Positions 1 through 64,000 of a stretch of DNA of 64,000 nt are shown here, piece by piece. Made by a program: the position numbers and the translations under genes. The stretch comes from Gammaproteobacteria bacterium (GTDB lineage Bacteria; Pseudomonadota; Gammaproteobacteria; Arenicellales; JAJDZL01), in contig JAJDXD010000096.1 in assembly GCA_022823405.1 (NCBI GenBank), positions 1-64,000 of the forward strand, given 5' to 3'. Numbering within the stretch: position 1 is the stretch's first letter; each line of letters starts with the position of its first letter. The notes beneath the pieces are model-generated. The model made no database searches. It was not told the DNA's origin and saw only the letters and a list, made by a program, of their open reading frames with translations.

Positions 1-246
1 GGTGTTCCGATGAGTCCAGTGTGGCTCGGAGTCATGATGGCGGTTAATTTACAGACTTCTTTTCTGACGCCACCATTCGGATTTTCACTGTTTTATCTGC
101 GCGGCGTCGCGCCGAAATCAATCCACACGATTGAAATTTACAAAGGCGTCATACCCTTCGTGTGCATTCAGCTGCTCATGCTGGTGGTGTTATGGTTCAT
201 TCCTGAATTAGCCACTTGGCTGCCGAAAACCATCTATGGGCCTTAA
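1..246 (+). CDS. TRAP transporter large permease (DctM type), C-terminal end
   Basis: The reading frame is open from base 1, so the gene starts upstream of the window; about 81 residues remain. They contain the end of a membrane domain, with a hydrophobic stretch near residues 50-65 (IQLLMLVVLWFIPELATWLP) preceded by the motif TSFLTPPFGFSLFYLRG. That PPFG segment and the closing hydrophobic helix are typical of the C-terminus of DctM permeases, the 12-helix subunit of TRAP transporters, which take up organic acids using an ion gradient and a periplasmic binding protein. Its partner subunits would lie to the left. No terminator hairpin with a T-tract was found after the stop codon. Confidence 0.85.
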   Translation, partial: GVPMSPVWLGVMMAVNLQTSFLTPPFGFSLFYLRGVAPKSIHTIEIYKGVIPFVCIQLLMLVVLWFIPELATWLPKTIYGP

Positions 247-631
247 GGTTAGAGTTCTTAAACTGTCAATTCTTTTACACATAAAAAAACGTGTACAGAA
301 TACGGAAAAACAAATATACAAAGGCGAAAAAGGGATAGTGACAAGCCAAGGTATTACTTCAACGCTGTAGTCTGTCACCGGTTTGGAGTTTCACACGGTG
401 CTAAAGTGCCTCATTCCAGCCTTCAGCTATCTTGCAGAGCTCAAGGGCTTGTCGAGATTGAATTCTGTCTTTCTTTTGACCTGTTGTTTTATGAATGAAT
501 TGCACAGATTAAGTCAGCAAAGCATTCGATATTGGACAATTTGGTGTACAAATCAACAACACCATCAGCGTTAAGCCGAACACGCCAGATTGCAAATCGA
601 TTTTGTGAGGACCGGGAATGGCCCGAAGTCT
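247..631. other. Intergenic region, no gene recognised
   Basis: This 385-base gap lies between the convergent ends of the TRAP permease and the GPP34 gene. The short open frames in it have no ribosome binding site or protein-like composition. I found no convincing terminator, promoter or repeat. Confidence 0.6.
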
Positions 632-1285
632 TCAGAAGAGTGGTGCGTGGGTTGCGACTAGGGCAACCTGAATTTCACGGATCAGTTTGGTCGTTGCCTG
701 ACCGATTAGGTCAAGTTTGGAAATGTCAGTAATTCTGGGTCGCATACGATTGAGTTCGACGGGCCCCAGTAGAGTGCGGAACATGTCACAGGCATCCATC
801 AGGCAGAAAATAACGACATCTCTCTGTTCGGGAATTTCATCACTGTACAGAATATTCATAATTCTCAGCTTGACTTCCCGCTCGACAGAACCATCAATCA
901 TCGGATACGAGCGTGTTTTCATGACCCAGAGAAACCGTTTTTCAGATTCCCCCAGAATCCCCCGTTCGACTAAACGTTTAAAGCCTTGATCAACAATTTC
1001 GGCTCCGTCATCAGCAATGGAGTTAATCCAGTACTTTACATCCTGATGCTCGGGATGTGCGCAGATTTTTTCGAGATACTGATCCAAAATTGGATCGTTT
1101 AGTGGCTCTGAATCGACAATATCGAGTGTTTCAATATGGCTGTCAATGCGATTGTTGATCGCGAGTTCCATCAACACCCCGCCTGCCAAAACAAAGTGCA
1201 GTGTCAACTGTGGTACAGGCGGCAAAGTCCCTTTTTCGTCGTCCAGCAGGAGCAGCAATATCTCTTCAACCAGTGTTAGATTCAT
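632..1285 (-). CDS. GPP34 (GOLPH3/Vps74-like) family protein
   Basis: A protein of 217 residues. The start used here is the ATG at 1285, giving MNLTLVEEILLLLLDDEKG at the N-terminus; this is the usual beginning of bacterial GPP34 proteins (an acidic, leucine-rich first helix followed by G-T). A longer reading from 1528 would add 81 residues without family resemblance and would run across the divergent promoter region. Other family features are the segment LHFVLAGGVLMELAINNRID and a C-terminal helical region ending in IREIQVALVATHAPLF. In eukaryotes the fold binds phosphatidylinositol-4-phosphate at Golgi membranes; the bacterial role is unknown, though a peripheral membrane role is a fair guess. 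It is divergent from the unknown gene at 1476. Confidence 0.8.
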   Translation of the reverse strand: MNLTLVEEILLLLLDDEKGTLPPVPQLTLHFVLAGGVLMELAINNRIDSHIETLDIVDSEPLNDPILDQYLEKICAHPEHQDVKYWINSIADDGAEIVDQGFKRLVERGILGESEKRFLWVMKTRSYPMIDGSVEREVKLRIMNILYSDEIPEQRDVVIFCLMDACDMFRTLLGPVELNRMRPRITDISKLDLIGQATTKLIREIQVALVATHAPLF

Positions 1286-1359
1286 ACATAACTTCTTGTT
1301 GTACAAATTTGGGTTTAAATAGCATTTTAAGTGTATTTGTTCCGATTTTGCAAATTGTT

Positions 1360-1440
1360 CCCAAAAATTCACTTCTAATGTCGCGGCAATCTCAAAAAAT
1401 CCAAGATTTTTCAAATTTGCCGACCAAGGGTGAATTTGGG
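1360..1440. repeat. Nested inverted repeat in the divergent GPP34/unknown-gene promoter region
   Basis: Three sets of arms share one centre near base 1403. The outer arms are 1360-1372 and 1430-1440 (GTGAATTTGGG and its complement, the left arm carrying two extra A). The middle arms are GGCAA at 1385-1389 and TTGCC at 1417-1421. The inner arms are AAAAATC at 1395-1401 and GATTTTT at 1405-1411 with a 3-base loop. It could be a regulatory palindrome serving both divergent genes or a stem-loop in a 5' leader; it has no T-tract of terminator type after the outer stem. Confidence 0.6.
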
Positions 1441-1475
1441 TAAAATTAGAATTCTTCACACTATTGTGGTTAGAG

Positions 1476-2429
1476 ATGAATGAAATGGCTGAAGTCGAGT
1501 CCGGTATCGATGACGTAGTAAATGGCACGATATCGATTATTGACGGTGAACAGCGAATCTATTATTACGGCTACTGGATTCTCTATTACGAACCGCCTGC
1601 TGAAACATTAACTGCGAGAATAAGGCTGATCGAAGGGTTGACTCGTAGAACCTTTCATCACACAGAAGCGGGGATCAATACACCCGGTGATAAACTCGAC
1701 CTCGCGAGAAAATGCTACGAAGAGGCATCTAACGAACAGGAAAAGCGAGTGAATGGCGCGATGCTCGCAGGTGCACTGTTCAACCGCGCAACGGACATCT
1801 TCAAGACTATTGTAGAACTTGAGGATAAAGGCGTGCATCTCAGTCTTGAAAACGAATTGATGCAGGAGTGTAACGAATGTCTGCTTGAAGCCATGACGCT
1901 TGGAAAAATGGTGCGGCATGTCAGCGGGGTCGAGGGCATTGACGAATTGTGGGGCGAACCACTCAAGGCATTCACAATGCCACTTGTAATGTTCTACGAG
2001 ACTCGCTACGTCAAAATCAGCAATACCATGCGGGACATTGACCGTATTGTCGCCGAATTACGCGATTGTCTGTCAGAATGCCCCGACTTCAAACCGCTAT
2101 GGTCAATTTTGGATGAGTTCTCAAATTACGCAAAATTGAATAGTGAGACCATCAAACGCGACCCTCGTTGGTATGCGATCTGGCCTAAGTTCGTTACCAA
2201 CTCCGAAAAAATTGAAACGCTGGTCTCGCAACTGCAGGACTCTGTCGATTCTGACTCTCGCTCATTCATCATTGCAGGCTGTAAACTTGTTGAAGATGGA
2301 AAAAACCTGATCAGACATATCTCAGGTGCAAGGGTACCGATGCCTGAAACTACCAAGCGGTTCATGAAGCAGTGTGAGCAGTACAAACTGATATTTAAAA
2401 ATTCCAATGGAAATTGCCATGACACATAA
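1476..2429 (+). CDS. Unknown protein, 317 residues, soluble and helical
   Basis: I do not recognise this protein. The ATG at 1476 (MNEMAEVES) is used; a TTG at 1464 and an ATG at 1485 are alternatives. It has no signal peptide or membrane segment. An acidic N-terminus is followed by a tyrosine-rich stretch (IYYYGYWILYYEPP, about residues 27-40), then predominantly helical, charged sequence with several cysteines (CYEEAS, MQECNECLLEAM). It is divergent from the GPP34 gene and overlaps the start of the cysteine-dioxygenase-like gene by about 20 bases, so it is probably translated from the same message as that gene and the rhodanese. A function in sulfur metabolism would be a guess from position only. 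Confidence 0.75.
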   Translation: MNEMAEVESGIDDVVNGTISIIDGEQRIYYYGYWILYYEPPAETLTARIRLIEGLTRRTFHHTEAGINTPGDKLDLARKCYEEASNEQEKRVNGAMLAGALFNRATDIFKTIVELEDKGVHLSLENELMQECNECLLEAMTLGKMVRHVSGVEGIDELWGEPLKAFTMPLVMFYETRYVKISNTMRDIDRIVAELRDCLSECPDFKPLWSILDEFSNYAKLNSETIKRDPRWYAIWPKFVTNSEKIETLVSQLQDSVDSDSRSFIIAGCKLVEDGKNLIRHISGARVPMPETTKRFMKQCEQYKLIFKNSNGNCHDT

Positions 2430-3009
2430 CGAAGAACGAAGCAATGCAGTGAGAAGCACTATTGAGGCAATTCGCAATATTGAAGCGGCTCACGGTATAA
2501 CAATGAAAGCGCTAGGAGAAATCAAGTCGCAGTTGATTCAACTTGCTGGACACTCCGAATGGTTTACCGAATCCGACTTCCCCGCACCTGAAGACTCGAA
2601 AGATACCTCCCGCGTCTATCGCCTTTCGCAGGATGCTGTAGACAATCGGTTTGCACTTTATGTGCAAGTTGCTCGAACACCGACCGATACACCACCGCAC
2701 AATCATGACACATGGGCTGTAATCACGGGAATTCGGGGAGATGAACTGAACAAGTTTTATAGACGAACGGAGAATGGAGTGGAACAGACCGGCTCACACA
2801 TGGTTCAACCGGGAACTGGTGTTACCCTGTTGCCTGATGATCTGCATTCCATTCATATCAATGATGAACAAGCCGTCATCAATTTTCACATGTATGGTCT
2901 TGCCCTGGAGTGTCTGACTGAGCGGGTTTACTACGATCGAAAGAATGACGACTGGAAGGTTTTTCAATCCGACAGTAACATCATTGATGCATCTCACATA
3001 GTTCAGTGA
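2407..3009 (+). CDS. Cysteine dioxygenase-like cupin (thiol dioxygenase family)
   Basis: About 200 residues, the usual size for bacterial cysteine dioxygenase-type cupins. These non-haem iron enzymes oxidise a thiol such as cysteine or 3-mercaptopropionate to the sulfinate. The iron ligands can be seen: PPHNHDTW gives His98 and His100, and PDDLHSIHI gives His147, the three-histidine pattern of the family. The substrate cannot be read from the sequence. The start is ATG 2407, inside the end of the preceding gene; ATG 2419 is also possible. The stop codon overlaps the ATG of the downstream rhodanese (TGATG at 3007-3011), which suggests translational coupling and linked roles in handling thiol sulfur. 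Confidence 0.82.
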   Translation: MEIAMTHNEERSNAVRSTIEAIRNIEAAHGITMKALGEIKSQLIQLAGHSEWFTESDFPAPEDSKDTSRVYRLSQDAVDNRFALYVQVARTPTDTPPHNHDTWAVITGIRGDELNKFYRRTENGVEQTGSHMVQPGTGVTLLPDDLHSIHINDEQAVINFHMYGLALECLTERVYYDRKNDDWKVFQSDSNIIDASHIVQ

Positions 3010-4601
3010 TGCAGGAAGTCAGTGCTGCCGAATTAAAGTCCCTGATTCTGGCGCGGCAGGAACTCGCGATACTTGATGTACGCGAGGAGGGCATCTACTT
3101 TGACAGTCATCTGCTGTGGGCGTCAAATATTCCTCTAAGTCAGCTTGAACTTGAAGTCGACGCGATTTTGCCTCGCCGCACGGTTCCAATAATTGTTTAT
3201 GACAATGGCCCCGCTGGTCAGGAATCGACCGCGCGCAAGGCGGGCAAAAGGCTGGAAGAGCTCGGTTATTCCGACGTTTCCACTCTCATCGGTGGCATTG
3301 CTGGCTGGAAAGATGCCGGCTTTGAGTTGTTTTCGGGACTCAATGTACCGAGCAAAACATTCGGTGAATATCTGCTCCAGCAGCGTAAACCACCAGAAAT
3401 TCTGGCGAACGATCTGTACCACCGTTTAGAGAGACAGGATAATCTGGTAGTACTTGACAGTCGCCCAATGGATGAATATCACGCAATGAGTATCCCGACT
3501 GCGATTGATGTACCCGGCGCAGAATTGGTCTACCGCGTGTTTGAAATCGCACCCGACCCTGAGACGGACGTCGTCGTCAATTGTGCTGGCAGGACGCGTA
3601 GCATTGTGGGTGCCATGTCATTGATTAACGCAGAAATTTCCAATCGCGTAATGCTGCTCAAAGATGGGACCATGGGTTGGCACCTCGCCGGTTTGAAGCT
3701 AGACCATTCCCAGACACGGGTTGCTCCAACACCTTCACCGAATAGTTATGAGAAGGCCAGCGCAGCAGCGGCCCGAGTTGCCAGCCGATTCGATGTAAAA
3801 ACAATTGATCGTGAAACTCTTGAAGAGTGGCAGCACGATGAATCACGCACGCTTTATGTCTTTGATGTTCGCACTCCAGAAGAGTTTGAAAACGGACATC
3901 TACCTGGATCACGTCATGCACCAGGCGGGCAGTTGGTGCAGACGACAGACGAGTTTATCGCAGTTCAAAATGCTCGAATCATTCTGGTGGATGACCGCCG
4001 TGTGCGTGCAATAATGACAGCATCATGGTTGATGCAAATGGGACATCGCCATGTTTATGTGTTGGAAGAGCCATTTGAAGGTGTGGACCTGGAATCCGGA
4101 AAAGAACAAAGTAAGGTTCTCGGATACGAACAGTGTGAGACGCTTGAATCCGGCGAACTCAAGGCCGCCATGCAGTCGGGAGAGCCAATGTTATTGGTTG
4201 ATCTGTCTTCAAGCCGGAATTTCCGCATCAGGCATATTGAAAACGCCATCTGGTGCATTCGTCAGCGCCTTGTGTCCGCACTGACTTTACGTCAACCCAT
4301 TGGGCTTTTGGTTTTGACATCAGAAGACGGAGTGATGGCACATCTGGCTGCCGCTGATCTAACAAAGTCGGATGACCGTCAAATTGTGCGGGTACTAAAC
4401 GGCGGTAACCAGGCATGGGAGTCCGCTGGCTATCCGATGACTGACGGTATGGAACCGCGCCTCGCTGAGGTGGATGACATCTGGGAACGTCCCTATGACA
4501 ATGAAATTGGCCAGGAACAACGGATGAAAAATTACCTGGAGTGGGAAGTTCAGTTAATGGACCAGGCAATTCGAGATGGAACTGTTCATTTCCAATGTTG
4601 A
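3009..4601 (+). CDS. Four-domain rhodanese-like sulfurtransferase
   Basis: A cytoplasmic protein of 530 residues made of four rhodanese-like repeats, roughly residues 1-108, 120-232, 262-362 and 375-478, followed by a short helical tail. Single rhodaneses have one or two domains, so this is unusually long. Only repeat 2 keeps an active-site loop with cysteine (VVVNCAGRTRS, Cys near 192). The equivalent positions read VYDNGPAGQ, LVDDRRVR and LTSEDGVM in repeats 1, 3 and 4, so these should be inactive or structural. Rhodaneses move sulfane sulfur from donors such as thiosulfate or persulfides to an acceptor. The ATG at 3009 overlaps the stop of the thiol dioxygenase gene; GTG 3006 is possible but less likely. 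Confidence 0.88.
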   Translation: MQEVSAAELKSLILARQELAILDVREEGIYFDSHLLWASNIPLSQLELEVDAILPRRTVPIIVYDNGPAGQESTARKAGKRLEELGYSDVSTLIGGIAGWKDAGFELFSGLNVPSKTFGEYLLQQRKPPEILANDLYHRLERQDNLVVLDSRPMDEYHAMSIPTAIDVPGAELVYRVFEIAPDPETDVVVNCAGRTRSIVGAMSLINAEISNRVMLLKDGTMGWHLAGLKLDHSQTRVAPTPSPNSYEKASAAAARVASRFDVKTIDRETLEEWQHDESRTLYVFDVRTPEEFENGHLPGSRHAPGGQLVQTTDEFIAVQNARIILVDDRRVRAIMTASWLMQMGHRHVYVLEEPFEGVDLESGKEQSKVLGYEQCETLESGELKAAMQSGEPMLLVDLSSSRNFRIRHIENAIWCIRQRLVSALTLRQPIGLLVLTSEDGVMAHLAAADLTKSDDRQIVRVLNGGNQAWESAGYPMTDGMEPRLAEVDDIWERPYDNEIGQEQRMKNYLEWEVQLMDQAIRDGTVHFQC

Positions 4602-4710
4602 CTAATACATTGTGTATCAACGGGATTTACTTTGATTTCGCAATCAAGTTTCAGGGAAAGTCATAGCTCACTAGATCATTGAGTAAGATTTTACGGTTAG
4701 CTGATATACG

Positions 4711-4716
4711 TATAAT
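4711..4716 (+). promoter_or_regulatory. Possible -10 element (TATAAT) before ctpA
   Basis: A perfect TATAAT hexamer about 105 bases before the ctpA start. No good -35 hexamer lies at the right distance, so this is a tentative promoter. Confidence 0.35.
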
Positions 4717-4765
4717 CTGGGTATTATTCCCCGTTTCATCAGATGGACGCGCCAAAATGAATTTC

Positions 4766-4786
4766 GCAAAAGATGGAACCTTTTGC
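4766..4786 (+). repeat. Stem-loop in the ctpA leader
   Basis: A perfect 7-base stem, GCAAAAG at 4766-4772 and CTTTTGC at 4780-4786, with a 7-base loop. It lies 34 bases before the ctpA start codon. It is followed by AAGTTCG, not a T-tract, so it is more likely a leader hairpin than a terminator. Confidence 0.4.
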
Positions 4787-4820
4787 AAGTTCGTGATCAA
4801 TCAAAATTTTAGGCAGTAGC

Positions 4821-6113
4821 ATGTACAGTTCACCCCTACCACGATTATTAACGGCAACGCTTGCCTTGGTGATCATTGCTTCATTTACTACGCGACATTC
4901 TCAAGCCGCCCAAGATTCGTTGCCATTGGCAGAAATCTCCACCTTTGCCAAAGTGTTTGAAACGATCAAAAACAATTATGTGGAGGACATTTCTGACGAA
5001 GAACTTCTGCAGGCTGCAGTTCGCGGCATGCTTTCCGGGCTTGACCCTCATTCTGCATTGCTAGATAACAGACTGGATGACGTTAGAAGCGAGACATCAG
5101 GACGGTATGGAGGCCTCGGAATTGAAGTTACCAAGGATAACGGTGGAATCCGAGTCATTTCGCCAATAGATGGCACTCCAGCACAAGCCGCAGGAATTCT
5201 GCCAAATGATTTGATAGTGCGACTGGATGACCGACCAGTCAACCGGATGTCACTAACCGATGCGGTCGGAATCATGCGCGGTGAACCCGGTACAAAAATT
5301 AAACTGACAGTTATCCGTCAGGGAACAGATATCCCACTGGTTTTCACCTTGACTCGGGCAGTGATTAGGATCAGAAGCGTCCGAAGTTATTTTCTGGATG
5401 ACAACTTTGGATATCTGCGAGTCACGCAATTTCAAACACCAACCCCGGAATTGGCGCGCGAACAAATTCAGCAATTGTTCAAAGAGTCAAAATCGATGGA
5501 GGGATTGGTATTGGACCTGAGAAATAATCCAGGCGGAGAACTGCAGAGTGCTGTTGGTGTATCTGACCTTTTTATTGATCAGGGTGTAATCGTGAAAACC
5601 AGGGCACGAAACAATACCAATGAGCAGGTCTTTAACGCCACACCAGGCGATCTCGCGAAAGGTATACCAATTGTAGTACTGGTCAATGAAGGTTCGGCAT
5701 CAGCATCAGAAATTGTTGCCGGTGCCTTGCAGGACCATAACCGTGCAATCATCATGGGCACCCAGACATTTGGAAAAGGTTCCGTACAGACCATTTGGTC
5801 TCTCGACAAAGAAACGACGCTCAAATTAACCACGCATCTGTATTACACTCCGTCGGATCGTTCAATTCAGGCTCTTGGTATCGTTCCGGATATTACCATC
5901 GAGAGTAGGGAATTGCCGGCGTTTGAGCAGGAAGAGATCGGACGTTTACGTGAAGCTGATCTCGAGGGCTCTTTAGATGGTGAGAATCTGGATAATGGCA
6001 CGGAGGAGGGGAACGAATCCAGCCTGAATCCGGCAGTGAAGGAGGATTACCAACTTCAGGAGGCTCTTAATCTGCTGAAGGGATTAAGCATCGCACGACG
6101 ACAGATCGGTTGA
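4821..6113 (+). CDS. ctpA: Carboxy-terminal processing protease (S41 family)
   Basis: A 430-residue periplasmic serine protease. Residues 1-29 form a Sec signal peptide (MYSSPLPRLL then a hydrophobic core, cut after HSQA). A PDZ domain lies at about 88-180, with GLGIEV and AGILPNDLIVRLDD. The S41 catalytic domain follows, with the expected nucleophile in GSASASE (Ser294) and the general-base lysine in FGKGSVQT (Lys319), 25 residues later as in plant D1 processing peptidase. Family members trim the C-termini of periplasmic or secreted proteins and help to remodel the cell wall. The acidic C-terminal region (about 370-410) is low-complexity. An AGG 9 bases before the ATG supports the start. Its neighbours give no specific clue to its targets. 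Confidence 0.93.
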   Translation: MYSSPLPRLLTATLALVIIASFTTRHSQAAQDSLPLAEISTFAKVFETIKNNYVEDISDEELLQAAVRGMLSGLDPHSALLDNRLDDVRSETSGRYGGLGIEVTKDNGGIRVISPIDGTPAQAAGILPNDLIVRLDDRPVNRMSLTDAVGIMRGEPGTKIKLTVIRQGTDIPLVFTLTRAVIRIRSVRSYFLDDNFGYLRVTQFQTPTPELAREQIQQLFKESKSMEGLVLDLRNNPGGELQSAVGVSDLFIDQGVIVKTRARNNTNEQVFNATPGDLAKGIPIVVLVNEGSASASEIVAGALQDHNRAIIMGTQTFGKGSVQTIWSLDKETTLKLTTHLYYTPSDRSIQALGIVPDITIESRELPAFEQEEIGRLREADLEGSLDGENLDNGTEEGNESSLNPAVKEDYQLQEALNLLKGLSIARRQIG

Positions 6114-6262
6114 GTCGTTACAAAAGCAGACCCGCTGCGAAAACCTGCATTTGAATGATATGGTTGTGAAAGTCACCTTGACGGGTGTTGTTTCTGGTTG
6201 ATATCCACATAGCACTTGCCAGCTAACTGCCGGGTACCTCTTTCATTCGATGGGAGTGAGAA

Positions 6263-7255
6263 ATGTCCAATAAAGCGTTGGTTCTCCATGAGTTGGGTCC
6301 GCCAGAGAACATGCTGTGGCAGGACTGGTCCGTTCCTGACCCCGGGCCGACGGAAGTACGGCTTCGTCAAACTGCCATCGGTCTTAATTTTGCGGATACC
6401 TATCATCGAGCGGGAATTCCGCACCCGTGGCTCGTACCACCTTGTCCAGTTGTAATCGGATTTGAAGCAGTTGGAGTTGTGGAGGCTGTTGGACGTGAAG
6501 TGACCACCCTTGATATTGGTGATCGGGTCGGATACGCAATTCCGCCGCTTGGTAGTTATTCACAGTATCGAAATTACCCCGCAGCGAGCCTAGTGCGAAT
6601 TCCCGACGACTTGGAAGACCGCCAAGTCGCTGCATTATTGCTCAAGGGTATGACAGCGCACTATCTGTTGCACCGTACTTATGCGGTACAAGCAGGTGAC
6701 ACGATCGTTGTTCACGCTGCATCAGGTGGAATGGGACTGATTCTGTGTTCATGGGCCAACGCGATGGGAGCCATGATTGTCGGTACGGTTAGTACCGAAG
6801 AAAAGGCTGAACTGGCTCGCGAGGCCGGTTGCCAGCATCCAATCGTGCGCTCGAAAGAAAGCTTTGTTGATAAAGTCATGGAAGTTTCTGATGGTGAAGG
6901 TGCAGCAGTGGTCTATGAATCGATTGGAAAAGATACCCTGCAGCAGTCCCTCGATTGTTTGCGGCCGATGGGTATGTGTGCGGCTTATGGCCACGTTTCT
7001 GGTCCTCCAGATCCAGTTGATATCATTAAAGACTTGGGTCAACGGGGCTCACTATTCATAACCCGTCCAGCGATCATGCATTACATCGCCAAACGCAAAG
7101 ATCTGTTGGAGACTGCAGACGGTCTTTTCAGCGCTATTCGAAGTGGATTCGTGAGCGCCCACGTCAATTACGAATATCCTCTGAAAGATGCCCCCCAGGC
7201 ACATCGTGCAATAGAAAGCGGCACAACAACTGGGGCAACTGTATTAATTCCGTAG
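6263..7255 (+). CDS. Zinc-independent NADPH:quinone oxidoreductase (MDR superfamily)
   Basis: A 330-residue member of the quinone reductase branch of the medium-chain dehydrogenases, which reduce quinones or enones with NADPH. The N-terminal GroES-like domain contains LNFADTYHRAGI and PVVIGFEAVGVVEAVG. The nucleotide-binding motif is HAASGGMGLILCSWA (about 151-165), the usual AASGG turn of the quinone reductase subgroup. No zinc-binding cysteines are present. The C-terminal EYPLKDAPQAHRAIESG is the family signature. GGGAGTGAGAA just before the ATG is a strong ribosome binding site. The gene stands alone and converges with the radical SAM gene. Confidence 0.92.
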   Translation: MSNKALVLHELGPPENMLWQDWSVPDPGPTEVRLRQTAIGLNFADTYHRAGIPHPWLVPPCPVVIGFEAVGVVEAVGREVTTLDIGDRVGYAIPPLGSYSQYRNYPAASLVRIPDDLEDRQVAALLLKGMTAHYLLHRTYAVQAGDTIVVHAASGGMGLILCSWANAMGAMIVGTVSTEEKAELAREAGCQHPIVRSKESFVDKVMEVSDGEGAAVVYESIGKDTLQQSLDCLRPMGMCAAYGHVSGPPDPVDIIKDLGQRGSLFITRPAIMHYIAKRKDLLETADGLFSAIRSGFVSAHVNYEYPLKDAPQAHRAIESGTTTGATVLIP

Positions 7256-7292
7256 AATAAACAGCGGTCAGTAACGCGTGGCAAGTCAGTGA

Positions 7293-8708
7293 TTAGACGG
7301 CAGGTATTGTTTCAGCGCTGATTTGAGACATTTGAAGTGCAGTCGGTTCTGCACAGCAGTACCAGGGCTCGGACATTTGCGGTGCGTGCGGTTGTACACC
7401 CTGAGTCAGTGCTGGAGGTTGCGAACCGTTCATGCTGTGCGCTAATTTCCAGACGCCAGCAAAAATTTTCTGCCGATCAAGACCGTCTTGTTCAGCATCC
7501 ATTACCCAATTCTGAATGCGCTCCTGAAGATCGTCAACCAGTGGATCTGGGTGAATCCACTTATACCCCAGCATTTGAGAGTCGAACTCACCTAGCCAGT
7601 CGGCGTGACGATGTTCAGACTCCAAAAGACGCGTTCCGTGCGGCAGCAGCAAGCGAATGCTCAGTTGAACAGGGGCAACGCAATTGACTAGCCTCAGTCG
7701 TACGATTGCTTTCAAGAGTCGCAAATAGCCTTCAATAGTGGTCCATGGTGTAAATGGGACAAAAGTGGGTAACATTGAAATTCCTAGTGATCTCAATAAC
7801 TCCAGAGCCTGGTAAAAGTCTGCCTCTTCGTGGCCCTTTTCCAACTCTTCCAATACTTGATTTTCAATGGATTCGACAGCACTGGTGATAAAAAGGCAAT
7901 GATTGGTCGCAAAATACTCAATGTGTTTTGCATGTGCCAGAAGGTGCTCAACCTTGATGGTTGCATCCCAGCTTGTGCCTGGAAATTCACTCTGAAATCG
8001 CTCAATTATGCGACGTGCATGTCCCGGTCCATTCAAGAAATCAGGATCACCAAAGGAGATGTGTTGTGCACCTGCCGCCATCTGTTGGCGGATGTCTTGC
8101 ATCACCACGTCGATTGAAACGACTCGAAATACGCCGGCATAGACTGGTACGATAGGGCAGTGTCGGCATAAGTGTTTGCATCCGCGGGTCGTTTCTACAA
8201 AGCCGACGGTTTTTTCACGACCGTCGGCTAACCTTAACGACGCGTACTGATCAAGCGCGGGCAAACTCGAACGGTCAGGCGTGATGAATTCCTGTTTATC
8301 CAGTGAATTTCGGGTCAGTCTAAACTCATCGGTAGGGTGTTTTTCGCGAAGTGCCTGACTGAGAGAACGCAGGTCAGATTCTGCTTCGCCACCGAAGACG
8401 TATTCACAGCCAAGCGAGCGAAAATAGGCATCATTGACCGGTGCATACAATCCATAAACACAGATGGACGCATTTGGGGCTTCCTTACTGATTTGTGGAA
8501 TTATTTCGGCTGCTAGGCGTGCACCTGCATGCATGATGAGATGTATCGCAATCAGACGCGCGTCAGCGAATCTTGACGGTTCGAAAGGCTGGTTGGCGAG
8601 ATCAATACACTCTACATCAAAATCTTCCTGTTTCAGCCAGGCTGCCGGTTCAGCCAGTGCAAACGGCTGACGCCCGATTTCGTAAGGGCTGATCAGAACG
8701 ACTTTCAC
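7293..8708 (-). CDS. B12-binding-domain radical SAM protein with C-terminal CCAEP tail
   Basis: A 471-residue protein. Residues 1-120 look like a cobalamin-binding Rossmann domain (MKVVLISPYE, FGGEAESDL). The radical SAM core follows, with the cluster motif TTRGCKHLCRHC (Cys177, Cys181, Cys184) and the later ISFGDPDFLNG. Near the end, residues 448-455 read PWYCCAEP (Cys451-Cys452). As I recall, this matches the family named CUAEP/CCAEP-tail radical SAM (seleno)protein, in which the first cysteine of the pair may be selenocysteine; here two ordinary cysteine codons are present. The substrate of the family is unknown to me. The GTG start lies 21 bases after the sufT stop on the same strand, so it is probably the last gene of the iscR-suf operon. 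Confidence 0.88.
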   Translation of the reverse strand: MKVVLISPYEIGRQPFALAEPAAWLKQEDFDVECIDLANQPFEPSRFADARLIAIHLIMHAGARLAAEIIPQISKEAPNASICVYGLYAPVNDAYFRSLGCEYVFGGEAESDLRSLSQALREKHPTDEFRLTRNSLDKQEFITPDRSSLPALDQYASLRLADGREKTVGFVETTRGCKHLCRHCPIVPVYAGVFRVVSIDVVMQDIRQQMAAGAQHISFGDPDFLNGPGHARRIIERFQSEFPGTSWDATIKVEHLLAHAKHIEYFATNHCLFITSAVESIENQVLEELEKGHEEADFYQALELLRSLGISMLPTFVPFTPWTTIEGYLRLLKAIVRLRLVNCVAPVQLSIRLLLPHGTRLLESEHRHADWLGEFDSQMLGYKWIHPDPLVDDLQERIQNWVMDAEQDGLDRQKIFAGVWKLAHSMNGSQPPALTQGVQPHAPQMSEPWYCCAEPTALQMSQISAETIPAV

Positions 8709-8729
8709 GGGTCCGCAGGTACAGAATTT

Positions 8730-9167
8730 TTATAACAGCCCCAGGCTCAGTAATGCGTCCTCGCTCATTCGATCTTTTGTCCAGGGCGGGTCCCATACCA
8801 GTTCGACATGAACATCTTCGACACCATCGACACACTTGATAGCACACTCGACAGTGCCCGGAAACGTCTGTGCAACAGGACAACCGGGAGTCGTCAGAGT
8901 CATCTCAATATTGACTGACCGGTTGTCAGAAATGTTTATCGAATAAATCAGGCCAAGGTCATAAATATTGATTGGAATTTCCGGATCGTAGACATTGCGC
9001 AGTGCATCAACAATTTGCTGTTCCAATACCATGTCGGTAATGGATGTTTGCTGATCCAGTTCCGGTAGATTCTGAACCTCAGAATCAGAGTGATCTGACT
9101 TCAGGAAGTCGGCGAAAAAATCATCAGCGGTGACGTCTGATTCGCTAGGGGGTTTGTTGCCACTCAT
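8730..9167 (-). CDS. sufT: SUF-associated DUF59/MIP18 iron-sulfur assembly protein
   Basis: A 145-residue protein. The first 45 residues are acidic and probably flexible. A DUF59 domain follows, with NVYDPEIPINIYDLGLIY and the conserved cysteine in TTPGCPVAQ, ending VWDPPWTKDRMSEDA. SufT proteins help iron-sulfur clusters mature or reach target proteins. The start is the ATG at 9167 (MSGNKPPSE), with GGAG at a good distance; the open frame extends upstream into sufU but without support. The start is 7 bases past the sufU stop, within the suf operon. Confidence 0.92.
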   Translation of the reverse strand: MSGNKPPSESDVTADDFFADFLKSDHSDSEVQNLPELDQQTSITDMVLEQQIVDALRNVYDPEIPINIYDLGLIYSINISDNRSVNIEMTLTTPGCPVAQTFPGTVECAIKCVDGVEDVHVELVWDPPWTKDRMSEDALLSLGLL

Positions 9168-9174
9168 TGTCTCA

Positions 9175-9627
9175 TTACTCCGTTGTGACTTGTTCTTCAC
9201 TGCGGTTAATCGCTGCAATCGCAGTATGCCAGGGGAGTGTGGCACACTTGACTCGAGTTGGAAATTCCCGTACTCCGCTCAGCACTTCAAGTTTGCCAAT
9301 GTCGGCAGATCGAAACTCGTCCAGCCCCGTCACTCTCGCCCGAAAGTCTTCAAACAAACTCTCAGCCTCTGATTTTGTGAGACCCTTTAGCATTTCGGTC
9401 ATGATGGACGCTGACGCGATTGAGATTGCACAGCCTTGTCCAACAAATTTCACATCCTGTATCACATCATTTCCATCGAGCCAGCATTGAAGTGTCAGTT
9501 CATCACCGCAGAGCGGATTGACGCCTTCTGCCGAACAGTTGGCTGACTCCAGCGCACCGAAGTTTCGCGGATTTCGGCTGTGGTCAATGATGACCTCTTG
9601 ATAGAGCGCCTTTAGATCGTCCATCAT
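9175..9627 (-). CDS. sufU: SufU-type iron-sulfur scaffold / sulfur-transfer protein
   Basis: A 150-residue U-type protein. The three conserved cysteines are NPLCGDE (Cys40), GQGCAIS (Cys66) and RVKCATLPW (Cys128), with Asp42 in the first motif. SufU accepts persulfide from the cysteine desulfurase SufS and passes it to SufBCD. It starts with ATGATGGAT; the first ATG overlaps the sufS stop (TAATG), so the two are translationally coupled. Possession of SufU rather than SufE as the desulfurase partner is typical of Gram-positives but also occurs in several proteobacterial lineages. Confidence 0.94.
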   Translation of the reverse strand: MMDDLKALYQEVIIDHSRNPRNFGALESANCSAEGVNPLCGDELTLQCWLDGNDVIQDVKFVGQGCAISIASASIMTEMLKGLTKSEAESLFEDFRARVTGLDEFRSADIGKLEVLSGVREFPTRVKCATLPWHTAIAAINRSEEQVTTE

Positions 9628-10892
9628 TAGCCAAAGAGCTCCCTTGCGAAGTTGATTGCCTCAAACATGCGGTCGATTTCGTCATGCGTGTTGTAGACCG
9701 CAAACGAAGCACGTGCAGTCGCAGCAACATTAAAGTGTTTCATGACCGGCATGGCACAGTGGTGACCGACCCTGATCGCCACACCTTGTCGGTCGAGAAC
9801 GGTTCCCAGATCGTGGGCATGAACTTTGTCTAGAGTGAAGGCGAACACACCGGCCTTGTGTTTTGCGTTACCGTAAATTCTTATGTCTTCGTACCGCTCT
9901 GCACACTCGTGCACGTAGTCAAGTAGTTCTTTTTCATGTGTAGCAATTTCGTCAATACCAATATCCCACATGAACTGACAAGCGGCACCGAATCCAACCG
10001 CGTCTGCGATGTTTGGTGTACCCGCTTCAAAACGGTGAGGGATATCTGCATAAGTCGAGCCTTCGAACGATACGCGTCGAATCATTTCACCGCCACCTTG
10101 GTATGGCGGCATTGCCTCAAGAAGTTCCCCTTTGCCATACAAAATGCCGATACCGGTTGGTGCGTACATTTTGTGTCCGGAAAGTGCGAGAAAATCACAG
10201 TCAAGATCAATAACATCAATGCTAATGTGAGGTGCAGCCTGAGCAGCGTCAACAACAACCACTGCACCGGCATCGTGCGCCATGCGCACCATTTCCTTGA
10301 TTGGGTTAACCGTACCTAAAGAGTTCGCCACGTAGGTAATGGCCACGATCTGAGTTTTGTCGTTCAGCAGATTTAGGTAGTCTTCCTGAATGATTTCGCC
10401 GTTGTCATTCATCGGAATCATGCGAACGATACTGCCAGTACGTTCTGCAATGAGTTGCCAGGGTACGATATTGGAATGATGTTCCATCTCACTGACCAGA
10501 ATTTCATCGCCTGGCTGCAGCTTCCAGCGGCCATAGGATTCGGCAACCAGATTCAGACCCTCAGTCGTCCCTCGAACAAAAATGATTTCTTCCGTACGAT
10601 TCGCATTGACAAATTTACAGGCGGTTTTACGAGCTGACTCGTAGGCTTCAGTCGCACGATCACTTAGTTCATGCACGCCGCGATGAACGTTGGCGTGCTG
10701 TGTAGCATAGTATCGTTCCAAAGTTTCAGTAACAGCAATCGGTTTTTGGGAGCTTGCTCCATTATCCAGGTAGGCTAGTGTGTTGCCGTGCACAATCTCC
10801 CCCAGAATGGGAAATTGAGCGCGAATTTCTTGAATATCCAGCAAGTTTCCGGACTGGATCTCTGTTGGAGTCTTGAGTGCAGCTTCACTCAT
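9627..10892 (-). CDS. sufS: Cysteine desulfurase SufS
   Basis: A 421-residue PLP enzyme that removes sulfur from cysteine as an enzyme-bound persulfide for cluster assembly. The PLP lysine lies in ALSGHKMYAPTGIG (Lys241) and the catalytic cysteine in RVGHHCAMPVM (Cys379), the short-loop arrangement of group II (SufS) desulfurases. Other motifs are YLDNGASSQKP near the N-terminus and RGTTEGLNLVA. The ATG overlaps the sufD stop by four bases (ATGA) and the stop overlaps the sufU start, so it is tightly packed in the operon. Confidence 0.96.
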   Translation of the reverse strand: MSEAALKTPTEIQSGNLLDIQEIRAQFPILGEIVHGNTLAYLDNGASSQKPIAVTETLERYYATQHANVHRGVHELSDRATEAYESARKTACKFVNANRTEEIIFVRGTTEGLNLVAESYGRWKLQPGDEILVSEMEHHSNIVPWQLIAERTGSIVRMIPMNDNGEIIQEDYLNLLNDKTQIVAITYVANSLGTVNPIKEMVRMAHDAGAVVVVDAAQAAPHISIDVIDLDCDFLALSGHKMYAPTGIGILYGKGELLEAMPPYQGGGEMIRRVSFEGSTYADIPHRFEAGTPNIADAVGFGAACQFMWDIGIDEIATHEKELLDYVHECAERYEDIRIYGNAKHKAGVFAFTLDKVHAHDLGTVLDRQGVAIRVGHHCAMPVMKHFNVAATARASFAVYNTHDEIDRMFEAINFARELFG

Positions 10893-12232
10893 GCCGCCTC
10901 CTTAAGATTGTGGTCGCCGACAAGTTTGTCTCGTACGAGTTCGAGAAGGAATTCCCGAACGGGTGCCAGCTCAATTTGATCCAGAATTTCCGCAGCGAAT
11001 GCTTCTGTAAGAATCGTTCGAGCTTCCGCTTCGCTCAGACCGCGGCTTCGAAGGTAAAAAATCGCATCGGCTTCCAGGTAGCCGACTGTCGCACCGTGAG
11101 AGCACTTGACATCATCTGCATATATTTCGAGCTGCGGCTTGGTATCCGCTTCTGCGTCAGTTGACAGCAGCAAATTTCGATTTTGCTGATGAGCGTCTGT
11201 ATGCTGTGCATCCGGATCAACCCGGATTCTGCCGTGAAACACAGCCCGAGAGCGATCATTCAGAATACCTTTGTAAAATTCATCGCTGCTGGCATCCGGT
11301 GAAGCATGCACGACAGTGGTGTAGTTATCAATGTGCTGTTTGCCGCGGCCAATATAGAGTCCTTTCATTTCGCAGTGCGCGTCGGCTCCTTCCAGGCTTT
11401 GCCTGACTTCGTGACGGTCAAGCAGCGAACCTAGCGATATGGAGAAAATCCGGTAACAGCTGTCAGAGTTTTGTCTGGCGTTGGCATAGCCGATGTGCAT
11501 TGAGGCATCACTTTCATCTTGAATTCGGTAATGGCTAAGTTCAGCGGACTCAGCAAGATCAATACGAATTGAGACGTTCGTCATGTGTCGGGTATCAGCC
11601 ATTGAGACGTAGCGTTCGATCAGGTTTAGTTTGGCGCCTTTTTCCAGTGTGATGCAGTGATTGATATTGGCGAGACGCGAATTGGCATCATTCTGAGTAA
11701 TATGCAAAATTTCGAGAGGCTTATCGAGCTCCAGTCCGGCTTCCAATCGCAGTACCACACCATCTGCCGCAAAAGCAGAGTTCAACGCTTCGAATCCGTG
11801 CCCGGCACGGGCCGTTCGATCTTCAAGAATCTGAATTGTCTCTGAATCAGCGCTCCCTTCAAGCACATTTTTAAGGCGGTTAAACACTAAGCCTTCTGGC
11901 AACTCATCGAGGGTGCTATGCGCCTCGCTAACCCAGCCATCCAGAACAACGATGCGATATCGGTTCAATGATGGAATTTCCAATGCTGCAAAATCCAGCT
12001 TCGTCAGTGCAGCATTGGATTCAGCAGTAGGTCTGAATGCAACTTTGTCAAACGCGCGAATGTTGGTATAGCGCCAAGCCTCGTCGGTTATTTTCGGCAA
12101 ACCGATTTCAGTCAGTCGGGCAATAGCGCGTTGACGCATAGCGGCAACAGTCGCGTCCTGGGCTCCTGGCAAACCACCCGAAAGTTCCTCATGAAGTCCG
12201 ATCAGGTGACCGGTGAGTGGGCTTTGTCTCAT
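10889..12232 (-). CDS. sufD: SufD, iron-sulfur scaffold complex subunit
   Basis: A 447-residue protein that with SufB and SufC forms the SufBC2D scaffold. The start used is ATG 12232 (MRQSPLTGHL), which overlaps the sufC stop as ATGA; an upstream reading would run into sufC. The family C-terminal region is visible: KCSHGATVGYLEADAIFYLRSRG, followed by EAFAAEILDQIELAPVRE. The N-terminal part carries the KITDEAWRYTNIR motif common in SufD. Neither SufB-like active cysteine chemistry nor membrane segments are expected. Confidence 0.95.
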   Translation of the reverse strand: MRQSPLTGHLIGLHEELSGGLPGAQDATVAAMRQRAIARLTEIGLPKITDEAWRYTNIRAFDKVAFRPTAESNAALTKLDFAALEIPSLNRYRIVVLDGWVSEAHSTLDELPEGLVFNRLKNVLEGSADSETIQILEDRTARAGHGFEALNSAFAADGVVLRLEAGLELDKPLEILHITQNDANSRLANINHCITLEKGAKLNLIERYVSMADTRHMTNVSIRIDLAESAELSHYRIQDESDASMHIGYANARQNSDSCYRIFSISLGSLLDRHEVRQSLEGADAHCEMKGLYIGRGKQHIDNYTTVVHASPDASSDEFYKGILNDRSRAVFHGRIRVDPDAQHTDAHQQNRNLLLSTDAEADTKPQLEIYADDVKCSHGATVGYLEADAIFYLRSRGLSEAEARTILTEAFAAEILDQIELAPVREFLLELVRDKLVGDHNLKEAA

Positions 12233-12996
12233 GCAACGGCCTCGGTCGGATTGTTGATCCTCTCGGTCACCCACGTGTAGCCATACTTTTCTAGATCATG
12301 TGCAGTGTTCTTGTCGCCGGAGTGCACAATCTTCCCGTTCAGCATGACATGGACGCGGTCGGGGACTATGTATTCTAGAATTCTGGGGAAGTGAGTAACG
12401 ATGATGATTGCGCGGCCGTCATCAGCCAGAGAGTTGACGCCGCGAGATACAACTTTAAGCGCATCAATATCGAGTCCTGAATCTGTTTCGTCGAGCAGCG
12501 CGAGCTGCGGTTCAAGCATCAGCATCTGAAGAATTTCGTTTCGCTTTTTCTCACCGCCAGAAAATCCGTCATTTACCGACCGGTATAGAAATGACTCGTT
12601 GATTTCGAGAAGCTTCATCTTTGCTCGAATCAGTTTCAGAAAATCAATTGCATCCACTTCTGCTTCGCCGCGGTGTTTGCGCATTGCGTTGACTGCCGCC
12701 TTGATGAGATATATGTTGTTCACACCAGGAATTTCAGTCGGATGCTGAAAGGCGAGAAAGATACCCTCCCGAGCACGTTCTTCAGGATCGAGTTCCAGCA
12801 GATCGTAGCCCTGATACTCAACGGTACCGGAAATGTCTTCCTCCATCTTGCCGGTGATCACATTGGCCAAGGTGCTTTTACCGGATCCGTTGGGTCCCAT
12901 AATGGCATGAATCTCGCCGGCATTGACGGATAGATCAATACCATTCAGAATTTTCTTGTCTCCGATTTCAACTTTCAGGTTTCGAATTGACAGCAT
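12229..12996 (-). CDS. sufC: SufC, ABC-type ATPase of the SUF complex
   Basis: A 255-residue ATPase. Walker A is GPNGSGKST, the signature is FSGGEKKRNE and Walker B is LALLDETDSGLD, the last with the SufC-typical DETDSGLD. ATP binding drives the conformational change of SufBD that allows cluster building. ATG 12996 is used because an AGAGG ribosome site lies about 10 bases before it; the TTG at 13005 would be almost on top of that site. It lies 54 bases after sufB and overlaps sufD. Confidence 0.96.
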   Translation of the reverse strand: MLSIRNLKVEIGDKKILNGIDLSVNAGEIHAIMGPNGSGKSTLANVITGKMEEDISGTVEYQGYDLLELDPEERAREGIFLAFQHPTEIPGVNNIYLIKAAVNAMRKHRGEAEVDAIDFLKLIRAKMKLLEINESFLYRSVNDGFSGGEKKRNEILQMLMLEPQLALLDETDSGLDIDALKVVSRGVNSLADDGRAIIIVTHFPRILEYIVPDRVHVMLNGKIVHSGDKNTAHDLEKYGYTWVTERINNPTEAVA

Positions 12997-13050
12997 TCTT
13001 GTCAAGCCTCTTTTATGGTGGTTGTGTTTTTGAGAAATGCAGGCGGCTGG

Positions 13051-14502
13051 TTAGCCAACTGCGCCTTCCAAACTGATGCCCAGCAGTTTCTGTGCTTCGA
13101 CTGCGAACTCCATCGGTAATTCCTTGAAGACTTCCTTGCAAAAGCCATTTACGATCATGGACACCGAGTCTTCTTCTGAAAGCCCGCGCTGCTTGCAATA
13201 AAACAGTTGGTCTTCACTGATTCGCGAAGTTGTTGCTTCATGTTCGACTTTGGCGCTTGGATTCTTGACTTCAATATATGGAAACGTGTGTGCCCCACAT
13301 TTGTCTCCCATCAACAGTGAGTCGCACTGCGAATAATTGCGGGCATTAGCTGCACCTTTCAAGATACGCACGAGCCCGCGGTACGAGTTTTGGCCTTTGC
13401 CGGCCGAGACTCCCTTGGAGATAATTGTGCTTGATGTGTCTTTCCCGATATGGACCATCTTGGTACCAGTATCGGCCTGCTGGTAATTATTGGTGAGTGC
13501 CACTGAATAGAATTCACCGATTGAACGGTCACCCTCAAGCATCACACTCGGGTATTTCCATGTAATTGCCGAGCCTGTTTCAACTTGGGTCCAGGAAATT
13601 TTTGCATTATCACCACGACAGGCACCGCGTTTGGTGACAAAGTTGTAGATACCACCGCGTCCTTCTTCGTCACCTGGGTACCAGTTCTGCACTGTCGAAT
13701 ACTTGATTTCTGCATCTTTCATGGCGACCAGTTCAACAACTGCTGCATGCAGTTGATTTTCGTCGCGCATCGGTGCGGTGCAACCTTCGAGGTAACTGAC
13801 ATAACTGCCTTCCTCGGCGACGATCAGTGTTCTTTCAAACTGACCGGTGTTCATTGCATTGATTCGAAAGTAGGTCGAAAGTTCCATTGGGCAGCGCACG
13901 CCTTTCGGAATATAGACAAATGATCCGTCGCTAAAGACCGCCGAATTTAATGCCGCAAAAAAATTGTCTCCCGACGGTACGACTGAACCCAGATATTTCT
14001 TGACAAGTTCCGGGTATTCCTGAACAGCTTCAGAGAATGAGCAGAAAATCACTCCTGCATCCGCTAGTGTTTTCTTGAAAGTGGTTGCTACTGAAACACT
14101 GTCGAACACAGCATCAACTGCAACACCTGCCAGCATTTTTTGTTCCGATAGCGGAATTCCGAGCTTTTCGTAGGTCTCAAGCAGTTTCGGGTCCACCTCA
14201 TCCAGGCTTTTCGGACGGTCGGCATCGGACTTGGGAGCAGAATAATAACTGATCGACTGATAGTCGATCGGGGTGTAATTCACGTGCGCCCAGACGGGTT
14301 CCTGCATTTTTTTCCAGCGGGCAAACGCCTTCAGCCGCCAGTCCGTCATGAACCGGGGTTCATTTTTCTTTTTTGATAGTGCGATGACAACGTCTTCATC
14401 CAGGCCGGGCGGAAAGGTATCAGATTCAATATCTGTTGTAAATCCTTCCTTGTACTCACGGCCGACAAATTCACTAATGTCCTGAGCGGTAGAGGTGTTC
14501 AC
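13051..14502 (-). CDS. sufB: SufB, iron-sulfur scaffold complex subunit
   Basis: A 483-residue protein, the usual SufB length. Motifs include [54 protein letters not shown], and the C-terminal [22 protein letters not shown] segment, which carries the cysteine associated with cluster assembly. It is the first structural gene of the operon, 33 bases after iscR, and the cytoplasmic SufBC2D complex forms on it. No oddities were seen. Confidence 0.97.
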
Positions 14503-14535
14503 AGTGTAGTCCTTGTGAAAAAGTTAATAAATGAA

Positions 14536-15015
14536 TTAGGTAAATGACACGTGTTGTGTCTGTTGTGTTTCCGTGCAGCGCATTGATTGACGTGCGGCAA
14601 CTTTTCGCACCCTTTCGGACTGTACGATGTCTCCCAGTTTAAGTTGATCCAGAAAAGATGAAATCTGGTTGCTGAGATCGGTCCACAGTCCGTGGGTGAG
14701 ACACACTTCCCCATCTTGGCAGTCTTTCTTGCCATGGCAACGGGTGATGTCAATCGGTTCGTCAACTGCATCAATGATCTCGAAAATCGAAATGGTTTCG
14801 GCAGATCGTGAGAGACGGTATCCGCCATTTGGCCCGCGGATCCCATTGACTAACCCACCAGCTTTAAGCTTGGAGAATATCTGCTCAAGATATGCAACGG
14901 AAATTTCCTGGTGATTTGCAATCGACTTGAGCGAGACATACTCATGTTCCGACTGGTGCAGCGCCAGATCCATCATCGCGGTCACGGCATAACGGCCTTT
15001 CGTTGTCAATTTCAT
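14536..15015 (-). CDS. iscR: IscR, Rrf2-family [2Fe-2S] regulator
   Basis: A 159-residue regulator. The N-terminal winged helix (MKLTTKGRYAVTAMMDLALH) is followed by the cluster-binding segment with Cys93, Cys99, Cys105 and His108 (CHGKKDCQDGEVCLTH). These match positions 92, 98, 104 and 107 of E. coli IscR, so it should carry a [2Fe-2S] cluster and sense cluster supply. It leads the suf operon here, the arrangement used when SUF is the main assembly system. A probable IscR type 1 site lies 24 bases before its start, implying autoregulation. Confidence 0.95.
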   Translation of the reverse strand: MKLTTKGRYAVTAMMDLALHQSEHEYVSLKSIANHQEISVAYLEQIFSKLKAGGLVNGIRGPNGGYRLSRSAETISIFEIIDAVDEPIDITRCHGKKDCQDGEVCLTHGLWTDLSNQISSFLDQLKLGDIVQSERVRKVAARQSMRCTETQQTQHVSFT

Positions 15016-15038
15016 CGCTGGTCATTCAAAATGATGTT

Positions 15039-15063
15039 ATTTCCGACTATTTTACTTGGTTAT
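15039..15063 (-). promoter_or_regulatory. Probable IscR type 1 operator before iscR
   Basis: Read on the minus strand, this 25-base segment begins ATAACCAAGT and ends AGTCGGAAAT. Against the published E. coli type 1 consensus (as I recall it) I count 20 of 25 matching positions by hand, including the AGTCGG half. It contains a TAAAAT that could be the -10 of the iscR promoter, so binding there would repress the whole suf operon when clusters are plentiful. Confidence 0.65.
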
Positions 15064-15180
15064 TATTCAAGTAAAAAAGATTTTTCGTGTTTACAGGTGA
15101 TCAAGCCACTTTGTAGCAACCACGCCATAAGAACTAATGAAGCAAAGTTGAATGTAAATTTGGGGACTTATAAACAAAGG

Positions 15181-15223
15181 TTGACAAAATAACAAATACT
15201 GCATAATATCAATATGTTATAAT
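15181..15223 (+). promoter_or_regulatory. Strong sigma-70-type promoter, possibly two overlapping
   Basis: TTGACA at 15181-15186 and TAATAT at 15204-15209 are separated by exactly 17 bases. A second, extended -10 (TGTTATAAT) follows at 15215-15223. Transcription would run right, towards the small gene at 15421. This is the best consensus promoter seen in the window. Confidence 0.65.
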
Positions 15224-15240
15224 TATCTTAATAAATTATC

Positions 15241-15393
15241 GGAACATCCGTATCGCCTCTATCCCAAGACATCCAACAAAGCCAAACAGCTGAATAACCG
15301 TCCGAGTAACCACTGGATGTTCCTTGATATTCCGACCGAAGAAATAACATTGCCCGATTGTAAAGATTCTTGTAGGTTCTGTTTGTACGGTCG
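15241..15393 (+). other. Possible structured leader RNA with two long-range helices
   Basis: GGAACATCC at 15241-15249 is perfectly complementary to GGATGTTCC at 15315-15323. CGACCG at 15333-15338 pairs with CGGTCG at 15388-15393. Both helices lie between the strong promoter at 15181 and the ribosome site at 15410. I recognise no known riboswitch or RNA family. It could be a regulatory leader of the small gene or a small RNA. Confidence 0.35.
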
Positions 15394-15420
15394 ATTCTTA
15401 CTGGCTGTTGGAGGGGATTG

Positions 15421-15588
15421 ATGACATTGCTGACAGAATCGATTCGAATTCTGAGCTCCTGCAACAATCGAAAATTTGTTGCAGAGCGACTTATGCTCAT
15501 GAGTTTACGACAGCGGCCTTCAGAACGCGATTTAGCGGAGTATCAGAAGACAACTCGTCATATCGGCAGGCAACCAAGTCTGGTCTGA
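15421..15588 (+). CDS. Small unknown protein, 55 residues
   Basis: I do not recognise this protein. It is supported by context: a GGAGGGG ribosome site at 15410-15416 lies just before ATG 15421, and a strong promoter lies 200 bases upstream. The product is basic and arginine-rich (RQRPSERDLAEYQKTTRHIG), with a weak resemblance to the short arginine-rich DUF1127 proteins in the segment RDLAEYQ...RHIG. The frame stays open and protein-like for 39 further codons after its TGA stop, so it may be the front of a longer, interrupted gene. Confidence 0.4.
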   Translation: MTLLTESIRILSSCNNRKFVAERLMLMSLRQRPSERDLAEYQKTTRHIGRQPSLV

Positions 15589-15708
15589 CAGACAAACGTG
15601 TATATTGCTACACAATATCCAGCTTTCCGCGAAGCTGCGGTAAGTCATCTTCTTAGGCAATATATCGTCTCGGAAGCCCTTGACGCACTTCCGATAGAAG
15701 TTGACTAG
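15586..15708 (+). other. In-frame continuation of the small gene past a TGA codon
   Basis: After the TGA at 15586-15588 the same frame continues for 39 codons to TAG at 15706-15708. It reads like protein (YPAFREAAVSHLLRQY, then SEALDALPIEVD). Either a longer gene has acquired a stop, or the TGA is read through. A weak 5-base stem (GTGTA 15598-15602, TACAC 15609-15613) follows the TGA. Nothing in the window shows selenocysteine machinery, so decay or an ordinary stop is more likely. Confidence 0.3.
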
Positions 15709-15789
15709 CGAACAAGTGGATCGAATATTCGAGTAATTTTGACTGCCAATCTATCACGTCAATTCTTTCTGTGCATGATCTCCCGCAAC

Positions 15790-16788
15790 CTAATTGACAA
15801 TTTTTCGCTTCAAAGGAAATAGTTCAATTTGAGTTTTGTCGTAGATGAGTCCCCACACCCCTTGTGGCATTTTCAACATGGTAAGAATCGCAATCAAACC
15901 CAGAATAATCAGATAGTAAGATCCAAAATCTGCGAGAAAACCGCGCAAAAGAAAAAATATTATTGTCCCAACCACAGCGCCTTCCAATCGTCCAAGGCCA
16001 CCAATCACAACGATGAAGATGATGTTCGCAGTCCACTCGTTAACGTCATAGGCAGAAGTTGGAGAAATTCTTAGTTTACCCAAAAACAAAATTGCGCCTA
16101 CAAGTCCGGCGACAGCGGAGGCTACCAGGAATACCTGTAATTTGTTTCGCATGACATTCACGCCGAGCCCTGAAGCTGCCACTTCATCGTCACGCATCGC
16201 TGTCAGAGCAAGTCCACGAGACGAACGTAGCCACAAGTAGGCGATCAACAGTGCGGCAATCACAATTGCTAAAGCAATCCACCAGAAAAGCGCAGCTCTT
16301 TCCGTCGAATTTCCAAAGGACTTAGCAACAGCTGTGGGAAAACTCATCCCCGAACCCGCACCCAGATAATCAGATTGTGCTGTCAACAAGAGAAAAATTT
16401 CTGCCATCACCCACGACCCAATCGCAAAGTAAGCACCATTTAGCCGAAACAGAATGAGACCGACCGGAATTGCCAAAAGCCCAGCGACCAAACCCGCCAG
16501 CAATATGGATGGAATCAGCGGGACACCCCATAGGCCTGCTAGAGTGAATACGGCATATCCGCCAACTCCGACAAACGCCTGTTGCCCAATTGACATCACA
16601 CCGGCATACCCCGCCAGCAAATTCCACATCACGGCCAAAGCAAGATAACCTGCCATTTCTGTGGCAAGTCGCATGGTGGACTTATCGCCCCAGAAGGGCA
16701 ATAGAACGAGAAAAACGAGCAGAACACCGAAGCCTATCAAGACTCCGGTATGGTATTTCTCATTCCGTTCAATTTTGTAATTTGGCAC
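15790..16788 (-). CDS. Branched-chain amino acid-type ABC transporter permease (LivM)
   Basis: A 332-residue inner-membrane permease with about ten hydrophobic segments. Family motifs include MSIGQQAFVGVGGYAVF and the cytoplasmic loop GLALTAMRDDEVAASGLGVN, the EAA-like contact with the ATPase. It is the last gene of a five-gene operon (binding protein, LivG, LivF, LivH, LivM). Liv-type systems carry branched-chain amino acids but also amides, urea and aromatic acids; the neighbouring catabolic genes suggest the last. The gap to LivH is 4 bases. Confidence 0.93.
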   Translation of the reverse strand: MPNYKIERNEKYHTGVLIGFGVLLVFLVLLPFWGDKSTMRLATEMAGYLALAVMWNLLAGYAGVMSIGQQAFVGVGGYAVFTLAGLWGVPLIPSILLAGLVAGLLAIPVGLILFRLNGAYFAIGSWVMAEIFLLLTAQSDYLGAGSGMSFPTAVAKSFGNSTERAALFWWIALAIVIAALLIAYLWLRSSRGLALTAMRDDEVAASGLGVNVMRNKLQVFLVASAVAGLVGAILFLGKLRISPTSAYDVNEWTANIIFIVVIGGLGRLEGAVVGTIIFFLLRGFLADFGSYYLIILGLIAILTMLKMPQGVWGLIYDKTQIELFPLKRKIVN

Positions 16789-16792
16789 GTTA

Positions 16793-17653
16793 TTACTGCC
16801 CTTTGAAAATACCCGCTGGGCGTAAAACCAAAATGATGATGAATGCGATATGTCCCGCTAGCATCTGCCATGCGGGATTTAGGTAACCGCCGAAAGCTTG
16901 AGCGACGCCTAGTGTCAGTCCACCTATCAGTGTTCCCCATATTGACCCTAACCCCCCAATCACTACAACTTCAAACGCGATCAATAGTCTCGAAGGTCCA
17001 GACAGCGGAGTGAAACTAGTCCATGCTGCGAACAATACAGCAGATATCCCACAAACAACCATCGCAATCGCCATTGCAACCGAAAAAGTGTGTCTTGTAT
17101 TTACCCCCATTACCTGAGCCACTTCCGGATCATCTGCCGTTGCCCTAAGTACCCGGCCGATGCGAGTCTTGTACGATATGAACTGCAGCCCCGCAATGAT
17201 TGCGATAGCGCATACAAAAACCAATATCGAATACCACCCAATCGAGATGTTACCGATTTGCATGCTGGCTATCTCAATGTTTCCGAAGTCGAGTTTGCGG
17301 TCATCAGCAGTGAAAATTTGCAGCAACCCATTTTGCAAAATTATTGCGATACCGAAGGTGACGAGCAGTGGAGGCAATACGTTCGTACCAACAGTCCTGT
17401 TTAAAATTGCTCGTTGAATGCTGTAACCAAGAAGAGCCATAAAAGGCAAGACAAAAACAACACTGAGTGCCGCGTGTATGCCGAGTATCGAAGTCGCAGT
17501 AAACGCGAGAAAAGATCCTGTAACAATCAAATCACCGTGGGCAAGATTGACTACGCGCATCACACCAAACACCAATGAGAGTCCCGCTGCGAACAGAGCA
17601 TAGAGACCACCGATAAGGATTCCCTGAATGATTGTGTTTACGAGTTCACTCAT
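16793..17653 (-). CDS. Branched-chain amino acid-type ABC transporter permease (LivH)
   Basis: A 286-residue permease with about eight membrane segments. Motifs include LYALFAAGLSLVFGVMRVVNLAHGD at the N-terminus (typical of LivH) and the coupling loop GRVLRATADDPEVAQVMGVN. It pairs with LivM to form the channel of the Liv-type importer. It starts 2 bases after the LivF stop. Confidence 0.93.
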   Translation of the reverse strand: MSELVNTIIQGILIGGLYALFAAGLSLVFGVMRVVNLAHGDLIVTGSFLAFTATSILGIHAALSVVFVLPFMALLGYSIQRAILNRTVGTNVLPPLLVTFGIAIILQNGLLQIFTADDRKLDFGNIEIASMQIGNISIGWYSILVFVCAIAIIAGLQFISYKTRIGRVLRATADDPEVAQVMGVNTRHTFSVAMAIAMVVCGISAVLFAAWTSFTPLSGPSRLLIAFEVVVIGGLGSIWGTLIGGLTLGVAQAFGGYLNPAWQMLAGHIAFIIILVLRPAGIFKGQ

Positions 17654-17655
17654 GG

Positions 17656-18354
17656 TTAAACTCCAAAAAAGGCATTTGCGACATCGTCGAATGCAAGTTC
17701 GTTGCTTTCACCTTCCAAATTTATTTTGCCTTCGAGAATGCAATAGACATAGTCAGATAAATCCAACGCGCGACGAACATCTTGCTCTACGACAATCATG
17801 CTTACGCCTTTATCACGAAGTACAGGTAGCGTGCGACAGATATCACCCACAATTGTTGGTGCAAGACCAAGGCTAAGCTCATCGAATAACAGTACCTTTG
17901 GATTGGCCATCAGTGCCCGACCAATTGCTACCATTTGCTGCTCACCACCAGAAAGGTCTGAACCACGACGCTTACGCAAGCCTTGCAATACTGGAAAGAG
18001 GTCGAACACGGTGTCTGTTGACCAGTCACCTGACCGATTGGACTCTTGACCCATCAGCAAGTTTTCTTCTACTGAGAGACTGTGAAAAAGTCGTCTCCCC
18101 TCGGGGACGGAAGCTATTCCGAGTGCAACAACTTTTTCTGCGGCGAAACCCCCTATGGATTCGTCATCAAATGTTACACACTCGCGTTCTACTGGGACCC
18201 ATCCGGCAAGGCTCCGAAGTAACGTGGTTTTCCCAGCGCCGTTCGGCCCGATTATCGCTACAATTTGACCAGCGTCAAGAGAGATGGAAACACCATAAAG
18301 CGCCTGGAAGTCGAGATAGTAAGCATCGAGGTTATGCGTTTGCAGCAAAGTCAC
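17656..18354 (-). CDS. Liv-type ABC transporter ATPase (LivF)
   Basis: A 232-residue ATPase. Walker A is GPNGAGKTT, the signature is LSGGEQQMVAIGRALMANP and Walker B is VLLFDELSLGLAP. The DELSLGLAP ending is characteristic of LivF. It works with LivG under the two permeases. Its start overlaps the LivG stop by four bases. Confidence 0.95.
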   Translation of the reverse strand: MTLLQTHNLDAYYLDFQALYGVSISLDAGQIVAIIGPNGAGKTTLLRSLAGWVPVERECVTFDDESIGGFAAEKVVALGIASVPEGRRLFHSLSVEENLLMGQESNRSGDWSTDTVFDLFPVLQGLRKRRGSDLSGGEQQMVAIGRALMANPKVLLFDELSLGLAPTIVGDICRTLPVLRDKGVSMIVVEQDVRRALDLSDYVYCILEGKINLEGESNELAFDDVANAFFGV

Positions 18355-19079
18355 GCAGGCGTCCCCATATAGATCTCTCTCACTGTTGGCAGAGCAATTA
18401 CTTCATTCGGTTCCCCTTCTGCAGTCAATTTCCCCTGGTCCATTACAACCAGACGATTGACTACTGCGAGTAGAGCATGGACGATATGTTCTATCCAGAC
18501 AATTGCGACTCCTGTTTTGGCAACTTCACGAATTGTCTGAATTAGACTCTCACATTCCATATCCGTTAGGCCACCCGCTACTTCGTCGAGCAGTAGAATG
18601 CGAGGTTTCGTAGCTAGGGCTCTCGCCATTTCCAAGCGTTTGCGATCCAGAAGACGTAGCGTACTTGCCGGTGATTTTGCATGTGCGAGCAACGCTGTAT
18701 TTTCCAGCACATCAAAACACTGATCATAAGCGGAGCGCTCTGGCAGGTTGCCGCCAAGTGTTGCACCTACGAGAACGTTTTCGAATACGCTCATACCCAA
18801 AAATGGTCTGGGAACCTGGAAGGCACGTGCAATACCTAAAGCGGCTCGCTGTTGCGCTGGAACTCTGGTTACATCCCTTCCTTCGAGAAAAATAGCACCT
18901 TCGGCGGGTAACTTGGTACCCATCGACAAGTCAAGCAATGTGGACTTACCGGCTCCATTGGGGCCAATGAGGCCAATTACGTCCGTTTGGTCAACTCGAA
19001 GCGAAACGTTGTTGGTAACAGTTAATGCACCATAACGGAATGTAATTCCCTTCAGTTCAAAAAGTAGTCTAGACGTCAC
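18351..19079 (-). CDS. Liv-type ABC transporter ATPase (LivG)
   Basis: A 242-residue ATPase. Walker A is GPNGAGKST. The signature helix reads LRLLDRKRLEMARALAT, where the usual LSGG is replaced by LLDRKR. Walker B is ILLLDEVAGGLTD. The degenerate signature is unusual; LivG proteins often have LSYGQQR there. The LivF partner has an intact signature. The GTG start overlaps the end of the binding-protein gene by 11 bases. Confidence 0.9.
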   Translation of the reverse strand: MTSRLLFELKGITFRYGALTVTNNVSLRVDQTDVIGLIGPNGAGKSTLLDLSMGTKLPAEGAIFLEGRDVTRVPAQQRAALGIARAFQVPRPFLGMSVFENVLVGATLGGNLPERSAYDQCFDVLENTALLAHAKSPASTLRLLDRKRLEMARALATKPRILLLDEVAGGLTDMECESLIQTIREVAKTGVAIVWIEHIVHALLAVVNRLVVMDQGKLTAEGEPNEVIALPTVREIYMGTPA

Positions 19080-20367
19080 GCAAATTACGTAGCTCAGCCG
19101 TTATCGGCACCTCAGGGAGAAAATCATTGGATATGATGTCAACCTCAATGCCAAATTCACCACCAAGGCGCCACTGCCCGCCCACAAGCGGTGTGATAGA
19201 CACGTTGCGACCAAATGGGCCGGTCGAGAAGTTGACCGGTCCAAGGGTCGTCTCAAGATTGGTTGCCGCCAAAGCTTCGTTAACTGATTCTCGGTCTTCC
19301 GGATCGCTCGCAGTAACCAGTGCGTTTATACCAACTTCAAAAATTGCATGAGTCCATCCCAAAGGTGGAGTCCAGGGTTTTCCTGAAGCTTTAGTCCAAG
19401 CCGCTGCTAGCTCGGCTGAACTTTGTCCGGTCAGGGATGAAGAAAATGGAAAGTTTGGTGCCCAAACAACTTCCATAGTAAGCCCGTCAGCGAGGTCGCC
19501 CAATGTCGCTACCGCTGCTGGAAATACCAAAGCTTTTCCTATAGTGGCTGCCTTTGGCCTGAGCCCCTGTTGGCGAGCTTGACGCCAGAAGGTATTCCAG
19601 TCCGGCGGATTAAGCACACCTGTCAGCAACTCGGTGTCTTCTGTTTTAAAGGCGCTTATATGTGCGGAAAAATTGTCGGTTAGGTTGGTAAATGTACCAG
19701 GATTTATTAATTTGTAACCCATCCCCGGTAACAGTCCTGGAGCACCCACCTCTGGATGTGACCAGGCTGCACCATCCGCATCATTCGGGAAAAGGCCACC
19801 GACGACTTTATTAGTATCGAGTCGATTCCAGGTCGAAGTGTAGGCGTTGAGTGCGTCGTTAAGTCCAAAGAAAAAGTGATAGGTGTAGTCGAAACCACTA
19901 TCAGGAGTCCCGCCACGGCCGAAATACCAGGCTTCCCAAGGGGCCGCGGTCGACGCACAGGGAACTTCAGCCAGCTCACATTGATCAGCGACAGGGTTAG
20001 TAGTATCCGGTGTCGCAGTAACTAGCATAAGGTTGACTTCGTCTCGCTCAATAAGTTCAGCGGCAACGGTCGCTGCACGACTCGATGAGGATTGACTATC
20101 TTTTACGATTATTTCGATTTGGCGTTTTTTTCCGTTGATTTCAATTCCATTGGCTAGTGACTGTCTTACACCGTCCAGAATGAAATTGTCGGTTTCTCCA
20201 AAAACTGCCAACGGACCGGTTTGCGGTGAGACGTATCCAATTTTGAGTGGGTGTTTACTGGCGAATAGTGGCATTGGCAGAGCGGTAGCCGCAAGTAAAG
20301 ATGTAGTTCGACCAATAAATGTTCGTCGAGACATCGTTTTAGAATCATGGTGTTTATGTGTAGACAC
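19069..20367 (-). CDS. Liv-type periplasmic substrate-binding protein, Tat-exported
   Basis: A 432-residue protein with a twin-arginine signal (SRRTFIGRTTSLLAATALPM), so it is probably exported folded. The mature part is a type 1 periplasmic binding fold (LKIGYVSPQTGPLAVFGETD, EVPCASTAAPWEAW). The ligand cannot be read off. GTG 20367 is preferred because AGAGG lies 8 bases before it; an ATG 33 bases upstream has no such site. It is the first transporter gene and follows the ALDH gene by 96 bases, so it may be co-transcribed with rraA and ALDH from the operator-controlled promoter at 22810. Confidence 0.9.
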   Translation of the reverse strand: MSTHKHHDSKTMSRRTFIGRTTSLLAATALPMPLFASKHPLKIGYVSPQTGPLAVFGETDNFILDGVRQSLANGIEINGKKRQIEIIVKDSQSSSSRAATVAAELIERDEVNLMLVTATPDTTNPVADQCELAEVPCASTAAPWEAWYFGRGGTPDSGFDYTYHFFFGLNDALNAYTSTWNRLDTNKVVGGLFPNDADGAAWSHPEVGAPGLLPGMGYKLINPGTFTNLTDNFSAHISAFKTEDTELLTGVLNPPDWNTFWRQARQQGLRPKAATIGKALVFPAAVATLGDLADGLTMEVVWAPNFPFSSSLTGQSSAELAAAWTKASGKPWTPPLGWTHAIFEVGINALVTASDPEDRESVNEALAATNLETTLGPVNFSTGPFGRNVSITPLVGGQWRLGGEFGIEVDIISNDFLPEVPITAELRNLRDV

Positions 20368-20463
20368 AGTTATTTCCTCTCTTAGGTTAGTTTCGTTCAA
20401 TCACCTGAATTGGCTAGGCAAAGTGGTGCAGGCATCTCGTCAAATTAAGTATTATCATTACAA

Positions 20464-22005
20464 TCAGCTGTCATCTAGAGTGATCAGATTGTCCCAAGGT
20501 GATTCGTTACTCCAGTTAATGCAAACACTCTGTCTTCGCATGTAACCCTTCCAGGCATCCGAACCTGCGGTTCGGCCGCCGCCGGTTTCCTTTTCCCCAC
20601 CAAATGCGGCACCGACATCAGCGCCAGTCGTGCCCATATTAACTTTGGCGATTCCACAGTCAGTGCCTGACGCAGACAAAAACTTTTCGATATTGTTCAA
20701 ATTCTGACTTTGAATTCCCGATGCCAGCCCTTGGGCGACACCGTTGTGAATGTCGATTGCCTCGTCCAAGTCTTCATAGTCAATTACGAAGACCAGTGGT
20801 GCAAATGTTTCTCGCTGGATACACGGCCAATCAGCCTGACAATCAGAAATGATGGTTGCTTCAACATAGTAGCCAGGACGATCTATTCGTTTCCCACCGT
20901 ACTCAATCTTTCCTCCCTTTTCGACAGCTTCGGAAACGGCAGTCTCAAAATGTCCTACCGCAGCAGGGTCGATAAGAGGTCCAACCATCGCAGTTTCTTC
21001 CCGTGGATCACCGATGCTGATTTGCTCGAAAGAGCTGACCAAGTTTGCGATTAGTTCATCTCTAACGCTTTTGTGCGCGATGATCCGTCGAGTGCTGGTG
21101 CAACGCTGACCTGTCGTACCTACTACACCGAATGTAATTGAACGTGCGGCAAGCTTCAGGTCTGCGGTTTCATCTACGATGCAGCCATTGTTTCCAGAAC
21201 ACTCCAATAGACATCGTCGCCCAAGAGTTTTGGCAACTGTACTGGCAACATGCTGTCCCACTGCTGTAGACCCAGTGAATGAAATTAGAGCAACTCGTTC
21301 GTCTTTGACCATTTCCTCGGCAACTTCATTGTCTTCTGGTATGAAGAGCGAGAAAACTCCGTTGTGTCCGGTTTCCTCCATGGCGCGATTAGTCAGATGC
21401 TGTAAAGCTATAGCAGTCAAGGGCACTTTGGGACTGGGTTTCCAAATTACGGTGTTGCCACCAATTGCTGACAAAAATCCATTTTGTGCCCACACAGCGG
21501 CTGGAAAGTTGTACGCGGTAATCAAGCCAGCAACACCGAGCGGTAACCATTGTTCGTACATTCGGTGTTTCTCGCGTTGTGACTGTTGGGTATGGCCGTA
21601 TAACATACGTGACTGGCCAGTTGCCAGACGGCCCATGTCAATTGCTTCCTTGACCTCGCCCTTGCCTTCCATTACTGATTTTCCAGTATCAATCGCTACA
21701 ATCTTGCCGAGTGCATCGTGGTTCTCGGCCATAAGATCAGCTATTCGTGAAATCAGTTCGCCGCGGGCCGGTGCCGGCACCATGCGCCAACGTTTTTGGG
21801 CTTCCACGGCACAATTGATGATGCGGTCGTAATCATTACGTGTTGCAGATGAAATTCCGACCGTTTTCTCACCGTTGGCAGGAAACACATGAGAAAAAAC
21901 TCCATTTTCGTCAACTGGGAACCATCCATCTGCACTGCAAAATGCTCCAGAATTCACAGTTTCTATGCCAAGCTGATCGAAGACCTCACTGATTTCAAAT
22001 TTCAT
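20464..22005 (-). CDS. Aldehyde dehydrogenase, ALDH7-like
   Basis: A 513-residue NAD(P)-dependent dehydrogenase. The catalytic cysteine lies in GTTGQRCTSTRR (Cys302) and the general-base glutamate in LLECSGNNG (Glu268). The GQRCTSTRR run and the length recall ALDH7 (antiquitin, alpha-aminoadipic semialdehyde dehydrogenase). The usual ELGG around the glutamate is replaced by ECSG. It would oxidise a semialdehyde to an acid. ATG 22005 with AGGAA before it is preferred over the longer frame from 22080. It follows rraA by 44 bases, which suggests it oxidises an aldehyde made by that aldolase. Confidence 0.9.
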   Translation of the reverse strand: MKFEISEVFDQLGIETVNSGAFCSADGWFPVDENGVFSHVFPANGEKTVGISSATRNDYDRIINCAVEAQKRWRMVPAPARGELISRIADLMAENHDALGKIVAIDTGKSVMEGKGEVKEAIDMGRLATGQSRMLYGHTQQSQREKHRMYEQWLPLGVAGLITAYNFPAAVWAQNGFLSAIGGNTVIWKPSPKVPLTAIALQHLTNRAMEETGHNGVFSLFIPEDNEVAEEMVKDERVALISFTGSTAVGQHVASTVAKTLGRRCLLECSGNNGCIVDETADLKLAARSITFGVVGTTGQRCTSTRRIIAHKSVRDELIANLVSSFEQISIGDPREETAMVGPLIDPAAVGHFETAVSEAVEKGGKIEYGGKRIDRPGYYVEATIISDCQADWPCIQRETFAPLVFVIDYEDLDEAIDIHNGVAQGLASGIQSQNLNNIEKFLSASGTDCGIAKVNMGTTGADVGAAFGGEKETGGGRTAGSDAWKGYMRRQSVCINWSNESPWDNLITLDDS

Positions 22006-22049
22006 AAGATTGTTCCTGTCGTATTCACGAAAGTAGTCATATTGAATAA

Positions 22050-22784
22050 CTAGTTCTTGGGCCTGCCACCAGCAACCCATTTCTGAAACTCGTCTCGGCT
22101 ATTTTCAGTGGAGGGGAACAGGCCAAAAATAGAACGACCCTGAGAGATTTGAACTTCAACAAACTCTTCATAGTCGGTAGTCGCATAGGCCGAATCTGCA
22201 ACATCGTCAACCAAATGGGCAGGAATGACTACGACACCCTCCCTGTCTCCGACCACAGTATCATTCGGATACACAGCGACACCCGCGCAGCCTATTGGAA
22301 CTTCCAAGTCTACTGCATGCAGCGCGATTACTGTTGAAGGGGGGGCTGATTGCCTCTGATACCCGGGAAGTCCAGCTGCCACGATGGCTGGAGTATCACG
22401 ACATCCGCCATCCGTGACAAACCCGGCTATCCCTCTTTTTTTGAGGCGAGTTGCCATAATGTCGCCGATCGATGATGCTGCTACGCAATTTCCGGTATCC
22501 ATTACCAGTACCGATCCCTCTGGAATTTCCTCGATCGCACGTCGATGGACATTACTGTCAAGCTCATAAATTTCCAAGTTGTCCAAGTCTTCACGTGCTG
22601 GAATAAATCGCAGTGTGTAGGCTTTTCCCAGCATTTGAGGTTGTTGAGGGTCTAAAGGGTTGAGGCCCATCAGATACCTATTTCTAAATCCCAGGGCCAG
22701 TAACGCATTGGCGATTGTTGATGTGCTGCATGCGAGCAATTTGTCATTGCTGGACAATTGGTCAGCAGTACTAGAATTCTGCAA
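22050..22784 (-). CDS. RraA-like aldolase/decarboxylase (HMG aldolase family)
   Basis: A 244-residue protein of the RraA-like fold. The conserved metal and substrate-binding pattern is present: GD at 107-108 (SSIGDIMATR) and RD at 129-130 (TDGGCRDTPAI). Catabolic members are 4-hydroxy-4-methyl-2-oxoglutarate or 4-carboxy-4-hydroxy-2-oxoadipate aldolases, which split the last intermediate of ring-cleavage pathways and release pyruvate. The family also holds proteins of other roles, including the RNase E inhibitor RraA. Here, beside an aldehyde dehydrogenase and a ring-cleaving dioxygenase, an aldolase is likelier. TTG 22784 follows a GAGG site. A perfect palindrome lies 26 bases upstream. Confidence 0.85.
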   Translation of the reverse strand: MQNSSTADQLSSNDKLLACSTSTIANALLALGFRNRYLMGLNPLDPQQPQMLGKAYTLRFIPAREDLDNLEIYELDSNVHRRAIEEIPEGSVLVMDTGNCVAASSIGDIMATRLKKRGIAGFVTDGGCRDTPAIVAAGLPGYQRQSAPPSTVIALHAVDLEVPIGCAGVAVYPNDTVVGDREGVVVIPAHLVDDVADSAYATTDYEEFVEVQISQGRSIFGLFPSTENSRDEFQKWVAGGRPKN

Positions 22785-22809
22785 TTTTTCCTCAAAAATT
22801 AGGTCATGA

Positions 22810-22837
22810 GTTTAACATTTTATATGAAATGTTAAAC
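22810..22837. promoter_or_regulatory. GntR-type operator 1, before rraA
   Basis: Perfect 11-base arms, GTTTAACATTT at 22810-22820 and its complement at 22827-22837, surround the 6-base centre TATATG. The core matches the palindromes at 23253, 24386 and 26608. It overlaps a possible -10 (TATAAA on the minus strand), so a bound regulator would block the rraA-ALDH-Liv operon. This is the most extensive palindrome in the window. Confidence 0.75.
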
Positions 22838-23252
22838 GATTCTGCTCAAATCTAAGTGTTGCAGATGACGGACTTCATAGCAAAGCCACCACTGAATCCA
22901 ATTAGAACTTACCCAGGTTTGCAGGATCAACTTTTGCATTGGCAGAGATGGCGAGTGTCATATTCTCGATTTGTCCAAAAGTGGGTTCAAAGGCCGATTC
23001 GTGAGTTTTCGAATTAGTAAACCATCTTCACGTTAATCAAACTCATTTGTTCGTTGATACGTGTTGGGTGGAATCGCCGACACCATGGGTCTGGATTGAA
23101 GTCATGGCAAAATCATTGGACACTTTCAGAAACCATCTCCAAATAGCTGTAAATGGACTTTGTGGTTCACATCATTGCCTCTGTATGGAATACCAACGCC
23201 AAGCGAGATTAAGAAGTTCTTATAAAATATTAGCTGATAAACTCACTAAGTC
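22838..23252. other. Intergenic region between rraA operator and gntR operator
   Basis: This stretch holds short open frames only; the longest, on the plus strand from 23047, has no ribosome site and no protein-like character. Apart from the flanking operators and an AT-rich stretch near 23221 I see nothing in it. Confidence 0.5.
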
Positions 23253-23266
23253 ATTTCATGTGAAAT
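23253..23266. promoter_or_regulatory. GntR-type operator 2, before gntR
   Basis: The palindrome ATTTCATGTGAAAT lies 53 bases before the gntR start and is identical to the site at 26608. It implies autoregulation. Confidence 0.72.
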
Positions 23267-23319
23267 AATCATTTAGAATTTCAAATGAGGGACGATTCTA
23301 CAAATCGAAATGGAGCGCA

Positions 23320-23970
23320 ATGAACGATAACGTTAAAGCAAAGGTGTCAAAGCAATCTCAAAGTGATAAGGCGTATGAAATACTCAAGTGGAAAATACTG
23401 AACTCCGAACTCGCGCTAGGTCAGTTATACACAGAGATGGAACTTTGCGAAGTCAGTGGCCTGGGAAGATCGCCGGTACGAAACGCGCTGTTTCGATTGA
23501 ACCACGACCGTCTAATAAAGGTTGTTCCGCGTAAGGGCATGTTTATTCGAGGATGGTCTACAGACGAACTGAAGTCGGTTATGGAGTCACGCCTAATTCT
23601 TGAGTCCGCCACTGCAGGAATGGCAGCTAAAAATGCTACAAGCGAGCAAATCAAATATCTAGATCAATTGATGAATGACGCCGACAAATTTTTAGAAAAA
23701 AAAGATCGGAAAAGCTTGATGCGGGTTGATCACGATTTTCATATTGGGCTAGCAGATGCATCTGGCAATCCAGTACTTGCAGAACTGATTGGATCACTAA
23801 AGCAGCGTTCCAATCCATTGTGGTTCTTGCGGATTACAGGACGCGATAAACTCGAAGTGGTACAAACTGAACATAGGGCGATCCTTGAGGCTGTCAAAAA
23901 AGCTGATCCCGAAGCTGCTGTCAAAGCACTGCGCGATCACATAAAACAGTTGTCAGAAGTTATAGGGTAA
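23320..23970 (+). CDS. GntR-family transcriptional regulator (FCD/FadR subfamily)
   Basis: A 216-residue regulator. The N-terminal winged helix runs to about residue 75 (DKAYEILKWKILNSELALGQ, then GLGRSPVRNALFRLNHDRLI and PRKGMFIRGW). The C-terminal all-helical FCD domain includes ESRLILESATAGMA, DHDFHIGLADASGNPVL and TEHRAILEAVKKAD, with the Asp/His residues that bind metal or an organic acid. FCD regulators usually control catabolic operons and are released by a pathway intermediate. It sits at the centre of the island and shares its promoter palindrome with the neighbouring units, so it is the likely local regulator. Confidence 0.93.
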   Translation: MNDNVKAKVSKQSQSDKAYEILKWKILNSELALGQLYTEMELCEVSGLGRSPVRNALFRLNHDRLIKVVPRKGMFIRGWSTDELKSVMESRLILESATAGMAAKNATSEQIKYLDQLMNDADKFLEKKDRKSLMRVDHDFHIGLADASGNPVLAELIGSLKQRSNPLWFLRITGRDKLEVVQTEHRAILEAVKKADPEAAVKALRDHIKQLSEVIG

Positions 23971-23996
23971 TTCTCATGTTCTATCCGATGAATGTG

Positions 23997-24014
23997 TTGA
24001 AACAATAGTTTCAA
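23997..24014 (+). terminator. Possible weak terminator after gntR
   Basis: A 7-base AT-rich stem (TTGAAAC, loop AATA, GTTTCAA) 27 bases after the gntR stop, followed by a T-rich but interrupted stretch (TTGTTGTTAGTT). Confidence 0.35.
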
Positions 24015-24120
24015 TTGTTGTTAGTTCTTCGAATCTGAATTTTCCTGTTATGAGGCGGCTGCATGAGCCAGTGGCTGGGCACGAGCGACAGGTACACTAA
24101 TTCTCCGATGAGCCTACCTT

Positions 24121-24376
24121 CTATCTTCTGCGACGGAAGAATTCACGTTTGATTGTCAGCAGATTGATTCCGAATCTTTCATCGGGCTGTAGTCGGTGGA
24201 TACGATAGTAGACCTTCCAGGTGATGTCGAAACTAGATCCGAAAACTAGGCAAACATCATGTGGGTTTCAACCCCTTTCATGATTCCGTCCGTCGGTGTA
24301 CCAGTCTTCAAATGTACCCGTTCGCCTGATTGACTGCTCGGCGAGAAATACTGTAAAGATATCTGTTGTATCAATA
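24121..24376 (-). pseudogene. Remnant of an unidentified gene (C-terminal part, in-frame stop)
   Basis: On the minus strand a frame ending at TAG 24121-24123 reads like conserved protein: EQSIRRTGTFEDWYTDG, then an in-frame TGA at 24268-24270, then SSFDITWKVYYRIHRLQPDE and a basic tail. The front is lost: the frame runs into the palindrome at 24386 and the opposite-strand cupin gene with no start codon or ribosome site. I cannot name the family. A decayed gene caught between gntR and the cupin gene is the best explanation; chance openness is possible. Confidence 0.35.
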
Positions 24377-24385
24377 TTAACTAAA

Positions 24386-24399
24386 ATTTTATATAAAAT
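24386..24399. promoter_or_regulatory. GntR-type operator 3, before the cupin-YciI gene
   Basis: The perfect palindrome ATTTTATATAAAAT lies 37 bases before the ATG at 24437. It matches the centre of operator 1 with one change per half. Confidence 0.65.
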
Positions 24400-24436
24400 G
24401 TTTTACGGAGTATTACCAACTACCGGAACTAACAAT

Positions 24437-25117
24437 ATGACTGACGAAACGTTAATTCACACCCAACACCTGAGCACCAATGATTGGCAATCATTCGAGA
24501 AATTTGCGTTAAAGCAATATGTCCTGTGGGAGCATCCGACGACTGGAGCGAGTATTGCCCTATTGGATTTTCCCAAGGGGTCGGGAATTCCCGAAAAACA
24601 CTCGCATGCTTCAAATCAGTTTATGTATTGCCTTGAAGGTAAATACGAATATACGGACTCGAATCTAGTGCTGACACCCGGTAGTTTCTACTCAAACCCC
24701 AAAGACCATCCCCATGGCCCAACGTTAGCACATGAGCGCAGCATTCTCATTGAGGTCTACGATGGACCGCACTACTACGAAATGCCGGATTACCATACCG
24801 ATAGCACAATTGGAAAGGTAACCAGTGACGAGCAATATTACATGGTTATTGCAGTTGCGGCCAATCCGCTCCCCGGAAGTGACAGTGCTGCATATTCCGC
24901 TCACCAGCAGTTCATTAGCGGACTATCAGCTCAAAATCTAAGCCATCTCAGTGGCAGTCTAGGCAGTGAGTCTGGGAGTGAGTCGCTGGGCACGACCTAT
25001 ATCATCAGTGCTGAGAGCGAACAACATGCCCGCGAAATTGCATCTAGTGATCCCTACACATCTGAAGGTCTCTATAAGAGTGTTCAGATTTTCCCGTGGC
25101 ATGAACACCGTGGTTAG
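24437..25117 (+). CDS. Cupin domain fused to a YciI-like domain
   Basis: A 226-residue protein. Residues 20-115 form a small cupin barrel with metal-ligand candidates in EKHSHASNQF (His55, His57) and HPHGPT (His91, His93). Residues 130-226 resemble a YciI domain (YYMVIAVAAN, and SSDPYTSEGLYKSVQIFPWHEH at the end), interrupted by a serine/glycine-rich stretch (SGSLGSESGSESLG). Separate cupins and YciI proteins are common accessory proteins of catabolic clusters, but the fusion is unusual to me. Its reaction is unknown. ATG 24437 is used; the longer frame from 24296 crosses the operator. The Rid gene follows one base later. Confidence 0.78.
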   Translation: MTDETLIHTQHLSTNDWQSFEKFALKQYVLWEHPTTGASIALLDFPKGSGIPEKHSHASNQFMYCLEGKYEYTDSNLVLTPGSFYSNPKDHPHGPTLAHERSILIEVYDGPHYYEMPDYHTDSTIGKVTSDEQYYMVIAVAANPLPGSDSAAYSAHQQFISGLSAQNLSHLSGSLGSESGSESLGTTYIISAESEQHAREIASSDPYTSEGLYKSVQIFPWHEHRG

Positions 25118-25118
25118 T

Positions 25119-25517
25119 ATGAAAAAGCAACGTATCCTAACATCTGATGTAGCAGAACCCCCACCCAAACGATGGTCCAATTGCATGCGCATTGGCGACA
25201 CGGTATACATCGCCGGACTTACAGCTCGAAAACATGATGGTGAAACCCTCGCCGGAGACAATGAATATGAGCAATCACACTACATCTTCTCTAAGTTTGC
25301 TGCTTACATGAAATCAGTCGATGGCTCTATGGACGATATAGTGCAAATGATCATCTATGTGACCAACATGGCCAATAATCATGAAGTCTGGCGTGCGCGA
25401 GAAGAATTTTTTAGTGGTGATTTTCCAACCTGCACACTGGTCGAGGTCAGCAAACTTGCCAAACCAGAGATTCTGGTTGAAATAAGTGCCACGGCGCACC
25501 TTGGATGCTCTGCGTAA
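25119..25517 (+). CDS. Rid (YjgF/YER057c/UK114) family protein
   Basis: A 132-residue Rid protein (RIGDTVYIAGLTAR; SMDDIVQMIIYVTN; ILVEISATAHLG). RidA deaminates reactive enamine/imine intermediates and needs a conserved arginine in its PAR motif. Here that position reads FPTCTLVEV, with cysteine in place of arginine, so it belongs to a subfamily lacking RidA activity; some of these act as hydrolases or ring-opening accessory proteins in degradation pathways. It follows the cupin-YciI gene by one base. ATG 25101 is an alternative start. Confidence 0.85.
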   Translation: MKKQRILTSDVAEPPPKRWSNCMRIGDTVYIAGLTARKHDGETLAGDNEYEQSHYIFSKFAAYMKSVDGSMDDIVQMIIYVTNMANNHEVWRAREEFFSGDFPTCTLVEVSKLAKPEILVEISATAHLGCSA

Positions 25518-25553
25518 ATTCAGAAATCACGTTGCCTCTCTGGAGGCCAACCA

Positions 25554-26486
25554 TTATTCGAAGAATTTATCCGGTGGAATTGGTCCCCATTGAGTCACCC
25601 CTTCCGGGGTTCCAGCTATAACAGATGGGGAGTGATGGCGATCAACGACATCCCCGTCGCTGTAGTGCTCAATCCTTTGCTCAAAAGGATCCATCCAATA
25701 ATCAAATACCTGACTACCGGCCATATGCCGCCCTACTCCAACTTCAATTTCATATCCTTGAGAAATCAAATAATCGTGAGCTGACATAACAGCATCAATG
25801 TCCTGAACCTCAAAAGCGCAGTGATGGATTTTTATGTCGTCAGACTGCGAGATGAAAATACTATGATGATCACAGGTCCCATCTCCAGGGTCGCAACTCA
25901 TGAACACGCCAATTACATTTTGCTGCTCATCCGGAGTGGCCAAATAATCTGCAGCTCGCAACCCGAAATGCGTTCCGAACCATGTTTCTGAATCGGCAGC
26001 ATCACTAACAGTTATCGCCACGTGGCCAAGACGCAAAGCATGCGCAATTCCCTTTGGTGGGCGTTGCGACTCGTTTACGCGTTGTTTGTGGGTTCCGAAA
26101 TTGTGAATCAATGGCTCTCGCACGTCAGTCGGACGATGCCATTGGCGCCCATACACAACATCTATTCGGTGACCATCAGGGTGCATTACTGTGGCTTTTT
26201 TCCCACCATAATGGCTGCCCAGTGATTCCACATTCGTTGCCAATCCATTATCAACCAGTATTTCTAGATCCTTCTCATTTCGGGCTTCCAACGCAAGACC
26301 TAGAAACTTATTGGAACTACCCAAAGTAGCGATATATGCATACGGGTTCCCATTGGCAGTGGAGAAACCGACTTCGCTTTCGGTTTGATAACCTATTCCA
26401 AGCCCAAAGTCATACATAAACTTGATCATTACGTTCAGGTCTGTCACCTGATAATGGACATAAGCCAAATCTCTTACGGTAATCAT
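25554..26486 (-). CDS. Two-domain extradiol-type ring-cleaving dioxygenase (VOC superfamily)
   Basis: A 310-residue protein with two VOC modules, about 1-115 and 140-290. The C-terminal module has the metal-binding pattern of type I extradiol dioxygenases: His in LRLGHVAITV, His in IKIHHCAFEVQD and Glu in QRIEHYSDGD, plus the usual C-terminus TQWGPIPPDKF. Such enzymes open a catechol-like ring next to the two hydroxyls using Fe(II). ATG 26486 is used; TTG 26522 would add 12 residues without support. It is divergent from the FAA hydrolase gene, with an operator between them. Confidence 0.87.
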   Translation of the reverse strand: MITVRDLAYVHYQVTDLNVMIKFMYDFGLGIGYQTESEVGFSTANGNPYAYIATLGSSNKFLGLALEARNEKDLEILVDNGLATNVESLGSHYGGKKATVMHPDGHRIDVVYGRQWHRPTDVREPLIHNFGTHKQRVNESQRPPKGIAHALRLGHVAITVSDAADSETWFGTHFGLRAADYLATPDEQQNVIGVFMSCDPGDGTCDHHSIFISQSDDIKIHHCAFEVQDIDAVMSAHDYLISQGYEIEVGVGRHMAGSQVFDYWMDPFEQRIEHYSDGDVVDRHHSPSVIAGTPEGVTQWGPIPPDKFFE

Positions 26487-26607
26487 TAAATCAGCACCCA
26501 AGAATGATGAAGGTTTACCCAAAACTCGAAAATAGAATTCTCATTTCCAACGGAACAGCATAGATCGAGTTTGGTCGCAACATTTTGCGTTCAGGAATAT
26601 TTTATGT

Positions 26608-26621
26608 ATTTCATGTGAAAT
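26608..26621. promoter_or_regulatory. GntR-type operator 4, between dioxygenase and FAA hydrolase
   Basis: ATTTCATGTGAAAT, identical to operator 2. It lies 47 bases before the FAA hydrolase start and about 120 bases from the dioxygenase start, so it could serve both divergent genes. Confidence 0.72.
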
Positions 26622-26668
26622 GTTATAGTAAACGTTATCCCAAATGAAACTAGATACTGGACGAAAAC

Positions 26669-27517
26669 ATGAAACTACTGAGAGTTGGCGATACTGGAGC
26701 CGAAGTACCTGCTATTTTGGATTCGAAAGGAGTGGCCAGGGACATATCAAAGGTTATTCCCGAAATTTCCGGCGAGTATCTGGGACGCAGCACTCTGGAT
26801 CAGCTTCGGAACCTCGACTTGTCGCAATTTCCTAAAATTTCGGCAAATACTCGCGTAGGACCATGTGTTGGCGCTAGCTCAAAGTTTGTGTGTATCGGTC
26901 TGAACTACGTCGACCACGCCCGAGAAGCGGGCAGACCAATTCCCAAAGAACCCGTAGTTTTTATGAAAGCTACGACGTCTATCAGTGGTCCGTTCGACGA
27001 CATCGAAATGCCAGCAGATTCGAAAAAATCCGACTGGGAAGTTGAGCTAGGTATCGTCATCGGTGAGCACACCAAGCGAATTTCTGAGGACAGCGCCTTT
27101 GATCACATTGCTGGCTATTGTCTGGTGGACGATGTTTCTGAGCGCGCATACCAATCAGAACGAGGGGGCCAATGGGTCAAAGGGAAAAGTTTGGATAGTT
27201 ATGGACCGATCGGTCCATGGCTGGTCACAAAGGAGGAAATACCTGATCCTAACGCGCTGACAATTTGGCATGAGGTAGACGACCATCGTTACCAGGATGG
27301 ATCTACGTCCGATATGATCTTCAGAGTCGGCTACTTGGTTAGCTACCTTAGCCAATTTATGACGTTGTTACCTGGAGACATCATTTCTACAGGAACCCCG
27401 GCAGGAGTTGGTCTTGGTCAAAAACCGGACCCTGTATACCTTAAACCTGGACAGACGCTCAGATTAGGCATCGACGGACTCGGGGAACAACTTCACAAAG
27501 TCGTGAGCGTTCAATAG
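26669..27517 (+). CDS. Fumarylacetoacetate hydrolase (FAH) family protein
   Basis: A 282-residue FAH-family enzyme. The metal ligands are visible in SDWEVELGIV (Glu124, Glu126) and LVDDVSERA (Asp155), with KGKSLDSYGPIGPW and STGTPAGVGLG as further signatures. Family members hydrolyse or decarboxylate ring-cleavage products, hydrate dienoates, or act on 2,4-diketo acids. Next to an extradiol dioxygenase, the product of ring opening is the likely substrate. It is transcribed alone from an operator-bearing promoter. Confidence 0.9.
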   Translation: MKLLRVGDTGAEVPAILDSKGVARDISKVIPEISGEYLGRSTLDQLRNLDLSQFPKISANTRVGPCVGASSKFVCIGLNYVDHAREAGRPIPKEPVVFMKATTSISGPFDDIEMPADSKKSDWEVELGIVIGEHTKRISEDSAFDHIAGYCLVDDVSERAYQSERGGQWVKGKSLDSYGPIGPWLVTKEEIPDPNALTIWHEVDDHRYQDGSTSDMIFRVGYLVSYLSQFMTLLPGDIISTGTPAGVGLGQKPDPVYLKPGQTLRLGIDGLGEQLHKVVSVQ

Positions 27518-27629
27518 TCACCGAATACAGCCTACCGTGCGGGGATTGCACTTTCAACCTCGGCCAGTGTGAACCATGTAGTATAGTGGCACCGACACCA
27601 ATCTATGCTGTCAACAATAGGAATTAGTC

Positions 27630-28070
27630 CTAATTCTCAACAATTCGTTTCAGTTCAGATACAAACTCGTTTCCGATTGAATCGGCAACTTTTTCCATCA
27701 TTCCTCCACCAAATTTTCCTAGACGCCCGACAAGGCTAAAATCCGATTCGTAGGTAACTGAGGTGTTGTTACCATTTCCACTCAAAGCTAGAGTGCTTGT
27801 GGCTTTAAGCCGACTGGACTTCTTTCCTTCGTCTCCTTTACTCTCATATCTGGCGTATTCAGGTGGGCGCTGCTCGACGCAAGCAATGTTGAGATTGAAC
27901 TTTGTTTTTATTGGTCCAAGTTTCACGAGAACGGTTACACGGTACGTGTCGTCTACTTGTTCAGCATTTTCACAGCCGGGTACACATTGCGCAACTTGTT
28001 TGGGATCGGTGACAACTCCCCAAACCCTGTCAATCGGCGCTTCGACCTCGAATGTTTTTTTGATTAACAA
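27630..28070 (-). CDS. CoxG-like SRPBCC domain protein
   Basis: A 146-residue START-like (SRPBCC) protein: TFEVEAPIDRVWGVVTDP at the front, CVPGCENAEQVDD in the middle and GMMEKVADSIGNEFVSELKR at the end. In carbon monoxide dehydrogenase operons CoxG helps attach or mature the molybdenum enzyme; relatives accompany many xanthine-dehydrogenase-type enzymes. It lies 2 bases after the molybdenum subunit gene. TTG 28070 is the start; no ATG is closer. Confidence 0.85.
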   Translation of the reverse strand: MLIKKTFEVEAPIDRVWGVVTDPKQVAQCVPGCENAEQVDDTYRVTVLVKLGPIKTKFNLNIACVEQRPPEYARYESKGDEGKKSSRLKATSTLALSGNGNNTSVTYESDFSLVGRLGKFGGGMMEKVADSIGNEFVSELKRIVEN

Positions 28071-28072
28071 GG

Positions 28073-30403
28073 CTACAGTTTTCCCAATGCCTGGAGTACC
28101 TTTTCAGGTGTAATCGGCAAGTCACGAATACGGGCCCCCGTAGCATTGTAGACAGCATTTGCAATCGCTCCTGGCGGTGCTATCAGACAACACTCCGAAA
28201 GGCTTTTTGCGCCAAAAGGACCGGTCGGTTCATTGGACTCAATAAAAATACATTCAATTTCTGGCGGCATTTCGACAGCAGTGGGCATTTTGTAATCAAG
28301 AAAGTCACTGGACAGGCAGGCACCGGTATCTGGATCAAACTGAACCTGCTCAGTCAGCGTGTAGCCGATGGCTTGCTGTAAACCACCTTCAACTTGACCC
28401 TCTGCTCCGGCCGGATTGATAACTCGACCAATGTCATGGGCATATACCGCGCGAACCACCCGAACTTCTCCAGTGTCGGTATTGACCTCAACCTTTACGA
28501 ACATCGCAGATGCGGGAATTGGGCTGAAAGTGGGTGCCATTGTGGCACTACCAATGATAGTACCGCGATAAGGGGTTGAATCACCCTGGGGTCCTTGCTC
28601 GGTCATGGTTACCAACGGTGAATCAGCACGAGACGCTACGTCGCTTATGCTTATCGATAGATTCTCCACTCCTTTCACGAACACCATACCGTCCCGGGTA
28701 TCCAGATCTTCAGGACTGGCTTCCAGCATGGTGCCTGCGACTTTGAGAAGATTCCTCTTGGCATCGGCAGCGGCAGCCTTTACTGTGTTACCGACCGCAT
28801 TCGTTCCACGACTGGCATGCATTGGAGCATCAAATGGAGCATTGCTGGTATCGGTTGAGGACATTCGCACCTGTTCTACAGGGATGCCCAGTTCGGCAGC
28901 AACAATTTGGCAGAACACAGTATTTTGCCCACACCCGATATCAATAGCCGCTGAGCAAATGTCGGCGGATCCGTCTACATTTAGCTTGATGAATGCTCCC
29001 GAATGTTCGTACAGATCGGGCTGAGCAGAACAGTTCGATGTCCAGGTAACGGCGCAACCGAGGCCAATACCTGTTTTGACTACACCTTCGTCTGAACCAG
29101 CTTTCTTGCGTTGGCTCCAGCCTATACGCTCGGCACCTTGCCGCAGGCAGTCATCAAAACGGTAAGTACTAAAGGTTCCGTTAAAGATTGGGTGGGGCTC
29201 TCCCTCTTTATGTGCATTCTTGATTCGAAACTCAACAGGGTCCAGATTCAGTTCCTCACAAATTTCGTCGATCTGCTGTTCGACAGCAAAGGATGCTTGA
29301 GGGGCGCCATAGCCCCTAAAACCACCACTAATTACGTTGTTGGTATGAACGGATAAGCCTTCCCAACGTCTATTCGCACAACTATAAGTGAAGCAGTAGC
29401 CGAACAGGCCATGGACCATTATTACGGTTGAGGCGTGAGTTGCATGCGCGCCGGCATCCAGTGTGCTACGGGCTTGCCTTACGGTTATTGTCCCGTCAGA
29501 CTTTACACCAGTTTTGAGTTCCATTCGAATTGGGCACTTATTGCTGGTCACAAACTCTTCGGCTCGGGTCAAAACCATCCGGACAGGACGATTGGTGATT
29601 TGACTGAAGATCGCAGAAATTGGCTCAATTGGTGTGATGTCGAGCTTACCACCAAATCCACCTCCTATGTAAGGCGGCTTGACCACTCTGACTTTGCTTT
29701 GCGGTAGTCCCAACACAAACGCGAGCTTTTCGCGAAGGCCGAACAAATGTTGCATGGAGCTCTGAATAGTGACGTTACCGTTAAAGTCCACATCAGCTAT
29801 ACAAACATGAGGTTCCATCGAACAAATGTTGATACGATGGGTTTCGTAGGTTTGCTCGAAAACGTGGTCAGCTTCTGCAAAACCTGCATCGGGGTCTCCA
29901 GTTTCAACCTTCTCATGCTTGGCGATGTTTTTTTCGGTGTAATCGTGAATTGCAGGCGCCCCATCCATCATTGCGTCGTCAACATTGAAGACCGCAGGTA
30001 ATTCTTCATATTCGATGTCAATCAAATCCAGAGCTTGCTCCGCAATTTCTGGTGTAGTCGCTGCTACCGCTGCAACAGGTTGGCCGGCGTAACGTACGGT
30101 TCGACTCATTAGGGTCATGTCCTGAATACAGCCAAGACCCTCAGTCGGCATAAAGTAAATTGGAGAGTACTTGATCTGAGGCACGTCGTCCGGGGTCAGC
30201 ACTGCCTTAACGCCAGGAAGCGATTCTGCGTGGGAAACATCGATGCTGACAATCTTGGCGTGGGGATACGGACTACGTAACATTATTCCATGCAGCATTC
30301 CAGGTAATGATGCATTGATTGGAAAGCCCCGGCCGCCGGTGACCTTGTCTTCGGCATCGTGAAACTTGACGTGGGTGCCTACGGTATCGCTGAATTTCGA
30401 CAT
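28073..30403 (-). CDS. Xanthine dehydrogenase-family molybdopterin subunit
   Basis: A 776-residue large subunit of a molybdenum hydroxylase. The motifs YIGGGFGGK, GGFRGYGAPQ (about 360), AAIDIGCGQNTVFCQI and the C-terminal active-site segment GPFGAKSLSECC (with the catalytic glutamate) are visible, followed by PPGAIANAVYNATG. These enzymes hydroxylate N-heterocycles, purines or aldehydes with oxygen from water. The CO dehydrogenase loop (AYXCSFR) was not seen. Substrate cannot be assigned, but the genes around it point to an aromatic or N-heterocyclic compound. The Fe-S and FAD genes lie immediately upstream. Confidence 0.92.
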   Translation of the reverse strand: MSKFSDTVGTHVKFHDAEDKVTGGRGFPINASLPGMLHGIMLRSPYPHAKIVSIDVSHAESLPGVKAVLTPDDVPQIKYSPIYFMPTEGLGCIQDMTLMSRTVRYAGQPVAAVAATTPEIAEQALDLIDIEYEELPAVFNVDDAMMDGAPAIHDYTEKNIAKHEKVETGDPDAGFAEADHVFEQTYETHRINICSMEPHVCIADVDFNGNVTIQSSMQHLFGLREKLAFVLGLPQSKVRVVKPPYIGGGFGGKLDITPIEPISAIFSQITNRPVRMVLTRAEEFVTSNKCPIRMELKTGVKSDGTITVRQARSTLDAGAHATHASTVIMVHGLFGYCFTYSCANRRWEGLSVHTNNVISGGFRGYGAPQASFAVEQQIDEICEELNLDPVEFRIKNAHKEGEPHPIFNGTFSTYRFDDCLRQGAERIGWSQRKKAGSDEGVVKTGIGLGCAVTWTSNCSAQPDLYEHSGAFIKLNVDGSADICSAAIDIGCGQNTVFCQIVAAELGIPVEQVRMSSTDTSNAPFDAPMHASRGTNAVGNTVKAAAADAKRNLLKVAGTMLEASPEDLDTRDGMVFVKGVENLSISISDVASRADSPLVTMTEQGPQGDSTPYRGTIIGSATMAPTFSPIPASAMFVKVEVNTDTGEVRVVRAVYAHDIGRVINPAGAEGQVEGGLQQAIGYTLTEQVQFDPDTGACLSSDFLDYKMPTAVEMPPEIECIFIESNEPTGPFGAKSLSECCLIAPPGAIANAVYNATGARIRDLPITPEKVLQALGKL

Positions 30404-30406
30404 GTT

Positions 30407-30880
30407 CTACTCCCCGGTCGTCTGGCCTGAAGCTAGTTTCACAGCTTCGATAATTTTGTGATAGCCGGTACAGCGGCATAAATTGCCCGCAAGACCTTGT
30501 CGTATTTCGGCATCATTTGGCTTGCTGTTAATGGAAAGCAGCTGCTTAGTTGCCAATATCATACCGCTCGTGCAGTAACCACACTGAACCGCACCACTGT
30601 CGATGAATGCCTGTTGAATGTGATCCAAATTTCGACCATCAGCTAATCCTTCAACCGTTGTGATTTCGGCATCTGCGACGGTCATTGTGTATGTCATACA
30701 GCTATAGCGAGATTCACCGTTAACTAGCACGGTGCAACAACCGCAGCCACCGGTATCGCAACCTTGTTTCGGCCCTATAAGATGCAACTCGTTCCGAAGC
30801 GTATGTAAGAGAGTATCGAAGGGTTCGATTATCGCGGGTTGAACCTCGCCGTTAACATTAATCTCAATTTGTTGTTTCAT
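30407..30880 (-). CDS. Molybdenum hydroxylase [2Fe-2S] subunit
   Basis: A 157-residue small subunit. The plant-ferredoxin cluster uses Cys41, Cys46, Cys49 (GCDTGGCGCC) and Cys61; the second cluster uses Cys100, Cys103, Cys135 and Cys137 (QCGYCTSGM and LCRCTGYHK). It carries electrons from molybdopterin to FAD. ATG 30880 gives the usual start MKQQIEINVNG; a TTG at 30901 that overlaps the upstream stop is an alternative. Confidence 0.94.
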   Translation of the reverse strand: MKQQIEINVNGEVQPAIIEPFDTLLHTLRNELHLIGPKQGCDTGGCGCCTVLVNGESRYSCMTYTMTVADAEITTVEGLADGRNLDHIQQAFIDSGAVQCGYCTSGMILATKQLLSINSKPNDAEIRQGLAGNLCRCTGYHKIIEAVKLASGQTTGE

Positions 30881-30897
30881 CCTGATAGTTCCCAAAG

Positions 30898-31770
30898 TCA
30901 AGACAATTGATTGGCAACACGTGCTAGACAGCGTCTTACCAAAACGCCGGTAATATGCTTTCGGTATTGAGCCGATGCTCGGTGATCCGAAAAAGGCTCA
31001 ATTTCGCCTTTGGCTGCTGTGGCCGCCCGCTTAATATCCTCCGCATTCAACTCTGAATTCTCAAGAACCGCTTCAGCTTCGCAGCAGCGAAACGGGACTT
31101 CACCGATTCCGCCCCCGACAAAAATTCGAGCACCTGACTGTGAACCACCGCTCAATGAAAGTCTGACACCGACGCTGACAATTGAAAGATCGTTGGCGGT
31201 AGTCTCCATTTTTTCGAATGACGATGCCGACTGTTCTGACGGTTGAGGTACCTTGATCTCTGTAATGATTTCGCCAGGAATCAAATTAGTTTCAAATAGA
31301 GATACGAACAACTCATCAATTGGAAATTCCCTAGTGCCGTCAGGACCAGTTGCACAAACCATCGCGTCCAATGCCAAAAAGGCAATCGGCATATCAAGGT
31401 AAGGACACGACGCTGCCACGCCTCCCCCAATAGTTGCTGCGTTCTTTACCTGTCGAGGCGGGTATGCAATCGCTTCGCGTAATGCTCCCAGCAACGAAAT
31501 ATTCTGAATCTCGGCAGAGGCCTCAAGACTGGCAAATGAAGTGCTCGCACCGAGTCTAATGACATTTTCGTCGAACGTCATATGGTTCAGATTTAGACGC
31601 GACAAATCAATGAGCTGTTCAACATCGGTAACGAGGCCTCTTGCTACCAAACCGTGAATAAACGTGCCACCACCGATAACCATCGCAGAATCCTGACAGG
31701 CCTGCAGTATCGCAACTGCCTCTTCGACGCTATTGGGCTGACTAAACCCCTGTAGTGTTGTAAGTGCCAA
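30898..31770 (-). CDS. Molybdenum hydroxylase FAD-binding subunit
   Basis: A 290-residue medium subunit of the xanthine dehydrogenase family. FAD-binding loops are seen at VIGGGTFIHG (about 32-41) and NAATIGGGVAASCPY (about 109-123). It passes electrons to the final acceptor. It is the first gene of the unit (FAD, Fe-S, Mo, CoxG) on the minus strand. A weaker operator-like palindrome lies about 95 bases before it. Confidence 0.93.
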   Translation of the reverse strand: MALTTLQGFSQPNSVEEAVAILQACQDSAMVIGGGTFIHGLVARGLVTDVEQLIDLSRLNLNHMTFDENVIRLGASTSFASLEASAEIQNISLLGALREAIAYPPRQVKNAATIGGGVAASCPYLDMPIAFLALDAMVCATGPDGTREFPIDELFVSLFETNLIPGEIITEIKVPQPSEQSASSFEKMETTANDLSIVSVGVRLSLSGGSQSGARIFVGGGIGEVPFRCCEAEAVLENSELNAEDIKRAATAAKGEIEPFSDHRASAQYRKHITGVLVRRCLARVANQLS

Positions 31771-31863
31771 TGTTCTCTCCTCGGTAGTTACCTTGACTAT
31801 ACGACCCTGCTTCTGTTAGCGGTCGTCATGCCAGATTAAATGCGCTGATTGTGATATGATAAT

Positions 31864-31877
31864 ATTTCTTGTAATAT
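31864..31877. promoter_or_regulatory. Possible GntR-type operator 5 (weaker)
   Basis: ATTTCTTGTAATAT matches the consensus of operators 2 and 4 at 11 of 14 positions by hand count. It lies in the divergent region between the molybdenum hydroxylase and glutathione transferase genes, a sensible place for a regulon site. Confidence 0.4.
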
Positions 31878-32012
31878 CTTACTAGACATTTAAGCCCGAC
31901 CCATCTAAGCGCGACCCATCAACAAATTCTACGCTAATTTTGATATTTGGTATTGAACGTCGATGGAAGTCGGAATTTCATTTTGACAAATAGATAACGT
32001 GGAGGTAACACA

Positions 32013-32822
32013 GTGTCAGAACTAACTCTTTATGATTTTGCCGAGTCAGTCTGTTGCCAGAAAGTGCGTCTAGTCATAGCTGAAAAGGGTCTCTCGGTGC
32101 GGGAAGTGCCAGTGCCGCTGGATGAGGGTGCTCAGTTTAAGCCCGAATTTCTCAAACTGAATCCAAAGGCTATTGTTCCGGTCGCTACACACAATGATCG
32201 AGTGATAACCGAGTCGACGGTAATCAACGAATATATAGAGGAAGCGTTTGAAGGACCAAATCTACTACCCGAAAATGCCTATCACCGGGCGATGGCCCGT
32301 AACTGGTCGCTTCGAGTGGATTTAGGGTTACATAGCCCCCACACCACTGTGGTTAGTTTTGTCGTGGCTCTGCGTTATGCATTTATGGACAAGCTGGACA
32401 CACCGGAAAAGATAGCAGCGCATTTGCAAAATGTCATGGATCCGGTAAGTCGCGAAATGCAGCGCCAAGGATTTGAGATGGCTTACGAGGCACCGGCTTT
32501 TCGTGACGCTATCTTGGCATTTGATGATTTGCTCGAGCAAATGAATGCGGCACTGACACAGTCCAAGTGGTTGGTTGGTGATCACGTGTCGTTGGCAGAT
32601 TTCAATCTTGCACCTTACATTCATCGACTCGACACCCTAGGTTTGTCAGGTATGTGGTCCCATCGAAGTGATGTAGCTCGCTGGTACGAGGCATTACAGC
32701 AGCGTCAAAGTTGGGACCAGGCGATTCAGAAACCCCATGTGGCAATGTGGCTTGATCTAATGGCAATGGGTGGTAAAGAAGGTGCCCCAATTGTGGCGAG
32801 AATGCTCGAAACGTCATCCTGA
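32013..32822 (+). CDS. Glutathione S-transferase family protein
   Basis: A 269-residue GST. The N-terminal thioredoxin-like half contains [15 protein letters not shown] and the glutathione-binding [15 protein letters not shown]; the C-terminal helical half contains [18 protein letters not shown]. The active-site region has SVCC at the start of the first helix. Some such proteins are beta-etherases or maleylpyruvate isomerase-like enzymes of aromatic breakdown; I cannot separate these. GTG 32013 follows a GGAGG site. Confidence 0.88.
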
Positions 32823-32969
32823 GGCAACAAACATCTTCTATCAACGCAATTTTGTTCAGCAAATGCGAACAGAATCGAAAGTCATTTCAATCCAATTTGA
32901 CTCCACTTGAGAAGAGGATTGAGGTGTTGTATGCGAGTCCCGATTCAATAGCAAAAAGGTGATGCAATT

Positions 32970-33344
32970 ATGGACATATCTGAACTCTTAAATTTTGTCG
33001 GAAGAGTGCTGGTTGCGGCGTACTTTCTCTGGGCTGTCTGGTTCAATTTCGCGAACCGTGGATTTCATCTATCCGAGTTTGAACGAATCGGCGTAGGTGG
33101 TGGGAAAATCCTTTTCTTGGTTGGGCAGGTTTTCGCACTGGGTGGCAGTGTAATGTTTCTGATTGATGCGGTCGCGTTATACGGTGCCGCTTTACTGATC
33201 ATCTTCACATTGGTGGCTGACATGCTGTTTCACAGATTCTGGACTTATCCGGACCCAGAGCATTCAACTATTCACAAGTTCTTTTTGTATGAGCATGTAG
33301 CTCTGATCGGCGGAATTCTAGGACTTGCCAGTGCACACCTTTAA
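32970..33344 (+). CDS. DoxX-like membrane protein
   Basis: A 124-residue protein with about four membrane segments (RVLVAAYFLWAVWF; ILFLVGQVFALGGSVMFLID; ALLIIFTLVADMLFHRFW; HVALIGGILGLASAHL). The size and pattern fit the DoxX family, whose role here is unknown; members accompany oxidative catabolic enzymes. AGGTGATGCAATT before the ATG contains a usable ribosome site. Confidence 0.8.
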   Translation: MDISELLNFVGRVLVAAYFLWAVWFNFANRGFHLSEFERIGVGGGKILFLVGQVFALGGSVMFLIDAVALYGAALLIIFTLVADMLFHRFWTYPDPEHSTIHKFFLYEHVALIGGILGLASAHL

Positions 33345-33485
33345 CGTCTTTCTAAGTTAAGGGTGCTATTTCCGCCTCGCGGTGCATGTGCAGTTGAGGT
33401 GAGGAATTGTGGCTGCCGATTGTACGTTAACTTTTTTACCCTGCTATTGCTCAAAAATGTAATTTGTGTATAATTTCTCAAAAAA

Positions 33486-33499
33486 TATCACATAAAATT
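33486..33499. promoter_or_regulatory. Possible GntR-type operator 6 (weak, next to a start codon)
   Basis: ATATCACATAAAAT matches the relaxed consensus at 12 of 14 positions. It lies only 7 bases before the DUF1330 start codon, where it would cover the ribosome site, so it is doubtful. Confidence 0.3.
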
Positions 33500-33506
33500 T
33501 CTGCAA

Positions 33507-33833
33507 ATGACAGCATACTTTATCGCACTAGGAACCTTAAAGGATCCAGAAAAAATGGAGCGTTATGTAGAACTATCTGGGCCAATCATGGCTAGGCATG
33601 GTGGACAATGGATTTCCACTGGAGAGGTTAAGAAGATTCTCACTGGGTCACACAAACATGATCGAGTGGCGATATTCAGCTTCCCAAGTATTGAACATGT
33701 TGAGGCTTGGTATAACGACCCGGACTACAAATCGCTTTGGGAGTTCCGGAGCGAATGTGGTGATTTTGATTTCTTGGCCGTGGAAGAATTTCCTTGGGTC
33801 GCAGACGCAAAAAAAACACTTGAAGAGGAGTAA
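33507..33833 (+). CDS. DUF1330-like protein
   Basis: A 108-residue protein of the dimeric alpha-beta barrel type (MTAYFIALGTLKDPEKMERYVEL; VAIFSFPSIEHVEAWYNDPDY). This matches DUF1330 proteins, small enzymes or accessory proteins of unknown reaction often found in catabolic clusters. It precedes the binding-protein gene by 4 bases. Confidence 0.8.
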   Translation: MTAYFIALGTLKDPEKMERYVELSGPIMARHGGQWISTGEVKKILTGSHKHDRVAIFSFPSIEHVEAWYNDPDYKSLWEFRSECGDFDFLAVEEFPWVADAKKTLEEE

Positions 33834-33837
33834 TTAT

Positions 33838-34923
33838 ATGAAAACAATGAGATTCTGTGCCAAACTGGTAATCGCAGGAGCGATCACCCTGACTGTGGGC
33901 GTGGGTTCGACGGTTGCTGACTGGAGCTTCGACGTTTTAGCCCGGGACGACCTTCGTAAAACCGCAATGGAACCTCTCAATGGTTCAGTGAAAACATATA
34001 CAGCACTAAGCCAATCCGAGGTGACAAAAAAATGGAGCCTGTGCATGCTGGTTCCACATACGACCAATGAGATTTTACGTGCTTACATTTGGGGTACAGT
34101 TGATGAAGCTAAACGTCTAGGCGCAAAGCTGACAACATTCGACGCTGGAGGTTATGACAAGCTATCCACGCAACTGTCCCAATTTGACGATTGTGTCACT
34201 CTAGGTGCCGACGCAATTCTTCTTATGGCGATCTCACCTACCGCCTACGGACAAAAAATTGCTGCAGCTAGAGAACGGGGCGTTAAGGTTATTGACCTGA
34301 ATATCGGTGTTGATGCCGAGGTCGATGGACGTGTGGTTGTCACCTTCAAGTTTGTTGGCGACGTTATTGGTAAAGCATTGGCGGAACGACACCCCAGTGA
34401 CAGTGTATCGGTCATCGTGATGCCCGGACCTGCCGGTGTAGCATGGTCAGAAGATATGGTTATTGGCCTTAATGACGCAATTGTTGGTTCTGGCGTAAGT
34501 GTCGAAAAGGTAGTTTACGGTGCGCCGGGCAAAATTGACCAGCAGCCATTGGTTGAGGATGTTTTGACTGCGTATGCCGATCTGGACTACATCGCGGGAA
34601 TGGGAAGCTCCGTTGAAGCGGCAGTAAACATCCTTCGGGAACAAGGTCGTGTTGGTGAGGTGAAACTCTATGGAACTTGGTTGACACCGACCGTTATCCA
34701 GGGCTTGAAGGACAAAATTATTGAAGGCGTCGTCCTTGAGAACTCAGTGATCGTCAACCGTTTGGCTGTCGACCTTGCTATTCGAGTTCTCGAAGGCAAA
34801 GCCGATCCGACCTTGCTTGATGTGGTTCCTGTCGTGTCACTGGTTGATGGTGTGTCTGTAGATGACGCGCCGGCTGCCAACTTTGCACCAGCGGACTGGC
34901 AAACCGAAATGAACGTGGACTAG
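33838..34923 (+). CDS. Sugar/TorT-type periplasmic substrate-binding protein
   Basis: A 361-residue secreted protein. The Sec signal covers about residues 1-28 (MRFCAKLVIAGAITLTVGVG, cut after TVA). The mature part is a type 1 binding fold (SLCMLVPHTTNEILRAYIWG, GADAILLMAISP, KVIDLNIG). It resembles TorT and ribose-type binding proteins; with the RbsA- and RbsC-like genes downstream it should serve an ABC importer rather than a sensor kinase. ATG 33838 with GAGGAG before it is clear; the longer frame from 33598 is overlapped by the DUF1330 gene. A strong terminator follows. Confidence 0.85.
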   Translation: MKTMRFCAKLVIAGAITLTVGVGSTVADWSFDVLARDDLRKTAMEPLNGSVKTYTALSQSEVTKKWSLCMLVPHTTNEILRAYIWGTVDEAKRLGAKLTTFDAGGYDKLSTQLSQFDDCVTLGADAILLMAISPTAYGQKIAAARERGVKVIDLNIGVDAEVDGRVVVTFKFVGDVIGKALAERHPSDSVSVIVMPGPAGVAWSEDMVIGLNDAIVGSGVSVEKVVYGAPGKIDQQPLVEDVLTAYADLDYIAGMGSSVEAAVNILREQGRVGEVKLYGTWLTPTVIQGLKDKIIEGVVLENSVIVNRLAVDLAIRVLEGKADPTLLDVVPVVSLVDGVSVDDAPAANFAPADWQTEMNVD

Positions 34924-34942
34924 TTCTGCTTAGGAAAATTTT

Positions 34943-34970
34943 AGGTGGCAGGTGAACTGCCACCTTTTTT
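34943..34970 (+). terminator. Intrinsic terminator after the binding-protein gene
   Basis: A perfect 9-base GC-rich stem (AGGTGGCAG at 34943-34951, CTGCCACCT at 34957-34965) with a 5-base loop, followed by TTTTT. It lies between the binding-protein gene and the genes of its transporter, so it should lower read-through and make the binding protein more abundant than the membrane complex. Confidence 0.8.
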
Positions 34971-34997
34971 CCAAAAACATAACATCTGGAAACTCTC

Positions 34998-35591
34998 ATG
35001 CCAAGGCTATCTCCTCTCGAAAGAAACAAACTCACTGAGTTTGAATCAGTATTTAAAGAAATGGAGGACGCTCTGGGTTACGTTCCGAATAGCTTCTTCA
35101 CTATGGGACGTGTTCCAGAGATTATGCACGCAGTCAGCGGCTTAATGGACCATCTTTGGTACCCCGACAGGGTTTCGGAGCCGGTTCGTCGCCTTGTCAC
35201 TTATGCATATAGCTGGTTCGCCGGTTCTCCATATAGCGCTGCCCATTGCGCCTGCGGTGCGGAGGAGTTAGGGTTATCACTTGAAAAAATCCAAGCAATT
35301 GAGGATTACGAAACTTCATCTGTCTATTCAGAATCCGAAAGATGTCTACTGCGCCTCTGCAGACATGCAGCTTACATGCCGGCACGTGTTGAGGATGAAG
35401 ATATAGAACAGTTGCGTAATCACTTTTCCGAATCTGAGATTCTGTATGTCATCGGATTGATCTCCTGCGTCGCATTTCTGAATAAATGGAACGAAATCAT
35501 TCAGACTGCTCTTGAGCCCATCCCAGAAGAATGGGCAACCCGAAATTTGCACGGATTTAAGTCAAGTTTCAACAAGTCTAGTAACGTTTGA
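34998..35591 (+). CDS. AhpD/carboxymuconolactone decarboxylase-like protein
   Basis: A 197-residue alpha-helical protein. It resembles AhpD-like proteins (MPRLSPLERNKLTEFE; ALGYVPNSFFTMGRVPEIM; SAAHCACGAEELGLS). The expected CxxC is read as HCACG, a CxC, so thiol redox activity is uncertain. It lies between the binding protein and the transporter ATPase and overlaps the latter by four bases (TTGA). Confidence 0.78.
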   Translation: MPRLSPLERNKLTEFESVFKEMEDALGYVPNSFFTMGRVPEIMHAVSGLMDHLWYPDRVSEPVRRLVTYAYSWFAGSPYSAAHCACGAEELGLSLEKIQAIEDYETSSVYSESERCLLRLCRHAAYMPARVEDEDIEQLRNHFSESEILYVIGLISCVAFLNKWNEIIQTALEPIPEEWATRNLHGFKSSFNKSSNV

Positions 35592-37108
35592 TCAGGGAAG
35601 CTGCACAACTTCTGCTTCAGGTTCGGGCAATATCCAAACGATACGGTGCTGTTCAGGCATTGTCTAGTATGGATTTTGATCTGGCTGCAGGTGAAGTTCA
35701 TGTGTTGTTCGGGGAAAACGGCGCGGGCAAGTCCACACTGATAAACGTCATCTGCGGGGCAGTTCCACCGGACGAAGGCGAAGTGTCGTTGCGAGGTAAC
35801 CCAATTAAGCTCCGCGATGTGCACGATGCGCGAAGCAGGGGCATTTCAGCGATGTTTCAGGAATTTAGCCTTGCTCCACATCTATCCGTAGAAGAAAACA
35901 TTTACCTTGGAGATGAGCCAAAGGCGGGTTTGTGGTTGAAGCGAGGCGTACGCCGTCACGGTGCCAAGGAAGCATTGGAACGATTTGGATTTGATCTTAA
36001 CCCTTCGACGATGGTGGGAATGCTGTCCCGTGCGCAGCAGCAAATGGTGGAAATGGCCAAGGCGTTACGCACAGGACCCGATGTCCTGATCCTGGATGAA
36101 CCGACTGCGTCGTTGTCAGAAAAGGAAACCGAAACTCTGTTTAGCCTTATCCGTGATCTCAGAAAACAAGGTGTTGGGATCATATATATCACCCACAGAA
36201 TAAAGGAAATCAAGGAAATCGGCGATCGCGTCACTGTAATGCGCGATGGCAAACCGGTCAAGACTGTCGATGCCGGCTCGACTGACCACAAGGAGTTTGT
36301 CGAGTTGATGATTGGTCGCACGTTCGACAATTTCTACCCACAATTCACCTGCGAGCCCACTGAGGAGCGACTTACTGTTGAGAACCTCTCGACGGTATCG
36401 GGTCATGTTCGATCGGCTACGATAAAAGTGCTTGCCGGGGAGATCGTAGGTCTAGCGGGTTTGGTCGGTTGCGGAAAATCGGAGATCGGACGTGCGGTAT
36501 TCGGCCTTGAGCCAATCCTCTCGGGCAGTGTTAAGCACGAGGGAACAGAAATTAAACGACCAACACCGCGCCGAATGCTTGACCGGGGAGTGGTATACAT
36601 AACCTCTGATCGTCACAACGAGGGGTTAATGCTGTTGCGGTCTACTAAGGAAAATATCAGTCTGTCAGCACTTTCGCTATCAGAATATTCAAGGGCAAGT
36701 TGGATAAATCGTGGTGCGGAGCAGCAGATGGCACAAAGAGTCGCCAAGCGAATGAAGGTGACACCTTTGGATCTTTCCAAGCCTGTGTCTGCGTATTCCG
36801 GGGGAAATCAACAAAAAATCCTAATTACCAAGGCACTCGCTCGTGATACTCGCGTGTTCATTTTTGACGAACCCACTGTCGGTATTGACGTTTCGGCAAG
36901 GGTTGAGGTGTACAAATTCATGAAGGATCTCATCACTGCTGGTGAGTCGGTTCTCATGATAAGTTCCGACCTACCCGAAATCATCAATATGAGCCATCGC
37001 GTTTACGTCGTGAAAGATGGCGAAGTAGTGGATCATATGGAAAAATCGGAAATTTCCGAGCCAAGACTATTGAACGCCTTTTTTAGTGGCACCAAGGAAG
37101 TTGCGTGA
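35588..37108 (+). CDS. Ribose/sugar-type ABC transporter ATPase (RbsA-like, two ABC domains)
   Basis: A 506-residue protein with two ATP-binding halves. The first has GENGAGKST and LILDEPTASLSE; the second has the degenerate Walker A GLVGCGKSEIG, the signature YSGGNQQKILITKALA and FIFDEPTVGIDV, as is normal for RbsA-like proteins. It forms an importer with the permease that follows. TTG 35588 overlaps the stop of the preceding gene. Confidence 0.93.
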   Translation: MIREAAQLLLQVRAISKRYGAVQALSSMDFDLAAGEVHVLFGENGAGKSTLINVICGAVPPDEGEVSLRGNPIKLRDVHDARSRGISAMFQEFSLAPHLSVEENIYLGDEPKAGLWLKRGVRRHGAKEALERFGFDLNPSTMVGMLSRAQQQMVEMAKALRTGPDVLILDEPTASLSEKETETLFSLIRDLRKQGVGIIYITHRIKEIKEIGDRVTVMRDGKPVKTVDAGSTDHKEFVELMIGRTFDNFYPQFTCEPTEERLTVENLSTVSGHVRSATIKVLAGEIVGLAGLVGCGKSEIGRAVFGLEPILSGSVKHEGTEIKRPTPRRMLDRGVVYITSDRHNEGLMLLRSTKENISLSALSLSEYSRASWINRGAEQQMAQRVAKRMKVTPLDLSKPVSAYSGGNQQKILITKALARDTRVFIFDEPTVGIDVSARVEVYKFMKDLITAGESVLMISSDLPEIINMSHRVYVVKDGEVVDHMEKSEISEPRLLNAFFSGTKEVA

Positions 37109-38121
37109 AAATGAATCGTAGAGATGGTGACAAAAGATCTGCCGACGCAACTTCGTGGCTTCGTCAAGCATTTATTCATCTGGGTATTCTGCCTTTATTG
37201 CTGGTTGCTGCGATTCTTTTATTCGCAATTCAGGAGGAGCGCTTCTATTCGAGCCTGAATATCTTCAATGTAGTGAGGCAAACAACCTTCCTGTTGATTG
37301 TCGCATTGGGACAGATGATCGTGATTCTGACCAAAGGGCTCGATATGTCGATGGGTGCTGTGGTTGGGTTTTCGGGTGTCGTCGGTGCGTTGGCAATGAA
37401 GGCAGTTCTCGGAGTCGCTCCAGACGCATTATTGCTAGGTGGCATTGTGGCCGTGCTTGCGGGCATTTCGGCAGGCGCATTAGCCGGAGCTTTTAATGGA
37501 ATCGGTGTCTCGTATCTGAATGTACCTCCCTTTATGATGACATTGGGTACCTGGACCAGTCTGGTTGGGGTGTCTTTACTACTGACGAAAGGTATGCCGC
37601 TAACAGGAGTTCCCGATGAATTTATGCGTGCACTGGGATATGGTCGCATTTTTGGACTCGCACCTCCGGTGCTCGTGACTATTATTCTTGTCGTACTGGT
37701 GTATGCGCTTCTCAACCGGACTACTATCGGGCGTTACTTCTACGCGATTGGCTCAAACCTCCGAGCCGCAAAGCTTTCCGGGATCAATGCCAGTGGCCAA
37801 ATGTTTTTTGCCTATGTATTGTCCGGAACATTTGCAGGTGTGGCTGGTGTCTTGTTCATCGCCAGGACAGGGTCGGCCGAAGCATTGAACGGTAGTGCTT
37901 ATACTCTGCAGGCGATTGCAGCATGTGTTATCGGTGGTGTATCTCTATTCGGTGGCATCGGCAAAGTGCGTGACGTTTTGCTCGGTGCTTTCTTCATCAC
38001 AATTTTGACTAACGGTATGAATCTCATTCGGGTGGAGTCATATATTCAGTCAATTGTGTTGGGATTGGTTTTGATTTTGTCGCTCGTCGCAGATCAATTT
38101 CGCATGAAACTTTTGAAATGA
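37105..38121 (+). CDS. Ribose/sugar-type ABC transporter permease (RbsC-like)
   Basis: A 338-residue membrane protein with about eight to ten segments. Motifs include RQTTFLLIVALGQMIVILTKGLDMS near residue 55-80 and GRYFYAIGSNLRAAKLSGIN, the coupling loop to the ATPase. Its GTG overlaps the ATPase stop (GTGA); the ATG at 37111 is an alternative. Confidence 0.93.
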   Translation: MKMNRRDGDKRSADATSWLRQAFIHLGILPLLLVAAILLFAIQEERFYSSLNIFNVVRQTTFLLIVALGQMIVILTKGLDMSMGAVVGFSGVVGALAMKAVLGVAPDALLLGGIVAVLAGISAGALAGAFNGIGVSYLNVPPFMMTLGTWTSLVGVSLLLTKGMPLTGVPDEFMRALGYGRIFGLAPPVLVTIILVVLVYALLNRTTIGRYFYAIGSNLRAAKLSGINASGQMFFAYVLSGTFAGVAGVLFIARTGSAEALNGSAYTLQAIAACVIGGVSLFGGIGKVRDVLLGAFFITILTNGMNLIRVESYIQSIVLGLVLILSLVADQFRMKLLK

Positions 38122-38131
38122 GGATGCAATA

Positions 38132-38515
38132 GTGAATCAAGTAGAAGAAAACAAGAGGGTTGTGGTTGCTTTTCTTGATACCGTTTTCAATCGTCACCAA
38201 GTGGACGAAGGGATAGACAACTACATGGGCTCAACATATACCCAGCACAATCCGGGAGTTGAGAACGGTGTGGAAGCATTTCGTGCCTTTTTTCACGCGT
38301 TCTTCGCGAATATGCCGGAATCGACTTTCGACATCAAGCGAGTTTTCTGTGAGGGCAATTACGTCACTGTTCACGCACATTGGAAGGAAAATGCGGATGA
38401 CCGTGGTCAAGCTGTTATGGACATTTTCAGGGTAGAAAAAGGCAAAATTGTGGAACATTGGGACGTTATGCAGCCGATCCCAGAAAAGCTTGCGCACAAC
38501 AATACGATGTTCTAA
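38132..38515 (+). CDS. SnoaL-like (NTF2-fold) protein
   Basis: A 127-residue protein of the SnoaL-like NTF2 fold (VVAFLDTVFNRHQVDEGID; YTQHNPGVENGVEAFRAFF; VHAHWKENADDRG; DIFRVEKGKIVEHWDVMQPIP). Members include cyclases, isomerases and hydrolases; the reaction cannot be told. GAGG precedes the GTG start at 38132. It is co-directional with the transporter and the reductase gene. Confidence 0.82.
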   Translation: MNQVEENKRVVVAFLDTVFNRHQVDEGIDNYMGSTYTQHNPGVENGVEAFRAFFHAFFANMPESTFDIKRVFCEGNYVTVHAHWKENADDRGQAVMDIFRVEKGKIVEHWDVMQPIPEKLAHNNTMF

Positions 38516-38549
38516 TCATCTTCACACCCTTCACAGAAAGAGAGAAGTG

Positions 38550-39167
38550 ATGCAGTCTCCCAATATTGAAAACACTCTGCGCGCGCTCAACGAAAGTGCC
38601 CTAGATATCATTTTTCGTGAAGCACGTACTCGAAATGGCTGGAAGGATCAACCGGTGCCAGATCAGCTGATTCGGGCAGTTTACGCGGACGCAATTCTAG
38701 GTCCGACTTCGGCGAATTGCCTTCCTATGCGAATTGCCTTTGTTTCGTCACCAAATGCCAAGCAACGCCTTGCACCAGCGTTAGAAGAAGGGAACCTAGC
38801 AAAAACAATGAAAGCTCCGGTTGTGGCCATTTTCGCATTTGATCTACTCTTTTTCGAGCATTTAGAGAAAACCTTTCCTCATGCACCTGACGCACGAACT
38901 TGGTTTGAAGGTAATGATGCACTTATATTCGAAACAGCATTTCGTAATGCTACACTGCAGGCAGCATACTTCATGCTGGCTGCCCGTGCACATGGCCTCG
39001 ATTGTGGCCCTATGTCTGGATTTGACCAGGAAAAAGTTAACGCAGAATTTTTTCCGGACGGCCGATATCAGTCTAATTTCATCTGCAGTATTGGGTATGG
39101 CACTGACGAAAACATATTTCCGCGAAGCCCACGACTTGAATTTGAAGACAGCTGCAGCATTCTTTAG
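38550..39167 (+). CDS. RutE/malonic semialdehyde reductase-like nitroreductase
   Basis: A 205-residue FMN nitroreductase. Segments such as REARTRNGWKDQPVPD, GPTSANCLPMRIAFV and RAHGLDCGPMSGFD match RutE proteins closely. RutE reduces malonic semialdehyde to 3-hydroxypropionate in uracil breakdown. No rutA/B/D gene is nearby, so a different semialdehyde or a related product may be its substrate. ATG 38550 is used, and it probably ends the transport-to-reductase operon. Confidence 0.87.
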   Translation: MQSPNIENTLRALNESALDIIFREARTRNGWKDQPVPDQLIRAVYADAILGPTSANCLPMRIAFVSSPNAKQRLAPALEEGNLAKTMKAPVVAIFAFDLLFFEHLEKTFPHAPDARTWFEGNDALIFETAFRNATLQAAYFMLAARAHGLDCGPMSGFDQEKVNAEFFPDGRYQSNFICSIGYGTDENIFPRSPRLEFEDSCSIL

Positions 39168-39547
39168 TACTCGCTGGCTCGCTCAAATCAGCGAACACAT
39201 ACCCAGAATTCGGTTTCTTCAACAATTTGATTGCGTGTAGGTCATTTCACCTACGGTTAAGCGCGTATCACGCACCGATGCATTTAAAGTGTCGGGGCCT
39301 TCACGTCAAAAACAAAAGACAGAAGGTGCACTCGCGGTCGTAAGCCATGGGCGCCATGCAATGTGTCTTTCGACTTCGTGAAACTGTCTGGAATCATCAA
39401 TAACGATATAACAAATGTTGGTGGGTCAGGTAGTACCGTCGTGAATGGTACAGGATTTTTAATCGGTGAAAGTGGGGAAGATTAATCGTTGGTGATAGTT
39501 TGCTGTCGGTCGGAAAACTCACCGCCTTCTCTGTCGGCCAGCCGGTC

Positions 39548-39847
39548 TGAAAATGACTCTCGCCACAGAAGTACTGCCAGTATGGATTTTCTAGCCAGCC
39601 GATGATCAGCTACTCATCGGACAGCTTGTGAATGTGCTTCAGATGCAGCAGACCCACCACATCAGCTGGGTGGGTTTCCAGGGCTGCCGGCCCCGGCGTG
39701 ATACAGCGCACCGAAACGATCATCGAACACGCTCCAGTCAATCAGAGCCGCCAGTCGGACCAGCTCATGGTTCATGTTGATCTGGCCATCAGGGCGGTAG
39801 CGGAACAGTTCTCTCTGGTTTGGATTCTGTGGTTTTAGAGGCTTCAT
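39548..39847 (-). pseudogene. Degenerate IS5-type transposase, N-terminal fragment
   Basis: From ATG 39847 the minus strand reads MKPLKPQNPNQRELFRYRPD, then LAALIDWSVFDDRFGALYHAGA, matching the DUF772 N-terminus of IS5-family transposases. The frame breaks near 39664, continues in a shifted frame (VVGLLHLKHIHKLSDE), hits an amber stop at 39610-39612 and resumes as IIGWLENPYWQYFCGE. The DDE catalytic part is missing. It is a dead, truncated insertion element. Confidence 0.8.
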
Positions 39848-39860
39848 TTTTACTCTCTGA

Positions 39861-39901
39861 ATTGCAGGGAAACAGGACCCAATCATACCGTTTCCTGCAA
39901 T
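39861..39901. repeat. Inverted repeat upstream of the transposase remnant
   Basis: ATTGCAGG at 39861-39868 and CCTGCAAT at 39894-39901 are perfect complements, and the repeat continues inward imperfectly (AAACAGG/CCGTTT). It lies just before the transposase start and may be an end or leader hairpin of the old element. Confidence 0.45.
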
Positions 39902-40218
39902 TTCAAACCCAGGAATGTGACACCATTACTCAATAGTAACAAAGATATATCGCTGAATTATGGATCATTCAGGGACGACTAATTACGGATTAGGGGAAAC
40001 CAGAAATTACGCAAATAAATTTGCTTGTCCAAACAGATTTAAAGTGAAATCATGCTCACAGTCCTATATCCGCTCGCTAATGGTAAACGAGATCTAGATC
40101 GAGCACAGTAGCGGCATATTGGATGAGTGATAAAATTTCGCACTCAGTTTGCTGAGGCGAGTGCAACTAGATTGTTTTTGACCACCCAAAATATCCCCAA
40201 CACTTCCTGAGTTCTGGC

Positions 40219-41001
40219 ATGCTTTTTGAATTGTCACCCTGGGTTATCGCATGGTGTGCGCTCGCCATGGCGTGTGGTGGATTGATCAAAGGGCTACTGG
40301 GAATTGGTACGCCGCTATTGACTGTCCCAATGATGGCACTGGTTCTCCCGGCTCACCATGCTGTGGTAATCATGGCATTTCCGGTTGTGGTTGCAAACCT
40401 CTGGCAAGTCTATGATGCAGACCAGCCCGTTGCTACGATTAAGCGCTTTTGGCCCGCTTTCGTTGCGCTTCTGATTGGGACTTGGGTCGGGATTGAGGTT
40501 TTCACTGGTATCGACGAGAAGACTCTGCTATTTGTAGTGGGAATTCTAGTGATCTGCTTTACACTCGTACAAGCGTCACCACGAAAAATTACCATTCCGT
40601 CCGCCATGGAGAAGCCTGCTGGAGCAGCGTTTTGTGGTACTGCAGGAGTGATTGGCGGTCTGTCATCAATGTTCGGGCCGATGCTGATTCTTTATCTTGT
40701 CTCGCTTCCAACACTCGACAAGAACCGATTCGTCAACACCATCAGCTTTCTTTACATTGGCGCGGTTGTCCCATGGGTCATTATCATGATATTGGTTGGG
40801 GTACTCGATGGACGGCTCGCCATCATGTCAGCATTGGCGGTGATTCCGCTGGCGATTGGATTGGCGGCCGGTCGAGCTTTAAGAAAACGCGTTGAAGATA
40901 CGATCTTTTATCGCCTGGTGCTCGGCGTGTTGATCGTTTCAGGAATCAGCATGATGTGGCGCGCCTGGCAGTTCGGAGCAACTGCTGCAGTCGCCGGCTG
41001 A
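40219..41001 (+). CDS. TauE/SafE family membrane protein (putative sulfite or anion exporter)
   Basis: A 260-residue membrane protein with seven to eight hydrophobic segments. The N-terminal GGLIKGLLGIGTPLLTVP and the middle AFCGTAGVIGGLSSMFGP are the paired glycine-rich motifs of the TauE/SafE family. Members export sulfite, sulfoacetate or related organic anions. The gene is alone and converges with the Pot-like operon. Confidence 0.85.
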   Translation: MLFELSPWVIAWCALAMACGGLIKGLLGIGTPLLTVPMMALVLPAHHAVVIMAFPVVVANLWQVYDADQPVATIKRFWPAFVALLIGTWVGIEVFTGIDEKTLLFVVGILVICFTLVQASPRKITIPSAMEKPAGAAFCGTAGVIGGLSSMFGPMLILYLVSLPTLDKNRFVNTISFLYIGAVVPWVIIMILVGVLDGRLAIMSALAVIPLAIGLAAGRALRKRVEDTIFYRLVLGVLIVSGISMMWRAWQFGATAAVAG

Positions 41002-41051
41002 TTCGTTCTGCACTAAACGGTTCGTATACAGCGAACTGCTGAGGTTTCTGA

Positions 41052-41924
41052 TTAATTTCGAGCTGACTTGTCTCTCTGGACAAAAATCGACAATATCGCC
41101 AAAAGTCCGGAACCGACCATGAGGAAAAACGACACCGCATTCAACACCGGAGTCGAGCCCACTTTATGAACCCGATCAAACATGGTGATGGTAAGTGGCG
41201 ATTCGGAGCCGACCAAAAACAGGGTGGTGTTGAAGTTTTCGAACGATACCAAAAATGCAACGATACCTGCAGCAATCATCGCGGAGCGAAGAAACGGTAA
41301 AGTTACAGTCCACAGTACTCGATTCGTACTTGCGCCAAGGTTAAGTGCCGCCTCCTCCATCGTAATGTCGAACTTTTTGAGTTTTGCAGCAATCACGAGT
41401 GAGGTGATTGTCGCGGTGAACGATATCTGGCCAAGTACCACAAGAAAAATGCCCGGTCTTAAAAGCTCAAGCTCAAAATTGAACTGATTTTCCAGACCGT
41501 TGGCAGCAGAACTTGCCAGCACCAGAATTGAGATACCAAGAATGACACCGGGGATAACCAGTGGAACAATCATCAAAATGTAGAAAAAATTCTTCCCCGG
41601 AAAATCCTTACGGACGAAAAGAAATGCGTTGCAGGTACCGATAAAGACGGTTAGCAGCGAAACCATCACCGCAATAATGAATGAATAATAAAGTCCGCTT
41701 ATCAACCGCCGATCGTAGAACATGCCAAGCTTGGGTTCCGTATCACCAAAAAACCAGCTCAGTGTGAATCCTTGCCAGGGTAATGCCGGGAAAAGCGAAT
41801 CATTGAATGCGAAAGTTGCCGCTGATAGGAGAGGTGCTGCCAGAAAAATGAAAAATGCCAATACATAGGCTCGATACCCCCATAGCATTTTGTCGAATTT
41901 GTTTTTTTGGATAAGCATCGACAA
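41052..41924 (-). CDS. Polyamine-type ABC transporter permease (PotC-like)
   Basis: A 290-residue permease with about six membrane segments. The ATPase-coupling EAA loop is EEAALNLGASTNRVLWTVTL (about 190-210). Its order, last after binding protein, ATPase and PotB-like permease, matches pot operons. It starts next to the PotB stop. Confidence 0.9.
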   Translation of the reverse strand: MSMLIQKNKFDKMLWGYRAYVLAFFIFLAAPLLSAATFAFNDSLFPALPWQGFTLSWFFGDTEPKLGMFYDRRLISGLYYSFIIAVMVSLLTVFIGTCNAFLFVRKDFPGKNFFYILMIVPLVIPGVILGISILVLASSAANGLENQFNFELELLRPGIFLVVLGQISFTATITSLVIAAKLKKFDITMEEAALNLGASTNRVLWTVTLPFLRSAMIAAGIVAFLVSFENFNTTLFLVGSESPLTITMFDRVHKVGSTPVLNAVSFFLMVGSGLLAILSIFVQRDKSARN

Positions 41925-42791
41925 CTATGTCTTGGTGACAGTATTGGCCAGAGTCTGGCCAGTGAGCTTGAGACCAAGCCATACTACGATAGAGGTAAAG
42001 GCAAGAAGCAGCATACCAAACGCAGCGCCGGATTCCCAATTGTAGCGAGTGATGAACTGATCATAGATCTGCTCAGTAAACCAACTCGAATTCTTACCGC
42101 CAAGCAAAATCGGTGTCAGGTAGCTGCCTGCAGTCAACATGAAAACGATGATGCAGCCGGATGCGATACCCGGCATAGCGTACGGAATAATGATGCGTCG
42201 CAGTACAGTGCTTCCGCGCCCGCCAAGGTTGTACCCTGCTTCAATCATCGAGTTATCCATACCGTCCAGGGTTGATGCCAAAGGGACGATCATGAACAGA
42301 ATGACTGTATAGACAAGACCGATGATGACCGTAACATCGTTGTATAGCATTTCAATCGGACCACTGAGTATCCCCAACCACTGTAGAAAACTGGAAATGA
42401 CACCAGTCTCCCTCAGCAGCAGAATCCAGCCAAACGCTCGAATGAGGTCGCTCACCCAAAGTGGAATCAGGCACAACAGAAACAGGGCACCGCGCATTCT
42501 TGGCCCGGCGATTTTGGCGATGTAGTAAGCAATTGGAAAACCGATGATCAAAGCGAGAACAGTCACCAGCAGGGACATCGAACCAGTTCGAATCAGTGTG
42601 TTCCAATAAATGGGTTCATTGAAAAACTCAATGTAGTTCGCGAATCCATACTCATAAACCCGCGGTGCTACCTTCTCCCGCAGTGACAAAACGACCATAC
42701 CAATATGGGGCAGCAGGATCAGCAGGGTGATCCACAGGGCGAAAGGGGCAAATAACAGGATCAGCGACAGGCGCTTGATGTCCTTTTGCAT
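41925..42791 (-). CDS. Polyamine-type ABC transporter permease (PotB-like)
   Basis: A 288-residue permease with six hydrophobic segments. The EAA loop is IEAGYNLGGRGSTVLRRIII (about 185-205), typical of PotB. It ends where the PotC-like gene begins. Confidence 0.9.
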   Translation of the reverse strand: MQKDIKRLSLILLFAPFALWITLLILLPHIGMVVLSLREKVAPRVYEYGFANYIEFFNEPIYWNTLIRTGSMSLLVTVLALIIGFPIAYYIAKIAGPRMRGALFLLCLIPLWVSDLIRAFGWILLLRETGVISSFLQWLGILSGPIEMLYNDVTVIIGLVYTVILFMIVPLASTLDGMDNSMIEAGYNLGGRGSTVLRRIIIPYAMPGIASGCIIVFMLTAGSYLTPILLGGKNSSWFTEQIYDQFITRYNWESGAAFGMLLLAFTSIVVWLGLKLTGQTLANTVTKT

Positions 42792-42803
42792 TAGCGAGCC
42801 TCG

Positions 42804-43916
42804 TCAGGCGCTAAAGCACATGGTTTGCTCACAAGACCAGATCAGCTGCACATCTTCACCCGGTTTAAGGTCCTCGAACCCACCAGTAAGAACTATGTCA
42901 GCCTCAATCAACTGATCGGTGGGACTGCGTACCAGCGCTCGGCTGTTCGCACCGTTAAATAACAGGCTGTCGACGATACCGGTCAGTCTGTTCTGTCCAG
43001 GTTGAGTGTTCTCCGATTCATCACGTGTGCGTTCGACCTGAATGAATTCAGGTCGAATAAAAATGCTGACCTTCTGAGAGCGATCTGTACTACGGGCATC
43101 ATTCGGCATGGCCAGCAGTTCAAGGCCATCATCAGTTTTGACTTTCAGCACTTCTCCGGCGGATTCAACTGCGGTCCCAGACCAGCTATTGCTATCGCCG
43201 ACAAAGCCTGCGACAAATGCTGATTGCGGATTGTGATAAAGCTCTTGCGGCGTACCGACCTGTTCAAATCTTCCCTGATTCATAATGGCGACCTGATCCG
43301 ACATCACCAGCGCTTCGGATTGATCGTGTGTGATATAGATGAAGGTCGTGTCGAACTGGTGCTGAAGCAGTTTAAGTTCAATTTTCATTGCCTCTCGCAA
43401 CTTCAGATCTAGTGCTCCAAGTGGTTCGTCCAGTAAAAGAACGTCCGGGTCGAGGACCATGCACCTTGCTACGGCAATGCGTTGTTTTTGGCCGCCAGAT
43501 AACTGGTGAATTTCGCGCTCACCGACATCTGGCAGAGCGATACGATCCAGTACGTTGTTAACTCGTTCGTCGATCTCCTGTTTTGCAACCCCACGGCATC
43601 GAAGACCGTAGGCAATGTTTTCGTAGACATTCATCATTGGAAACAGCGCCAGATGCTGAAAGACCATTTTGACGTTCCGCTTGTTGGGTGCGGTATTGAG
43701 CACGGATGCACCCTTGATTCGGATTTCTCCTGAGTCAGGCTGTTCAAAGCCTGCGATCATTCGAATGAGAGTGGTTTTACCGCAGCCGGAGGGTCCAAGT
43801 ATCGAGAAAAAACTCCCGCTGGGTATATCAAACGAGACGTCGTCTACAGCAAGAACATCGCTGAAAGTCTTTGAAATGTTGATGCATTCCAGGTCAATGG
43901 CTGTTGAATCAGGCAT
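42804..43916 (-). CDS. Polyamine-type ABC transporter ATPase (PotA-like)
   Basis: A 370-residue ATPase. Walker A is GPSGCGKTT, signature LSGGQKQRIAVARCM, Walker B VLLLDEPLGALD. The C-terminal third (about 280-365) is a TOBE/OB regulatory region (FIRPEFIQVERT; GIVDSLLFNGANSRALV), the PotA layout. It lies 12 bases before the PotB-like gene and about 100 bases after the binding-protein gene. Confidence 0.93.
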   Translation of the reverse strand: MPDSTAIDLECINISKTFSDVLAVDDVSFDIPSGSFFSILGPSGCGKTTLIRMIAGFEQPDSGEIRIKGASVLNTAPNKRNVKMVFQHLALFPMMNVYENIAYGLRCRGVAKQEIDERVNNVLDRIALPDVGEREIHQLSGGQKQRIAVARCMVLDPDVLLLDEPLGALDLKLREAMKIELKLLQHQFDTTFIYITHDQSEALVMSDQVAIMNQGRFEQVGTPQELYHNPQSAFVAGFVGDSNSWSGTAVESAGEVLKVKTDDGLELLAMPNDARSTDRSQKVSIFIRPEFIQVERTRDESENTQPGQNRLTGIVDSLLFNGANSRALVRSPTDQLIEADIVLTGGFEDLKPGEDVQLIWSCEQTMCFSA

Positions 43917-44014
43917 GCTGCTGTGGCCCGATTTTGAGAAAGAAATCTGAGACGCGTCGCACGGGCATTAATTCTAACTCGTACAACGCGTCTACTGATT
44001 GGATAAGATTTATA

Positions 44015-45097
44015 TTAACCGCCGGTTGCTGCCTTGATCTTTTCCAAAGCCTTGCCTTCCATGTCTTCGATGCCTGGAGGAATGTTGGCAAAGAATTTCA
44101 GGTTGGCGATATCTTCCGGTGTAAAAGCAGCATTAACTGCAGCTTTTTTGTCCGCTGGCAGCAGATCCTGACCGCCGGATACCGCTGCAATCGCACCGGA
44201 ACTCGCAGACATGATGGTTACATTTTCTGACCTCAGGACAAAATTGATCCACTTGTAGGCTGCATCATCAGCTTTGCCTTTGCGAGGTAGGGTAAATGTG
44301 TCAATCCAGGTCAATGCACCAGTTGACGGTGGTACAAATACGATATTTGGATTTTCACTGTAAATTCTGTAGGCTGTTGAATCCCAGGTTTCGGAAGCAA
44401 CAATTTCACCCGACAACATCAACGCTGCCAGATCGTCGCCGCCTTTCCAATAGGCCTTCACATTGTCTTTGCACGCAATCAGCACATCGACAACTTCATC
44501 GAGAATTTTCTGGTACTCATCTAGGTCCGCATATGCGGCGAATGGATCGTAGCCCATTGAAAATGCGGTTCCAAGTAGAATTGTGCGCTTCAGCCGCATC
44601 GAAGTCTTACCCTTGTACATGGGATCGCAAAGATCAGACCAATGTTTGAAATCAGGTGCTTTCGACTTGTCCGCCATCAGGCCGGAAGTTCCCCACTGGT
44701 GTGGAACTGAGTAAACTTCACCATCAATCGTGGTATTTGCTTTCACACCTTCCAGATGGACCTCTGACATCACCGATGTATCGATCTGCGACAGATCCAT
44801 TGGTTTGTAAATGTCGTATTCCAGTTGTGCTGCGTGAACCCGATCGTGGCTGGGTTGAGCAAGGTCAAATCCTGCACCACCGGTGGCGCGCAGCTTGGCG
44901 ATCATTTCCTCGTTATTTGAGAAAGTTACTTCAACAGTGATGTCGGGATATTCCGCTTCAAACTTCTGAATTAACTCATCTGGAGCATAGGATCCCCACG
45001 TGAGTAACCGAAGCGTGGATTCCGCTTGGGCAATTGATGCAACGCTGAGTGCCAACGCTGCAACCACACCAATCATGGTAGCTTTGTATTTCATCAA
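44015..45097 (-). CDS. Spermidine/putrescine-type periplasmic binding protein (PotD-like)
   Basis: A 360-residue secreted protein. The signal peptide covers residues 1-25 (AALALSVASIAQA cut). The mature protein begins ESTLRLLTWGSYAPDELIQKF, a PotD/PotF-like opening. SVPHQWGTSGLMADKSK and IVASETWDSTAYRIY are ligand-cleft regions. Whether it binds polyamines or another cationic or amino compound cannot be told from sequence. It leads the operon. Confidence 0.9.
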   Translation of the reverse strand: MMKYKATMIGVVAALALSVASIAQAESTLRLLTWGSYAPDELIQKFEAEYPDITVEVTFSNNEEMIAKLRATGGAGFDLAQPSHDRVHAAQLEYDIYKPMDLSQIDTSVMSEVHLEGVKANTTIDGEVYSVPHQWGTSGLMADKSKAPDFKHWSDLCDPMYKGKTSMRLKRTILLGTAFSMGYDPFAAYADLDEYQKILDEVVDVLIACKDNVKAYWKGGDDLAALMLSGEIVASETWDSTAYRIYSENPNIVFVPPSTGALTWIDTFTLPRKGKADDAAYKWINFVLRSENVTIMSASSGAIAAVSGGQDLLPADKKAAVNAAFTPEDIANLKFFANIPPGIEDMEGKALEKIKAATGG

Positions 45098-45385
45098 AAT
45101 CCTCTCAATTTAAATAGTAATGGAATTGCTGTCATGTATCCCACATCGCCAAATATTGACTAACTAACAGCACAGTCTATCAATACAGATCGATGAATTG
45201 GGTCAGTGGGAAAATTAATTTTAACACTAATAAAAAATCTCATTGTTCCGTCACCCGCAAGGAGCGGAATTCGAAAGTTAACCAAGACTTTAGGAAATCC
45301 GAAGAAGAAAAATCATTTATTTCTGGTGTTGAATTTCGAATGGCAGACTCAGCAATCAACCATTGCAAATTACACTAAAATCGAA

Positions 45386-45398
45386 TTGAGTGACTCAA
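45386..45398. promoter_or_regulatory. Small perfect palindrome before the copper ATPase gene
   Basis: TTGAGT-G-ACTCAA, perfect with a one-base centre, preceded by a TAAAAT that could be a -10. It could be a regulator site for the ATPase; it does not match the copper-regulator CueR pattern I know. Confidence 0.35.
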
Positions 45399-45413
45399 AA
45401 GATAGCTTGCTTT

Positions 45414-45451
45414 CCCATCAATGGTACAGAACATCTGCCTCAATTGATGGG
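45414..45451. repeat. Inverted repeat in the copper ATPase leader
   Basis: CCCATCAAT at 45414-45422 and ATTGATGGG at 45443-45451 are perfect complements with a 20-base loop, about 80 bases before the ATPase start. Role unknown; there is no T-tract. Confidence 0.4.
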
Positions 45452-45529
45452 ATGCGCAATTAATAGCTTGAAATTTAACGTCACACTCACCGCACGTATT
45501 CCTTAATCAGTTCATCCACTTCAATACAA

Positions 45530-47863
45530 ATGGAACAACCGGCAGCTGAGCCACATTCTGTATCTCCGATTCAGGACCCCGTATGCGGCATGCGAGTGGA
45601 CCCGGAAAAATCAGAGCATCATTTTATGTACGACAGCGAAACCTACTGGTTTTGTTGCCGCGGTTGCCTCGAAAAATTCCAGAAAGATCCCGAAAAGTAT
45701 CTGAATCCTGACTTCAACGAGGCAGACAGCTACCAATCCGCTCCGCCCGGCACACAGTTTACCTGCCCTATGCACCCAGAAATTGTTAAGGAAGGACCTG
45801 GTGAGTGTCCCAGTTGCGGTATGGCGCTACAGCCAATGGACCCGCTACTCGCAGCCGATGAACCAAATTACGAGCTGATTGACTTCACAAGACGTTTTCG
45901 AATCGGATTGGTGTTTGGCCTGCCAGTACTAATTCTGGCGATGGCACCGCATTTTGGAATTCCACTTCACCAGTTCATGGAAGAGCGAACTTCCAATTGG
46001 CTTCAACTGCTGCTCGCGTCGCCAGTATTTCTGTGGTGCGGTTGGCCGTTCCTTCAGCGTGGTTGGTCGTCTGTCAGGAACCGCGCATTGAACATGTTCA
46101 CTCTTATTGCACTCGGTACCAGCACAGCATATCTCTACAGTTTGGCGGTTGTGCTGTTTCCAGGCTGGTTTGAAATTGTATTCGGCAACGTAGTGACCAA
46201 TACTGGTGTTTACTTTGAAGTTTCAGCAGCCATCATTGTCTTGGTGCTGAACGGGCAGATACTAGAACTAAGAGGGCGCGATAGAACCGGTAAAGCAATT
46301 CGCTCTTTGATGAAACTCATGCCGCAGACTGCGATGCGGCTTACCAGTTCAGGAGTGCTTGAAGAGGTTGATATTGACCAGGTCCTCGCTGGTGATCGGC
46401 TGCGGGTACGCCCAGGCGAAAATATTCCCCTGGATGGTGTTGTTGTTTACGGTACATCTGAAGTCGATGAATCACTTCTGACAGGAGAATCAATGCCCGT
46501 AACAAAGGGTGTCGGTGACGATGTAAGAGCGGGAACACTGAACGGTAGCGGTGCGTTTGATTTGCAAGTTGATAGAGTGATGTCCGACACAACGTTGTCA
46601 CAAATCATTCGTATGGTCGGCAATGCTCAGCTTAGTCGTGCACCCATTCAGAGAACCGCCGATGTCGTTGCCGCCTGGTTTGTGCCAATCGTGGTGTCGG
46701 TCGCCATCATTGCGTTGATTAGCTGGCTGAGTTGGGGGCCAGCCGGAGATTTCAGTTTCGCACTGATTGCATTTGTTTCGGTCTTGATCATCGCTTGTCC
46801 TTGCGCACTCGGCCTGGCGACTCCAATGTCGATCACGGTTGGTGTCGGACAGGCAGTGTTGTCTGGAGTTTTGGTCAAAGAAGCTGAGGCACTTGAGGTA
46901 CTGCCAAAAATTGACGCGTTGATAATTGACAAGACGGGAACAATCACCATAGGAAAACCGTCAGTCGTTCATGTCCATTGTCAAGACATTTCAGAAACTA
47001 AAGTACTGGCGTACGCCGCTGCAGTTTCGCGCCTGAGTGGTCACCCGATTGCAGTCGCAATTGTTGATGAATCGGAGAGGCGAGATGCACAGGTGTACGA
47101 AGCAATCGATTTTGAGTCGGTGGCTGGCCAAGGTGTGAAGGCTCATGTCAATGAACGGATTGTCGCAGTGGGAAGCAGAAGGTTTATGGAATCACTGAAC
47201 ATTCCGAATCTGGACTCCATCGCGACGCTGGAAGACTTACGGCAGGCCAGTAAATCTGTTGTTTACGTTGCAATAGGAAACAAACTTGCGGCCGCGCTAG
47301 AATTGGAAGAAACCATCCGGGTCGATAGTCCAGCCGCGGTCAGCCAACTGCAGAAGCGTGGTGTGAACGTCATTATGGCGACCGGTGATCGCCAGGCAGC
47401 TGCGAAGTCAATTGCAAATAAATGCGGTATCACCGAGGTCTACTCTGAACTGTCGCCGCTGGACAAACTGGACCTTGTCAAATCGCTTCAGACAAACGGT
47501 AAACTCGTCGCGATGGCGGGTGATGGAATCAATGACGCTCCGGCTCTGGCTCAGGCGGATGTGGGAATTGCGATGGGTGGTGGTGCAGATGTCGCTATGG
47601 AATGTGCCGGCATGACCATTCTAAGTGAAGATCTAAACGCCATTGTGCGAGCCCATTCCATCGCCCGGGCTACCATGACCAATGTCAGGCAAAATCTTTT
47701 TTTTGCGTTTTGCTACAACGCGGTTGGCGTACCGATCGCCGCTGGACTGCTCTACCCAGCCTTTGGCATTCTTTTGTCACCCATCTTTGCAGCCGCCGCC
47801 ATGAGCCTGTCTTCGGTATCGGTAATCGGCAACGCCCTTCGATTACGCAGTTTCAGACCTTAA
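45530..47863 (+). CDS. Copper-type P1B ATPase with N-terminal YHS and heavy-metal-binding domains
   Basis: A 777-residue metal pump. Residues 14-57 form a YHS domain ([26 protein letters not shown]) and 77-103 a heavy-metal-binding motif ([24 protein letters not shown]). The core has the metal channel CPC ([12 protein letters not shown], near 424), the phosphorylated aspartate DKTGTIT (near 467), SGHPIA and [14 protein letters not shown] (near 664). The CPC channel and YHS/HMBD front are typical of copper- or silver-exporting ATPases. No ribosome site is evident before the ATG. No HMA (CXXC ferredoxin-like) domain is present. Confidence 0.92.
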
Positions 47864-47873
47864 ATCAAGTGGG

Positions 47874-49502
47874 CTAGGTTTTGCGACGCGGCCATGCCTC
47901 ACTCAGACAGACTGCACCAATAAGGATTAGCAGAATTCCGAGTGGACTGAACCCGCTTATCAGCCATTCGATCATTGGTGCCAGTAGTGCAATGAACCCG
48001 ATTACCAGAAAAAACAGACTCCGGTACAACTGATTCGCACCAGTCGATACTCCGGTATTCCTGATACTGCGTTCACGAATCTGCTGATGGTGCATATCAG
48101 TAAGCACTGTATGAATCAGTCTTGGCAGGTCGGGGCTGTCGGCAATCCAGTGAGGGACCTCGTCCTTTATTTTCTTCCCAATGTTGCGCAGCGTATACCT
48201 GTTTTTTACCCAGTTTTCCAAAATGGGTCGAACAGTGTCGGGAATATTGAGTTCCGGATTCAGCATCCGGGTCAAACCTTCAAGGCTCAAGTAGGTTTTC
48301 TGAAACAGCATCAATTGAGGCTGAATGACGATGTTGAACTCCCTTGTCATCAGAAACAGTCGACCCATCAGCGTTCCGAATGACAGTTCACCAACTGGCT
48401 GGTCATTGAACGGTTCGCAAATCGTTCGAACCGCGACTTCGAACCGCTCAGGGGAAATATCGGGTGGTGCCCAGCCTGAGCGAATATGCGCATTGACCAC
48501 TTCGCGGTAGTCGCGGTTTAAGATGGCGGTAATGTTTTCAACGAGATAGTTGCGATCGAGATTTGAAAGCGATCCGGTAATTCCAAAATCCACAATATTG
48601 AGCACTCCGGACTCGGAAACGAACATATTGCCCGGATGAAGATCACCATGGAAAAATCCATCCTCAAACACCTGTGTAAAAAACATCTTGACCAGATTTT
48701 CTGAGAGTCTGCCAGTGTCAATTCCGGCTTCCTTTAGGGCATTAATTTCTCGAATCGGGATGCCGCTAACGCGTTCCATGACCATAACTGAGGAGCGGCT
48801 GTAGTTCCAGTAAACGCGCGGCACTTTAAGGAACGCATCATTGGTGTATTGAACACGGAAGCGATTACAACTTGCAGCCTCAATCGTAAGATCAAGGCTG
48901 TCTGTTATTGTCTGTGCATAACTTTGCACCACTTCGACGGGGTTGTAGTTTTTGGCCCCGGGCAAAATCAATCTAACGATTTTCGCGAATGTCATCATTA
49001 CCTGGATATCGCGACGAACCTGGACTTCGATACCCGGACGCAGCACCTTGACAACAACTTCTTCCCCAGATTTTAGAACTGCATTGTGAACCTGCGCCAC
49101 AGACGCGGATGCAACCGGGACATTATCGAACTGGCTGAACACCTCCGAGATCGGTTTGCCAATTGCTTTTTCGATCCTGCTACGAGCCGCCTCGCTGGGA
49201 AATGCTTCAACCCTGTCCTGTAGCGGTCGCAACTCTTCGACGATATGATCGGGAAATACGTCTGGACGCATGGACATCATTTGTCCGAATTTGATGAAAA
49301 TTGGCCCAAGATCCTGAAGAGCTTCTCGCAATCTGGCACCATATGGCTTTTGTGGGTCGAAGCTCGGTCTGCCAAATAGCAGATTAACAGCGAATTTGAT
49401 GATGTGAAATCTCAGATAAGTTTCAAGTTCCTCATCAAGTCCATGACGACGCGCGGTCCTGGCGATTTGCAATAACCGTCCAGACTGGGAGAAAAGGTTC
49501 AT
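47874..49502 (-). CDS. ubiB: UbiB, ubiquinone-biosynthesis ABC1/ADCK-type kinase-like protein
   Basis: A 542-residue atypical kinase-like protein that supports aerobic ubiquinone synthesis. The family motif GPIFIKFGQMMSMRPD (the KxGQ motif) is near residue 68-83; HGDLHPGNMF and VDFGITG are the catalytic-loop and DFG equivalents. Two C-terminal membrane helices follow (LFFLVIGFIALLAP; GILLILIGAVCL). Its ATG overlaps the ubiJ stop by four bases. Confidence 0.94.
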   Translation of the reverse strand: MNLFSQSGRLLQIARTARRHGLDEELETYLRFHIIKFAVNLLFGRPSFDPQKPYGARLREALQDLGPIFIKFGQMMSMRPDVFPDHIVEELRPLQDRVEAFPSEAARSRIEKAIGKPISEVFSQFDNVPVASASVAQVHNAVLKSGEEVVVKVLRPGIEVQVRRDIQVMMTFAKIVRLILPGAKNYNPVEVVQSYAQTITDSLDLTIEAASCNRFRVQYTNDAFLKVPRVYWNYSRSSVMVMERVSGIPIREINALKEAGIDTGRLSENLVKMFFTQVFEDGFFHGDLHPGNMFVSESGVLNIVDFGITGSLSNLDRNYLVENITAILNRDYREVVNAHIRSGWAPPDISPERFEVAVRTICEPFNDQPVGELSFGTLMGRLFLMTREFNIVIQPQLMLFQKTYLSLEGLTRMLNPELNIPDTVRPILENWVKNRYTLRNIGKKIKDEVPHWIADSPDLPRLIHTVLTDMHHQQIRERSIRNTGVSTGANQLYRSLFFLVIGFIALLAPMIEWLISGFSPLGILLILIGAVCLSEAWPRRKT

Positions 49503-50131
49503 TCGGCTGTTTGTCTCTCGAGTCGTTCTACGCGTTTTTCAAGCCGGTCGATTTTGGCTTGCAAACTGTCGACATCATTTACAAATGTCTCAATTCTTCG
49601 GTGATCCGGTACTAGATAGTGTTCATCAACGAGTGTTTCTCGAGTTCGTTCCTGAAGCGTTTCACGGAACTCTGATGCCTGCGCCTTTCCCCAACGAAAC
49701 AAGTTGCCGGCCTGCCGCGCTGGAATGTCTCCGATTCGCTTCGACAGTTCATCTTCCCAATCGAATTCAAGATTGGTGAATATCTGATAGAACTGTTGAA
49801 TCAGATGGACATCGCCTACGATCTTGACTTCTTGGAGAATGGTTGGATCAAGTTTTCCTCGAGCTAGAAGCTTGACTAGGACTGGTAATGTTGTTTGTAC
49901 GGCAACATCTTCTGGAATATTGGATTCGCTGTCAATCAGTACAGTTTGACCTTCAACTCTCAGGACGAATTGATAATTGAAGTCAGTCAGTTCAAAACGA
50001 ATGGATTTGCCTTCAAATTGATCGAGTACTTCACGAATTGCGGGAGATGCATTCGCACCTTGATTAATCGCTTTTGCGAGAGCATCCGAGAACGTTGCTC
50101 CGACTAGTTTGAGATATGGATTGCGGATCAT
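49499..50131 (-). CDS. ubiJ: UbiJ, SCP2-domain ubiquinone biosynthesis accessory protein
   Basis: A 210-residue protein with a lipid-binding SCP2 domain at about 15-115 and a C-terminal coiled coil (VDSLQAKIDRLEKRVERLER). UbiJ helps organise the soluble Ubi complex around the hydrophobic intermediate. The start is ATG 50131 (MIRNPYLKLVG), 10 bases after the ubiE stop; the longer frame overlaps ubiE and is not supported. The order ubiE-ubiJ-ubiB is the classical gammaproteobacterial one. Confidence 0.9.
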   Translation of the reverse strand: MIRNPYLKLVGATFSDALAKAINQGANASPAIREVLDQFEGKSIRFELTDFNYQFVLRVEGQTVLIDSESNIPEDVAVQTTLPVLVKLLARGKLDPTILQEVKIVGDVHLIQQFYQIFTNLEFDWEDELSKRIGDIPARQAGNLFRWGKAQASEFRETLQERTRETLVDEHYLVPDHRRIETFVNDVDSLQAKIDRLEKRVERLERQTAE

Positions 50132-50141
50132 GCGATGAAAC

Positions 50142-50903
50142 TTAAAGTTTCCAAGCCACGTGCATGGCAACAATACCACCCGTGAGGTTGAAGTACTCAA
50201 CGCGTTCAAATCCCGCTTGAGCCATCATATCAGCCAGAGAATCCTGGTCCGGATGCTGACGAATCGACTCAACCAGGTACTGATAACTATCCCGATCGCG
50301 CGCAACGACCCGCCCGATTGTGGGTATGACTCTGAACGAATATTCGTGGTAGATTTTTTCAAGAAGCGGAATCACCGGTTTGGAAAACTCAAGCACCAGT
50401 AGTCGGCTACCTGGCCGCATTACCTGATACATTGATTCAAGTGCCTGATTTATTCGAGTGACATTTCTTAGTCCAAATGAAATGATGACCCGGTCAAAAC
50501 TACCCTCGGCAAAGGCCAGATTCTCCGCGTCAGATTGAACGTAGCTAAAGCGCGCAAGATGACCGTGATCAAGCATTCGGTTGCGGCCGAGTCTAAGCAT
50601 TGATGAATTAATATCAGTCAGAACAAGCCTGCCGCTCGGTCCCAGTTTTTTTGCAATTGCGAGGCTTATGTCAGCGGTACCACAGGCGACATCCAAAACT
50701 GAGCTGTTGTGTCGAACGCCAAGGTGTAAAACAGCCAATCGCTTCCAGACCCGATGTACTCCGAATGACATCAGGTCATTCATCAGGTCATAGTTCTCAG
50801 CGACCGATTTGAATACCCGTTCTACCAGCTGATCCTTTTCAGACTCGATTACCTTTCGAAATCCGAATTGAGTTTGTGCATCCCTTCTATCGTGAGTTTC
50901 CAT
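50142..50903 (-). CDS. ubiE: UbiE, demethylmenaquinol/2-methoxy-6-polyprenyl-benzoquinol C-methyltransferase
   Basis: A 253-residue SAM-dependent methyltransferase. Motif I is VLDVACGTADISLAIA (about 72-87), with SFGLRNVTRINQALESMYQV and LVLEFSKP as the UbiE/MenG signatures. It performs the C-methylation of the quinone ring. It overlaps the DUF971 stop by one base (TAATG). Confidence 0.95.
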   Translation of the reverse strand: METHDRRDAQTQFGFRKVIESEKDQLVERVFKSVAENYDLMNDLMSFGVHRVWKRLAVLHLGVRHNSSVLDVACGTADISLAIAKKLGPSGRLVLTDINSSMLRLGRNRMLDHGHLARFSYVQSDAENLAFAEGSFDRVIISFGLRNVTRINQALESMYQVMRPGSRLLVLEFSKPVIPLLEKIYHEYSFRVIPTIGRVVARDRDSYQYLVESIRQHPDQDSLADMMAQAGFERVEYFNLTGGIVAMHVAWKL

Positions 50904-51283
50904 TATTCGATTCTGTTGTCATCTATCCTGCGTTCATAACCTGCTGCACTCAGACGATCCAAATAGCTTTGCCAGTACTTTTCCTGATTGATACCGAGTT
51001 CATACAGCAGATCCCACGAATAAATTCCAGTGTCATGATTGTCGTCGAATTTGAAGACGACTGCGTAGTTTCCCACCGGTTCGATCGCCCAGACATTTAC
51101 GCGCTCCTTACCATACTGGAGTACCTCCTGACCCGGCCCATGCCCCTGAACCTCGGCTGATGGTGAATAGACTCGAAGATACTCGCAGGGAAACTCAAAC
51201 GTTTTCCCGTCTTCGAATGAAATTTCGACCACGCGAGACTGCTTGTGGAGCTTAATCTCTGTGGGCCTGACACGCCTGATCAC
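50903..51283 (-). CDS. DUF971 protein (gamma-butyrobetaine hydroxylase-like N-terminal domain)
   Basis: A 126-residue protein of the DUF971 family (PTEIKLHKQSRVVEISFEDG; FPCEYLRVYSPSAE; VGNYAVVFKFDDNHDTGIYSWDLL). This domain is found at the front of gamma-butyrobetaine hydroxylase and as stand-alone proteins near iron-sulfur and quinone genes, role unclear. GTG 51283 is the start. Its stop overlaps the ubiE start, so it leads the ubiE-ubiJ-ubiB unit. Confidence 0.87.
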   Translation of the reverse strand: MIRRVRPTEIKLHKQSRVVEISFEDGKTFEFPCEYLRVYSPSAEVQGHGPGQEVLQYGKERVNVWAIEPVGNYAVVFKFDDNHDTGIYSWDLLYELGINQEKYWQSYLDRLSAAGYERRIDDNRIE

Positions 51284-51309
51284 AAGATTCTATTCGGTGA
51301 AGTTTGGGT

Positions 51310-53023
<1,714 letters not shown>

Positions 53024-53206
53024 GTCAGATTCCCGCACTCCTCAAAAGCAATGAATTTCATTTTATTCGCAATCCGTCAGCAAATCAGTAATTTGGGAGA
53101 AGTGGGATTGTTGAATTAGACTCGATGGGGATTAAGATAGGAAGGATTTCTTGAAATCTATTAACCAAAGTTGAACACAGAATCTGCAACCTTATAATTT
53201 TCCATT

Positions 53207-53569
53207 ATGCTTGATTACACGGAACAGGAATGGCAGGCAGTTCAGCAGGTGCTAAATGAGCGCTACAAATCGCCCGTCGAGATCCATCTCGCAGACTGTC
53301 AGGTTCAACCCGACAAGGAGCGTAATGAACGGGTTGAGCGTCCTGCAATTTTTTGGAGCGCACTCGATTGCAATTTTGTGCTAATCAAAATGGCAGATGA
53401 TGAATTTCAGGGTATCTTTTTCTATCAGCCTGACGAACACTTTGCTAGTGCGCAGCAAACCTATTCGAATGTAGTGAATTGTGTCATTGCACTTTTGCAA
53501 TCTCAGGTAGACCAGTTTGGTGAGTCTCGAGGATATGTGTCCGGTGCAACCGCTGCCGATGTCAATTGA
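53207..53569 (+). CDS. Small unknown acidic protein, 120 residues
   Basis: I do not recognise this protein. It starts MLDYTEQEWQAVQQVLNERY, has no signal or membrane segment, and is acidic overall, with an ordered middle (AIFWSALDCNFVLIKMADDE). It lies between adk and the PPi-phosphofructokinase, 28 bases before the latter, so it may be co-transcribed with it. Confidence 0.7.
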   Translation: MLDYTEQEWQAVQQVLNERYKSPVEIHLADCQVQPDKERNERVERPAIFWSALDCNFVLIKMADDEFQGIFFYQPDEHFASAQQTYSNVVNCVIALLQSQVDQFGESRGYVSGATAADVN

Positions 53570-53597
53570 ACCATATCCATACCTTGCATGATGAGAA

Positions 53598-54869
53598 ATG
53601 ACTATTAAGGGAAATTTGCTTTACGCCCAATCGGGTGGTGTAACTTCTGTGATAAATGTCAGCGCGGCCGCGATTATTGACGCTAGCGCCCAGCATCCTG
53701 AAGCCATTGACAGTGTTTACGCTGCCAAGAACGGAATTCTCGGTGTGCTGAATGAGGAATTGATTGATGTCGGTCGTGAATCGCCCGAAGCAATTCGCGC
53801 ACTGCGTCATACACCATCAGGTGCATTCGGCTCATGTCGTTACAAGTTGCAGGACCCCGATCGTCAGCAGAGAGAGTTCGAACGAATTTTTGAGGTGTTT
53901 GAACAGCACAACATCCGACATTTCCTGTACAACGGCGGCGGCGACTCAGCAGATACCTGTCTCAAACTGGCCTTGCAGGCGAAAGCTCGCAATCTGGAAA
54001 TGACGGTCAATCACGTTCCCAAAACGGTTGATAACGATCTTCCCATTACCGATTGCTGCCCAGGTTTTGGATCGGTTGCCAAATATATTGCCATTTCAAC
54101 CCGCGAGGCCAGCTTCGATGTTGCGGCGATGGCGTTAACCTCAACCAAGGTTTTTGTGATTGAGGTCATGGGGCGCCACGCTGGCTGGATTGCAGCAGCA
54201 GGCGGCTTGGCATCTGATGCTGAAACAGACATTCCGATTGTTATTCTTTTTCCAGAAATCCCGTTTGAAAGACAAAAGTTTATGGAACGTGTAAAGACGA
54301 GTGTTGAACAGTCGGGCTATGTATCGGTGGTGGTATCAGAGGGTGCGCGTTACGACGACGGGTCATTTTTAGCAGACCAAGGGACTCGGGATGCGTTCGG
54401 ACATGCGCAACTAGGTGGCGTAGGGCCAGTTGTTGCCAACATGATTAGAGAAGATCTGGGCTTCAAATTTCACTATGCGGTAGCGGATTATCTGCAGCGT
54501 TCAGCTCGGCACATTGCATCCAAGACTGATTATGAGCAAGCCTATGCCTTGGGTAAGCGAGCCGTTGTGTATGCCAGTGAGGGCCGAACCACGCTCATGC
54601 CGGCAATTCGAAGGCTGTCGGATGCTCCGTACAAATGGGACATCGTACCTGCGGACCTTAATCAAATTGCAAATGTCGAAAAATCACTACCGCGTGATTA
54701 CATCACGGAAGATGGATACGGCATTACTGAAAAAGCGCGCCGCTATCTGGCTCCGCTGATAGAGGGTGAAGACTACCCGCCGTATTCCAACGGGATGCCA
54801 AAGTATGTTCGCCTCAAGAATGCTCTGGTGCCCAGGAAACTGCCATCTGACTGGAAAAATGGAGGTTGA
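53598..54869 (+). CDS. Pyrophosphate-dependent 6-phosphofructokinase
   Basis: A 423-residue phosphofructokinase. The phosphoryl-donor loop is YNGGGDSADT, in which Asp116 takes the place of the glycine required for ATP; the second discriminating motif is PKTVDND (Lys142), where ATP enzymes have PGTIDND. Both changes indicate PPi as donor, so the reaction is reversible. MGRHAGWIAAAGGL is the substrate-binding region. It converges with the membrane pyrophosphatase gene, suggesting use of PPi in central metabolism. Confidence 0.93.
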   Translation: MTIKGNLLYAQSGGVTSVINVSAAAIIDASAQHPEAIDSVYAAKNGILGVLNEELIDVGRESPEAIRALRHTPSGAFGSCRYKLQDPDRQQREFERIFEVFEQHNIRHFLYNGGGDSADTCLKLALQAKARNLEMTVNHVPKTVDNDLPITDCCPGFGSVAKYIAISTREASFDVAAMALTSTKVFVIEVMGRHAGWIAAAGGLASDAETDIPIVILFPEIPFERQKFMERVKTSVEQSGYVSVVVSEGARYDDGSFLADQGTRDAFGHAQLGGVGPVVANMIREDLGFKFHYAVADYLQRSARHIASKTDYEQAYALGKRAVVYASEGRTTLMPAIRRLSDAPYKWDIVPADLNQIANVEKSLPRDYITEDGYGITEKARRYLAPLIEGEDYPPYSNGMPKYVRLKNALVPRKLPSDWKNGG

Positions 54870-54929
54870 GTGTCATGGCGATGACTATAGATCGTGTGTG
54901 TGAATCCCTGACTACCTTTTCTGAATGGA

Positions 54930-54957
54930 ACCCAGTAACCCTTTAAGTTCACTGGGT
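54930..54957. repeat. Inverted repeat between pfp and hppA (first hairpin)
   Basis: ACCCAGT at 54930-54936 and ACTGGGT at 54951-54957 with a 14-base loop, in the 160-base gap between converging genes. No T-tract follows. Confidence 0.4.
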
Positions 54958-54977
54958 AACGACTGATGGATGCAACT

Positions 54978-55004
54978 AGCTGACGCCTGACGAAGGCGCC
55001 AGCT
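54978..55004. terminator. Possible bidirectional terminator between pfp and hppA
   Basis: An 11-base stem with one mismatch (AGCTGACGCCT and AGGCGCCAGCT) and a 5-base loop. It lies between two converging genes, where a shared terminator is expected, but neither side carries a T-tract. Confidence 0.4.
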
Positions 55005-55031
55005 AAATTAGATCGTAATTTGATGGTCAGG

Positions 55032-57032
55032 TTAAAGGAGGGGTGCGATAACCAGACTGACGATAGCCATCACATTGATGAGAATGTTCATTGATGGGCC
55101 GGAAGTATCCTTGAAAGGATCACCAACGGTATCTCCAACGACCGTCGCTTTGTGAATATCTGAGCCTTTACCGCCGAGATTACCTCGTTCAACGAACTTT
55201 TTTGCATTGTCCCAGGCACCACCGGCATTGGCCATGGTAAGTGCAAGAAGAACGCATCCGATTAAGGCACCACCAAGCATACCGCCAAGCGCTTCTGCTC
55301 CCAGAGGTGAAAACCCAACCACTACAGGTGCCGCCACTGCGAGGATTCCCGGAGGTACCATTCGCTTGAGAGCTGCCTTTGTAGCGATGTCAACGCAGCG
55401 CTCCGTATCAGGCTCTGCCTTACCTTCCAGCAGACCATCAATTTCTCGGAACTGGCGACGAATTTCCTTGATCATGTCGAAGGCAGCGTCACCGACTGCA
55501 GTCATCGTCATGCTACTGACCAGGAATGGAAATATCCCACCAAGAAACATACCCGCAAGCACAAGCGGATTGTTGATTTCGAGTGAAAATTCGGGATTGT
55601 TGTGCGCAACTGTCTCAATAAAGGCGGTAATAATTGCTAGTGCTGCCAATGCTGCCGCACCAATTGCAAATCCTTTGCCAATCGCTGCCGTGGTATTACC
55701 GAGCGCGTCTAGCGAATCGGTAATTTCTCTGGTCTCCTCTCCGAGTCCAGCCATTTCGGCGATTCCTCCGGCGTTGTCCGCGACTGGTCCGTAGGCATCA
55801 ATTGCCATGGTCATTCCGACCGTTGCCAGCATGCCGACTGCAGCAATTCCAACACCGTAGAGCCCAGCAAGTGAACTTGCCACGTAAATAATGACGCAGA
55901 GCATCAGCAGGGGGACAGTAACGGACTGCATGCCAATGGAAAGCCCATTGATCATGACAGTCGCCGGACCGGTTTCACCACCTTCAGCAATCTTGCGAAT
56001 GGGTTTGCCAGCTGTATAGTATTCAGTTACAAGGCCGATAACAATGCCACCGACTGCACCAACAAGCACTGAACCCCAAACTACCAAACTGACGCCAACC
56101 CACGCAATTACTGCGGCAGCTGCGGCAATAAAGATGACTGACGCGCCGACCGTACCAATTCTGAGTGCAACTTCAGCCGATTTACTGGTAAAAACCCGAA
56201 CCAAAATGATGCCGAGCATGGAGCAGATGATTCCTGTAGATGCAAGTGCCAGCGGTAGAAACATCAAAACATTTTGCGCGCCGATTTCGTTGTCGCCAAG
56301 AGTTGCAGCAATCGCAATGGTAGCGATCATTGATCCACAGTAGGATTCGAAAATATCAGAGCCCATGCCTGCGACATCACCTACGTTGTCACCAACATTG
56401 TCCGCAATAACGCCAGGATTCCTTGGATCGTCTTCAGGTATGCCAGCCTCAACTTTTCCAACGAGGTCGGCACCGACATCGGCACTCTTGGTAAAAATGC
56501 CTCCACCTACACGAGAAAAAAGTGCTACCGACGATGCACCCATTCCAAATCCGTGTATCGCATGGGCATGTTCTGGATCAGAACCGAAGTAAAGATAAAG
56601 CAGACCCAATCCGAAAAGTCCCATGGCTGCCACGGTAAGACCCATGATTGAACCGCCATAAAACGCAACAGTTAGTGCTTCCGATGCACCACGAGTATTC
56701 GCTGCGGTTGTGGTTCTAACATTCGTTTTGGTGGCGGTGTACATACCAATGTAACCGGCGCTACCGGAACAAAAGGCACCGAGCAAAAACGCGTACATGG
56801 TATTGAGCCCAAGATCTGAAAGTGCGATTAGCACCGCAACGACGATGACAAATACCGCGAGAATGGTGTATTCACGTCGCATGAACACCATTGCGCCTTT
56901 ATGGATCGCATCCGAAATCTCTACGACTTTCCCTTCTCCGACGGGGTAGCGCTTGATTATGGTGAAAATGATAAATGCGGCTACCAGTCCCAGAATTCCG
57001 AGTGTAACAGGAATCCAACTCCCTGCAATCAT
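55032..57032 (-). CDS. hppA: Membrane-bound ion-translocating pyrophosphatase
   Basis: A 666-residue inner-membrane protein with about 16 segments that pumps H+ or Na+ using PPi hydrolysis. The PPi-binding motif [18 protein letters not shown] and the following [15 protein letters not shown] are intact. [14 protein letters not shown] has alanine where potassium-independent enzymes have lysine, so it is of the potassium-dependent class; whether it moves H+ or Na+ I cannot decide. It faces the PPi-phosphofructokinase. Confidence 0.95.
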
Positions 57033-57336
57033 GATAGTCTCCCCAAAAATGTATGAAATGACACCACTATGTGCACCGATGATCGGCGAATTAATTCATT
57101 ACTGAATAGATTCTCAGTAGTGGTTGGCGTGATAATTTTCTGCCAAATTGAATTGATTTGGATGTGCTGTCAGACAGAATTTCGTTGAATAAAACACATC
57201 GTGCATGAAAGTAAATACAAAATGCAATATTTTACATTCAATTGGTGCCTATGTTGCAGTGCAATATGAGACATCATTATTACTGTTGGTTATCCTGTTT
57301 CTGAGAGAGTAAATCAAATTGAGCGGTAATTTATGC
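57033..57336. other. Intergenic region upstream of hppA
   Basis: About 300 AT-rich bases between the ThDP enzyme stop and the hppA start. It must hold the hppA promoter, but I cannot point to a convincing one; no hairpin or repeat stands out. Confidence 0.5.
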
Positions 57337-59097
57337 CTAGAGCGTTTTGTTTTGACGTCTCGTTCTCTCAGCCTCATCCCAAGCCAGAAGTGGTTGATAA
57401 TTTGGTACGAAACCTAGCCCTTTTCGTGAATCGGAGGATACAGCCTCCTGTGAGGTAACTACATCAATGACTGCTGGTGCATTCTCCAGCCCTCGAGTAA
57501 TGGCGCCAGCAAGTTCATTCGGATCCTCGACCCTTTCACCATAGGCACCGAGGCCGCGCGCCATTACTGCATAATCGCAGTGGCTCAGCAGTGTTCCTAC
57601 GATTCGACCTCCGTAGTTGATGTCTTGATCAATTCGTTCGATGTTCCAAGCGGCATTGTTTGAAATGATAAATACAGCTTTCGCGCCATGACGGACTGCT
57701 GTGTCAATCTCCATTGCATTTAATCCAAATGACCCGTCTCCGTTTACAGATATCACCTGGCGGTCTGGATAGAGCAACGCTGCAGCGACTCCAAATGGTA
57801 CACCCACTCCAAGACAGCCGAACGCTCCAGAATCCAGATACGTTCGCGCTTGAAGACCAATTCGAGCGAAGCTCAAAAGATCCCCACCATCAGCGATACC
57901 GATGTAATCCGGGTCTGCGACTTCCTTAATCGCCTCAAATATCGCCATTGGATGAATTTTTCCATCCGCTTCAAGTGCTGGGGGTGCGTTTTTCTGACCT
58001 TGAGCAATTCGCTCGCGATGTTTGGTGCGAAGTGTATCCAGCCAGTTCGTATCGCGAGCTCCCTGGTCATTTCCCAGCTCATCGACGATCGCGTCAAGGG
58101 TAAGGGCTACGTCAGCAAGAATTTCGGGTGATCCTCGTCGATTATCAATCAGTTCGCTAGCATTGTCTGCAATTCGTAGGAATTGAGCATTCGGAAATGC
58201 TGCCGGTGATCCGAAACCGAGTTGGTAATCAAGTTTGCGGCCAAGCGTAATCACGAGGTCAGCTTGAGCCATGGCAGCGCCTCGCACTGCACCGGCTACC
58301 GATGCATGGTCCGCCGGTATCAGTCCGCGGCTTTCCTGGGTGTCAAGATATAGCGCGTCAACGGTATTAAGGAAACGTAGCAACGATTCGTCCGCATTGC
58401 GTGCACCCCGTCCGCTGACGACGAGTGGGCGCTTCGCGGTTCGTATGACAGCAATTGCATCTGTGACTCTTTCAGGGTCGGGCAGGAGACGGCGTGGTGG
58501 AGTGGGGTTTAACCAGTCCTTGAGAATAAGATTCGGATTTACAGATTGACGCAAAACGTCCGGTGGAAATTCAATATAGGCGGGACCAGGTTCACCGGCA
58601 TCACCGTTTGCTCTCGCAATCGCATTATTCAGTTCCCTAATCGCCTGATCTGCTACTCTGGCAGTGTTTGAATAGCGCGTAATCGGTTGCATTATCTCTG
58701 TGTGTGATATTTCCTGAAGCCCTCCCATGTTCGCTTGCATCGTGGTAGGACACCCCCCGATTAGAAGCACCGGTATCCGTGAGAGATAAGCATTTGCGAT
58801 TGCAGTTACAGTATTCGTGACTCCGGGACCGGCTGTTGCCAGCGCAACACCCAGACAGCCAGTCAGTTCAGAGTGAGCGTGAGCCATATGTACAGCGGCG
58901 CGCTCATCTCGAACATCAATTATTTGAATTCCTTCCTGGGCGACACGATCCCAGAGTGGCTGAATATGTCCACCCTGAAGTCCGTACAACCGATTCACAC
59001 CACGCTTTTTCAGTAAGCATGCGATCCATGCGGCAACGCTTGTTTTGTCAGCATTCAAGTCCAGTCGTTGCGGATTACTGGTTGAAGTACCTGTCAC
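57337..59097 (-). CDS. Thiamine diphosphate-dependent enzyme (acetolactate synthase / oxalyl-CoA decarboxylase-like)
   Basis: A 586-residue ThDP enzyme with the three classic domains: N-terminal pyrimidine-binding (catalytic glutamate in RDERAAVHMAHAHSE), central NAD/FAD-like (PLVVSGRGARNADE), and C-terminal pyrophosphate-binding (NGDGSFGLNAMEIDTAVRHG ending in NN, near residues 455-480). The subfamily is uncertain: acetolactate synthase-like, oxalyl-CoA decarboxylase or 2-hydroxyacyl-CoA lyase. It directly follows an acyl-CoA ligase gene (36 bases), so a CoA-thioester substrate is attractive. Confidence 0.85.
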   Translation of the reverse strand: MTGTSTSNPQRLDLNADKTSVAAWIACLLKKRGVNRLYGLQGGHIQPLWDRVAQEGIQIIDVRDERAAVHMAHAHSELTGCLGVALATAGPGVTNTVTAIANAYLSRIPVLLIGGCPTTMQANMGGLQEISHTEIMQPITRYSNTARVADQAIRELNNAIARANGDAGEPGPAYIEFPPDVLRQSVNPNLILKDWLNPTPPRRLLPDPERVTDAIAVIRTAKRPLVVSGRGARNADESLLRFLNTVDALYLDTQESRGLIPADHASVAGAVRGAAMAQADLVITLGRKLDYQLGFGSPAAFPNAQFLRIADNASELIDNRRGSPEILADVALTLDAIVDELGNDQGARDTNWLDTLRTKHRERIAQGQKNAPPALEADGKIHPMAIFEAIKEVADPDYIGIADGGDLLSFARIGLQARTYLDSGAFGCLGVGVPFGVAAALLYPDRQVISVNGDGSFGLNAMEIDTAVRHGAKAVFIISNNAAWNIERIDQDINYGGRIVGTLLSHCDYAVMARGLGAYGERVEDPNELAGAITRGLENAPAVIDVVTSQEAVSSDSRKGLGFVPNYQPLLAWDEAERTRRQNKTL

Positions 59098-59133
59098 TTC
59101 TTCTCTCCTGTCGAATCGAATTCAGTCTAAGGT

Positions 59134-60705
59134 TCAGTCGGTGCCAAGTCGTTGTGCAAGTGTTTCACGTAACACCCGGTGAAGTATTTTCCCAGTTGCA
59201 TTCCGCGGCATCTCCGAATCACTCAGAAAAACTATTTCACGTGGGCGCTTATAGCCGGCCAGTCGGCCATTTGTCCATTCAATCAGCGTCGTGTCATCGA
59301 TTTGAGAATTGGGAGCTCGAACGACTGCGGCCTGAACACTTTCTCCCCACTTGGGATCTGGACGACCGACGACGGCGACTTCGCGGACTTCGGGGTGAGT
59401 CACTAGAACGGATTCCACCTCAGATGGATAGACATTTTCACCGCCAGAAATGATCAGATTCTTTTTTCTATCAATCAGTCGAATGTAGCCGTCTGTGTCG
59501 CGCATTGCAATATCGCCCACAGTCAGATAGTCTCCGCGAAACACCTCGGCAGTTTTTTCTGGCAAGTTCCAGTACCCATCAAACGAATAGGGATTGCATG
59601 AATAAAGTTCACCTGGATTTCCATCCGTTACCTCTTCATCGCTGTCGTCGATTAACTTGATTGGTGCAGACCCAACCACCTCTCGACCGACGCTTCCCAA
59701 CTTGTCAAACTGCTCGTGAGGGTGGAGCATGGTTACCCAGCCCGCTTCCGTGGAACCGTAAAGCTCGAACAGGCCCGAGTTCACAAACATCTCCATTATC
59801 GCCCGCTTGGTATCGCCCCGTGCCGGAGCCGATGAGATCATCAGTTTTTCAACCCTTTCAAAGTCTCTCGGATTACGTTCGGAAACTGGTATGTCAAGCA
59901 GCAAAGTGTAATGCGTAGGAACCATTGAAGTGAAGGTAGCTCCCGTTTCAGCGAAAGTGCGAAGACACAGTGCAGGATCAAAACTCTTGCGCGAAAAGAT
60001 CGTTACTGTACCGCCACAATACGTAAATGCACTAAAAAAGTTCAGCGAATTGGCGTGAAACATTGGCATGACGAGCAGTGCATCATCTCTACGGTGGAGT
60101 TTCAGTTCAACCTCAGTCATCAAAGCCAGCATTGCCATGCCACGGTGACCGCGAATTGCACCTTTCGGATTTCCTGTTGTCCCCGACGTGTACATTAGAC
60201 ACCAGGGATCATCTGCATTAACAGTTACATCTGGTTCTGTTGCAGCACCTGTGTGAAGGAAATCTTCGTATTCACGCCATCCGACCTGCTTCGACAGATC
60301 CCCAATGCCAACGAAATTTCTTTCTGGAATTTCGATGCTGTCGCGAATGCTTTCGACAACCGGTATCAGTTCGTCCTCAACAATGAGTGCACTTGCACTG
60401 GAGTCTTTGAGGATGTAGTACACTTCTGGACCCGTAAGACGAAAATTGATGGGAACGGTAATTAGGCCAGACTTGGCCATTGCAATGTAAATTTCTGCCC
60501 ACTCAACTCGGTTGTAGGACAGAACTGCGACCCGTTCGCCTCGCGCGAGTCCAAGCCCAATGAGTGCGTTCGCCAGACGGCAGGAGCGCTCATTCCACTG
60601 GCGGTAATTCATTGATCGCGTAAGATCGCGCGCTGCAGTTTTTTCTGGTTGAAGTCGTGCGTGAGCGCTAACAACTTGTCCAATGGTCAGTGGTGCAAGA
60701 CTCAT
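59134..60705 (-). CDS. AMP-dependent acyl-CoA synthetase/ligase
   Basis: A 523-residue adenylate-forming ligase. The AMP motif is YTSGTTGNPKGAIRGH, the adenine motif includes ELYGSTEAG, and the hinge GYIRLIDRKKNLIISGGENVYPSEVE and the C-terminal lysine in PRNATGKILHR complete the family. It activates a carboxylic acid with CoA. Acid specificity cannot be told. It is upstream of the ThDP enzyme in the same operon and 41 bases after xerC. Confidence 0.92.
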   Translation of the reverse strand: MSLAPLTIGQVVSAHARLQPEKTAARDLTRSMNYRQWNERSCRLANALIGLGLARGERVAVLSYNRVEWAEIYIAMAKSGLITVPINFRLTGPEVYYILKDSSASALIVEDELIPVVESIRDSIEIPERNFVGIGDLSKQVGWREYEDFLHTGAATEPDVTVNADDPWCLMYTSGTTGNPKGAIRGHRGMAMLALMTEVELKLHRRDDALLVMPMFHANSLNFFSAFTYCGGTVTIFSRKSFDPALCLRTFAETGATFTSMVPTHYTLLLDIPVSERNPRDFERVEKLMISSAPARGDTKRAIMEMFVNSGLFELYGSTEAGWVTMLHPHEQFDKLGSVGREVVGSAPIKLIDDSDEEVTDGNPGELYSCNPYSFDGYWNLPEKTAEVFRGDYLTVGDIAMRDTDGYIRLIDRKKNLIISGGENVYPSEVESVLVTHPEVREVAVVGRPDPKWGESVQAAVVRAPNSQIDDTTLIEWTNGRLAGYKRPREIVFLSDSEMPRNATGKILHRVLRETLAQRLGTD

Positions 60706-60746
60706 CGAATTTAGCTATCAGAAAATGCAAGTGAAACCTGATGATA

Positions 60747-61649
60747 TTATTTTTTTGACTTTCGTTTGGCCCGAGGGTGGGCACGGTCGTACTCTCTGGA
60801 CAAATGTCCAAAATCCAGATGAGTATATATCTGTGTCGTCGAAATATTGGCGTGTCCTAAAAACTCCTGTACTGCGCGGATATCACCACTTGATTCCAGC
60901 ACATGCGTCGCAAACGAATGCCTTAGCATATGAGGGTGCACGCCTGTCGGCATACCCTGTTGAACAGCTCTTACCTGAATGCGCTGCTGTATCGCGCGGG
61001 TAGTAGGTCTTGCACCTCGTCGAGTTACGAAAAATGCAGTTTCCTCATCCGCTGCCCAGTTACCACGACAGGTCAGCCAGTTTTTCAGGGCGTCAACCGC
61101 GTAGCTGCCAATCGGTACGATTCGTGTCTTCGACCCCTTGCCCAGCACTCGCATGATGCCTTCCTGTAAATTTACATCTGTCAGGTTAAGTCCAACAAGT
61201 TCCTGTAAACGAATTCCAGATGTGTAAAACAGTTCGAGAATCGCGCGGTCGCGAATGGCGAGTAAATCATCCCCAGGGATGTCGACCAGCTTGATTGCCT
61301 GTTCGGCAGTCAGGATTTTTGGCAGCTTACGCTTTGACTTCGGTGCGGAAACGCCATCAAAGGGATTGTTTTGAACCAGTTTCTCGCGAATCAGGTAGCG
61401 AAAGAAGGTTCGCGCCGCGGACAGCCTACGCGCGATGCTGCTGCCGGACAGACCCTTGCGATAGCTTTCACCAGCGAAACCTCTTGCCATAACAACCTGT
61501 ACTTCGTTCCAACATCGAATGCTGTGACTTTCCAGGTATTCGTTTAACCTTTCCAGATCGCGGCGGTAATTGAGAATTGTATGAGGAGATACCCGGCGTT
61601 CTTTTTCCAGGTGCAGTACAAAGTCATTAATTAGATTCTGTTCCGGCAT
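60747..61649 (-). CDS. xerC: Tyrosine recombinase XerC
   Basis: A 300-residue site-specific recombinase that resolves chromosome dimers at dif with XerD. The catalytic set is visible: Arg in TSGIRLQELVGLNL, Lys in VLGKGSKTRIVPIG, HMLRHSFATHVLESSG, GHANISTTQIYTH (nucleophile Tyr). The N-terminal SAM-like domain (SPHTILNYRRDLERLNEYL) is intact. The position directly after dapF is the usual proteobacterial one. Confidence 0.92.
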   Translation of the reverse strand: MPEQNLINDFVLHLEKERRVSPHTILNYRRDLERLNEYLESHSIRCWNEVQVVMARGFAGESYRKGLSGSSIARRLSAARTFFRYLIREKLVQNNPFDGVSAPKSKRKLPKILTAEQAIKLVDIPGDDLLAIRDRAILELFYTSGIRLQELVGLNLTDVNLQEGIMRVLGKGSKTRIVPIGSYAVDALKNWLTCRGNWAADEETAFFVTRRGARPTTRAIQQRIQVRAVQQGMPTGVHPHMLRHSFATHVLESSGDIRAVQEFLGHANISTTQIYTHLDFGHLSREYDRAHPRAKRKSKK

Positions 61650-61678
61650 CGGAGTGGGGTAAGCAGTTCAATCAATAC

Positions 61679-62500
61679 TCAGGTTGCAATCCATCGGCCT
61701 TCATAAACATACGCAGCCGGGCCTGACAAGTGAACCGGTCTATCGCTACCTTCCCACTCGACGAACAGTGATCCCGCGGTCAGTTTCACTTCGACCGAAT
61801 GGTCTAGAAGTCCCAGTCGGATTCCAGCCACTACCGCAGCGCATGCGCCGCTTCCACAGGCAAACGTTTCTCCCACGCCGCGTTCGAATACGCGAAGTCG
61901 GATGGAACTTCTGCTGACAACCTGGAGGTAGCCAACATTGGTTCGTTCAGGAAACCGGGGATGTGATTCAATTTTGGGTCCAGTTTCAGCGACAGGGGCT
62001 GTCTCAACATCCTCAACAAGTATCACAGCATGCGGATTGCCGATGGAGAGTGCTGAGAACTGAATGTTATCGCCATTGACCTCAAGTTCATAGGTTGGCT
62101 GCTCCGATTCCGAGATAAATGGAACTTCAGATGGTCTGAATCTAGGTACTCCCAGGGCGACTGAAGTTTCAGAGCTGTTTACACGGCACAACATTTCGGC
62201 AGCAGAGGTTTTGAGAATAAATTCTCTTCCGGTCAAATAGCCACGATCATGCAATAATCGACCCACACAGCGAGCGCCGTTACCGCATTGTGCGGATTCA
62301 GATCCATCAGCATTGTAAATCCTGAAATTAAAACTATTCTCACCAGTGTTATTCACTAGTAAAATTTGATCGCATCCGATCCCAGTGTACCGGTCAGCAA
62401 TGATTTTTGCCTGTGTTGGGTCAAAAGACACAGCCTTGTCAACACCGTCAATGATTACGAAGTCATTACCCAATGCGTGCATTTTTGTGAATTCGAACAT
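61679..62500 (-). CDS. dapF: Diaminopimelate epimerase
   Basis: A 273-residue epimerase making meso-diaminopimelate for lysine and cell-wall synthesis. The catalytic cysteine pair is in GSESAQCGNGARCVGR and GETFACGSGACAAVVAG. The start at ATG 62500 gives MFEFTKMHALGNDFV, the normal front; the TTG at 62512 would add four residues. It is followed by xerC 29 bases later. Confidence 0.95.
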   Translation of the reverse strand: MFEFTKMHALGNDFVIIDGVDKAVSFDPTQAKIIADRYTGIGCDQILLVNNTGENSFNFRIYNADGSESAQCGNGARCVGRLLHDRGYLTGREFILKTSAAEMLCRVNSSETSVALGVPRFRPSEVPFISESEQPTYELEVNGDNIQFSALSIGNPHAVILVEDVETAPVAETGPKIESHPRFPERTNVGYLQVVSRSSIRLRVFERGVGETFACGSGACAAVVAGIRLGLLDHSVEVKLTAGSLFVEWEGSDRPVHLSGPAAYVYEGRWIAT

Positions 62501-62530
62501 GGTAGTGATCAACTGGTAGGCAGCAAGAAT

Positions 62531-62791
62531 ATGTCAGCATCCCGAACTAAGAAATTCATTAGTTTGCTCCATTCCTTTCCGGCATGGTTACGCAAATTAA
62601 TCGGGATATCACTGATATTTTTAGGATTTCTAGGATTTTTGCCGATTATCGGATTTTGGATGATTCCGCTTGGCCTTATTGTACTCTCAGCGGATTATCG
62701 GTTTGCACGCTCCATTTACGTCAGGTCCCGCTTGCTAATTCATCGTTTCAAGAAAAAAAGAAGGCGAGCCGCTCGTGCCCGAACGGGTTGA
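62531..62791 (+). CDS. Small membrane protein, 86 residues
   Basis: An 86-residue protein with two hydrophobic helices (LIGISLIFLGFLGFLPII and GFWMIPLGLIVLSADY) and a strongly basic C-terminal tail (RFKKKRRRAARARTG). The helix-turn pattern with WMIPLGLIVLS resembles small membrane proteins widespread in proteobacteria that have no known function. ATG 62531 is used; a longer open frame upstream overlaps dapF. Confidence 0.6.
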   Translation: MSASRTKKFISLLHSFPAWLRKLIGISLIFLGFLGFLPIIGFWMIPLGLIVLSADYRFARSIYVRSRLLIHRFKKKRRRAARARTG

Positions 62792-63041
62792 ATGTTGATT
62801 CTGGCTTGAAATTCTTAGATGCTGCTTCAGACAAAGCAGGACATTTCGTTCATCTGAAACAATCACCGACTGGTGGATAGTCTTAGAGCGGAAATTATTG
62901 GAGCTTACGAAAAACACTCCGAGGACTGAACATTCTGTCCTTGATAGGTGGAGGATTGGATAGAGTGATGAACTGCAGTCAATATTCCACCTGATTGACC
63001 CAAATAAGTAAATACTTGCAGTTCGATGGGAGGAAGTAATA

Positions 63042-63422
63042 ATGTCTAAATATGAACCTCTGGCAAATTATTTGAAGTCGGTCGATTTCGAATCAATTCC
63101 CATGACTTTTACAAAAATTGAACTAATCATAAATGACAGTTTACCTGCTTCAGCTCGCAAGCACCGACCTTGGTGGAGCAACAATCCATCCAACAGCACA
63201 GTGCTCCGGTCGTGGATTGCAGCCGGCTACAAGGTGACCAAAGTTAATATGAATAACGAATGTCTAGTATTTGTCAAGATCGGAGCCGAAGATAAATTAG
63301 CAAAAGCACCATCAATTCCGACCTTGAAAAAATCAGACGTTCATCCTGCTTTTGGATGCTTGCGGGGAACGGTAACCATACCTTGCGATATCGATTTGAC
63401 TGCGCCTGCAATAGATAGTTAG
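63042..63422 (+). CDS. DUF7662-like protein with antitoxin-like tail
   Basis: A 126-residue protein. The front (YEPLANYLKSVDFESIPMTF, SLPASARKHRPWWSNN, SWIAAGYKVTKVNM) resembles the DUF7662 domain, seen in bacterial proteins of unknown role. The end (HPAFGCLRGTVTIPCDIDLT) resembles the short tail found on Phd/AbrB-type antitoxins. No toxin gene is adjacent, so an antitoxin role is only a suggestion. GGGAGGAAG before the ATG is a strong ribosome site. Confidence 0.7.
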   Translation: MSKYEPLANYLKSVDFESIPMTFTKIELIINDSLPASARKHRPWWSNNPSNSTVLRSWIAAGYKVTKVNMNNECLVFVKIGAEDKLAKAPSIPTLKKSDVHPAFGCLRGTVTIPCDIDLTAPAIDS

Positions 63423-63557
63423 GCAGTCATTGCCTTGAATGCGGAACTCCACAATGAAAAATCTTCTGCTAATACCTAGACTGTCATTTGGACAAGAACA
63501 GGCGATTCAGTCATAAATTTCCGACAAACAAATATTGCTGTGATAGGGCAATCAATT

Positions 63558-63586
63558 TTGGCTTGAACAAAGGACTTCGCTAAAAT
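63558..63586 (+). promoter_or_regulatory. Possible promoter of the dienelactone hydrolase gene
   Basis: TTGGCT at 63558-63563 and TAAAAT at 63581-63586 are separated by 17 bases, 52 bases before the start codon. Confidence 0.45.
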
Positions 63587-63638
63587 TGTTTCCTTAGCAC
63601 TAACTGAAATGTCGGCTGGACAAATAGGGAGGTAAATC

Positions 63639-64000
63639 ATGTCTGGATCAATGATCACCATAAACTCATCAGATGGAGGCCAATTCGATGCCTACATGGT
63701 CGCACCAGAAAGCGGTTCTGGGCCAGGACTTGTTCTGATACAGGAAATATTCGGTATCAACTCGTTTCTTCGTGAGACAGCACAAGATTTTGCCAATAAA
63801 GGATATGTTGCCGTGGTACCGGATCTGTTCTGGCGATTTGAACCCGGTATCGTGCTTGGCTATCACGATGAAGACTTCGCGAAGGCTTTTGACTACTACG
63901 GCCGGTTTGATGTCGATAACGGAATCAAAGATATTGCTGCCACAATTGCCGCAGTCAGGGAACTGCCGCAGTGCAGTACTGGACAAGTTGGTGCACTCGG
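63639..64000 (+). CDS. Dienelactone hydrolase family protein, N-terminal part
   Basis: The window ends after about 120 residues. They read INSSDGGQFDAYMVAPESG, PGLVLIQEIFGINSFLRETA and KGYVAVVPDLFWRFEPG, the front of an alpha/beta hydrolase of the dienelactone hydrolase (carboxymethylenebutenolidase) family; the E of QEIFG is the residue that works with the nucleophile. The nucleophile cysteine lies past the end of the window. GGGAGG before the ATG supports the start. Such enzymes act late in ring-cleavage pathways, but it is far from the island. Confidence 0.85.
   Translation, partial: MSGSMITINSSDGGQFDAYMVAPESGSGPGLVLIQEIFGINSFLRETAQDFANKGYVAVVPDLFWRFEPGIVLGYHDEDFAKAFDYYGRFDVDNGIKDIAATIAAVRELPQCSTGQVGAL

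Follow-up and report, generated by a model that had tools for sequence, protein, structure and literature searches.

Previous studies described several FCD-type GntR regulators with which the locus studied here can be compared. Operators of the FadR subfamily usually have a GT...AC core, and 13 groups of this subfamily have further half-site boxes at a distance of 7-12 nt from the centre (PMC4494728). Atu1419, an FCD GntR of the VanR group, controls hydroxycinnamate degradation in Agrobacterium fabrum, acting on a local catabolic cluster that includes its own gene through two 10-bp palindromes near the promoters; its site ATGTATACAT has a GT..AC core, and a tetramer bridges the two sites across a distance of 190 bp (PMC7797058). 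NanR of E. coli, also an FCD GntR, controls sugar/acid catabolic operons and binds a (GGTATA)3 operator as three dimers, the direct GGTATA repeats being about half a turn apart and a 32-residue N-terminal extension providing cooperativity (PMC8012715).

The locus lies in a window of 64,000 nucleotides, the whole stretch of DNA that was analysed. It resembles the Atu1419 system in that an FCD GntR would act on a local catabolic cluster and its own gene through 10-bp palindromes near promoters, and in that an Asp/His metal site is expected; however, its motif, two TAAnATnTTA units, is without the GT-N0-1-AC type core of the published consensus (PMC4494728), and its units are 12 bp apart. It resembles NanR in having close repeats able to hold several side-by-side dimers before sugar/acid catabolic operons, whereas the repeats are palindromic units, no (GGTATA)3-type repeat was found in the island operators, and the protein has a short tail ahead of the helix-turn-helix. 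As in the FadR-subfamily sites, where extra boxes flank the main palindrome, some at ~12 nt, a second element is present, but here it is about equal in strength to the first. The island is a case of an FCD regulator with repeated or atypical sites and its own motif; it involves no new mechanism, and the kind of gene control is ordinary. BioR, NanR and FarR are exceptions to the GT...AC type of operator core, and because of them its absence lowers the fit of the operator and not the family placement of the protein. The comparison with known FCD/FadR operators, proposed in an earlier sequence-only reading of this DNA, showed the GT...AC core to be absent; repeated or atypical FCD sites are known (NanR, Atu1419).

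We consider it highly likely that the whole island of ~23 kb is the regulon of its own FCD GntR, which would be, most likely as an autoregulated repressor, bound to 22-bp operators before every transcription unit (Table 1). The units were predicted from strand and spacing, and all eight of them adjoin a candidate operator when the regions of the weaker sites at 31860 and 33469 are included. Since palindromes lie before every gene group and matching sites occur in a distant relative, a single island-encoded regulator very probably switches the whole gene set. The earlier proposal of one regulated system is supported, with its extent widened to about 15790-39167. Because the limits of the gene set are given by the operator, the pathway is open to study as a whole; a testable operator and regulator are now available for this catabolic island, whose distribution is patchy, and a candidate FCD binding code departing from the usual GT..AC pattern is defined.

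Table 1. Candidate operators (O1-O6) and the island's eight predicted transcription units; positions are those of the window.
Feature	Position	Strand	Remarks
O1, TAACATTTTATATGAAATGTTA	22813..22834		before rraA-ALDH-Liv operon; best matrix score in window; counterpart at L019 9886; unchanged in near relative
O2, AGTCATTTCATGTGAAATAATC	23249..23270		before gntR (putative autoregulation); exact 14-mer; leave-one-out rank 7 in 64 kb
O2b, AAGAAGTTCTTATAAAATATTA, weaker candidate	23211..23232		38 bp upstream of O2; matrix scores 16.9 and 13.0
O3, TAAAATTTTATATAAAATGTTT	24382..24403		before cupin-YciI/Rid; exact 14-mer; leave-one-out rank 4
O4, ATGTATTTCATGTGAAATGTTA	26604..26625		between extradiol dioxygenase (-) and FAA hydrolase (+); exact 14-mer; counterpart at L019 11527
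O5, 22-mers 31860 + 31872, three units in 12-bp steps	31860..31893		between Mo-hydroxylase operon (-) and GST-DoxX (+); counterpart at L019 18895/18907
O6, overlapping 22-mers 33469 + 33481	33469..33502		before DUF1330-TorT-type ABC operon
rraA-like aldolase, ALDH, Liv-type substrate-binding protein, LivGFHM-type ABC transporter operon	15790..22784	-	Pfam
gntR, FCD-type GntR regulator, 216 aa	23320..23970	+	Pfam GntR and FCD; proposed binder and autoregulator
cupin-YciI fusion (24437-25117) and Rid/YjgF protein (about 25119-25517)	24437..25517	+	Pfam
extradiol (VOC) ring-cleavage dioxygenase-like protein	25554..26486	-	Pfam Glyoxalase; weak sub-cut-off NCBIfam catechol 2,3-dioxygenase match
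FAA-hydrolase family protein	26669..27517	+	Pfam 2.9e-70
Mo-hydroxylase operon: FAD, 2Fe-2S and MoCo subunits, CoxG	27630..31770	-	Pfam
GST-like protein, DoxX-like membrane protein	32013..33344	+	Pfam; DoxX/SURF4 match below gathering score
DUF1330, TorT-like binding protein, CMD-like, RbsA-like, RbsC-like, SnoaL, nitroreductase-family operon	33510..39167	+	Pfam

The regulator has an N-terminal GntR winged helix-turn-helix (residues 15-76; PF00392, 2.2e-10, above cut-off) and a C-terminal FCD effector domain (residues 87-209; PF07729, 1.9e-30), and as no second regulator was recognised by Pfam in 15790-39167, its description as the only regulator of the island holds. The residues G49, R50, S51, P52 and R54 of the recognition helix do not vary among four homologues, in agreement with a binding code common to the window and to L019, the locus of an independent relative treated below. 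Residues D137, H141, H185 and H207 are invariant in the same homologues, the three histidines among them align with histidines of PDB 3sxy, and the four are probable metal residues.

The four palindromes were confirmed as previously described. The 28-base element at 22810-22837 reads GTTTAACATTT-TATATG-AAATGTTAAAC and has 11-base perfect arms, the cores start at 22817, 23253, 24386 and 26608, and the second and fourth of these cores share all 14 bases (ATTTCATGTGAAAT). Their placement before the rraA-ALDH-Liv operon, gntR, the cupin-YciI/Rid pair and the divergent FAA hydrolase and dioxygenase genes also stands, the distances from site centre to start codon being about 40-60 bp (rraA 40, gntR 60, cupin-YciI gene 44, FAA hydrolase 54). 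Exact copies of the 14-mer ATTTYATRTRAAAT number only four in the 3.15-Mb assembly, and every one of them lies within 22817-26621; with up to one mismatch the 14-mer gave 19 genome matches vs two for the reversed control pattern. In a survey of 109 genomes of the order, four such places were present in G000 and its congener G043, both carriers of the island, while the 17 other genomes with any 14-mer had one or two places each; the four congeners without the island (i.e., without its GntR and dioxygenase) had none. As four exact copies were present only in island carriers, their clustering is not due to chance. The other genome sites with one mismatch had matrix scores of 4-16, and the best of them (L030, 15.7) was set aside, having no recognisable island gene adjoining.

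When the four sites were extended and scored with a matrix, a 22-bp operator emerged in which a palindromic unit of 10 bp, TAAnATnTTA, occurs twice, the second copy starting 12 bp after the first; the symmetric information content peaks at the unit positions and is low beyond the 22 bp. The 14-base core of the sequence-only reading is present and exact, but it is the junction of the two units in the middle of a larger proposed binding element. The weaker copies that had been placed at 31864 and 33486 fared differently with the two motifs. With the 14-mer at three or fewer mismatches they were not separable from chance (53 window matches vs 42 +/- 9 expected), and this search was abandoned; with the 22-mer matrix, which was trained on the four window sites alone and thus without O5 and O6, the scores of these two regions were reached by 18 and 2 of 5000 shuffles, respectively, and they are real candidate sites. 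Overlapping 22-mers shifted by 12 bp, the pattern expected of three consecutive units, were found in the window at 31860/31872 and 33469/33481 and at L019 at 11515/11527 and 18895/18907. At offset -12 a third unit had 3.6 of 8 matches vs a background of 2.3 (maximum 3.3), a modest excess, and third operator units are only suggestive. In the own genome, which is AT-rich, the bare two-unit pattern gave 162 matches vs 139 for the control, hardly an enrichment, and it was rejected as a search tool, being too loose in AT-rich genomes. EM motif discovery in upstream regions yielded fuzzy motifs with the site number at the preset maximum, among them a 14-column motif, ATnTnAnnTnAnAT, that matched the core.

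Under the proposed regulation, GntR would bind the 22-bp operators, including its own, through two and sometimes three TAAnATnTTA units, with dimers probably occupying adjacent units close to the promoters, and would most likely act as an autoregulated repressor. It would be released when a pathway intermediate appears; this would probably be a carboxylic acid that is produced by ring cleavage and bound together with a metal in the FCD pocket. Release would allow joint expression of Liv and Rbs/TorT-type uptake, Mo-dependent hydroxylation, ring cleavage, deamination, hydrolysis and aldol cleavage. The sites near start codons, the proposed autoregulation and the FCD pocket together fit a repressor released by a pathway acid. 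Alternatively, GntR could bind these sites and activate transcription, or its sign could be mixed, which we regard as unlikely. The sign of regulation is unreadable from sequence, and O5 lies ~100-112 bp upstream of the start codon of the Mo operon, a distance that suits an activator; however, most sites are only 18-60 bp upstream of start codons, so that transcription would be expected to be blocked by a protein bound there, and repressors predominate among the characterised FCD regulators that control catabolic operons.

A scan for GntR homologues over 84,980 species genomes gave three relatives, namely L018 of the same genus (99% identity), L019 (62-64%) and L020, a Cocleimonas MAG (55-56%); no further close orthologues were present in 369 genomes of the class, 246 of the L019 order and 63 of the Cocleimonas order. 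L019 belongs to an independent Gammaproteobacteria MAG (SB0673_bin_2), and the locus is 63% GC. Its island genes are 57-81% identical and reshuffled in order, with ALDH-RraA divergent from GntR, the FAA hydrolase, the dioxygenase, and an operon of FAD, 2Fe-2S, MoCo, CoxG, cupin-YciI and Rid genes; GntR is again the sole regulator recognised. The exact 14-mer was not found at L019. The five best scores of the window-trained matrix in this 20.6-kb locus were at 9886 (rraA/gntR), 18907 and 18895 (Mo operon), and 11527 and 11515 (FAA hydrolase), and the maxima were reached by 3/5000, 3/5000 and 30/5000 Markov shuffles for the rraA/gntR, Mo operon and FAA regions, respectively. The distances from site to start codon are also similar in L019 and the window (~50 vs 54 bp for the FAA hydrolase; ~92-104 vs 100-112 bp for the Mo operon). 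In the 3-Mb L019 genome, the 22-mer consensus with three or fewer mismatches occurs at two places, both in the island, vs about one match for the control. Compared with L018, the window differs by 25 substitutions in the 533-bp rraA-gntR intergenic region, none of them in the 62 bp over two sites; all four sites together span 141 bp without substitution, but the lack of changes at O3 and O4 means little because the surroundings there are nearly unchanged.

Conservation of the palindromes upstream of orthologues was thus seen at L019 (rraA/gntR, FAA hydrolase and Mo operon) and not in Cocleimonas or Gemmobacter. The 56%-identical Cocleimonas homologue has no significant upstream site (572 of 2000 shuffles as good). 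In Gemmobacter, where the GntR is only 32% identical, the motif was unconfirmed, with a weak site before torT only (166 of 2000 shuffles). A perfect 22-mer in the Cocleimonas genome precedes a cytochrome b561 gene away from gntR, in surroundings free of island genes, and the next-best match adjoins dsrAB-like genes; these matches were dropped as support for conservation. The apparent conservation of the motif rests on one independent locus (L019) plus a near-identical relative.

The link between GntR and the operators is one that we infer, and the sites could instead belong to an unlinked regulator, such as another FCD GntR or a global regulator of AT-rich sites, with the island GntR acting elsewhere or only on itself. 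In favour of this, the genome has other, weaker GntR candidates (nine at first look, one above threshold), and the perfect Cocleimonas 22-mer lies away from gntR. This explanation is nevertheless improbable, given that the exact sites are confined to the island genome-wide, that congeners without the island have none, and that this GntR is the only regulator common to both site-carrying clusters. A further explanation, hardly credible and already disfavoured by the cross-species comparison, is that the palindromes have no binder in common and are chance AT-rich symmetries, hairpins or elements resembling a promoter -10 box. In its favour, the sites are AT-rich and intergenic, the 14-mer at three or fewer mismatches is not enriched in the window, and one weak promoter-like match overlaps O4, though such matches are fewer than in shuffles. 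Against it, the exact matches are clustered in the island, the sites were recovered independently before the same genes in the 63% GC locus, and the unit spacing is constant at 12 bp.

The joint presence of a Mo-hydroxylase, an extradiol dioxygenase, an ALDH, a Rid protein, an FAA hydrolase and an RraA aldolase suggests, judging from the families, meta-cleavage of an amino- or N-heteroaromatic compound. None of the scanned island enzymes reached a substrate-naming curated NCBIfam equivalog cut-off, and no matching gene cluster was found in the homarine and sponge-symbiont literature. It is conceivable, though somewhat doubtful, that an uncommon FCD operator code of two or three 12-bp-phased palindromes, occupied by at least two dimers, controls an undescribed catabolic pathway for N-heteroaromatic or aminoaromatic compounds. 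The islands of Gemmobacter fulvus plasmid p1 and of genome G792 likewise combine a Mo-hydroxylase, a VOC dioxygenase, Rid, cupin, FAA and RraA proteins and a TorT/RbsA/RbsC transporter, but in Gemmobacter the cupin and YciI are separate genes, and no GntR match was found in the 20 kb examined of G792. The DUF1330-to-nitroreductase block is homologous and lies beside the same enzymes in G. fulvus p1, and partly in G792, which supports counting it in the island. The RraA-like protein matched only an uninformative NCBIfam subfamily model. The nearest solved structures of the Mo-hydroxylase include 4-hydroxybenzoyl-CoA reductase, CO dehydrogenase and quinoline 2-oxidoreductase.

The island (window 15790-39167) is patchily spread, with the GntR regulator and the dioxygenase present together in two of the six genomes of the genus. 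In the remaining genomes of the order, the island GntR was either missing or represented only by a distant relative, and this distribution suggests horizontal transfer. The Rrf2-family regulator outside the left edge of the island is part of the Fe-S system.

Features of the window and of the Streptomyces plasmid locus L023
Feature	Location	Remarks
Rrf2-family regulator	window 14536-15015	adjoins sufB, immediately left of the island
Cupin-YciI fusion	window 24437-25117	both domains in a single reading frame
TorT-like gene	window 33838-34923	relatives annotated as TorT (TMAO system)
Enzyme set	L023 10001-18527	VOC dioxygenase, RraA-like, cupin, ALDH, RidA, FAA hydrolase

The product of the TorT-like gene narrowly passed one NCBIfam TorT cut-off. 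Despite this match, its RbsA/RbsC-type ABC gene neighbours make a role as the binding protein of a transporter probable.

A homologous island was observed on the alphaproteobacterial plasmid p1 of Gemmobacter fulvus (L022 4375-23939), and its gene content includes two Mo-hydroxylases and a TorT/RbsA/RbsC transporter; its GntR shares only 32% identity with that of the window. Cupin and YciI are two separate genes there, whereas they are fused both in the window and at L019, an independent Gammaproteobacteria MAG locus. The Streptomyces plasmid enzyme set is a shorter relative, and the cytosine-type permease adjoining it hints at an N-heterocyclic substrate.

In the Cocleimonas MAG, the region upstream of gntR was without the 22-mer (the candidate operator). 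A perfect 22-mer, TAACATTTCACGTAATATGTTA, was found elsewhere in this genome (L056 7843-7864, G853:C300), 36 bp ahead of a cytochrome b561 gene. Another good match (L057 4297) adjoins dsrAB-like genes.
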